Translations under genes and position numbers: made by a program
In this document: piece by piece, positions 1 through 34,376 of the stretch
Position numbering within the stretch: position 1 is the stretch's first letter
Layout of the letters: each line of letters starts with the position of its first letter
DNA from: a virus
IMG/VR virus record: IMGVR_UViG_3300026484_000575
Span: 1 to 34,376 of that record
Strand: one strand, 5' to 3'
Length of the DNA stretch: 34,376 nt
The notes under the pieces: generated by a model
The model's input: the letters and a program-made list of their open reading frames with translations, nothing else
Databases searched by the model: none
What the model was told of the DNA's origin: nothing

Positions 1-723
1 ACCAGTTGAATCGAGACCGTTTTTAAATCTGTAAATAGTATTGTCTTCACCATCAGTAGCTTTTAAAACTTCCGTATAATTACCACCATCAATTATGTTT
101 CCATCTGCATCAATATTTCTCATTTTAGCTAATGTCCCATCTGGCATCACTAAGTCATAACCAACAAGGTTGTCTACAAAAGGAATTTTTTCATCAGTTT
201 GGTCTGTACCATTTCTCAAGTTAAAATCGTTAAACGCTATAGGCATTTCAACTGTAAATTCTTTTCCATCAGGGCCAAACGATATATTGCTTGCTGTAAT
301 ATCTTTTTCAATGTAAACAATTCTATGTTTCTTATCGTTGTAAGTGTATGTAAAGTCATCAACGCTGTCATCGAGCAATGATGTTTTAATTAATTCAGCC
401 GCTTTAAGTTCAGTGTCATTTACTGTAGGGTCAACCTTTTGTTTTGGATTATCAAAATTATGACCACAATTACCGAACGCCACTTTTGCAAGTTTGTAGT
501 TTGTGTCTCCAGCCATAACGTGCGCCATTATTTTTTTAGCAGTTTCGAGCGAAGTATTAAACATCACGTCATCAATATCGTATCCTTTCCACATAGTCAC
601 AATGTCAACCAAATTGCCTTGAGGGTCATAAACTTTAAGAGCAACTTTGCCTTTCATGCCGCTTACCGTTTTTGAGCTGTTTAGCATTCTATTGAAAGTT
701 TTAGCTTGACTTTTTGTAATCAT
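1..723 (-). CDS. Tail/baseplate-like virion protein, 3' end cut by the window edge
   Basis: Open for 241 codons from ATG at 723 and running off the left edge, so the C-terminus is missing. The start has AAGGACTGAA just upstream and a TGCTATAAT promoter at 753-761. Around residues 74-95 the protein reads GDTNYKLAKVAFGN followed by a cysteine/glycine turn and a proline-containing segment. This resembles the 'lAfGxGG...P...dt.L' pattern found near the N-terminus of many phage tail-fibre and baseplate-attachment proteins (family-level resemblance only). The remainder is acidic and beta-rich, with 'DPQGNLVD' and 'DADGNIIDGGNY' turns. It is transcribed alone in the same direction as the neighbouring 773-1342 gene. 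I cannot name a family. A tail or fibre component is the best guess from composition and neighbourhood. Confidence 0.72.
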   Translation of the reverse strand, partial: MITKSQAKTFNRMLNSSKTVSGMKGKVALKVYDPQGNLVDIVTMWKGYDIDDVMFNTSLETAKKIMAHVMAGDTNYKLAKVAFGNCGHNFDNPKQKVDPTVNDTELKAAELIKTSLLDDSVDDFTYTYNDKKHRIVYIEKDITASNISFGPDGKEFTVEMPIAFNDFNLRNGTDQTDEKIPFVDNLVGYDLVMPDGTLAKMRNIDADGNIIDGGNYTEVLKATDGEDNTIYRFKNGLDSTG

Positions 724-752
724 TTCAGTCCTTTTTAGTTATTTTTTTGTTA

Positions 753-761
753 ATTATAGCA
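753..761 (-). promoter_or_regulatory. Extended -10 promoter for the left-edge gene
   Basis: Minus strand reads TGCTATAAT, with the hexamer complementary to 753-758. It lies about 29 bases upstream of the ATG at 723 and matches the elements found at the other transcription-unit starts in the window. Confidence 0.6.
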
Positions 762-772
762 TATTAAACTAA

Positions 773-1342
773 TTAATAATATGCAATCAAGTCGCCATCT
801 GCCATATTATAAATTTTTAATGTTTTATTAGCCGCATCATAAACATAATATTTTTCGTCGCTTGTATTTTTTGTTATAAGTTTTCCATTAACAAAAATTA
901 ATCTAATTGGTCTTGTAAAGTCAACCAGAGTAACACTATTACCATCATCTGCATCTATATTATCTGATGTAATTTTAACTGTTACAGGGTCTTTCGTCGG
1001 CATATCCAAAGATGTTATGTAAGTTTGCCTAATATTTGTTGTTGGGTCTAAAAATTGGATTCTACCCAAATCTGTGTTAAATCCAATTTGTCCCGGAAGT
1101 AGTGTTGACGAAAGAGCTACTGAGCCACCAAGTTTAGGTTTGTACTCTTGTATATTGTCAGTTACATATTTTTCAACATCTGTCCAATAAGCAATTTTTT
1201 TTGCCCCCTCTGATGTACCTATAAATAGATTGGTCGTATCCATCGCATATACAAACTCTCTTACCGCAGGTCTATATTGTTGCAATGTTGCCTCTGTTTC
1301 TGCCCATCTTATCTGTAGTTGTTTTGCTATTGGTTCACTCAT
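773..1342 (-). CDS. Probable tail-fibre protein with Mtd-N-like segments
   Basis: 189 residues; ATG at 1342 preceded by AAAGGAAAAACA. The N-terminal part (about residues 9-55) has IRWAETEA, then YRPAVREFVYAMDTTNLFIGT and a closing IAYW. This follows the pattern of phage fibre attachment domains related to the major tropism determinant N-terminus (RGTaaqW...LaxGExgxxTDtxxlkiGdG..W). A second shorter copy, LLPGQIGFNTDLGRIQFLD, follows at about 83-101. The C-terminal third ends in FVNGKLIT...YYVYDAANKTLKIYN and GDLIAYY, a compact beta-sandwich ending common in fibre proteins. These resemblances were judged by eye. It sits alone under its own promoter, back to back with the plus-strand operon that begins at 1387. 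No reverse transcriptase or variable-repeat cassette is present, so nothing here indicates diversity generation. Confidence 0.7.
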   Translation of the reverse strand: MSEPIAKQLQIRWAETEATLQQYRPAVREFVYAMDTTNLFIGTSEGAKKIAYWTDVEKYVTDNIQEYKPKLGGSVALSSTLLPGQIGFNTDLGRIQFLDPTTNIRQTYITSLDMPTKDPVTVKITSDNIDADDGNSVTLVDFTRPIRLIFVNGKLITKNTSDEKYYVYDAANKTLKIYNMADGDLIAYY

Positions 1343-1360
1343 TGTTTTTCCTTTTTTTGT

Positions 1361-1373
1361 TATAATTATAGCA
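1361..1373. promoter_or_regulatory. Shared bidirectional promoter core TATAATTATA
   Basis: The perfect palindrome TATAATTATA at 1361-1370 supplies a TATAAT on both strands. The minus-strand copy has the extended TGC and serves the gene starting at 1342. The plus-strand copy is preceded by a T-run and GT and serves the gene starting at 1387. Distances from hexamer to start codon are about 22 and 20 bases, the same as at the other promoters here. Confidence 0.6.
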
Positions 1374-1386
1374 AAAAGGCAAAAAA

Positions 1387-2010
1387 GTGGCTGAAAAAAT
1401 AAAAATTACCAACTCGTATTATAAAGAGTTATACATATCTAAAACTGACCAATACGGAAATGAAAAACCTATAGACTTATCTAAATATAATGATTGTTAT
1501 GTAATTTTTAAAAAGAATAGATTAGTGCCTGATGAAGAGGCCTATCTTATTAAAAAAATATATCCAGATGATTCAAATATTGGAGTAATCCCTATTTATC
1601 TAACCCCTGAAGAAACAAAGATGTTGCCGCTTACATCTTTTGATGGAGATTTGCCATATTTTTATATGTTTGTTCAGATAGGGAGTACAGCCACGGGCGA
1701 AACAATGGAAGTGGGTGAATACAAGGTAAAAACAGAATACGCAGGTTTAAGATATTACACTAAAGTTGACACTGATTTAAGTGATTTGGGACCTATTACA
1801 GGATATGTAGGCTATGTGTTTGATTGTGGCAGATTGTGCGAGCCAGCAGTATATGTGCTTGACTTATCTGGAGGAAAGCCTATCGTTACAGATTGTGGGA
1901 AATTAACAAACTATGAATATACTATTATAGATTTAGGGCCTATATCAAAAGAGCCTATTGAGATTTATGATTTAAGTAAGTTTACTGGAGTGTGTGATGT
2001 TAATATTTAG
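1387..2010 (+). CDS. Virion-like beta protein with a 13-residue D(L/C)G repeat
   Basis: 207 residues, starting at GTG 1387 with a weak AAAGG upstream. Residues 1-123 look like a beta-sandwich: alternating strands with a PIDLSKYNDCYVIFKK stretch, a proline-rich centre and a closing EVGEYKVKTEYAG. The pattern is reminiscent of the N-terminal domain of upper-baseplate or fibre-adaptor proteins, which is a weak, by-eye analogy. Residues 133-195 are a run of short repeats beginning D133, D146, D159, D169, D182 and D195, four of the five spaced 13 residues (DLGPI..., DCGRL..., DLSGG..., DCGKL..., DLGPI...). It is first in a three-gene plus-strand operon and overlaps the sigma-like gene by 14 bases. 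Its pairing with a regulator is odd if it is structural. Function unknown. Confidence 0.75.
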   Translation: MAEKIKITNSYYKELYISKTDQYGNEKPIDLSKYNDCYVIFKKNRLVPDEEAYLIKKIYPDDSNIGVIPIYLTPEETKMLPLTSFDGDLPYFYMFVQIGSTATGETMEVGEYKVKTEYAGLRYYTKVDTDLSDLGPITGYVGYVFDCGRLCEPAVYVLDLSGGKPIVTDCGKLTNYEYTIIDLGPISKEPIEIYDLSKFTGVCDVNI

Positions 2011-2650
2011 TTCTGACCCACAGATAAATCAAATAGCTAATCAACAGCTCGAATATTTTGTTAACAAATTCAAACAAAACCACAACGAAAATGTACTAAG
2101 GGCAAAAGGTGAAATAATTATAAAAAAAGCTCTTAAAAACTGGAACCCTAGTAAAGGAAATCTTAAAACATTTTTATCTTCACAACTGCAACAACTATCA
2201 AGAGAACTTTATAAAAATCAAATTGTTTATATCCCCGAAAACCAACAATTATTAATGTACAAGGCACAACAAATTATTAATACATATAATGACACGTATG
2301 GAGGAGTCCCTGATGCTAAATATTTAGCCAAACAGTTAAATATAACAGAAAAGAAAGCAAAAAACTTACTAAACTTATATGGAGGGGTTGTTTCTCATCA
2401 GTATGATACAGATATAAAAGGAAAAACTGCTGAAACATATTCCCCACTTGAAATAATAAACACTATTCCAGATTCTTTGCACAGAGAAATTGCTAATGAT
2501 TTATATTTAAAAGAGAAACCCAAAGATTATATTTATAAAAAATATGGAATTAAGCAAACTAAATTTTATGAAATCAAAAAGAGTATAGATTCACATATAA
2601 ACAGATATTCTGAAGCTATGAATACAGAAAAAGATAAAGGATTATTCTAA
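1997..2650 (+). CDS. Sigma-70-family-like protein, possible phage sigma factor
   Basis: 217 residues. ATG 1997 is preferred over GTG 1994 because GGAG at 1987-1990 then lies 6 bases upstream. Residues about 45-75 read KALKNWNPSKGNLKTFLSSQ then LQQLSRELYKN. This matches the end of sigma region 2 and its link to region 3 (in RpoD-like proteins KFDPSKGxxFSTYA...I.RA). It is followed by VYIPEN and a helix-turn-helix-like GGVPDAKYLAKQLNITEKKA at about 103-121, like sigma region 3. A C-terminal stretch (about 165-200; YLKEKPKDYIYKKYGIKQTK) resembles region 4. The canonical -10-recognition aromatics of region 2.4 are not evident, and the protein is short. It probably directs host RNA polymerase to a subset of phage promoters. 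A DNA-binding protein derived from sigma is the alternative. It is coupled to both neighbours by overlaps of 14 bases and 1 base. Confidence 0.62.
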   Translation: MLIFSSDPQINQIANQQLEYFVNKFKQNHNENVLRAKGEIIIKKALKNWNPSKGNLKTFLSSQLQQLSRELYKNQIVYIPENQQLLMYKAQQIINTYNDTYGGVPDAKYLAKQLNITEKKAKNLLNLYGGVVSHQYDTDIKGKTAETYSPLEIINTIPDSLHREIANDLYLKEKPKDYIYKKYGIKQTKFYEIKKSIDSHINRYSEAMNTEKDKGLF

Positions 2651-3063
2651 TGAATATTAATGACTTGTTTGCCAACAAGATATCGGAGGTAGAATCAACA
2701 ACATTGACATCAAATATACAAACATCAGCAGAAATTGATGCAGAAAAAAAATTAAAAGCATTCGTTCAAGAATTGCTCACAACCAAATCTCCTGTGCTGA
2801 AACCAGGGTATGGAACTACTTTTATTAACGATTTGGGCGAAATAGTTAATATATACAAAATGAGATATTACCTTCAGTCTAATGCCGATTCCATTAAAAA
2901 TAAATATAACATATCTACTGTAGAAATAGCAGATGTTAAAAAAAACGGTAACGCTTTAATAGGGCATATAGAAGCCGTTTTTAATGAAAATATCAAAAAA
3001 ACTGTTAATTTTCAAATTGATTGGAAAGATAGAATGTTTACTACAGAAGCTATTGTGGAGTAA
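2650..3063 (+). CDS. Unknown 137-residue protein, last gene of the sigma operon
   Basis: Starts at ATG 2650 inside the stop codon of the sigma-like gene (TAATG), implying translational coupling. No known domain recognised. The N-terminal 35 residues are polar (NKISEVESTTLTSN). The middle has a helix with KLKAFVQELL and a loop with PGYGTTF. The C-terminal half alternates short beta strands (NALIGHIEAVF, KKTVNFQIDW). No signal peptide or membrane segment. It ends 13 bases before the stop codon of the convergent 3077-3730 gene, leaving no room for a separate terminator. Co-transcription with a sigma-like gene makes an accessory regulatory role possible, but the sequence does not show it. Confidence 0.72.
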   Translation: MNINDLFANKISEVESTTLTSNIQTSAEIDAEKKLKAFVQELLTTKSPVLKPGYGTTFINDLGEIVNIYKMRYYLQSNADSIKNKYNISTVEIADVKKNGNALIGHIEAVFNENIKKTVNFQIDWKDRMFTTEAIVE

Positions 3064-3076
3064 AGGAAGAAGAGAA

Positions 3077-3730
3077 TTAAATATAAATTCTCGCTCCTCC
3101 AAGTCCTCCATTGATAAGATTATCGATTCCTGTTTTAAGGTAATCAATATCACCTTTAAGATTATCGTAATCGTAATCAGTAGCATGGAATATTTCAGAA
3201 GTTACATCAATTTCACCAGCTTCGCTAGTTACTTGAACTTGATAATCTCCACCAGAAACAACACTTCCTGTTAGGTTTTCAGTGTTTACTACTACTCTAT
3301 AATCACCAGAGTTACCAACTTGAGTAATTTGTGCATCTGCAGTTTCATCATCATCAGTGTCAGCTACCACATTGCCTTTTAACGGCTTATAGAAAGTAAT
3401 CGTGTCTCCCGTAACAAGTCTAATTTCTTTAAGTTCAGTTCCTTCAGATGTAGGAATAGATACTTTCATTCCAGCTTTAAATTTCGCACCGTCTCCTTCA
3501 ACTAATGGAAGAATCTTGCTTCCTGCAGAAACATCAGCTGCAATTGTTCCGGTGGCAGGATTATCTATATTGTAGATAATTTCGCTCACTTCAACATTGT
3601 CAGTTTCGTTTGTAACATTTCCTGTTTGTAGGTCAACTAGAAAAATTTCCCAGTCGTTCAACCCCATTTTGTCTCTATCCGTTCCAATAACAAAATGGTT
3701 TATTCCAGGAACAGTCCATAATGCTGCCAT
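3077..3730 (-). CDS. Beta-rich virion structural protein with GGARIYI tail
   Basis: 217 residues, ATG 3730, preceded by AAAGGATAAAAT and its own promoter at 3764-3769. The start (MAALWTVPGINHFVIGTDRD) is followed by an acidic segment. A beta-barrel-like insert at about residues 57-130 (SAGSKILPLVEGDGAKFKAG...GDTITFYKPL) has the 'aGd..i....F..G..v' pattern frequent in phage hub and fibre proteins; a comparable insert occurs in the 24905-25864 product. A helix near the end (DNLKGDIDYLKTGIDNLI) could be a short trimerising coil. The last residues, GGARIYI, resemble the tail of the adjacent 3804-5246 spike (SGAKIFM). Probably a tail or spike-complex component. No specific family recognised. Confidence 0.72.
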   Translation of the reverse strand: MAALWTVPGINHFVIGTDRDKMGLNDWEIFLVDLQTGNVTNETDNVEVSEIIYNIDNPATGTIAADVSAGSKILPLVEGDGAKFKAGMKVSIPTSEGTELKEIRLVTGDTITFYKPLKGNVVADTDDDETADAQITQVGNSGDYRVVVNTENLTGSVVSGGDYQVQVTSEAGEIDVTSEIFHATDYDYDNLKGDIDYLKTGIDNLINGGLGGARIYI

Positions 3731-3763
3731 ATTTTATCCTTTCTTTGTTTTTTTTGCATTATT

Positions 3764-3769
3764 ATTATA
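3764..3769 (-). promoter_or_regulatory. -10 promoter for the 3077-3730 gene
   Basis: Minus strand reads GGGTTATAATAATAATGC, with TATAAT at 3769-3764, 33 bases from the start codon. It lies in the 73-base gap after the tailspike gene. Confidence 0.5.
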
Positions 3770-3803
3770 ACCCAAAAAAAAGGTAGTTCAAAATGCAGCG
3801 AGA

Positions 3804-5246
3804 TTACATAAAAATTTTAGCCCCTGAAGAATCGTTTTCTATCACAATGGAGGTATCGTCTGTTGTTGTATCTTCTGTATCGTCTTCTTCTTCTACTCTG
3901 GAAACTTTAACAGATTCCCAATATACATTATTTTGTATTTTACAATACAATAAATATATTCCGTCTTGCCATATTTCTCCTGTTGAACTTTCTTCTGCTA
4001 ATTCTCCTATCAAAAAAGAAACCCTATATAAAGATTCACCTATTTGGACTACTTCATACGGGTCTTCAATTTTATTATTATTTGATTTTCGTAATTCCAC
4101 ATTAGGTTTGATTTTACTGTTGATAAAAAAACTAAATATAGATTCCAATTTAGTATTTTTATCAGGAATTAAATAAACACTTGGACTTGCATCAGAGGTA
4201 GTGTTATTATTTTCGAAATCCAGATAAGAGTCTACGTCTATAGTGAAAGGTTTGTTCGGCACGACGCTAAAGGTTATACTATTATTTATAGTAATAGAAT
4301 ATTCCTTGTATCTAATTTCTCTGTCTTTGTTTTTTTCTATATAAATCAAATCGGTGTAATTTCTATCTTTCAACACAAACATATCAATTGTTTCATCTTG
4401 ATAAGTAATTTTTATTATAATGTTTTCATTCGTGTATTTAAAGTTGATTCTGTTTTTAACGATTATAGTGCTCTTATTGTCCTCAAAATACACATTTAAA
4501 CCATCAATAACAGGGTTTATTAAAGATAAAGTCTTTTTTTCTGTATGGGATTCGCAATATATTAAATTATTATAGTTATGTGCCCTAAAGTCTTCTATTA
4601 CGCAATCTCCAGAAATTGCGGGATTGAAATATAAAGCATATCCATCGTCTGACACATTATTTACAGAAATGTTTTTGAGAAGACCTATCTTACCCAAAAC
4701 ACTTATTGAACCATATTTTGTTTTAGCATTTAAATATTTTGTATTTTTCACATACGAATTGTTGCCCGAAATTCTTCCAAAACCTATTATTAAACAATCC
4801 TCTATTTCAACTAGTTGTTTGTCTGGAGAATTAAAAAACCCCCAGAAACATGGAGCCTCTATATAAGAACCATATAAAAATAAATTTCCTGACAATGTAT
4901 AAATATCATCTTTCTTTTTGCAACCAAAACCATAACCTAAAGAAAGATTTGGAGCATAAAAATAACATCCATTTAAAACCTTGTTGTTTTGTTTACTGCC
5001 TAATCTAAAAAATGAATTTTCATACACCTGAAAATAAGACGATGTTACTTCTACAGAAACGTTTTCATCTTCCAAAGACGCAGCGCTATCTTTTCCTATA
5101 TAAAAATCAAAATCAAAAAAATAACTTCTGTCACCTATTTTTTTTGCTTTGTTTCGATAATAGCTATTTGCTACCTTTTTGAACACATCTTCAAAAGAAT
5201 AGCTTCCCCCATCAATATAAATAGAACTAGAGGTAACAGAAATCAT
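3804..5246 (-). CDS. Probable tailspike/receptor-binding protein (beta-helix-like)
   Basis: 480 residues, ATG 5246 with AGAGGTAAC upstream. The N-terminus begins with ITVTSS-like strands (MISVTSSSIYIDGGSYSFED). Residues about 60-250 are a succession of short strands and turns with recurrent asparagine and glycine (LNGCYFYAPNL, LSGNLFLYGSYIEAPCFWGF, ISGNNSYVKNTKYLNAKT, ISGDCVIEDFRAHNYNNLIY). This is the look of a right-handed parallel beta-helix as in phage tailspikes. After a beta-sandwich region, an acidic low-complexity linker (EEEDDTEDTTTDD, about 452-464) leads to a short tail ending SGAKIFM, like its neighbour at 3077. No catalytic residues can be assigned, so whether it depolymerises a surface glycan is unknown. 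It is last in the 5921-to-3804 operon. Confidence 0.65.
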   Translation of the reverse strand: MISVTSSSIYIDGGSYSFEDVFKKVANSYYRNKAKKIGDRSYFFDFDFYIGKDSAASLEDENVSVEVTSSYFQVYENSFFRLGSKQNNKVLNGCYFYAPNLSLGYGFGCKKKDDIYTLSGNLFLYGSYIEAPCFWGFFNSPDKQLVEIEDCLIIGFGRISGNNSYVKNTKYLNAKTKYGSISVLGKIGLLKNISVNNVSDDGYALYFNPAISGDCVIEDFRAHNYNNLIYCESHTEKKTLSLINPVIDGLNVYFEDNKSTIIVKNRINFKYTNENIIIKITYQDETIDMFVLKDRNYTDLIYIEKNKDREIRYKEYSITINNSITFSVVPNKPFTIDVDSYLDFENNNTTSDASPSVYLIPDKNTKLESIFSFFINSKIKPNVELRKSNNNKIEDPYEVVQIGESLYRVSFLIGELAEESSTGEIWQDGIYLLYCKIQNNVYWESVKVSRVEEEDDTEDTTTDDTSIVIENDSSGAKIFM

Positions 5247-5258
5247 GTTACCTCTTTT

Positions 5259-5405
5259 TTATTTGTTTATGTGTTTATGGAAAGTTTTAAGTCTTATGTA
5301 AGCTGCTTTTTTTAGTAATTCAATTGTGGGCACATCTGATTTTAGAATAGCTTTAGAAGTTTTTAACTCTTCAGCTATTTTTAATAGTTCTTTTTTTGTC
5401 TCCAT
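5259..5405 (-). CDS. 48-residue microprotein with LKIAEELK motif
   Basis: Small gene read directly from the sequence: ATG 5405 to TAA 5259. It has an excellent ribosome site (AAGGAAAAACA) identical in style to the 773-1342 gene, and fits tightly between neighbours with gaps of 9 and 12 bases. The product is lysine-rich and helical: METKKELLKIAEELKTSKAI, then a PTIELLKKAAYIRLK stretch and KHINK at the end. It resembles the 52-residue product of 9160-9318 over its first 17 residues (KxxLKIAEExK). It carries the KxA motif shared by the head-side proteins of the window. Possibly a minor capsid or internal head protein. Function not known. Confidence 0.72.
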   Translation of the reverse strand: METKKELLKIAEELKTSKAILKSDVPTIELLKKAAYIRLKTFHKHINK

Positions 5406-5414
5406 TGTTTTTCC

Positions 5415-5921
5415 TTATACTTCAATACCAAGCGCTTGTAGGAATGATTTAGCTGCTCTCTCACCAAAAACATCAGCTGTTTTTTCAAGGTCAGCCAATT
5501 CAAGCAATGAATCGTATGCTATTTTTTCTAATTCTGCATCAATTTCTTCTCCAGCTACACTCGCTTCTTTTGCTAACATTTTTGATTCTTCTCTCAAAAC
5601 CGTAACAACATCTTCTTCACTTGCTATTTTAGTAAAAGGGATTCCTTTTTCTTTTTTTATTGGTGCTGTAGGTTCAGTTGTTGACCCTGGTCTATCTATC
5701 ACATTGTTTATTTTGTGCTCATTTTCAAGCCTTTTTAAAATTCCACTTGGGGCTCTTCCCTCAGACACTTTAACGGTTTCTTTTGGTGCTTTTTTTACAG
5801 AATCCGGATTTTCTGTCGGGAATTGAGGTTTGTTGTCATCTGGGTTGGCCATCGCCATTTTCTGAAGGTCTTTTTCCGCTGAATCCACTATTTGCGCAAG
5901 AATTTCGTTTCTGTTTTGCAT
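5415..5921 (-). CDS. Acidic protein rich in KxA motifs, possible head or scaffold component
   Basis: 168 residues, ATG 5921, ribosome site AAAGGAACAAAAA, own promoter at 5947-5955. The first 90 residues are proline- and charge-rich and probably disordered (PDDNKPQFPTENPD, PGSTTEPTAPIKKEK). The C-terminal half is helical. Six K-x-A motifs were counted by eye, among them QKMAM, TKIAS, AKEAS, EKIAY and EKTAD. The same motif is frequent in the 9330-10283 and 16459-17496 products and at the N-terminus of the major capsid protein. Low complexity, acidity and the shared motif would suit an internal-head or scaffolding protein, but position (first gene of the spike operon) does not prove it. No family recognised. 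Confidence 0.7.
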   Translation of the reverse strand: MQNRNEILAQIVDSAEKDLQKMAMANPDDNKPQFPTENPDSVKKAPKETVKVSEGRAPSGILKRLENEHKINNVIDRPGSTTEPTAPIKKEKGIPFTKIASEEDVVTVLREESKMLAKEASVAGEEIDAELEKIAYDSLLELADLEKTADVFGERAAKSFLQALGIEV

Positions 5922-5946
5922 TTTTTGTTCCTTTTTTTTTGGATAT

Positions 5947-5955
5947 ATTATAGCA
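5947..5955 (-). promoter_or_regulatory. Extended -10 promoter for the 5921-to-3804 operon
   Basis: Minus strand TTTTGCTATAATATATCC, TATAAT at 5952-5947, 25 bases upstream of the start at 5921. It forms a divergent pair with the plus-strand promoter at 5971-5979. Confidence 0.6.
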
Positions 5956-5970
5956 AAACTTTTAATTTTT

Positions 5971-5979
5971 TGGTAAAAT
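5971..5979 (+). promoter_or_regulatory. Extended -10 promoter for the HU-like operon
   Basis: TGGTAAAAT at 5971-5979 is preceded by a T-run and ends 20 bases before ATG 6000. The hexamer TAAAAT deviates by one base from the TATAAT seen at most other units, so it may be weaker. Confidence 0.5.
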
Positions 5980-5999
5980 CATTTAAAAAAGGATGTTTT

Positions 6000-6272
6000 A
6001 TGATTAAGACCACTTATATATCGCTTATTGAAAAGATTTCAGCAGATACTAATCTGAATAAAAAAACCGTTAGAAAAGTTATGGATTCTTTTATTAGTGC
6101 AGTATTAAATCTTAAGGATGAAGGTGATACACTATACCTGAAAAATCTCGGAAAATTTACAGTTAAAAAAAGAGCCCAGAGGATTATAAAACTAAACAAA
6201 GAGGGTGACAAAGTGAAAGAAGAAATTATTCCTGAAAGATTGGCTATCACTTTCAAAAGAACTGGGAGCTAA
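6000..6272 (+). CDS. HU/IHF-like DNA-binding protein
   Basis: 90 residues, the usual HU length. ATG 6000 is chosen because AAAAAAGGATGTTTT lies directly upstream; the frame stays open further 5' but lacks a start with a ribosome site. The layout fits HU: an N-terminal helical pair (SLIEKISADTNLNKKTVRKV, about 8-27), a second helix with FISAVLNLKDEGDTL, then the family signature LKNLGKFTVKKRAQR at about 47-61 (HU: GFGxFxVxxRaaR). The closing IIPERLAITFKRTGS corresponds to the C-terminal IPAxxxvxFKpG. The segment that would form the DNA-bending beta arm (about 62-77) has no NPQTG and no intercalating proline, so bending may be weaker or of another kind. It probably compacts or organises phage DNA, or acts as a regulator. 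It heads a four-gene plus-strand operon. Confidence 0.85.
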   Translation: MIKTTYISLIEKISADTNLNKKTVRKVMDSFISAVLNLKDEGDTLYLKNLGKFTVKKRAQRIIKLNKEGDKVKEEIIPERLAITFKRTGS

Positions 6273-6273
6273 C

Positions 6274-6513
6274 ATGGGTGGGGCTTTAAGTCTTTTGGGT
6301 AAAGGTATTTCTTTTGGAGCTAATACTGGTAGAAAAGCAATTAATACGATAAAAAATTCAGCGTTCACTGGAATTACAAACCCTCTTAAAACAAAGACAG
6401 GTAAGGCATTAACTATGTTTACAGTAGGACAAGGATTGTTTAGCCCAGGTACTTCCAATAAAGAGATTACAGGCTTAATCCAACAACAGTCATCAAAATA
6501 TTTTGGCAAATAA
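6274..6513 (+). CDS. Small glycine-rich basic protein, unknown
   Basis: 79 residues, ATG 6274 one base after the HU-like stop, with GGGAG at 6264-6268. The N-terminus MGGALSLLGKGISFGANTG has a small-residue zipper pattern, and ALTMFTVGQGLFSPG near residue 50 is a second short hydrophobic segment. Between them is a basic linker (GRKAINTIKNSAF). The size and glycine pattern recall small membrane-active or internal virion proteins, and a similar glycine-zipper pattern appears in the much larger 13864-15135 product. That is only a resemblance in composition. No family recognised. Confidence 0.7.
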   Translation: MGGALSLLGKGISFGANTGRKAINTIKNSAFTGITNPLKTKTGKALTMFTVGQGLFSPGTSNKEITGLIQQQSSKYFGK

Positions 6514-6514
6514 A

Positions 6515-6757
6515 ATGACTCTGACAACATTTAGAGATAAATTGTTTATGCTTCAAGAGCAAAAAGCTTTAACAAATAACGAGATAAAGTTTTTAAATTT
6601 GTTTAATACTGTGGAGCAAATATATAACATTATAAAAAGCGCAGCTAACGATTCCAAAGAGTTTACAATTAACAATATTAATATTGAGATTATTTCTGAT
6701 TATAAGTCAGAAACAGAAAGTATATGGCTTAAAATTTTAAACGCCGCAATTAATTAA
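6515..6757 (+). CDS. Small helical protein, unknown
   Basis: 80 residues from ATG 6515, one base after the preceding stop. A TTG at 6503 in the same frame would extend it by four codons but has no ribosome site. Initiation at 6515 probably depends on coupling, since the upstream sequence has only a weak purine run. The product is mostly helical (LFMLQEQKALTNNEIKFLNL) with a short beta segment (FTINNINIEII). No signal, membrane segment or known motif. It is the third gene of the HU-like operon. Confidence 0.62.
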   Translation: MTLTTFRDKLFMLQEQKALTNNEIKFLNLFNTVEQIYNIIKSAANDSKEFTINNINIEIISDYKSETESIWLKILNAAIN

Positions 6758-6767
6758 GGAGAAAGCA

Positions 6768-7064
6768 ATGTTTGGAAATGACAGTTTTAATGATTTACAC
6801 AAAATTATAAATAGTAGTGCCGAAAGGGCATATTCTTCAGTAAGCGGAATTCCTAAAATACAAAGAGAAAGTTCAACTGCTAGTGGGCTAAAATGGCAAT
6901 CTAAATTTTTTTTTATAGCGGAACAAACAAGTGCGGATGAGTATGCTAATTTTATGACCAATATTATTCAAAACCCTGAGAAATACACTCTTATAAGAGA
7001 AGAAAAGAACTGGACTCCAAGTGGAGAATTAATTAGATTGGTAGAATACTTAGAAAAATCTTAA
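6768..7064 (+). CDS. 98-residue protein, unknown, end of the HU-like operon
   Basis: ATG 6768 has the strongest ribosome site in this operon (TAAGGAGAAAGCA). The product has a serine-rich N-terminal third (SSAERAYSSVSGIPKIQRES), a central LKWQSKFFFIAEQTSADEYA and a C-terminal helix (GELIRLVEYLEKS). No family recognised. The stop codon overlaps that of the convergent minus-strand gene 7061-8539: both are read from the self-complementary TTAA at 7061-7064. Confidence 0.72.
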   Translation: MFGNDSFNDLHKIINSSAERAYSSVSGIPKIQRESSTASGLKWQSKFFFIAEQTSADEYANFMTNIIQNPEKYTLIREEKNWTPSGELIRLVEYLEKS

Positions 7065-8539
7065 AAGGTCTTATCGTATTCATTACACCAATATTTATAG
7101 GCAATATCAAAACTCAAACAAGAAGTATCTCCAAAAAGTTTAGTTATGATAGTTTCGTACATTGCCTTATAGTCGTCAAATGTGGCATTATTTGCTGTTA
7201 CCCATGATTTGTGAGCCTTATTTATCGTATTAAATATTATATTTATTGGCCCATACAGATTCATTGTCGCATTATCTGTAAAATCCCTACACGTCCCCAG
7301 TATTGCATTCAACAAAAAGAATCTTTTTAATGCGTCATTTTGCTCTAGGTTTGCCACTTGAGAATTTGCTTCTGACAAATATCTTTTTAACACAGTTGTT
7401 ATATCACTCTCTATCAATGTCTCATTGTCACTTGCTATTGATACGATTTCGCTCATTTTCCCAATTAAAGTATATCCCTCCATAGGTAATCCTTCCGGAA
7501 CGGGAAATAGATAAGGCGAAAAATATTTATATAGACTAGTGTTAGGAGTAGCGGGGCCCAATCTGTTAACTATATGAAAACAAACATCTATTCTTGGGTC
7601 AAAAGAAGAAACATTAGTTTTGTATGCGTTTAAATTAAACCCTGTCTCCCCATATCTGAGACCAATACATTTTGAAGGGTCAATAGAGCCGATTACAACA
7701 GATAAGCCATCTTCGGCATTTTTCATTACCATTGATAATACTGATTCCATAACTCCTGAACTATCCGAGATATCATTTTTCAACAATTCAGTTCCAATAG
7801 AGTATACATATTCTATTATGCTATTGTCTGCTTGTTCTGAAGTTGTATAAGGAAATGGAAGAAACACCTTTTCAAACTTTTCATACACACCTGTACCAGC
7901 TTCAGCTGTAACAGCAGAAACAATTTCATTGATTGCATTAATAGCATCTTTTTTGATATCAGGACTTGATACTGCCTTAATCATCAGTCTAGCAATAGGT
8001 AGTAAATTAGGATTGTTTGGATAGGCCAAATCTATAAAAGCGGGAGCATATTTTGAACAAATATCGCCTCTTTCTTTAATAAAGTTTTCTGTATATGAGA
8101 TTATCATCGCTCCAGAATACCCCATGCTATTTACACTTTTTAGCATATTTTCTATTTCTGTAGTATCATCAAACAATTCTTCCATCAAGTCAAATATGTC
8201 AGGTAGGGTTACGATTGTACTGTTGATATAGTAATTGAGCAGTTGCATTAGCAGATTGTCGCCCTTGCTGTTTGTTTGCTGTTTCAAAATTATGCCTGCA
8301 CTATCTTTTGAATTTACAATATCTCTTAATGTATCTTTTATTTTATCTTCACCAAATAAAACACTGTCATCTTTAATAGTGTTTAGTGCAGCTACACACA
8401 ACCATCCAGCACCTGTCATATCCGCAGTAGATGTAGACTGTCCACTAAAAGCATCAATTCCAAGATTGTTCTTTAGTGCCTCTATTGCTTCCGGATTAAA
8501 TCTATCTGTTACAAGGTTTATTAAATTTTCTACCGCCAT
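7061..8539 (-). CDS. Large helical protein of unknown function, end of the head region
   Basis: 492 residues, ATG 8539 with AAAAAGGGACATT upstream and its own promoter at 8558-8566. Almost entirely helical and acidic (for example IFDLMEELFDDTTEIENMLK and a later YLSEANSQVANLEQNDALKR). No transmembrane segment, Walker motif or metal site seen. Cysteines occur singly and suggest no zinc site. It does not show the features of a portal: no stem/clip pattern, no family match and no typical N-terminus. Position downstream of the capsid genes suggests a virion or assembly protein, for example internal head or connector, but that is inference only. It is convergent with the plus-strand HU-like operon. 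Confidence 0.78.
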   Translation of the reverse strand: MAVENLINLVTDRFNPEAIEALKNNLGIDAFSGQSTSTADMTGAGWLCVAALNTIKDDSVLFGEDKIKDTLRDIVNSKDSAGIILKQQTNSKGDNLLMQLLNYYINSTIVTLPDIFDLMEELFDDTTEIENMLKSVNSMGYSGAMIISYTENFIKERGDICSKYAPAFIDLAYPNNPNLLPIARLMIKAVSSPDIKKDAINAINEIVSAVTAEAGTGVYEKFEKVFLPFPYTTSEQADNSIIEYVYSIGTELLKNDISDSSGVMESVLSMVMKNAEDGLSVVIGSIDPSKCIGLRYGETGFNLNAYKTNVSSFDPRIDVCFHIVNRLGPATPNTSLYKYFSPYLFPVPEGLPMEGYTLIGKMSEIVSIASDNETLIESDITTVLKRYLSEANSQVANLEQNDALKRFFLLNAILGTCRDFTDNATMNLYGPINIIFNTINKAHKSWVTANNATFDDYKAMYETIITKLFGDTSCLSFDIAYKYWCNEYDKTF

Positions 8540-8557
8540 AATGTCCCTTTTTGCAAA

Positions 8558-8566
8558 ATTATACCA
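8558..8566 (-). promoter_or_regulatory. Extended -10 promoter overlapping the stop codon of the upstream gene
   Basis: Minus strand TTATGGTATAATTTTGC: TGG plus TATAAT at 8563-8558, 18 bases from ATG 8539. The TAA stop of the 8559-9173 gene is read from inside this hexamer, so coding end and promoter are superimposed. Confidence 0.55.
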
Positions 8567-9173
8567 TAATACATTTCTCAGGGACTAATTTTATATTTCC
8601 TTTTTTGTTAACAAACATATAGTAATTATTGTTAGTGTCAATATCTTGAACTAAATAATGGTTCGAGCATTCCTTTATGATTATTTTTTTTTCATCAGTA
8701 TCAAACATAAATGTTTTTATGGTTTGAGCTAAAATCCCTTCATTTGCCATACAATATTTATGACCAAACAGCGAAGCTTTTATGTAAAGAGTGTTCTTTC
8801 TTACAAACAATTTATAATTATTTCTTGTGTTTTCTGTATAGAAATCAACTTTTACTTTTTTAACTCCAGGTGTATGAATATCTATCAATTTCCATAAAGA
8901 GCTATCGTTTTTCTTGACTATAATAGTATGTTCATCTATTACATCAAAAGATGAAATCTTATAACCTTTATTCCCTTTAAAAATTTTAATTGATATTAAT
9001 TTTTTATTACACATTATTGGTTTTGTAGTTTTTATAATACCGAAATTATTAACGTCACATATTTCCGAATATTTCAAGAGTAAGGAATTATTGTTTAATT
9101 TTTCAATAAGTTTAAAAATATTTAGTGGCGCTTTTATTTCTGTATTTTTTTTTAAAAAATCAAATAACCCCAT
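8559..9173 (-). CDS. Unknown beta-rich protein, MGLFDFLKK start
   Basis: 204 residues from ATG 9173. A start three codons earlier (9182) is possible, but the GAAAGAG ribosome site lies immediately against it and about 9 bases from 9173. The N-terminus MGLFDFLKKNTEIKAP resembles those of many small phage head proteins. The body is a series of lysine-rich beta strands (KLISIKIFKGNKGYKISSFD, NNYKLFVRKNTLYIKASLFG). A C-terminal part ends PEKCIMV. No catalytic motif. It overlaps the microprotein gene upstream by 14 bases and so belongs to the capsid operon. Function unknown. Confidence 0.68.
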   Translation of the reverse strand: MGLFDFLKKNTEIKAPLNIFKLIEKLNNNSLLLKYSEICDVNNFGIIKTTKPIMCNKKLISIKIFKGNKGYKISSFDVIDEHTIIVKKNDSSLWKLIDIHTPGVKKVKVDFYTENTRNNYKLFVRKNTLYIKASLFGHKYCMANEGILAQTIKTFMFDTDEKKIIIKECSNHYLVQDIDTNNNYYMFVNKKGNIKLVPEKCIMV

Positions 9174-9318
9174 TTTTAGCATCTCTTTCTAATTCTTTGA
9201 CTATTAAATATTGTTCTATACTTTTAGCTGCGGCATATTTTTTAATATAGTAGTCTTTTGCAGTTTTTTTTACTTCTTCAGCTATTTTTAAAAAAAATTC
9301 TTTTGTTTGTTTATCCAT
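9160..9318 (-). CDS. 52-residue microprotein with LKIAEEVK motif
   Basis: Small gene read from the sequence: ATG 9318 (AAAGGATTACA upstream) to TGA 9160. It sits 11 bases after the 9330-10283 gene and overlaps the next gene by 14 bases. The product is charged and helical: MDKQTKEFFLKIAEEVKKTA followed by KDYYIKKYAAAKSIEQYLIV and a polar end. It matches the 48-residue 5259-5405 product around LKIAEE and has two or three KxA motifs. Gene packing and ribosome site support a real gene. Function unknown, possibly a minor head protein. Confidence 0.72.
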   Translation of the reverse strand: MDKQTKEFFLKIAEEVKKTAKDYYIKKYAAAKSIEQYLIVKELERDAKNGVI

Positions 9319-9329
9319 TGTAATCCTTT

Positions 9330-10283
9330 TCAAGAATTTGCAAATGCAGCAATATTAGTAGCTACTTTACCTGTTTCTTTACCTTCAAAAAACGAATACG
9401 GTTGTTTTGCTGCTAATAATGCAATTATACTCTTTTCTGGATTGTTTTTAAAGTATTTTGCAATTTCTAAACTTTTCTCCCCAACTTTTGAAATTTCTTT
9501 TTTCACAGGGATTAAAAGTTTTAACTCTTCTATAAGTTCACTTACTTTTGCAACTTTTTGCAATTCATATCTAGTTACATCTTGCATAAAATCCGAATTT
9601 ATAATTTCTTGAGTATTATATTTACAAGCAACCATTACGTCTTCTGCTGTTTCATCATCTCCAGCTATTTTCACAAGGTCACGTATAACAGCTTTAGCTA
9701 CTCCTGGAGATATGTTAGCTATTTTTGTAAGCTCATTAACAATTTTGTATCTTTCATTTTCTATTTTATAAGAGGCTTCTTTTATTAATTCTTCATTGCG
9801 AATATCTTCATGCAATTTTTTTTGATAAAAAGCTACTTTTTCCAACTCTTCTGTATCATCAAATTGGTCTGCTACTAAATGAATTTCTTCAAAAGGGCTA
9901 TATTCCTCATTGCCATAGGCAAACATATCTGGCGTTACAATTACATTAGCATTTTCATATGAAGCTGCTTTTTCTATTGAAGAGTCGTTTTGTTTTAGTG
10001 GTATTGGTTCATTGAATGGGACATCAACCCATTGTTCGGCTTCATCAACTATAGGCTCCATGAGTTGGAAGTTTTCATGATGTGTCCCCTCTTTTAGTTT
10101 ATCAAGAAAAGATAAAATGTTGTATTCTTCGACAACCCTTTGCTTCCAATTGGGGTTCAACTGATATTCGCTAGCAAGTTTTTCCAACAGCACGGTTGGA
10201 CTTTCACCCGTTTCATTAGTTTGATTTAATATTTGTTGTGCATAATTCACTACTCTTTGTCTGTTGCGGTCAATAAAAAACAT
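9330..10283 (-). CDS. Probable internal head or scaffold-like protein with KxA repeats
   Basis: 317 residues, ATG 10283 with AAAGGCTAAACT upstream, directly downstream of the major capsid gene. Acidic and mostly helical. Eight K-x-A motifs were counted by eye: EKLAS, EKAAS, EKVAF, IKEAS, TKIAN, VKIAG, QKVAK and GKVAT. They are spaced along the chain rather than tandem. The middle (IVTPDMFAYGNEEYSPFEEI) looks like a flexible linker. No enzyme motif found; in particular no Ser-His-Asp or Ser-Lys arrangement that would make it the missing prohead protease. Position and composition suggest a head-interior, scaffold or head-completion role. This is inference. Confidence 0.7.
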   Translation of the reverse strand: MFFIDRNRQRVVNYAQQILNQTNETGESPTVLLEKLASEYQLNPNWKQRVVEEYNILSFLDKLKEGTHHENFQLMEPIVDEAEQWVDVPFNEPIPLKQNDSSIEKAASYENANVIVTPDMFAYGNEEYSPFEEIHLVADQFDDTEELEKVAFYQKKLHEDIRNEELIKEASYKIENERYKIVNELTKIANISPGVAKAVIRDLVKIAGDDETAEDVMVACKYNTQEIINSDFMQDVTRYELQKVAKVSELIEELKLLIPVKKEISKVGEKSLEIAKYFKNNPEKSIIALLAAKQPYSFFEGKETGKVATNIAAFANS

Positions 10284-10310
10284 AGTTTAGCCTTTATATA
10301 AAATCGAGAC

Positions 10311-10343
10311 ATTAATACAACCAATCATATTAGCTGTATTAAT
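10311..10343 (-). repeat. AT-rich inverted repeat between capsid gene and next gene
   Basis: ATTAATACA at 10311-10319 pairs with TGTATTAAT at 10335-10343: nine base pairs, 15-base loop. It sits in the 81-base gap after the major capsid gene, next to the GC hairpin at 10345-10358. Together they may tune expression of the downstream gene or mark an RNA-processing site. Confidence 0.5.
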
Positions 10344-10344
10344 A

Positions 10345-10358
10345 CCTCCAAAAGGAGG
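10345..10358 (-). terminator. CCTCC-AAAA-GGAGG hairpin after the major capsid gene, no U-run
   Basis: Perfect five-pair GC stem with a four-base loop, beginning six bases past the capsid stop codon in the direction of transcription. The transcript continues UAUUAAUAC rather than into a U-run, so a full intrinsic terminator is unlikely. It may attenuate read-through or protect the capsid mRNA 3' end. The stem contains GGAGG, but that run is not positioned upstream of any start codon. Confidence 0.4.
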
Positions 10359-10364
10359 GCTTGA

Positions 10365-11297
10365 TTAAGCTAGTTTAATTTTACAAACACCTTTAGTGTT
10401 TATAAATCCAGCTCCAAGTGAACCGTATGTCCACATTGTCATCATATCAGCTTCAGTTTTAATTACAAGAGTATGGTCTTGTAGGATGAAAAATCTTCCA
10501 AAGTAATCCTGAGGTGCAACAATATACATTTCATCATCTTTTACAAGGTCATTTTTAATAGTATCAATCACAGGAATACCGAAAAGTTTATCAATACCAA
10601 GAGTTCCTTGCTCCCAGTTTTTAGAAACGTTTGCGTCACCAATTTCAATCATACCTAGATTTACTAAATCAGCTTTTAGTGTTTGGCTCATTAGAAATTT
10701 AGGTTTAGGTGCATTTGGCCCTGTAGGAATCATTTGTAATCTTGAAAGCATTTTAATAAGAATACTGATGTTTTCTTTTGTAAGTCCACCAGATACTTCT
10801 TGATATTGTGCTCCAGGATTCTCAGCTTCAGCATCTGTAATGATTTTGTTGAACGCTTCTATGAAAGTTTCGTCTTCAACTTTTTGAGCTTCCTGAACGA
10901 ACCTTTTTTCAAGTATTTGAGTGTAAGGCGTTTTTGAAGTCATTAATTCAAATTTAGATTTATTTAATCTTTGTGTTTCAATTTTTTGAAATAGAACTAC
11001 CGGATTTTCTCTTTCCCAATATTTTTGCTCACCTTGGCCTCTGAATGGAACCGTGAACCCTTTTGCTTCAACATCTTTCTCTAAGATGATTGCTGGTTGT
11101 TCACTTCCACTTACCCTATCAAGGTCTGCAGCAGTTACAGTTTTTGGCTCTATCAATCTTCTTGCAAAACCAAGTTCTCTTACTCTTTCTCTAATAAAAT
11201 AAGTACTGTTGTCCATTGCTTGCTTTAATAGCGATGCATCATTTGCAGCTTTAACAAGCCCTGCGTTAGTTTTTATAGTAGGTACTTCAATTTTCAT
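10365..11297 (-). CDS. Major capsid protein, HK97-fold type
   Basis: 310 residues, typical for the family. ATG 11297 has AAAAGGATGAAAG upstream. After a short helical N-terminus comes STYFIRERVRELGFARRLIE with a PxxVTAADLDR segment, then QPAIILEKDV and AKGFTVPFRG. This is the N-arm/E-loop pattern seen in a widespread group of phage capsid proteins (RExxFaRxIlxPxxit..dl...pxiixe.e). Later segments (GGLTKENISILIKMLSRLQM, LMSQTLKADLVNLGM, GTLGIDKLFGIPVIDTIKND, MYIVAPQDYFGRFFIL) fit the P-domain helix and A-domain loops, where the protein contacts itself to form capsomers. Residues 15-30 contain two KxA motifs (LVKAAND, LLKQAMD), a possible processing point. It follows the decoration-like gene by 11 bases and is presumably the most highly expressed gene here. 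Confidence 0.88.
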   Translation of the reverse strand: MKIEVPTIKTNAGLVKAANDASLLKQAMDNSTYFIRERVRELGFARRLIEPKTVTAADLDRVSGSEQPAIILEKDVEAKGFTVPFRGQGEQKYWERENPVVLFQKIETQRLNKSKFELMTSKTPYTQILEKRFVQEAQKVEDETFIEAFNKIITDAEAENPGAQYQEVSGGLTKENISILIKMLSRLQMIPTGPNAPKPKFLMSQTLKADLVNLGMIEIGDANVSKNWEQGTLGIDKLFGIPVIDTIKNDLVKDDEMYIVAPQDYFGRFFILQDHTLVIKTEADMMTMWTYGSLGAGFINTKGVCKIKLA

Positions 11298-11308
11298 CTT
11301 TCATCCTT

Positions 11309-11698
11309 TTAGTAATTTACTCTTACATCAAACGATGTGTCGGTCATGTTTGTTACATAGCCCCACACTACTGTGTGTGTCTCATCAAGTTTTGCTGGTT
11401 TTCCTTTAACTACAGTTACCGGGTCTCCAACGTTTACATCAGTAGGTGCAGGTTCATAAAATCTTACAACAAAATTGCTTACATAAACAGGAATTTTTCC
11501 GCTTGGTTTAACTACCCCAGTTGCGTCATAGTTTGATTCAATTGCGATACCGCATTCTATATGTTCTGTCTCAAGTGTAACCTTTTGACCATCAAGACCT
11601 ATAATGTCTCCGACTTCAACTTTTACAGTCGAATCTGAAGCATATAAGTCTTCATGACCAAAGGTTCTATACCCTCTGATTATGTCAATGTTTTTCAT
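11309..11698 (-). CDS. Probable capsid decoration/stabilisation protein
   Basis: 129 residues, ATG 11698 with AAAGGAAAGCCAG upstream; stop 11 bases before the capsid start. All-beta: KVEVGDIIGLDGQKVTLETE, then a central CGIAIESNYDATG with GKIPVYVSNFVVRFYEPA. The end, NVGDPVTVVKGKPAKL...VWGYVTNMTDTSFDVRVNY, has the 'vGdpV....gk........v.GyV' pattern seen in small phage capsid-decorating beta-barrel proteins encoded next to the major capsid gene. Size and position agree. The resemblance is by eye and no named family is certain. It would bind the outside of the shell at symmetry axes. Confidence 0.65.
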   Translation of the reverse strand: MKNIDIIRGYRTFGHEDLYASDSTVKVEVGDIIGLDGQKVTLETEHIECGIAIESNYDATGVVKPSGKIPVYVSNFVVRFYEPAPTDVNVGDPVTVVKGKPAKLDETHTVVWGYVTNMTDTSFDVRVNY

Positions 11699-11731
11699 CT
11701 GGCTTTCCTTTTTTAAAGTTTTTACAAGAAT

Positions 11732-11739
11732 ATTTTATA
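11732..11739 (-). promoter_or_regulatory. Candidate proximal promoter of the capsid operon
   Basis: Minus strand TTTGTATAAAATATTC, about 34 bases upstream of ATG 11698, the spacing typical of the other promoters here. It overlaps the first unit of the 17-base tandem repeat. The hexamer is less perfect than the TATAAT at 11828-11823. Confidence 0.4.
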
Positions 11740-11769
11740 CAAATTACAGCGTAATACAAAATACAGCGT
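11736..11769 (-). repeat. Tandem 17-base repeat in the capsid leader
   Basis: Two adjacent 17-base units, 11736-11752 and 11753-11769, match at 15 of 17 positions (minus strand ACGCTGTA(T/A)TTTGTAT(T/A)). They lie between the capsid operon's two candidate promoters. Direct repeats of this size are typical of binding sites for a dimeric regulator, though slippage could also produce them. Confidence 0.55.
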
Positions 11770-11779
11770 TTTTTCGCTG
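11764..11779 (-). terminator. CAGCG-A6-CGCTG hairpin downstream of the scaffold-like gene
   Basis: Minus strand CAGCGAAAAAACGCTG followed by TATTTTGTATT. The stem is only five pairs and the following tract is interrupted, so it is at best a weak terminator for the 11848-12120 transcript. It could equally be a leader structure of the capsid operon, as it shares bases with the tandem repeat. Confidence 0.35.
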
Positions 11780-11822
11780 GATTTTAGAGGGGTGTTTTTT
11801 AGAGGATATCGAATTTTAGGGA

Positions 11823-11828
11823 ATTATA
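11823..11828 (-). promoter_or_regulatory. Candidate distal promoter of the capsid operon
   Basis: Perfect TATAAT on the minus strand (CTTCCTATAATTCCC) after a pyrimidine-rich stretch. Using it would give the capsid operon a leader of roughly 115-120 bases containing the hairpin and the tandem repeat. Confidence 0.45.
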
Positions 11829-11847
11829 GGAAGAAAAAAGAGGAAGA

Positions 11848-12120
11848 TTAAACTAAACTGGAAAGAAAAGACTCCAATTGACTTTTTGCATCTTGCCTTT
11901 GTTCTGATACAGATGAAGGCATCCCTAATTCTACTTCATTAGAATACCAATTATGCTCATCAATGGCTGACGCTTCTTTTACCATAGCTCCAACTGTAGC
12001 ACTTTTGCGAGCCTCTTCCAATTCAGCTTGCAGTTTTGCGATTTCCGCATCTCTCTTTTCTATTTCAGAAGCAGCTTTCTCTAACAAGGCTGATATTTGC
12101 TCTTTTGTGTAAACTTTCAT
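11848..12120 (-). CDS. Small coiled-coil protein, scaffold-like
   Basis: 90 residues. The longest frame starts at 12126, but AGGA then abuts the ATG. ATG 12120 has AAAAGGATGAAA at normal spacing and is preferred. Residues about 5-42 form a heptad coiled coil (QISALLEKAASEIEKRDAEI then AKLQAELEEARKS). It is followed by MVKEASAIDEHNWYSNEVEL and a serine-rich helical end (SQLESFLSSLV). Two of its motifs are of the KxAS type. Coiled coil, small size and position just before decoration and capsid genes are what one expects of a scaffold or scaffold remnant, although true scaffolds are usually larger. It has its own promoter at 12148-12156. Confidence 0.65.
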   Translation of the reverse strand: MKVYTKEQISALLEKAASEIEKRDAEIAKLQAELEEARKSATVGAMVKEASAIDEHNWYSNEVELGMPSSVSEQRQDAKSQLESFLSSLV

Positions 12121-12147
12121 TTTCATCCTTTTATTTATTTTTGTTTA

Positions 12148-12156
12148 ATTATAGCA
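12148..12156 (-). promoter_or_regulatory. Extended -10 promoter before the scaffold-like gene
   Basis: Minus strand TTTTGTGCTATAATTAAAC, TATAAT at 12153-12148 with the extended TGC, 27 bases from ATG 12120. It lies in the 47-base gap after the terminase stop. Confidence 0.6.
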
Positions 12157-12167
12157 CAAAATATTTA

Positions 12168-13799
12168 TCAATAGAAAGCAACTATACCTTTGTAGATTTT
12201 GAATGCGTTATAAGCAAAAACAGATGCATGAAGAAAGTCGTCAGGATGGACTCCCCTCATCCATATTCTATATCCATTTTTAGTTACGTGTTCGTGTTCG
12301 GACAGCAAATGTAATATAGGTTCTCTCATTTCTTTCGGATTAGGGAATATAAATCTTCCACCCTTATTAGCTTCATCTTTTTTTCCTGGCTTTAGTGCTT
12401 TAAAAAAATCATCTATTGCTGTAGTTTTATCCAAATATGCAGTCCAACCGTCAGCGCTTCTTTTTATAGCTCTGTCAAACTTTCCATATCTAAATGGTTG
12501 CACTATTTCAGGACCAAACGCATCCGCTAGATAAGAGTTATTTAGCGCCCCCTCACCAGCATCCGCTCCTATTTTATCAACCCCAAATAAAGCCAATGTT
12601 CTTTTTATTTCCCTGATAGTGACCATATAATCTTGTTGAGGGAATATTTTATAGTACAGTAACTGAAGTCTACCACCATCTCTATATTTATACTCACCCG
12701 CTAACTCTCCATAAATAGCTAAGACTGTTCTTGAGTTATAATCGATACCTCCTCCTGACCAGTCAATTCCTGCAACGATAGTTTTAAACGTTTTTTTAAG
12801 ATAACCCTTGTTGGGATTATTAATCACATGTAACCCCGGCCTACAACATGCAAGAATATCATCTTCCGTTATAAATCTAGCGCCTTTGGAAAAAGAAATA
12901 CCTAATACCTCATTATTGAATTTCGCTTCATCATATTCTTCATATTTTTGAAGAAGGTCATTCCATTTGTTTTCAAAACCATAATGAAGCTTTAAAGCCG
13001 GTTGCGGAACCCTCACTCCAACGTAAAAAGCTTTTTCCAAATCTGGAGAAGTAGGAACAATGGTATAATGTTCCATATCCAACATTCCGCCACATTTGGT
13101 GCAAATAGGCCCCTTTTTCCCTATATTTTTATATCCTATATCATTCCAAGCTCCACAGCTTCCACACTTAAAAAATATTTCATGTTGTGTTGAGCGTTGC
13201 CACATAATTTCGATTGGATTATCCACTGTTTTAGGTGTTCCAGCAAATAACTTCCGTGGTTTAAGCGAGGCCGATAAAATTTCTAATGCAACAGGTATTT
13301 CATTTGGGTCCATATCCTGAATTTCGTCTAACATTAGATTGTCAGCAGAATAACCCCTGGTTCTATCAGCGTTGTCTTTCATATATGAGATTGTAACACC
13401 ACTACCATTAGCAAAGTTTTTATCAAATAAGCTATCCTTCACATCATAGCTATGCTTATTTAATAAATACTTTCTTGCGATTGGAGAACGTGCTAAAAAT
13501 TCATTCAACTTAACCCTTGCAAATTCCCTTGCTTGTCTTTCAGAAGTAGTGGCATAAAACGTTCTTCTGTTTGCTTCAAGCATACTGTCAGTAACAACTG
13601 TTGCAGCAAGCATTGTGGATTTACCAACCTGTCTGGCTGTTTTTAATAATAAATTTGTTCTATCCCAATTATATATATGCTTAAAAGGTGCGTGCAATTT
13701 AAAATTAAATCTCTGTCCTTTAAGCATCAATACCGCTTGAGCATAATCAGAACGTTTAACTATTTTTTTAGAATAAGTAAGAGGGGGAGAGAAAGACAT
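12168..13799 (-). CDS. terL: Terminase large subunit (DNA-packaging ATPase/nuclease)
   Basis: 543 residues. ATPase domain: Walker A ARQVGKST at 55-62, Walker B LMLDEI at 155-160 and the coupling segment LFAGTPK at 184-190. A four-cysteine zinc ribbon (KCGSCG at 211-216, CTKCGG at 233-238) is inserted between the ATPase and nuclease domains. RNase H-like nuclease acidic residues: D346 in VAGIDWSG, D413 in GADAGEGA and D520/D521 in HPDDFLHASVFA. The family translocates genome DNA into the prohead and cuts it at unit or headful length, docked on the portal. The start is ATG 13799, with AAAGAAAAG some 7 bases upstream. No small terminase is recognisable on either side, and a 64-base gap separates it from the upstream coiled-coil gene. 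The pathway assignment is certain at family level; the packaging mode cannot be told. Confidence 0.96.
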   Translation of the reverse strand: MSFSPPLTYSKKIVKRSDYAQAVLMLKGQRFNFKLHAPFKHIYNWDRTNLLLKTARQVGKSTMLAATVVTDSMLEANRRTFYATTSERQAREFARVKLNEFLARSPIARKYLLNKHSYDVKDSLFDKNFANGSGVTISYMKDNADRTRGYSADNLMLDEIQDMDPNEIPVALEILSASLKPRKLFAGTPKTVDNPIEIMWQRSTQHEIFFKCGSCGAWNDIGYKNIGKKGPICTKCGGMLDMEHYTIVPTSPDLEKAFYVGVRVPQPALKLHYGFENKWNDLLQKYEEYDEAKFNNEVLGISFSKGARFITEDDILACCRPGLHVINNPNKGYLKKTFKTIVAGIDWSGGGIDYNSRTVLAIYGELAGEYKYRDGGRLQLLYYKIFPQQDYMVTIREIKRTLALFGVDKIGADAGEGALNNSYLADAFGPEIVQPFRYGKFDRAIKRSADGWTAYLDKTTAIDDFFKALKPGKKDEANKGGRFIFPNPKEMREPILHLLSEHEHVTKNGYRIWMRGVHPDDFLHASVFAYNAFKIYKGIVAFY

Positions 13800-13863
13800 T
13801 ACTGTTGCTTTTCTTTAAAGGTATAAACAGTAATATATTTTGTTTTCTTGTCCACATTCAATC

Positions 13864-15135
13864 TTATTGGTGGTCTTTATAAGCCTGATATCCACTTGTT
13901 CCCAACCCTACCAATGCTAATGCACCTAATGCTCCTGCACCTTTTTTCCATCTACCTAAACTTTTCTCAAGCTCTCCATAATTTGTTTTCAATTTATTGT
14001 GTTCTCCAGTTAAATTTGTTAGGTCTTGTTGAGTTTGTGTATATCGAGCATTAATGTCATTCAGATGAGAATTCAAATCCTGGACTTTTTGTTTGTAGTC
14101 ATTGATTGTGCTTTTATGCTGGCCTATTTGTTGAGTTAAATCATCAATTGTTCTTTTATGCTGACCTATTTGTTGGGTCAAATCATTAATTCTTGATTTA
14201 AAATTTTGAATAGTTCCGTATTGCTCTCTTATTTGTTGCTGATATTCTGCATTACCCTTTAGAGCTTTATCGTAGAGTCTTTCCATGATATTTTTCTCAT
14301 GCTCTAATGCAGCCATATTACTTTTTAATTGGGCAATATGATTTGTTGCGCCTTGGTGTCTTGCCATTAAATCATATTCTTTATAAGTATCTTTTACAGT
14401 GGCACCTCTATTTTCTGGAGTGGCCTCCACTTTAGGCTGTTGTTGTTTTTGTTGGCTTCTAATTACCTGACTTACTCTATTGGCTCTATTCTCGTCTACC
14501 ATATCGCTTTTTCTTAGCAAAATACCTTTTTTTCTCTTTTTGGCTGCAATCTTAAATAACAACCCTGCTTCTTCGTAGCTTGCTTCTTTTTTTATACCTT
14601 TTATTCCATCAGCCACTCCATATGCACCTAACCCCCCAGCTGCTAAAGCGCCAAGCCCATATAGAATACCAGCTTTTTTATTTTTTTTGGCAAATTGTGC
14701 AAGCTCTTCATTGCTTCTTCTAACACTATCTGCAGCAGTGTATGATTGTATTATATCAGATAAAAGTTCTTTTTTAGTATTTGTTAAGTCTTTAATTTTG
14801 TTGTTAACCTTGTTTCGGGAAAACATCTGTTTTATTTTATTTAGAATACCTTTGTTTGACATTTCTAAATCTGAAATTCTTTGACTAAGTTCACCATGAA
14901 GCGCTTTATGATTTTGAGCTCTATCTAAAAAGGCGTCAATAGTCTTTTTATTTTCATCAATAGCTCTTCCGGTTTCTTTTACGGTTTTTATTTTATCGTA
15001 AGCTTTTTTTCCGGCATATGCACCTAGTCCTAATCCTGCTGCACCTCCAGCCAACTCTGCTCCGGCTACAGCTTTATTTCCAGTGTTATCTCCACTTGCA
15101 ATCTTATACAATTCTTCAAGAGTGGTTAGTCCCAT
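13864..15135 (-). CDS. Coiled-coil protein with three glycine-zipper hydrophobic segments
   Basis: 423 residues from ATG 15135; a second ATG three bases upstream is too close to AGGA. In the 424-residue numbering from 15138, hydrophobic glycine/alanine-zipper segments lie at about 23-43 (GAELAGGAAGLGLGAYAG), 156-178 (GILYGLGALAAGGLGAYGV) and 399-416 (KGAGALGALALVGLGTSG). They flank long coiled coils at about 60-135 and 260-395. The second coil contains a 14-residue tandem duplication (DLTQQIGQHK(R/S)TI..). KxA motifs occur at LYKIAS, IKKEAS and FKIAA. Membrane-spanning segments plus coils would suit an ejection or internal head protein, or a short tape-measure-like protein, but it is far shorter than usual tape measures. 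Function inferred only. Confidence 0.72.
   Translation of the reverse strand: MGLTTLEELYKIASGDNTGNKAVAGAELAGGAAGLGLGAYAGKKAYDKIKTVKETGRAIDENKKTIDAFLDRAQNHKALHGELSQRISDLEMSNKGILNKIKQMFSRNKVNNKIKDLTNTKKELLSDIIQSYTAADSVRRSNEELAQFAKKNKKAGILYGLGALAAGGLGAYGVADGIKGIKKEASYEEAGLLFKIAAKKRKKGILLRKSDMVDENRANRVSQVIRSQQKQQQPKVEATPENRGATVKDTYKEYDLMARHQGATNHIAQLKSNMAALEHEKNIMERLYDKALKGNAEYQQQIREQYGTIQNFKSRINDLTQQIGQHKRTIDDLTQQIGQHKSTINDYKQKVQDLNSHLNDINARYTQTQQDLTNLTGEHNKLKTNYGELEKSLGRWKKGAGALGALALVGLGTSGYQAYKDHQ
14111..14194 (-). repeat. Tandem 42-base repeat inside the coiled-coil gene
   Basis: Two in-frame units, 14111-14152 and 14153-14194, are identical at about 37 of 42 positions. Each encodes fourteen residues containing LTQQIGQHK. 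The duplication lengthens the coiled coil by two heptads per unit. A degenerate third unit may lie at 14069-14110. Confidence 0.75.
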
Positions 15136-15162
15136 CATTAATCCTTTTTTTAATTTTTTTTA

Positions 15163-15909
15163 TTATATAAAAAAATTTTTTATTTGTCCATTAATTGTAT
15201 CAATTTTATGGTTTAAGTACGCACAAGATTGTGCGTTTTTGATAAGATAATTTAATAAATATGGAGTATCTTTAAAAAAATTAACAACTTCTGGAGAATC
15301 TACTAATTCTTCTAATTCTTTTAAGGTTTTATTTTTTAAATATTTTGTAACCTTTATATAGTGTTCAAGTTGCCTAGTTTCATACATATCCAAAATTACA
15401 GGAAACGATAAAAACATCGGAGGAAGCTCCCAGCTTTCCCAGGTTAGACAGGCTTTAATATATCTTAATACATTACCAGTAAAAGGAAAATTATCTGCTC
15501 CCCAAATACCCATAATATTCATACATGCCCACGCTATCTCTTCTGCCGTGTAAGGTTCAAGTGTTTGTGCGGTAATTTCGTAATTGTTAAAACATTCAAC
15601 CATAGGGTTAAACGCCCATACGTTTGTAAAAACTTCATCTGTTTTTAAAATTGAGGTCATTGCTTTTAATCTTTCAGCGTTATACTGAGAATATGGAGAT
15701 ATTATGTCGTTTATAGTTTCAAGCTCCACTTTAAACGCTTCTTTCCCCATCATATTTAATAAGGTAAAATATAATATAAGGGATTCGACTTGGTCATTTG
15801 AAAAAATAAGTTCATATTCTTCTTTTGTAAATTTTTTCTTTAATATATAATCCTTCAGATTATCCACCTGATGTGCAAAATCAAAAAGTTGTTTGGTTGC
15901 TTTATACAT
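15163..15909 (-). CDS. Helical protein of unknown function
   Basis: 248 residues, ATG 15909 with AAGGAATAAAAA upstream. Predominantly helical throughout (FTKEEYELIFSNDQVESLIL, AEEIAWACMNIMGIWG, HYIKVTKYLKNKTLKELEEL) with several tryptophans. No transmembrane segment, signal peptide or enzyme motif stands out. It lies between the beta-rich 15921-16457 gene and the coiled-coil gene, in the same direction as terminase, with gaps of 11 and 27 bases. Neighbourhood suggests a structural or assembly role such as a neck, tail-completion or chaperone protein. The sequence alone gives no family. Confidence 0.72.
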   Translation of the reverse strand: MYKATKQLFDFAHQVDNLKDYILKKKFTKEEYELIFSNDQVESLILYFTLLNMMGKEAFKVELETINDIISPYSQYNAERLKAMTSILKTDEVFTNVWAFNPMVECFNNYEITAQTLEPYTAEEIAWACMNIMGIWGADNFPFTGNVLRYIKACLTWESWELPPMFLSFPVILDMYETRQLEHYIKVTKYLKNKTLKELEELVDSPEVVNFFKDTPYLLNYLIKNAQSCAYLNHKIDTINGQIKNFFI

Positions 15910-15920
15910 TTTTTATTCCT

Positions 15921-16457
15921 TCATATTGTAAATGAGTAGAAAATATTATCCCCGTTATAATCTGTTTTAATAATGCCCGTTCCCATAATGAATCTAACCG
16001 GCACATAGGTGTTTGCTGGGAATTCAAACACTTGTTCATCCTGAACTATATTATTACCAACTATTGCTATAGATTTATCTTTTGTAACTGTAAACTTAAT
16101 GTTAATAGATTCCGGCACCATAATAAAACCGCTATAATCTGTGTTGTCGTGGTCTAAATATAAAAAACCATCATTGTCAATTTTGGGCATTTCAATGTTT
16201 GTCCCAATAATGGTGTTGCATCGATTTAATAGGTCAGTATATTTTTTTTCTTGCATATAAATTTCAGGATTAAAATTTAATGCCACTTTAAGCAATCCTT
16301 TTCTTACATCTAACACTTCATAAAAATCAAATACAATAAACTCTTCATTAAAAAGTTTTACTATTGATGAAAAGCTATCTTCCCTATTTGAAGTAATGCA
16401 ATTATTAAAAGGAGAAGAAACTCCTTTCTTGGGCGATATAATTGTTATATTAGACAT
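15921..16457 (-). CDS. Beta-rich protein of unknown function
   Basis: 178 residues, ATG 16457 with TAGAGGTATAGT upstream; starts one base after the stop of the 16459-17496 gene. Strand-rich: IVKLFNEEFIVFDFYEVLDV, then GLLKVALNFNPEIYM, SINIKFTVTKDKSIAIVGNN and FEFPANTYVPVRFIMGTGII. The C-terminus ends NIFYSFTI. The pattern suggests a beta-sandwich structural protein of the neck or tail. No family recognised and no conserved catalytic residues visible. It is part of the operon that begins at the 17521-17529 promoter. Confidence 0.7.
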   Translation of the reverse strand: MSNITIISPKKGVSSPFNNCITSNREDSFSSIVKLFNEEFIVFDFYEVLDVRKGLLKVALNFNPEIYMQEKKYTDLLNRCNTIIGTNIEMPKIDNDGFLYLDHDNTDYSGFIMVPESINIKFTVTKDKSIAIVGNNIVQDEQVFEFPANTYVPVRFIMGTGIIKTDYNGDNIFYSFTI

Positions 16458-16458
16458 A

Positions 16459-17496
16459 CTATACCTCTACATACCCCATTAATAGTTCTGATATTATTTC
16501 TTGAGATTCCTTAGGTAAATCTTGAAGAATAGCTATTACAGACTCTCCTGAATATTCCCCTTGTTCACTTGCCTCTTTCCTAAGGTCTTCGCCTATAATA
16601 TTCATTCCATCTTGGCTTTCAAAAAATTCCACAAGGTCGTCTTTATAGAATTCAACACCTCCGATAGTAACTTTTTCCTCGCTCGCCGTTTTTTCAATCT
16701 CACCTGTATTTTTATCTATAGTATTAAACACTATTTCAAATGGGTCTTCAACTTCAGAATATTTTACACCAGCTTCTTTATCTAAATTAAAAATTTCTAG
16801 ACATATCCCTCTGTTTAATCCTGTATCATAACTAACATCGCCGGCTTGCTTGTGCAGTTCCTTGACTTTATCCATTATTTTAGAATAACCATCATTTTGA
16901 GTTATAGCGTATCTTACTCCTAAAGCCATTGCTACCTTATGTAAATTGCACGCTGCCTCTTGACCGTACACAAAAGCCCATTGCGGTATCTCTTCGTCAT
17001 CATATCCCATTTCTCTTGCTACTTTTACAAGATTGGTAGCAACCTCAACTTTATCGCTTAAATCCATTCTTTGTAAATTTGTAGCTATTACTGATGCAGA
17101 TTTCTCAAGCATTTCTTTATTCATTGCTGGAAATTTCATTTTACTTGGAAGTAGAAAATCTGCTTCGCTTGCCGTTTTAATAAACTCTTTTTCACCTTCA
17201 AGTAAAGTAGTTAGATTATTGAGGCCATATTCTTCAAGAGCCGCTCTTACATTCTCTTTAACATCTTGGTCAACTTCGGAAGCCTGCTTATATATATAAA
17301 GAGCGCTTATTGCAGCGTCAGCGGGAGTATGGACTGGAAACTTCTTTTCGATAGGGTCTGCAAAAATATCTTCCGGCGCTTTGTCGTAATCAACATCAAC
17401 GTTAGCTTGTTTTATTAGTTCCAACGGTTTAATTGGGGCATCGTATAACACCATTTGAAGAAAACTTAAATCTTTATCGTTTGTGATATCAAACAT
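16459..17496 (-). CDS. KxA-motif-rich protein, candidate internal head protein
   Basis: 345 residues, ATG 17496 with AAAGGACGAAAAAA upstream and its own promoter. Acidic and helical. It has ten K-x-A motifs, the most in the window: IKQAN, YKQAS, IKTAS, EKSAS, VKVAR, HKVAM, HKQAG, DKEAG, EKTAS and RKEAS. They are roughly evenly distributed, so seven of ten are followed by S, G or N. A run of helical repeats (for example ALEEYGLNNLTTLLEGEKEF) separates them. No enzyme motif. The motif links it to the 9330-10283, 5415-5921, 13864-15135 and 11848-12120 products and the capsid N-terminus. An abundant internal or scaffolding role is likely, though the molecular meaning of the motif is unknown. Confidence 0.72.
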   Translation of the reverse strand: MFDITNDKDLSFLQMVLYDAPIKPLELIKQANVDVDYDKAPEDIFADPIEKKFPVHTPADAAISALYIYKQASEVDQDVKENVRAALEEYGLNNLTTLLEGEKEFIKTASEADFLLPSKMKFPAMNKEMLEKSASVIATNLQRMDLSDKVEVATNLVKVAREMGYDDEEIPQWAFVYGQEAACNLHKVAMALGVRYAITQNDGYSKIMDKVKELHKQAGDVSYDTGLNRGICLEIFNLDKEAGVKYSEVEDPFEIVFNTIDKNTGEIEKTASEEKVTIGGVEFYKDDLVEFFESQDGMNIIGEDLRKEASEQGEYSGESVIAILQDLPKESQEIISELLMGYVEV

Positions 17497-17520
17497 TTTT
17501 TTCGTCCTTTTTTTTATTCA

Positions 17521-17529
17521 ATTATAGCA
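17521..17529 (-). promoter_or_regulatory. Extended -10 promoter of the 17496-to-12168 operon
   Basis: Minus strand TTTTGCTATAATTGAAT, TATAAT at 17526-17521, 24 bases from ATG 17496. It lies in the 47-base gap after the tail operon and would drive the genes down to terminase. Confidence 0.62.
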
Positions 17530-17543
17530 AAATTGCGCCAAAA

Positions 17544-18845
17544 TCAATAGGAATCTAACGCATAACCATTTTCAGGAACTACAGCGTACTTATTAAAGTC
17601 TTTTATTGTGTCTGCATTTATGTCTAATAAAAACGAATATTTGTCCTCTTCTATATTAAAAAACATATAATCATTCATAGTTAATATTTTAATATCTTCT
17701 TTAATTTCAATAGAATAATCTCTAGACTCATACCCTTCTATTGTTTGCTGTAATAAAGTATCATTATCTACGCCAGCAAACCTATATTCTGTAGTAGGAA
17801 TCAACGGAGGGGTTGCGTTAGGCATAACATCAGTTCCAAACAAGTTTTTTGGAGGACAATAAAACCCATCGTTAGAATTGTTAAAATGTTCCATATAGGC
17901 ATTCCATTGAAAATAGAAAGCATTATGTCTTCCTATCCATGAACGCCCAAGATATTTAAATAATTCACTAAAGGTTTCAAACTTTTTATCTGTTTTTGTA
18001 GCTATTATTTTTCTGTCTCCATTTTGAGGGCAAAACAATTCTATTCTGTTTGGATTTTCATTAAATCTTTTTAAAACCATATTTTTCACTGAATCAAAAT
18101 CTGTTGAGCCTTTAATAAAATAATCTCCGTCTCTATCTAAAATATAATATTCAGTCTTCTTGGATTCGCTATATACACTTTTATCATAGTCCACTGTTAT
18201 AGCTTCAATCATATAATCATTTTCGCCCGGCTTTCTATAGAAATATAAATCAAAACTATATTTGACTGGAGGGTCATAACAGATTTTTCCCTTCATAATA
18301 TAATAATCTTCGTTTTTAGACAGCCCTTCTATGTTGGCTAAAATCCTCCAATCGTAAGTCCAACATTTTACAATCCCTGATTCTGAACCTTCTTTCTGGC
18401 ACGGGCCTAATAAAAAATTAGTAAGCCCTTTAGCTGGATAACAAGCATAAATAGCTAAAGCACACGGAATGTCACTTTCCATAACTTTAGCTTTGCTGGT
18501 TTGATTAAAGTAATATGTAATCCATCTGTTTTTATAATAAAATCTTATTTTTTTGGTTTTATATTTAGATAATCTTTTGTGGAAAGATTTATTATCTACT
18601 TTCTTGTATTGAATATTATGAAAATTGTCATATTTCATCTCTTTTACAATTAATTCAAAAAAATATTCTGTAATCATAAGCTTTATGGCTGGTTGTTCAA
18701 TTATGAATTGTTTATAGTTTAAATCAGGATTTTCTCCTCCCGTTACTTTATAATATGATTTATCTTTTTCATTGTCTTCAAGATTTTCAAAATAAACTTG
18801 TTCATAAAGTTTATGGTTTACGTTGGATAAATACACTGTAGCCAT
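17544..18845 (-). CDS. Unknown virion-like protein, last gene of the tail operon
   Basis: 433 residues, ATG 18845 with GGAGAACAA upstream, 8 bases after the previous stop. Tyrosine-, lysine- and aromatic-rich mixed alpha/beta protein: FYYKNRWITYYFNQTSKAK, LAIYACYPAKGLTNFLLGP, VKYSFDLYFYRKPGEND. The C-terminus has a proline stretch (ATPPLIPTTEY). Cysteines such as those in LGPCQKEG and KCWTYDW could pair but are too scattered to call a zinc site. Tight packing with the fibre genes supports a tail, baseplate or fibre-connector role. No family recognised, and the product ends just before the next promoter. Confidence 0.75.
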   Translation of the reverse strand: MATVYLSNVNHKLYEQVYFENLEDNEKDKSYYKVTGGENPDLNYKQFIIEQPAIKLMITEYFFELIVKEMKYDNFHNIQYKKVDNKSFHKRLSKYKTKKIRFYYKNRWITYYFNQTSKAKVMESDIPCALAIYACYPAKGLTNFLLGPCQKEGSESGIVKCWTYDWRILANIEGLSKNEDYYIMKGKICYDPPVKYSFDLYFYRKPGENDYMIEAITVDYDKSVYSESKKTEYYILDRDGDYFIKGSTDFDSVKNMVLKRFNENPNRIELFCPQNGDRKIIATKTDKKFETFSELFKYLGRSWIGRHNAFYFQWNAYMEHFNNSNDGFYCPPKNLFGTDVMPNATPPLIPTTEYRFAGVDNDTLLQQTIEGYESRDYSIEIKEDIKILTMNDYMFFNIEEDKYSFLLDINADTIKDFNKYAVVPENGYALDSY

Positions 18846-18853
18846 TTGTTCTC

Positions 18854-19639
18854 CTATTGCATTAAATTAAACATTGACAATTTGGCATTAAAATCTGGTA
18901 ATGTTGCCGATGACGATAGGAGTTCTGCACCCATTGGTGATACTTTAACCTCATGCCCATTTATATTAAAAGAATACATATTTCTTGTATTGATTTGAAA
19001 ATCAGTATATCTTCTGTGGGAATATTGAAAAAAAACGAGTGAAAACATATTGTATACATATCTTGTCATATCATCCATTAATACATCTATTGTTCCAACA
19101 GGAAAAGTATAAGCCCCTATTGATAATTCAAATTCCATTTTAGGAGTGAACTCGGCACAAGACACAAGTGGTCTTGCTGTATAAAACGGAATATTAGTTT
19201 GCATATCTCCAAAAAATAAACTGGTAAAACAACTTCTTCCACCTGTCCACACATATGTGCTTAATGCCAAAGTTGACATTACAAAAGAAGTATAATTAAA
19301 ATCTATAGGCAGACCCTCAGTATATCCGGAAACAGGAGTGTCGGCTCCTCCACTCCCATATAATGGTCCATTGTGAATTCTAGCGTTATTCCACATACTT
19401 CTACCTAAAGTCCAAGTATCAAATTTTGAAAAAGAAAAATCTGAACAATTGGTTTCTATTTTCAAATCTTTGGTGTTAGCATCATATGAGTAACTAGCAA
19501 AAATAACATCTTCTTCGGTTGACGGGTTGTCAAGATAATATTGCCCATTGTTCTTATTTAAAAATATAGTATGTGTTCCGTCTATCAATTGAAGTTCGCT
19601 ATTCCCTATAATAAGTACATTATTAATCACTTTGAACAT
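18854..19639 (-). CDS. Unknown beta-rich tail protein
   Basis: 261 residues from ATG 19639, overlapping the 1123-residue gene by 17 bases, with only a weak AAGAGA upstream, so coupling is likely. N-terminal strand pattern: NVLIIGNSELQLIDGTHTIF, then YDANTKDLKIETNCSDFSFS. The central part is rich in aromatics and serine/threonine (DFNYTSFVMSTLALSTYVWTG). Later come TFPVGTIDVLMDDM and NMFSLVFFQYSHRRYTDFQI. It looks like a compact beta protein of the tail tip or fibre base. No family recognised. Confidence 0.74.
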   Translation of the reverse strand: MFKVINNVLIIGNSELQLIDGTHTIFLNKNNGQYYLDNPSTEEDVIFASYSYDANTKDLKIETNCSDFSFSKFDTWTLGRSMWNNARIHNGPLYGSGGADTPVSGYTEGLPIDFNYTSFVMSTLALSTYVWTGGRSCFTSLFFGDMQTNIPFYTARPLVSCAEFTPKMEFELSIGAYTFPVGTIDVLMDDMTRYVYNMFSLVFFQYSHRRYTDFQINTRNMYSFNINGHEVKVSPMGAELLSSSATLPDFNAKLSMFNLMQ

Positions 19640-22600
19640 TCTCTTGCCTTATTTCTATATTTATTTTCTGCTCCATTTGTGTTTTCTTAAATAACTTTCC
19701 ATCAATAGGTCTTCTAGCGGGATTGTTGTCCCACACATACGAATCCGCTGGTGTCCTTAAATCGTCAAGATATCTTTTCATTTCCTCTTTATATTCAGGG
19801 TGCGATGCCATAAATTCTTCCACTGTTTGATTGTCTATTTTTTGTGCTTTTTCTATACCTCCACTTACATTTCCTATCTGAGAATTCAACGACTCGAGAG
19901 ATTCCTTACTTATATTTCCTCCAAAGTCATCCGCTGTTAAAGTAAACTTGTCAATCGTGTAGTTATCATCTTCGGGTTCGTCAACTAAACCTTGAATCAT
20001 ATCTATAAGCTCGTTATTGAATACACCCAAATCAGAAGCGTATCTGTTTGAAACAAACATAGACGTTTTCTCAGTTAAAGAACCTCCAAACAATCCTTTC
20101 TTAACTTCATATACATTATTTCCTATCAATAATTTATCATCGCTCTCCAACGCATAATCAAACCCTGAATAATCAAGAAGTTTATAAGGAGCCTGACATA
20201 GCTGTGTTTCTTGTATTTTAGGTTTGGAAACTGTAGGATAGGAAGCTTCTAGTTTTCTAGTTTGTATATGAGGCATCACAACATCTTGTTTTTTAGGGAT
20301 AGGTTTATTTTCTCCAGGAAGAGTATTATCCACATATCTGTAAACTATAGGGAAATTTATTTCCCACGTATTTTCTGTTGCGACAATATCATAAACTGAA
20401 ATAGCCAATTCACTTGCTTCTCCCGCTTCAGGTATAAAAGTTTGGAGCCACACCGTTGAGTATTTATCTATATGTCCTCCAACATTTTTAATCCCTTGAT
20501 TGAGTTTTATTGTAATAGGCACATTGCTTATTATTCCGCCTATGTTGTTTTTTACAACATTCACATGATAGGTAGTTAAGGCCAATATTGATTGTTTAAT
20601 TGTTGTAGGGGTATTAAATGAAAACGATTCGGGGCCATAAACCAATCCACCCACATTATAATTAGCAAATCTAAAATCTATTTCAATAGGGTTAGCACTT
20701 ATATCTATATATGAATCGCAGCTGAAAGTTGTCCACCAATCATATCCGCCTATATTAGATTCTTGAAAATCCATGGTAAATAACGGGTAGATATTTTCTT
20801 TTATGTCACCATTAAACGTACCTTCATATAATGGTGATTTCCATGGTAAAGTTCCTATCGGAACTATCTCTGGGTCGCCTATTGTGATTGTTTTTCCAAT
20901 TATGATATCAACTGCTTTGTAATTCTCAATACCATATTTTATAAGAGAATTCGATATTCCACCAACGCCTTTTTCCGATATGATTTTTAACTGTTTACAG
21001 TTCTCAATTTTCCATAGATTATCAACATAAACCCCAGACAACATTTTGCTATTTTTTATAGAGTAAATACCCACTTTGGAATACCTGTTTACTTTATTAA
21101 CTTGAGAAACAGAGCTTACATCTAAAAAGACAAATATATCATCGTAATAAAACCCGTTGTCTTTATTAATGTTAAGATATTCGTTAGTAAAACTGTTAGA
21201 ATTAAGACTTATCAATCTGTAAACGCCATATGGATATATGTTGTTTTGTTGACAATAAGAAGTAGCGTTTTTTATTCTATCGGATTTCATAAAATTGACT
21301 GCTTCTGTGAGCGTTTCATCCGTCCATATGAAATCACCGGTTAGTTCTGTATATAAAATATATGCGTACTTTATATATTCTAGACTTAAAAAAACATAAA
21401 TATAAGGAAGTATGTCAGATATAAATTCAATTTTATCCGCCCAACTATATTTGCCCGCAATATTTCCATTGTTGTTATACATTGTTAGTTTGCTGATACT
21501 ATTCTCAACAATAATAGAATCGTCTATTAACTCTACAGAGGCATAGAACTTATTTTCTTCCAATAACCAATAATGAGGAATTGACATCCCATAAAATTTG
21601 CTATCTTCAAATAGCAGTACATCATAATCCAATTTCTCAAAAGAAAACGGATAACTGTGCCATTCGCTTAAGAAGTCTACATCAAAATTATAATATGGGT
21701 ATTCGCTTCTATCGAATTTAATTGCTTTGTCAAAGGATATTGTTCTATATACGCCTTCCTTTGTAGTTACAATATCCGGATGTGCTACAAATTTAACGAA
21801 TAAAATATTATTATCTGTTATATCTGTATAAATCTTTTCATTTTTAACAAACATTTCCAACAAAGGTGTCGCAAAACCTTCAATTAATTTTACAGGTTCA
21901 GGAGATATTATTTTGAAATCAAATTCCTGTATTGTAGGTCCTATATTTTTCCATCCATTGAAAAACGCAAGCGGCCATATTTCACTTTTTATAAATACAA
22001 ATGAAGTTTTAGTTTTTGACACGTTCAACAAAGGAATAGGAGGACACTCTATGTCAACAATAGTGTAATTGTATCCTATGTCTTTATCGGTAGCAATTTT
22101 TGCTACTTTTATAGGACCGACAAACATCCCGCCTACATAATCTAAAGTCTGGTTTAACGAATATTCTCCGTATATACTTTCTTCTATCACGAAGTCTAAA
22201 ACCAAATTGAAATGTATCGCCTTGGACATGCCTTCAACTATAAACTCACTTGTCCATTCTATTTTAAATGGCACAAATACTCCGCCTATATTTTGATATT
22301 CGCCAGGTTCAAACTCAACGGTATAATCAGGCGCCCAATTGATAGGTTCAACCTCTTTAAACACAATAACTTTATCTAGCGGGAATATGTTTAATAATTT
22401 AAACCCTTCAATTAAATTAAATTCCCAAATTTTAGGATTGAAATTAAAAAATTTATAATCGCTAATTCTGTAAATATTTATATGTTTAAACAGGTTTTTT
22501 TGAACATAAAAAGCGTCTTTTACTATTTTGTTTATTTCGCCTATTATGCCATCCCCTGTAAGTGAAGCATTAAATATGATTGTAGGTTTTTGATTGATTT

Positions 22601-22994
22601 GAAAAAAGACATTCATATCTTCTATATAGGAATCGATATATTGATAAACAATGTCTTGATGTATTCCAAACAACAATGGAGTATCATGAATATGCTCATA
22701 CACATAAGGATTGTTTAAATGTTGAAAAAATATGGGATAACTTAAAAATCCTTTTACTGTAGGTAGTATAACTCGATAATCAATATTTATTTTCAATAAA
22801 TCAAAAATAGTGGATTCAAAAGTTTCAATTTCACCTATATTTTTTATTGTTTTTTCTATTGAAAAATCTATTTTAGGACTAATAGATTCTTTGATTGTTG
22901 TTTCGTTGAAATGAATATATATTTCAGATGATAGAAAACCCCCGACATTTTCAAAATTTAGCTCTAGTTCAGTTAAAAAGTATATAAAACTCAT
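19623..22994 (-). CDS. Very large tail/fibre protein with NxGG beta-repeats
   Basis: 1123 residues, the largest gene here. ATG 22994 overlaps the upstream stop by one base (TAATG), with GGTGG upstream. It repeatedly carries the motif N(I/V)GG followed by about 8-10 residues and an aromatic-rich strand: near residues 16 (ENVGGFLSS), 235 (YQNIGGVFV), 287 (DYVGGMFVG), 350 (KNIGPTIQE), 747 (SNIGGYDWW), 780 (YNVGGLVYG), 817 (NNIGGIISN) and 837 (KNVGGHID). The segment GFLSYPIFFQHL (82-93) is nearly copied in the 22994-24901 protein. The first ~850 residues are almost all beta; residues ~980-1123 are polar and more helical. It is probably an elongated tail fibre or adhesin. No receptor-binding pocket can be identified. 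Confidence 0.8.
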   Translation of the reverse strand: MSFIYFLTELELNFENVGGFLSSEIYIHFNETTIKESISPKIDFSIEKTIKNIGEIETFESTIFDLLKINIDYRVILPTVKGFLSYPIFFQHLNNPYVYEHIHDTPLLFGIHQDIVYQYIDSYIEDMNVFFQINQKPTIIFNASLTGDGIIGEINKIVKDAFYVQKNLFKHINIYRISDYKFFNFNPKIWEFNLIEGFKLLNIFPLDKVIVFKEVEPINWAPDYTVEFEPGEYQNIGGVFVPFKIEWTSEFIVEGMSKAIHFNLVLDFVIEESIYGEYSLNQTLDYVGGMFVGPIKVAKIATDKDIGYNYTIVDIECPPIPLLNVSKTKTSFVFIKSEIWPLAFFNGWKNIGPTIQEFDFKIISPEPVKLIEGFATPLLEMFVKNEKIYTDITDNNILFVKFVAHPDIVTTKEGVYRTISFDKAIKFDRSEYPYYNFDVDFLSEWHSYPFSFEKLDYDVLLFEDSKFYGMSIPHYWLLEENKFYASVELIDDSIIVENSISKLTMYNNNGNIAGKYSWADKIEFISDILPYIYVFLSLEYIKYAYILYTELTGDFIWTDETLTEAVNFMKSDRIKNATSYCQQNNIYPYGVYRLISLNSNSFTNEYLNINKDNGFYYDDIFVFLDVSSVSQVNKVNRYSKVGIYSIKNSKMLSGVYVDNLWKIENCKQLKIISEKGVGGISNSLIKYGIENYKAVDIIIGKTITIGDPEIVPIGTLPWKSPLYEGTFNGDIKENIYPLFTMDFQESNIGGYDWWTTFSCDSYIDISANPIEIDFRFANYNVGGLVYGPESFSFNTPTTIKQSILALTTYHVNVVKNNIGGIISNVPITIKLNQGIKNVGGHIDKYSTVWLQTFIPEAGEASELAISVYDIVATENTWEINFPIVYRYVDNTLPGENKPIPKKQDVVMPHIQTRKLEASYPTVSKPKIQETQLCQAPYKLLDYSGFDYALESDDKLLIGNNVYEVKKGLFGGSLTEKTSMFVSNRYASDLGVFNNELIDMIQGLVDEPEDDNYTIDKFTLTADDFGGNISKESLESLNSQIGNVSGGIEKAQKIDNQTVEEFMASHPEYKEEMKRYLDDLRTPADSYVWDNNPARRPIDGKLFKKTQMEQKINIEIRQENVQSD

Positions 22995-24901
22995 TAAGCC
23001 ACCTTAAATTCGCATAGTGAAAATATCATATTTTTTATATTTTCACGTCCTATAAACATATTAGCCTCTAAGGTTAACCCGTCAATATTAGGGCTTCCCT
23101 CAGTTGCAGATACGTGAAATGGTATTTCCAATAATATTATATCATTTAGTTTTGAGAAATCTATATGTATTGAAATACTGAAAGTTTCAGTAACATTTAT
23201 AATATTTACGTGTGTTTTGTTGTTTTGTAACGAAAATGGGATACCGCCCAATGTTATCCCGTTTATTTTAGTTTCTGAAATAACAAATGTTGTTAGGAAT
23301 AGTATTCCACCTATGTTTTGCTCAAAAGTCTGATAACTAGTTAAAACTGTGTTTAATATGTTTAATTCTGAACTTGTATAAAAGTGTCTATGTAAATTTG
23401 TAACCAATCTGTTTCCGTTAAACGTGTCACACACATTAAGTGATTTGGCGCTGATTAAAAAATTAATTTTATAACTTTCCATTGTAATAATTGTTTTTTT
23501 ATCAGGAAGCTTAAACAAATTGATGTTTTTTTGAATATCTAATAAGTAAAAATTGAAATCCGTTTTTTGATTGTTTATTTTTACACATAAGGACAAATCG
23601 TCGGTAAATGGAAGAAAACTGTTTACAACATACTTATCTGTGCTGCTGCTAATATGCATTTTTTTCACAAACAGAGAGCTGTCTTTAGTGTCCTTAAACA
23701 AATATGTTGATTTGGCTGTAGGCAAAACAAACAAATTATAGATTAAACCGTAAACTACACCGTAATTTCTTTTGCTTTTTCCACTTCGCCTAAATCCATA
23801 TATCAATGATGTTATTTTATAAGACACTAAAGTATGGTAATAAATATCGGTTTTCGTTTCTACAATATCGTTAAAGTGATAGTCTTCAAACTTCCAAGTG
23901 TAGTCTGCTTTTTTTTCGAACCCAAATATATTGTTAATTTTGCTGTTATTCATTATAAGCACATCAACAAATTTAAACGGCTGGATATAATTTTTAAACT
24001 TGATGTTTTTAAATATTAAAGGAATAGATAATGACGCTTCGTAAAACTTATACTCTTTTATATCTCTTCTTATTTTAAAATACATTACATTGCTAATAAA
24101 GCCTCCGACCGGATTTTTTATTGCTGTAAAATAAGACGGATAGCTTAAAAAGCCACCAATACAGATAGGCGTCACGGTTGTTATTTTTCCAATCGGACTA
24201 TCAATACCCATTATGTTCACTAGTTTTTCAGCCCTAAAACCACAAGAGTTACTTAGAATTCCTTTTAAAGTGATTCTGCTAGTAACATTTATTTTAATCT
24301 CTCCGTAAAACATTCCCCCAGTTGTGCTGTTAGCTTCAACGCTCATACTGCCGCTGGTTTCTATCCCCCCAACATTAAAATAAATAGGCCTTGCATTCGA
24401 ATAACTATTAATTAACGAAATAGAGGTGGGTTCTTCGGTTTTATTTACCTTATATATATACACACCTGTTAACCCTACTCTTACAAAAGTATTTGCAACA
24501 TAATGGTGCATATATGAAAAAACCGTATAATTGCGTTTTATTTCAGAAGCATCAAATTTTATATACTTCTGTGAAGAAGCAGTGTACTTGCCTGTAAAAT
24601 AAAAATTTGTATAGTTTAATTTCAGATATGAACCATTTAAGGTTATGTTGTTTGACCTTATATATTTTTGATATCTTCCCTTGAGCGTAAAATAAGGTCT
24701 AAATTCACTATTTGAAGCGTCTAAAGTAAGTACAGGTATTTGATTATAATGACTCGCATTTAATTTAACAACATTAAACTGTGTAGTTAAATATTTTGAG
24801 TCGAAGGTAATATACGAAACAGGGATTGTTTCGTATAGACTTTCAAAAACAATGTTGCCGTATGATTTCTTTTGATGTAGGCCGACAAGAAAAAAATTCA
24901 T
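22994..24901 (-). CDS. Large tail/fibre protein sharing the NxGG repeats
   Basis: 635 residues, ATG 24901 with weak GCGAG upstream; a stop-start junction couples it to the 24905-25864 gene. Residues about 45-128 form six short repeats of 13-15 residues with (T/K)LxG/AS and asparagine/tyrosine turns (VKLNASHYNQ, TLDASNSEF, TLKGRYQKY, TLNGSYLKL, YFTGKYTAS, KFDASEIKR). This looks like a small beta-solenoid. NxGG-type motifs follow at about 176 (FNVGGIETS), 248 (CIGGFLSYP) and 264 (NPVGGFISN), with others around 532 (QNIGGILFL) and 552 (TLGGIPFSL). It contains few helices. It is probably a component of the same fibre as the 1123-residue protein, of which it may be an older duplicate. Confidence 0.78.
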   Translation of the reverse strand: MNFFLVGLHQKKSYGNIVFESLYETIPVSYITFDSKYLTTQFNVVKLNASHYNQIPVLTLDASNSEFRPYFTLKGRYQKYIRSNNITLNGSYLKLNYTNFYFTGKYTASSQKYIKFDASEIKRNYTVFSYMHHYVANTFVRVGLTGVYIYKVNKTEEPTSISLINSYSNARPIYFNVGGIETSGSMSVEANSTTGGMFYGEIKINVTSRITLKGILSNSCGFRAEKLVNIMGIDSPIGKITTVTPICIGGFLSYPSYFTAIKNPVGGFISNVMYFKIRRDIKEYKFYEASLSIPLIFKNIKFKNYIQPFKFVDVLIMNNSKINNIFGFEKKADYTWKFEDYHFNDIVETKTDIYYHTLVSYKITSLIYGFRRSGKSKRNYGVVYGLIYNLFVLPTAKSTYLFKDTKDSSLFVKKMHISSSTDKYVVNSFLPFTDDLSLCVKINNQKTDFNFYLLDIQKNINLFKLPDKKTIITMESYKINFLISAKSLNVCDTFNGNRLVTNLHRHFYTSSELNILNTVLTSYQTFEQNIGGILFLTTFVISETKINGITLGGIPFSLQNNKTHVNIINVTETFSISIHIDFSKLNDIILLEIPFHVSATEGSPNIDGLTLEANMFIGRENIKNMIFSLCEFKVA

Positions 24902-24904
24902 TCA

Positions 24905-25864
24905 TTAACTCGCAGCCACATCATCAAATGTTATTTCAAGCTGATAACTTGACACCTCTTCCGCCGCAAGTGCGTTTGAAGCTCCTATAGACAGTTCCAA
25001 CCAAAAACCGAAATGCTCACCTGGTCCTATATCGTGGGAAAGGGCTGTAGCCAAATAACCTCCGTTTGCTGGTATTGTATCAGCTAAGTAAGTGGATGTG
25101 AAATTGATTTTTTTTGTTGACTCCGTATCACCGTCAGCAATATCTTTTACATATCCTCTAAACATAGGCCTTCTATAGACATCTACTATTAGAATAGGGT
25201 CGCCGGCAGCTATGTTTGCAGCATCATCAGCACTAACCATACAATAAGTATCTCCTGTGTTTAAAACACGGAGAATCGGTGTGTTTAAATAAGGTTTAGC
25301 ATTACTCCAGTCAACATCATTTTCATATGTATCTTCATCATCTGCCGTTGTCGCCACATCATTAGCTGCTATATCTTCGGCAATATCTTCATTAAACCAT
25401 AGCTCATTATTATCTGCATCAACACCGTCAATTGTTAACAATTGGTTTCCAACCTTAAATTTTCTTCCTACAAACTCATTTACATCTACTCCATCTGGAG
25501 TTGGGTCTGAATAAGTAATATGTGTTCCTGCAGAAGTTCCTGAGGTTACATCATTTGTAAAAGTGAAGCTATATGTCGGCTTAAGCGGCGCATAATATAG
25601 TTTAACTGTATCAGGGTAATCCGCATCTTTGCTTACAGCAAGATAACTGTTTTTCATAATCCTGTCACTTGTTAGGTTTTTGATATATATTTTTGCTCTT
25701 TTAATTATCCCGTTTTCTCTTTGAGTAGCAGTGGTTTCATCGAATATGTTGTTTAAGTCTCCTGAAACTATTTCTGTGTCACTAATTATTCCGCCGTTAT
25801 TTTCTGCATCATAGAAATTTACTTTCTCTGATTTGAAAAATTTTACATCTTCATATGTAATCAT
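24905..25864 (-). CDS. Virion structural protein, conserved phage NNIFD-type N-terminus
   Basis: 319 residues, ATG 25864 with AAAGGATAACAA upstream. Residues 20-90 (NNGGIISDTEIVSGDLNNIF followed by an ITxxxxxxGxxxxRAKIYIKN-like segment) match a recurrent pattern in phage structural proteins (nLFddvs..e...G...yrc.YvKN). It is followed by a beta-barrel-like insert. Later it has LRVLNTGDTYCMVSADDA, and the C-terminus ends in a beta strand (YQLEITFDDV). No cysteine pair or catalytic motif. It lies between the two halves of the fibre gene cluster and is likely a baseplate or fibre-hub protein, recognised by sequence pattern only. Confidence 0.76.
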   Translation of the reverse strand: MITYEDVKFFKSEKVNFYDAENNGGIISDTEIVSGDLNNIFDETTATQRENGIIKRAKIYIKNLTSDRIMKNSYLAVSKDADYPDTVKLYYAPLKPTYSFTFTNDVTSGTSAGTHITYSDPTPDGVDVNEFVGRKFKVGNQLLTIDGVDADNNELWFNEDIAEDIAANDVATTADDEDTYENDVDWSNAKPYLNTPILRVLNTGDTYCMVSADDAANIAAGDPILIVDVYRRPMFRGYVKDIADGDTESTKKINFTSTYLADTIPANGGYLATALSHDIGPGEHFGFWLELSIGASNALAAEEVSSYQLEITFDDVAAS

Positions 25865-25867
25865 TTG

Positions 25868-26674
25868 TTATCCTTTGTTCTCTATTGTTATAGGTTGTTT
25901 CAAATAAACGCTCAAACCGATTGTTGAAATTAATTCTTCTGTTGTTATAATTTTAACAAAATTTTTCCATATTGTTTCTCCAATGTTAACTAACAGCGTG
26001 TCAATTATTATTATCTCTCCACATTTCTGGATATCGCCTTTTACGTTTAACAAGTTATTGTCTGCTGTGAGCGATATTTCAAAGACTGTGCCACCCATAT
26101 TTCTCAAAACGTAAACACCAAGATTGATGTTTTTTGGTTTAAAATCAGCAACCATTAAGAATGAGGCTGTATAAACGGATATGTTCATCAAAGAAAATGT
26201 GTTATATAAATTTTTATATTCTGTGTCCTCAATGTATTGAGCCGTAGGAACGCATTCATTTGTTATTGTATTAAGGCCGTCATATCCTTTTATTACACTG
26301 GAGAAATCTACAATCATTATCCTGTTGCAAGTGATAGGTTCCAAATGAGCAACTAAAGGAACAAGTACCGATGTAATAATATTGGGAATAATCTCCGGTT
26401 CAATAACGTACCATACATCCGAAACCCCTACTGGTTTTACAAACATTTCGGCATAATAAAAACTCCTGTTCCATAACAAATAAGTGGATTTTATTTCTGT
26501 TGTTCTGTCTTCTTCACTATTCAGTCCCAAAAATCTTACATTGTTCGCTCCAAATTGAACATTCATAACTTTGTAAGTTGCAAAAACCATTTTTGTATTA
26601 GGCATATATAAATCCGACATAACAATATCAGGAGGGTTTAATACTATTTCAACTGGTAGTACAAATTCCATCAT
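25868..26674 (-). CDS. Fibre protein with terminal NxGG-type repeats
   Basis: 268 residues, ATG 26674. The start overlaps the stop of the upstream gene (TAATGATG), with GGAG 7 bases before. The N-terminus, MEFVLPVEIVLNPPDIVMSD, resembles the MISIPMEVYLDFS start of the next gene upstream. The C-terminal third has NMGGTVFEISLTAD and VNIGETIWKNFVK, the same NxG motif spacing as in the 1123- and 635-residue proteins. The intervening region is beta-rich (FMVADFKPKNINLGVYVLR-type strands). It appears to be a short relative of the large fibre proteins. Function by association: tail fibre or adhesin. Confidence 0.72.
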   Translation of the reverse strand: MMEFVLPVEIVLNPPDIVMSDLYMPNTKMVFATYKVMNVQFGANNVRFLGLNSEEDRTTEIKSTYLLWNRSFYYAEMFVKPVGVSDVWYVIEPEIIPNIITSVLVPLVAHLEPITCNRIMIVDFSSVIKGYDGLNTITNECVPTAQYIEDTEYKNLYNTFSLMNISVYTASFLMVADFKPKNINLGVYVLRNMGGTVFEISLTADNNLLNVKGDIQKCGEIIIIDTLLVNIGETIWKNFVKIITTEELISTIGLSVYLKQPITIENKG

Positions 26675-28293
26675 TAGACGACTCCGAACGTTGGATATCC
26701 AAGCGAATTAAAAAGGTTTATTTTATTAATCTCTTCTCTTGTTAGAGCTCTATTAATTAGGGCTATATCATACACCTCTTCTTTCGCATAATAATAATCA
26801 TCTAAAATATCTTTATAAGTGTCTTGCCCTATCATAAACACTTTTATTGTTGTATCGTCTGATGCGCCTATTTTAAATTCACTTCCAATATCTACAGCGG
26901 TTGCTTTTGGTCTTTTTAACCATAGATTATAAACCATAGCAAGAGTGTCAAGGCTTATAAATCCAGATTCTTTGAGTAGTTTTTTTACACACACAGCTTT
27001 AGCATCTATTGCACCTAAAGTAGATGTGTTCATTTCGAGATTTAAGCATACTTGCGTAAACGTTTGGTATGCTTTATATCCTCTTAATAAGATATCTTTT
27101 TCGTCAGGATTTAAATATGTTTCTTTAGGCCATATTTGTCTGCCGTTATAAAATATAAAACCTGCATAAGTGTCATCCTCTTCGTCAAGTATTTTAACGT
27201 TGGCGTTTACAAATGTTATAGTGGAATAAGAGTTTAGTGGCACTTTAACTTCTGTGTTAATTACTTCATCATTATGTTTTCCGTTATAACATATCTCGCC
27301 GTCTTTATTTAAAAACACTGTTAAATGATGTGTTTGGTTGTTGTATGAATCAACTCCGTAAGCAGCTTCAAATATAATTGTTCCTTTAGGAGCATATTCG
27401 TGAATTGCAAAATTCTTATGTATTGTGAATTCATCGTTCAATAAAACTCCAAAAGAGCTTAAATCGATATATCCGCTTTTATCTAAAGTGATATTATTAT
27501 TAATACCAGTTATTGGGCTTCCTTTTTTTATTGTTGCATTTATTTGAGCCTCTCCTCCTGATGGAGCCAAGTTTTGTAAAGCAATACCGTGTTCAGTTTT
27601 GTTTACGTTATCCGCATTCCCGTAAAACACAACGTGGTTATCAAGTTGTAAAGTCTCATATTCAGCATCCTCTTCCTCTTTCATATCTGGTGCAAATATA
27701 TTAACTGAATAACTTTGAGGTGAATAAGGCTCCCATTGTGTATGTATTGCCAGTTTAAGTATTTTATACGGCCCCATAGCAAACAACTCTGGAACTTTAG
27801 GGACTTGCTTAAAACCTTTAAACCCTCTTTGGGCACCCGTTATAAATACTTTACCAACTCCTCCACACGTCTCTATTACATCACCGTTTAATAGTTCAAT
27901 TTGATTGACGCCAAAAGGGCAATATGCAAAATAAAGCCAGTCCCCTTCTTCAGGAACCTCATTCCCTTCATAATAGTTGGCAAACTCAGAAGGGTCGGAC
28001 GGATAATAAGACATTGTCTCAAAATCACTTTCAATCACATTGGCAAAGTGAGCCGATTTAATCATTTTAAAATTAATATCTCCCGCTTCATCTGTAAATC
28101 TTATAAAAAACGTTGTCTTTGTTGTTATTTTTTTGGAAACAATTTTATTGTTTTCCGGCTTAAAAGAATTCGTCAAAAAAAACACATTAAAATCGGATTG
28201 TTGCGACTTTAGCTCATTAGCATTAATTACAATAGAATCTATCTTCTTTCTTAAAGAAAAATCCAAATATACTTCCATAGGAATTGAAATCAT
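26674..28293 (-). CDS. Fibre protein with C-terminal LamG/concanavalin-like lectin domain
   Basis: 539 residues, ATG 28293 with AAGGATTAAAA upstream; 2 bases after the 28296-29405 stop. Residues about 265-535 follow the LamG/concanavalin-A-like pattern: an opening NNITLDKSGYIDLSSFGVLL, then EFTIHKNFAIHEYAPKGTII, LTVFLNKDGEICYNG, VPLNSYSTITFVN and the typical closing AYDIALINRALTREEINK (exact text VYDIALINRALTREEINKI). Such domains bind carbohydrates or proteins at the cell surface. The first 260 residues are beta-rich and include a GDWLYFAYCPFGVNQIELLN segment. I infer that it is the adhesin of the cluster that recognises a host surface sugar. No enzymatic residues are evident. Confidence 0.78.
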   Translation of the reverse strand: MISIPMEVYLDFSLRKKIDSIVINANELKSQQSDFNVFFLTNSFKPENNKIVSKKITTKTTFFIRFTDEAGDINFKMIKSAHFANVIESDFETMSYYPSDPSEFANYYEGNEVPEEGDWLYFAYCPFGVNQIELLNGDVIETCGGVGKVFITGAQRGFKGFKQVPKVPELFAMGPYKILKLAIHTQWEPYSPQSYSVNIFAPDMKEEEDAEYETLQLDNHVVFYGNADNVNKTEHGIALQNLAPSGGEAQINATIKKGSPITGINNNITLDKSGYIDLSSFGVLLNDEFTIHKNFAIHEYAPKGTIIFEAAYGVDSYNNQTHHLTVFLNKDGEICYNGKHNDEVINTEVKVPLNSYSTITFVNANVKILDEEDDTYAGFIFYNGRQIWPKETYLNPDEKDILLRGYKAYQTFTQVCLNLEMNTSTLGAIDAKAVCVKKLLKESGFISLDTLAMVYNLWLKRPKATAVDIGSEFKIGASDDTTIKVFMIGQDTYKDILDDYYYAKEEVYDIALINRALTREEINKINLFNSLGYPTFGVV

Positions 28294-28295
28294 TT

Positions 28296-29405
28296 TTAAT
28301 CCTTAGTATAGGTTATTATTTTACTGTCTCCAAGAATCGCATTTATATCTTCCTCCTGATAATTGAGTGTATCAGCAGGTAGCAAAGGAACTGTAAACTT
28401 TTCATATTCTACCAAATTATTATCCGGAGTGTTTAAAGAAAATTTCATCCCTTCTTTAAGGGACAGCGTAAATGAGTAAGTAGTCCACTGTTCTCTCAAA
28501 TCCCATTCTTTATTCGTTGTAAGGCATACAGCCTTGTAATTGCCGTTATCGCTTCCTGTAAAATACAAGTAAGCGCCTTTTCTTGGTATAGCCAGATAGC
28601 TTGTCCCATTAAACAGCAAATCGCATGAACTAGAAAAACAATTACTGTTACTTGAGCACCAGTATAAATGAAAATGATTCGAAAAAACATTCGACAAATC
28701 GACATTTAATTTGAAACTTATTTCTGTGTTTCCTCCGGTTATTAACCCTTTATCGTGATTATACGAATAAACGATACCGCCTTCCGTTGAATATACATCA
28801 ATTGTTCCGTCGGGGATTTCTATACCAATTGTTTTTAAGTCAAGTATTACTTGTTTATACAAGTCATATCTTGCATTGTTTTCAGTTGAAAAAATCCTAA
28901 CATTTGTAACATTTGAAACCTCAGATTCATCATTTATATTGGTTAGGTCAACAACTCTACCGTCAGACTTGAAACTGTTTTTATCTGGCAATATTATTTC
29001 CGAATTTTTCCATACCTGAGCAACATTGTATATTTTTGACGAGAAATAAAAAATACCGCTTCCCATATAAGCCACTGCCGCAACATATGTTTTGTAATCA
29101 CCTATATCTATTGCGCATAATAACGCTATATTTCCATCTTTGATTTCATTATTATTAAAAAAGTTTGAAACGTCTGTTTTTATTAATTCAATATACTCGT
29201 CGTCCCTTTGAATCAGTCCTCCTATCTCATAATTTCCCCCATACCACATTAGCCCATTTGCAAAACGCATTCCTTTAATATTTACATCTGGCTTAATTAA
29301 ACCGTAAACATTACCTAGTTCGTCCTTTGCCTTTATTCTGACAAAACCCTTTTCTTCTGTAAAAACACATATATCAAACTCACATCCACAATTATTATAA
29401 GTCAC
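28296..29405 (-). CDS. Unknown beta-rich fibre/baseplate protein, GTG start
   Basis: 369 residues. The longest frame starts at a TTG (29438) within the preceding gene and without a ribosome site. GTG 29405 is preferred: AAAAAGGGGTAAA lies directly upstream and the previous stop ends one base before. Beta-rich (EKGFVRIKAKDELGNVYGLI, GGNYEIGGLIQRDDEYIELI). A central EIPDGTIDVYSTEGGIVYSY-type strand pattern is followed by a cysteine cluster (WCSSNSNCFSSSCDLLFN), then a carbohydrate-binding-module-like AYLYFTGSDNGNYKAVCL. Cysteine content in a cytoplasmic phage protein suggests metal or aggregation-prone turns rather than disulphides. The role is probably fibre or fibre attachment. Confidence 0.72.
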   Translation of the reverse strand: MTYNNCGCEFDICVFTEEKGFVRIKAKDELGNVYGLIKPDVNIKGMRFANGLMWYGGNYEIGGLIQRDDEYIELIKTDVSNFFNNNEIKDGNIALLCAIDIGDYKTYVAAVAYMGSGIFYFSSKIYNVAQVWKNSEIILPDKNSFKSDGRVVDLTNINDESEVSNVTNVRIFSTENNARYDLYKQVILDLKTIGIEIPDGTIDVYSTEGGIVYSYNHDKGLITGGNTEISFKLNVDLSNVFSNHFHLYWCSSNSNCFSSSCDLLFNGTSYLAIPRKGAYLYFTGSDNGNYKAVCLTTNKEWDLREQWTTYSFTLSLKEGMKFSLNTPDNNLVEYEKFTVPLLPADTLNYQEEDINAILGDSKIITYTKD

Positions 29406-29406
29406 T

Positions 29407-31191
29407 TTACCCCTTTTTGATTCTGTAAACGGTAGCAAAAGTCAAATCACTTGTGTATAGCCTAAAAAGGATATTTTGCATACGGTTTACATCTTTTTTA
29501 AATTTAATAGTAATCCTATACACTATATTTTCAGAAATAAAAGTTTTGATTGCTCCTGGAGCAAATATTTTGTAAAAATATTCATTTTTATTTATAGGGA
29601 TTTTAAATGTTCCTGGAGGGTATGTTTCTATAGGTAAATCCTCTATGGTAACTATCCCATCTTCATTTTCATGATATTTTCTTTTATATATTTCATACTG
29701 TGGGAAAGAGCCTAATTGGGATATATTGTTCTTTACTTCGCTACAAGCTTTGTCATATTTATAAACCTCTTTTGCGTAATCGTAGTTATGTAATCCTATT
29801 GGTATTGGAACAAATGTCTCAATGTTATCAAACGGACAAGAATGTTCCCTGTTATAAAACTCATTGAAATCATGCGTGTTTAATTCGGCTTTAGTGATAG
29901 CGTGGCGTACTATCCAATAACATTTTTCAGCAATTGCAGGTGCAACGCTATTAAATATATAATCCAAGTCTATTTCCATATTCTCGACAAAAGATTCGAG
30001 AGAGGTAAAAAACACATACTCGGTCCCGGAGCCGTTATCATACACTATCTTTTTTCTGTCTTGAAAATTTATAGTCCCGTCCCCTAAACTTATTGCAGTG
30101 ACTATTGTTGAGGCCGTAAGCCTCTGATTATAATCTCTATTGTATATAGTGTACATAATATTACCGTTAGCCATTCCACTTGCAGTTATAGAAGGAAGCA
30201 GCATATTATACCTGTCTACAATATCAAATATACCAAGTCCTATAATTTTTGTAGCAGTTATGTAGTCATATGAAATTGTTTTATATGTTGAAGTTTTTAT
30301 AAATGAGCTTTCGCCAAACCCTTTTTCTTCTTGCCAAGCCCTCCATCTTGTAACTATTTCATGTTTCACTTGAGATAAATAATACGATGAATTCTCTATG
30401 TAATTTGAATTAGCAAACAAATCTTGATTCATATACATTGTAGGTCTGTTGTTTTTCAATATTCCATAATCGCCCAACCCAAACATACCGTTTCCGTATA
30501 AAACAGTATTAATTAGATAATGATGAAATTTTTCATCTGTTAGCTCTTCTTTGATAAAATTTATTTTATCACTAAACATTATTTCATAGAATGTTCCTTC
30601 AGGAACTTCTATTTGCCGACTAAACAAATCAGGCTTATCTCCAGACAATGGATTTTGAACTTGATAAAACATTTGTCTATTATACAACCTGTTCGTAAAT
30701 AAATTTAATTCATCGTCAGGAGATAATCCGAAAAAACTATTATAATAATCTTTTATAGATATAGTTCCCAAAGTAGACTTTGTGCATTTACCAACATTAA
30801 AAAACTTAAATTCAAATTCATTAAAATCAAAATTTTTCAAAAAAAATAACTGTTGGTAAAAATATAATCCCTCAAGTCTTTTTAATACTGTTTTAAGTAT
30901 AGGTTTTGTGTCGAAATAACATTGAACATCTATAGATTCAACCAAATTATAATCTCTTACTATTACATCTCCATATTGTCTAGCTACATCAAACAATATA
31001 ACTGTATTCATTCCTTGTAATTCTAAAACTTGAGTAGACGTTTCATCTTCAGATACTAAATCATCTAATGTAATATAGAGTGACAATTCATTGTTAGTGG
31101 ATGTTAAATTTAATAAATCGTTAGGAGTTAGCTTATGGGTTAATTCTTTGTCTGCATACACAGAAAAGAAAGGCAGAAAATTAGTAATCAT
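29407..31191 (-). CDS. Tail protein, long paralogue of the two genes at the operon head
   Basis: 594 residues, ATG 31191 with AAGGCCGAAT upstream, 8 bases after the 31200 gene. The N-terminus (FLPFFSVYADKELTHKLTPN) and C-terminus (NKNEYFYKI at about 534, then VYRITIKF, ILFRLYTSDL) align with the 32510-33199 protein (LGFRYYHDPNLHYEITPD; NKNEYIYGI; MKITITFD; LNFFTMPD). It is thus a version of the same protein with about 370 additional residues in the middle. The insert is mixed alpha/beta (LFANSNYIENSSYYLSQVKH, IVTAISLGDGTINFQDRKK). Probably a baseplate or fibre-base subunit carrying a large extra domain. No family recognised. Confidence 0.76.
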   Translation of the reverse strand: MITNFLPFFSVYADKELTHKLTPNDLLNLTSTNNELSLYITLDDLVSEDETSTQVLELQGMNTVILFDVARQYGDVIVRDYNLVESIDVQCYFDTKPILKTVLKRLEGLYFYQQLFFLKNFDFNEFEFKFFNVGKCTKSTLGTISIKDYYNSFFGLSPDDELNLFTNRLYNRQMFYQVQNPLSGDKPDLFSRQIEVPEGTFYEIMFSDKINFIKEELTDEKFHHYLINTVLYGNGMFGLGDYGILKNNRPTMYMNQDLFANSNYIENSSYYLSQVKHEIVTRWRAWQEEKGFGESSFIKTSTYKTISYDYITATKIIGLGIFDIVDRYNMLLPSITASGMANGNIMYTIYNRDYNQRLTASTIVTAISLGDGTINFQDRKKIVYDNGSGTEYVFFTSLESFVENMEIDLDYIFNSVAPAIAEKCYWIVRHAITKAELNTHDFNEFYNREHSCPFDNIETFVPIPIGLHNYDYAKEVYKYDKACSEVKNNISQLGSFPQYEIYKRKYHENEDGIVTIEDLPIETYPPGTFKIPINKNEYFYKIFAPGAIKTFISENIVYRITIKFKKDVNRMQNILFRLYTSDLTFATVYRIKKG

Positions 31192-31199
31192 ATTCGGCC

Positions 31200-32501
31200 T
31201 TAAACAGCATATACTTCATCCCTGTATTTTATTTCATTATTTTCCACATACCATACTCTTTTAACCACACCCGTCATCCTTACTGGGTTCAATATTGCGG
31301 ATACATAAATAGGTCTAGTAATATTGGAAATCTTAATTTTTTGCGGCTTATATAACGTTGTTATAGTTCCTTGTCTTAGAATAGAATTGTCACCCTCTAA
31401 CTTAACATCAATTACCTCTGGGTTTAATATCCTATCTTTGTCTTTATAATTTATTAACTCAGATATATAATTAACGTCTATGAAACTGCCCCTGTTTTTA
31501 TTTGGCGCAAAAGTAGGAGGACTGACGATTGCCGAAGAAGAGTTGTTGTGATAACTAACTGGAGTTTGTAAATACTGAATAGTTAAAGAATCGTCATTTT
31601 TTACATATTGTTCAACATAGTCAACCGCATTATAGACAAATTCCGAATAAAACCCATTTAGCATAGATTTGTATTTGTTTCCGTCTTTAATTAAAGTAAC
31701 TTGCACAATTTCTCCAATATTTATAGGAGAGGAATTTAATTTAAAAGTCTTTATTTCTCCTACAGGAGGCGATATCTCAATATATATTCCATAATCTTCA
31801 TTATTCCAGTACATTTTAAACATTTGATTTTCGAAAAGCACTACATCAGAATCATTATCTTTTAATATTTTGACTCTAAACGATATTGTCTGTTTTTTCT
31901 TATATTTTAAATTTTCTATTTTAGCACTTATCTTGGTTAAATCGCACATTTCAGAACAAACGCCTCCAATGAATGGGGGTATTTCAGAGAACTCAATCCA
32001 TGCATCACCAGTTATTGAAGAACCCCCCAATTTATTTTTGAAATTAGAAAATTTTATATATATCCCATTCTCAATATCATTTGCGTAATCCGTAATTGGA
32101 TTTTTGGTAACTGTCCATTTATTTAACAAATCGTAATCTGTATAATGCGCATAAAACAATTCCTCAATAGCTAAACCGCTCATTTTTTCAATATTAAATT
32201 TATTGTCAACTTTATCTCCAGCAACTATAAAACTTTTTTTAACAGTAAAAGGGTCATAAGTAGCCCTGAAAAACCGACAATAATAAAAAGCATAATAACC
32301 ACAATAAGTTTTCTCTCCATTCCCTTCCACAACATACCACTGCACCCATGTTCCATCGCTCTGCTGAATGGGTTTGCTTGTTAAATATAGTGTAATGGTT
32401 CCGTCAGGGGGGACAGGAATTGGATTGTTTACATCTACTGGGTATTTACCGTCTTCATCCCATGCAAAGTACCAACCCAAATCCTCAAAAGTAAATTTCA
32501 T
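31200..32501 (-). CDS. Tail/fibre protein with partly paralogous N-terminus
   Basis: 433 residues, ATG 32501 with TAGGAAACAAA upstream, 8 bases after the previous stop. The start FTFEDLGWYFAWDEDGKYPV resembles the YELGFRYYHDPNLHYEI and QDYGFKLFKDPDLNYEL starts of the two following genes in transcription order (32510-33199 and 33214-34059), although the C-terminus (VWYVENNEIKYRDEVYAV) differs. The middle is beta-rich with FRVKILKDNDSDVVLFEN, GEIVQVTLIKDGNKY and NNSSSAIVSPPTFAPN. Cysteines in VCSEMCDL could be structural. A fibre or baseplate role is inferred from the operon. Confidence 0.74.
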   Translation of the reverse strand: MKFTFEDLGWYFAWDEDGKYPVDVNNPIPVPPDGTITLYLTSKPIQQSDGTWVQWYVVEGNGEKTYCGYYAFYYCRFFRATYDPFTVKKSFIVAGDKVDNKFNIEKMSGLAIEELFYAHYTDYDLLNKWTVTKNPITDYANDIENGIYIKFSNFKNKLGGSSITGDAWIEFSEIPPFIGGVCSEMCDLTKISAKIENLKYKKKQTISFRVKILKDNDSDVVLFENQMFKMYWNNEDYGIYIEISPPVGEIKTFKLNSSPINIGEIVQVTLIKDGNKYKSMLNGFYSEFVYNAVDYVEQYVKNDDSLTIQYLQTPVSYHNNSSSAIVSPPTFAPNKNRGSFIDVNYISELINYKDKDRILNPEVIDVKLEGDNSILRQGTITTLYKPQKIKISNITRPIYVSAILNPVRMTGVVKRVWYVENNEIKYRDEVYAV

Positions 32502-32509
32502 TTTGTTTC

Positions 32510-33199
32510 CTATTCAACAGCGTATTCTATTACCTGAACCGCTGTATCAGGCATAGTAAAGAAATTTAATCCTCTTGACTGACCTGTAAAATCATATGCT
32601 AAATCAAATGTAATTGTAATCTTCATCGCATTTTCAATACCAGAAACCAATTGTTTTAACGAATAGTTACCGTTTGTGTTTATTCCGTAAATATATTCGT
32701 TTTTATTTAAAGTCACTGATGTAGTATTATAAGCATACACTTCTCGTGTCGCACCGGAATCTGCATTTCTGATTTTATATCTTACGTGATTGTCATATGC
32801 AAAAATAAAAGCAACCCTCACAACCGTTCCATCATTTGTAGCAGCTGTTTCAGGCGAATAATAATCCGAAATTCTTTCCGGAGCTACCACTGCAGCATTG
32901 TAAGCCCCATATGTTCCTTTGCGGTCCCAAACTATACTTTTTACACCGTCCCAGTTTCTTTGTCCTGTTTCATCTATCGGCTCTAAAAAGAAAGTAGGAG
33001 GACCTTGAACTACTTTAAGCTGTTTTCTTGTTCTTACACCTTCTACAAGGTAATCCCTCATCCCAAGATATAAAACCGCCTTTCCTGTTGTAGGGTCAAT
33101 CCTGATTTGACTATCAGGGGTAATTTCGTAATGAAGATTAGGGTCATGGTAATATCTAAAACCCAGTTCGTATAAGTTAATAGTTCCACTAACTGCCAT
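32510..33199 (-). CDS. Tail protein, paralogue of the first gene in the operon
   Basis: 229 residues, ATG 33199 with ATAAGGATTAAAA upstream, 14 bases after the previous stop. Compared with the 33214-34059 product: YELGFRYYHDPNLHYEITPD against QDYGFKLFKDPDLNYELVAG at the start, and NAMKITITFDLAYDFTG against NAIRFDITFYIPPNYTG near the end. The middle differs. Beta-rich with FFLEPIDETGQRNWDG and VYAYNTTSVTLNKNEYIYGI. It probably arose by duplication and divergence within the tail module. Likely baseplate, fibre-base or tail-tip subunit. Exact role unknown. Confidence 0.77.
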   Translation of the reverse strand: MAVSGTINLYELGFRYYHDPNLHYEITPDSQIRIDPTTGKAVLYLGMRDYLVEGVRTRKQLKVVQGPPTFFLEPIDETGQRNWDGVKSIVWDRKGTYGAYNAAVVAPERISDYYSPETAATNDGTVVRVAFIFAYDNHVRYKIRNADSGATREVYAYNTTSVTLNKNEYIYGINTNGNYSLKQLVSGIENAMKITITFDLAYDFTGQSRGLNFFTMPDTAVQVIEYAVE

Positions 33200-33213
33200 T
33201 TTTAATCCTTATT

Positions 33214-34059
33214 TTATAATTGTGTTTTTTCTACTAAAACGTTTTTAAGGTCAAGTATTTTGAAATAAAATTGTAAATCCTGAGTTGTTCCGGTATAGTT
33301 AGGCGGAATGTAAAAAGTAATATCAAATCTTATTGCATTCGCAGTACCGGTGCTCATAGATATAAGTCTAGGAACAATGTCATTTGCTTGAATTTCATCG
33401 TTATCATCATTAGGGTAAGTATATGCCCAGAAGTCTTTTATATACCATCCATGAGGGATTCTGTCTCCATTGCTCCAAAGCATAAATCTATCAGGATGTG
33501 GGTCATCGTCCCCATAAACATCTCTTCTTGTCATTATAATTTCTTTAGTAGGGTCGTCCGGGTCTCTTCTGGCAGCTCTAAAATATCCTGCTTCTTCGTT
33601 TGTAGATGTTGACCATCCAAATTTATATTCACCTACGTTAAAATTACACCAAAATACATCGTCGCCTTCTTCTGATAGCTTGTAATCACTGCTGCTATTA
33701 TAATAGAAATTTCCTACTGGATTTTGAGGGTTGATTTCAAACAAGTCTTCTTCATCTGGAGCTGTTACTTTTACTTCTTTTACAAAATCAATAAAAGGTA
33801 CATATTTAGTATTTCCTTGCCCATCATCTTCAGGTTTAACAAGCGTCCATAGAAGTGTATCGCCTTCAGCTAAAGTAATTTTTGTTCTTGTGTACTTTTG
33901 TGTTGCAGGGTCATAATCATCCCATCCACCCAGATAAAATGTCAACACCTGCTCTTGTTGGTTAACCGAGTTTAGAGAAACTTTCAAGTCTCCAGCTACC
34001 AATTCATAGTTTAAATCAGGGTCTTTAAAGAGTTTAAAGCCATAGTCTTGTAAAGCCAT
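33214..34059 (-). CDS. Tail protein, first gene of the large tail operon
   Basis: 281 residues, ATG 34059 with AAAGGAAAACTA upstream and the promoter at 34091-34099. It opens the 16.5-kb unit that runs down to 17544. Start QDYGFKLFKDPDLNYELVAG and the NAIRFDITFYIPPNYTG stretch near the end mark it as a paralogue of the next gene. The intervening region is acidic with arginine/aspartate clusters (AARRDPDDPTKEIIMTRRDV, YGDDDPHPDRFMLW). As first product of the operon it is presumably made in quantity, which suits a subunit of a multimeric ring or fibre base. No known family recognised. Confidence 0.77.
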   Translation of the reverse strand: MALQDYGFKLFKDPDLNYELVAGDLKVSLNSVNQQEQVLTFYLGGWDDYDPATQKYTRTKITLAEGDTLLWTLVKPEDDGQGNTKYVPFIDFVKEVKVTAPDEEDLFEINPQNPVGNFYYNSSSDYKLSEEGDDVFWCNFNVGEYKFGWSTSTNEEAGYFRAARRDPDDPTKEIIMTRRDVYGDDDPHPDRFMLWSNGDRIPHGWYIKDFWAYTYPNDDNDEIQANDIVPRLISMSTGTANAIRFDITFYIPPNYTGTTQDLQFYFKILDLKNVLVEKTQL

Positions 34060-34090
34060 TAGTTTTCCTTTCTGTTAAATTAACTAGCAT

Positions 34091-34099
34091 ATTATATCA
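34091..34099 (-). promoter_or_regulatory. Extended -10 promoter of the tail operon
   Basis: Minus strand TTTATGATATAATATGC: TGA plus TATAAT at 34096-34091, about 31 bases before ATG 34059. No other convincing promoter is seen within the 16.5-kb unit down to 17544. Confidence 0.6.
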
Positions 34100-34111
34100 T
34101 AAAAATTTCGT

Positions 34112-34117
34112 TATAAT
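34112..34117 (+). promoter_or_regulatory. -10 promoter of the right-edge operon
   Basis: TTTCGTTATAATTAAAC, TATAAT at 34112-34117, about 20 bases before ATG 34138. It faces away from the tail-operon promoter; the two -10 elements are separated by about 15 bases. Confidence 0.55.
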
Positions 34118-34137
34118 TAAACAAAAAAAGGTTTTAA

Positions 34138-34323
34138 ATGGAACTGTTGAAGAAGGTAGCTTCCACAAGAAGAAAAAGACCACACGGTATTATGTACTAT
34201 CATAACAGAAGAAAAGAGCTTGGACTGCCGTCAAGAAAAATGACAACAATGGAGTATTTAAAATACAAAAAGGTATTCAAAAAAGCCAGACGTAACTATA
34301 ATCATGTAAGAGGGTACAACTAA
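34138..34323 (+). CDS. Small, very basic protein with an N-terminal KKVAS motif
   Basis: 61 residues, ATG 34138 with AAAAGGTTTTAA upstream. Sequence begins MELLKKVASTRRKRPHGIMY. A charged helix (SRKMTTMEYLKYKKVFKKAR) follows, and it ends in a basic, tyrosine-containing tail. Very high lysine/arginine content suits nucleic-acid or capsid binding; no zinc or enzyme motif. The N-terminal KVAS matches the KxA motif of the head-side proteins. It could be an internal head or regulatory protein; function unknown. It is followed one base later by the next gene's ATG. Confidence 0.65.
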   Translation: MELLKKVASTRRKRPHGIMYYHNRRKELGLPSRKMTTMEYLKYKKVFKKARRNYNHVRGYN

Positions 34324-34324
34324 T

Positions 34325-34376
34325 ATGGAACTTAACTGGGGGTTTTTTAAAGATGCATGGCTAATAGACCCGGCTC
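34325..34376 (+). CDS. Start of another gene, cut by the right edge
   Basis: ATG 34325 follows the previous stop by one base, with GAGGG about 11 bases upstream. Only the first 17 codons are inside the window: MELNWGFFKDAWLIDPA. It stays open to the edge. This is too little for any family assignment, but its position makes it a natural place to look for the missing portal or other head genes. Confidence 0.5.
   Translation, partial: MELNWGFFKDAWLIDPA

Follow-up and report, generated by a model that had tools for sequence, protein, structure and literature searches.

We propose that the protein encoded at 1997-2650 of the window, that is, the whole 34,376-nucleotide stretch of viral DNA analysed here, acts as the subunit that gives promoter specificity to the multi-subunit RNA polymerase which the phage itself encodes, and not to the host core enzyme, a reading to which we assign a probability of roughly 0.68. 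The common view is that phage sigma factors direct the host polymerase. Here, the partner would instead be a fusion of beta with the N-terminal part of beta' (beta-beta'N) together with a separate C-terminal part (beta'C), both encoded on the same 161-kb genome as the sigma gene. According to our model, the TGnTATAAT promoter at 1358 would drive late synthesis of the sigma factor, which would be packed into the particle alongside the polymerase and carried into the cell with the DNA, where the two would start the first round of phage transcription. The sigma2 domain would dock on the beta' clamp of the phage enzyme and open the DNA at a -10-like element, with sigma3 and sigma4 touching the flap and the DNA upstream. 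We infer core binding, packaging in the window phage and promoter specificity; the virion content of sigma and polymerase is that reported for Salmonella phage Arash, a distant relative (~20% identity).

The window is 99.99-100% identical to positions 49682-84057 of IMGVR_UViG_3300026382_000002 (hereafter G001), a 161-kb phage contig with 202 ORFs, for which we also found a 76-kb relative (G002). By terminase (tblastn), its nearest cultured phages are Arash and the Vibrio phages D69, D148 and D181.

A diverged sigma-70-family protein among virion genes

The 1997-2650 product is a sigma-70-family protein with a sigma2-sigma3-sigma4 fold and represents a strongly diverged bacterial-type sigma factor. 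Searched alone, it matched phrog_351 'RNA polymerase sigma factor' (E=6.6e-4, residues 41-186), with no sigma match in the Pfam or PDB searches and nothing found in INPHARED by tblastn; bacterial and archaeal genome contigs held no close relative. Iterative IMG/VR searches instead gathered a family of related proteins of ~230 aa, whose profile matched sigmaF in the PDB over nearly its whole length (1l0o_C, E=2.2e-10, positions 8-225), as well as SigA, FliA and tens of other sigma factors. Pfam matches among 14 members of this family were to Sigma70_r3 in 12, to r2 in six and to r4 in two. When the profile was built from the relatives only, excluding the window and G002 proteins, the window protein was the sole match among the 202 ORFs of G001 (E=1.5e-16), and in profile searches G001 and G002 each had a single member of this sigma family. 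The resemblance to sigma regions 2-3 claimed in the earlier note, which had called for a profile search against sigma-70 regions, is thus borne out at the level of family profiles.

The AlphaFold2 model of the protein (18 related sequences, mean pLDDT 82.7) predicts three helical domains, and a structure search with this model returned sigma factors. Since the domain arrangement differs and the full-length rmsd is consequently large, we quote superpositions per domain. With residues numbered on the 218-aa form from GTG 1994, sigma2 (7-77) superposes on 8b3z with an rmsd of 2.6 Å over 71 residues, and sigma4 (146-211) on 5fgm with an rmsd of 2.4 Å over 65 residues. The latter stretch is predicted to match the region 4 helix-turn-helix of SigR and SigE, so that a region 4 formerly listed as possible is now supported by predicted structure and, given the two Pfam r4 matches, weakly by sequence.

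The sigma gene is the second of three plus-strand genes (Table 1), which form an island amid minus-strand virion genes and lie exactly where the earlier note had placed them. Its ATG at 1997 has a GGAG 8 nt upstream, and a GTG at 1994 is possible too. It overlaps the preceding gene by 14 nt and the following one by 1 nt, the latter through TAATG coupling. G002 keeps all three genes in the same order, with amino acid identities of 69, 65 and 46% and dN/dS values of ~0.14, ~0.17 and ~0.36 for the first, second and third, respectively; on account of this conservation and of the dN/dS values, we regard the three ORFs as real genes. The sigma homology and fold support the earlier view of a sigma-type regulator in an operon of virion genes, and this operon has a late-type promoter.

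The first product gave no match in family searches. The third had been described as a small unknown gene coupled to the sigma gene; the coupling holds, but the product is probably a gp25-like baseplate protein. Its motif LLTTxSPxLKPGYGT aligns to the baseplate-wedge family of the relatives, whose proteins match the phrog_43/975 baseplate proteins, and this points weakly to a baseplate identity for the neighbour of sigma (hhalign E=0.001, probability only 22%), within what is a virion-gene region. Arash gp11 was considered as a counterpart of this third product and dropped for poor alignment, a relation to the baseplate-wedge (gp12-type) proteins fitting better, if weakly. A second plus-strand island amid minus-strand virion genes occurs at 5892-7064 of the window and begins with an HU-like DNA-binding protein (Pfam Bac_DNA_binding, E=1e-12).

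Table 1. Coordinates of the features discussed, in window positions (G001 and G002 positions in the last column)
Feature	Position	Strand	Remarks
TGCTATAAT	753..761	-	upstream of minus-strand gene ending at 723; G001 50442
Palindromic divergent promoter TGTTATAATTATAGCA, overlapping TGnTATAAT elements	1358..1373	both	would serve sigma operon (+) and 773-1342 gene (-)
Operon gene 1	1387..2010	+	GTG start, 207 aa
Operon gene 2, sigma-70-family protein	1997..2650	+	ATG start 1997, 217-218 aa; profiles, AlphaFold2 and fold search
Predicted domains of gene 2 product: sigma2 ~7-77, sigma3 ~82-143, sigma4 ~146-214 (residues)	1997..2650	+	predicted structure
Operon gene 3, probably gp25-like baseplate wedge protein	2650..3063	+	137 aa; weak hhalign match
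TGCTATAAT	5947..5955	-	upstream of 5415-5921; G001 55636; kept in G002 at 14568
Major capsid protein, Arash gp226 homologue	10365..11297	-	phmmer E=4e-42
TGCTATAAT	12148..12156	-	upstream of 11848-12126; G001 61837; kept in G002 at 8478
Terminase large subunit	12168..13799	-	phrog_675 E=3e-51; tblastn
TGCTATAAT	17521..17529	-	upstream of 16459-17496; G001 67210; kept in G002 at 3334
TGATATAAT	34091..34099	-	upstream of 33214-34059; G001 83780

The phage polymerase and its association with sigma

None of the polymerase genes lies within the window; they are found elsewhere on the 161-kb genome that carries the sigma gene. At G001 13459-17820, one frame of 1453 aa carries Rpb2_3, Rpb2_6, Rpb1_1 and Rpb1_2 together with the catalytic NADYDGD, and is 30.7% identical to Arash gp206 over 1182 aa (E=5e-165); judged from these sequence features, it is beta fused to the N-terminal half of beta'. 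The 585-aa protein encoded at G001 43148-44905 matches Arash gp216 (E=1e-69) and is accordingly assigned as the C-terminal part of beta', here a separate gene.

Several peculiarities were seen in the polymerases of related phages. In most of them (G002, G007, G005 and Arash-like loci), A or G stands at the first position of the catalytic NADFDGD motif, where G001 keeps N. Relative G006 has an intein-like insertion directly after NADYDGD (then CADCT...; C1 ~85480-86970), and another one is found near beta residue 775 in relatives G005 and G016. Moreover, Arash gp7 (7425-8105) and its equivalents in six further relatives, all tail-module proteins of 224-248 aa, resemble the beta' C-terminal subunit, matching its residues ~212-279 with E values as low as 7e-8; it looks as though the tail had borrowed a beta' domain.

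The sigma family and the fusion polymerase are associated in both directions. The sigma family was present in 25 records, of which 21 also encode the fusion polymerase and the other four are fragments of 46-88 kb. Starting in reverse from the polymerase, we found the sigma in 8 of 16 newly fetched, previously unseen polymerase-bearing records of 71-190 kb; it was present in every one of the seven records that reached 138 kb, and the largest records lacking it measured 131 and 134 kb. By itself, such co-occurrence does not prove a function, because both genes are shared by phages of common descent. The module order in the relatives, and likewise in Arash, is a large tail protein, the sigma, a ~460-aa protein, the gp25-like protein and a ~710-aa protein. 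The host core polymerase, which the earlier note had implied as the partner of the sigma, is probably the wrong one, as this phage has multi-subunit polymerase genes of its own, which the sigma family accompanies.

In bacteria, the beta' clamp helices (R275, R278 and E295) are met by residues of sigma region 2.2 (D403, Q406 and E407 of sigma70), which typify the function of the sigma-70 family without being an absolute requirement for belonging to it. The three sigma70 residues align to V34, A37 and K38 of the window sigma and are non-canonical throughout its family, while the three beta' residues align to I, A and L in the phage beta', R275 being replaced in every phage compared. These changes on both sides of the contact fit a private interface and may reflect a changed partner, but plain divergence could also account for them.

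The -10-facing residues raise the question of whether the protein still initiates at all. W433 and W434, the aromatic -10 residues of sigma70, align to S63 and Q64 of the window sigma, as one might expect if a sigma-derived virion structural or DNA-binding protein had lost the ability to start transcription, in keeping with an earlier suggestion that it may bind DNA without initiating. The position of the gene in a virion-gene operon, overlapping and coupled to its neighbours, would agree with this, as would the fact that Arash gp10 is a virion protein (PMC10585845). However, the window sigma keeps T59, F60 (Y430) and Q67 (Q437), retains all three sigma domains under purifying selection, and belongs to a family that co-occurs with the polymerase. 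We therefore hold the loss of initiation to be very unlikely and favour a sigma acting with the phage polymerase.

Promoters of the sigma, polymerase and virion genes

The TGnTATAAT motif occurs at 30 sites in G001, 14 of them intergenic against 3.4 expected; among the 16 with a T-run just upstream, 14 are intergenic. G002 behaves similarly (20 sites, 12 intergenic against 1.0 expected). Typical sites precede the starts of virion genes by 24-40 nt, frequently with a counterpart at the orthologous position in G002, and the polymerase gene has a site of the same type (G001 13467). The TGTTATAATTATAGCA pair before the sigma operon is kept in G002 at 19036/19051. Since its divergent -10 elements overlap, one melted site would serve two opposite promoters. 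No -35 partner was apparent for TGnTATAAT in a dyad search, and the ribosome-binding site was the sole motif that EM searches recovered from complete upstream regions. Because they all have TGnTATAAT-type sites, the sigma, polymerase and virion genes appear to form one promoter class, probably a late one, which would fit packaging.

These promoters bear on another possibility, namely that the protein binds the host core and redirects it to phage late promoters independently of the phage polymerase, as the classical sigmas SPO1 gp28 and T4 gp55 do. A sigma-70 fold with all three domains in the model, a conserved motif 24-40 nt before virion genes with an intergenic excess in both genomes, and a late-type promoter on the sigma's own operon are all consistent with such a role. 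On the other hand, TGnTATAAT is an ordinary host promoter, with a good host extended -10 element, and would need no new sigma. Furthermore, the family lacks the canonical clamp-binding residues of region 2.2 and is tied to the phage polymerase in both directions, and Arash virions hold the sigma together with phage beta and beta' (PMC10585845). Considering all this, we judge a classical host-directed sigma unlikely. It retains some probability given the resemblance of the promoters to host extended -10 elements, and for the same reason the motif itself does not tell a host from a phage holoenzyme as its reader. Our preferred reading remains that of a sigma serving the phage polymerase.

In Arash, motif counts pointed to different motifs, namely TGGTATAAG...CTGTA in front of leftward genes and CTAAAATAC before gp216/gp218, in numbers too few to assign to the sigma. 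The leftward non-structural genes of Arash share an upstream TGGTATAAGA(n)CTGTA that is distinct from the CTAAAATAC before its polymerase and structural genes, and the two possibly represent two promoter classes.

Significance and comparison with known phages

We are evenly divided on a broader proposal, that this lineage carries a self-sufficient virion holoenzyme, made of beta/beta' and a true sigma, with a clamp interface re-tuned against mixing with the host polymerase, and hence a separately evolved viral sigma-dependent system. A lineage with both components would provide a natural orthogonal sigma/core pair and would reveal how a phage can package a sigma-dependent polymerase and put it to work from the first minute of infection onwards. 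The window sigma is not categorically new, since proteins of this kind already appear in the proteomics of Arash and YerA41; its branch of the sigma family is strongly diverged, and as far as our searches show, the tie of its family to the phage polymerase has not been worked out in the literature. Our reading offers a testable account of the unexplained presence of sigma in the virions of these two phages.

Reviews describe polymerase-encoding jumbo phages as devoid of recognisable sigma homologues, and sigma-encoding ones as devoid of a polymerase (PMC7598289, PMC7824862, PMC13282480). Contrary to this, the lineage of the window phage has both. The SPO1-type and group 2 jumbo phages likewise encode sigma-70-family proteins, but they have no polymerase of their own and are thought to use the host core (PMC7598289, PMC7824862), in contrast to the multi-subunit polymerase genes that we found in G001. 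The phiKZ gp68 and AR9 gp226 proteins are promoter-specificity subunits of a phage multi-subunit polymerase, as we propose for the window sigma. However, they serve a non-virion polymerase, and AR9 gp226 is reported to have no sequence similarity to sigma factors while phiKZ gp68 resembles them in structure only (PMC13282480), whereas the window sigma is recognisable by sequence profile.

Tailed phages with beta and beta' alignable to the cellular enzymes, partly from IMG/VR, have been described as the mReC lineage of Caudovirales (Weinheimer and Aylward 2020, PMC7481178), and sigma factors go unmentioned in the main text of that study. We liken the window phage to this lineage by the presence of its own beta/beta' rather than by placement in a tree. 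In Yersinia phage YerA41, polymerase subunits and a late-expressed sigma factor (g019) are among the particle proteins (PMC7354516). We draw the likeness from this description, own polymerase subunits plus a sigma factor, and the YerA41 polymerase is annotated on more genes than that of the window phage.

Arash (OQ632216) offers the closest parallel by sequence. Its gp10, annotated as 'RNA polymerase sigma factor RpoS' and located in the tail module, belongs to the same sigma family as the window protein (phmmer E=1.7e-5 and the family profile), and the two phages share the same polymerase architecture (gp206/gp216) and probably also the tail/baseplate setting of the sigma gene, which is clear in Arash and other relatives. 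The two sigmas are only ~20% identical; that of the window has a shorter N-terminus, missing a region 1.2-like helix, and different -10-facing residues. Gene order differs as well, the window having no gp11-like gene and its sigma operon forming a plus-strand island amid minus-strand virion genes. Mass spectrometry of Arash virions recorded 467 spectra for gp10 (full coverage), 3516 for gp206 (the most abundant) and 1210 for gp216, with the caveat that proteins abundant during infection may merely persist in purified particles (PMC10585845).
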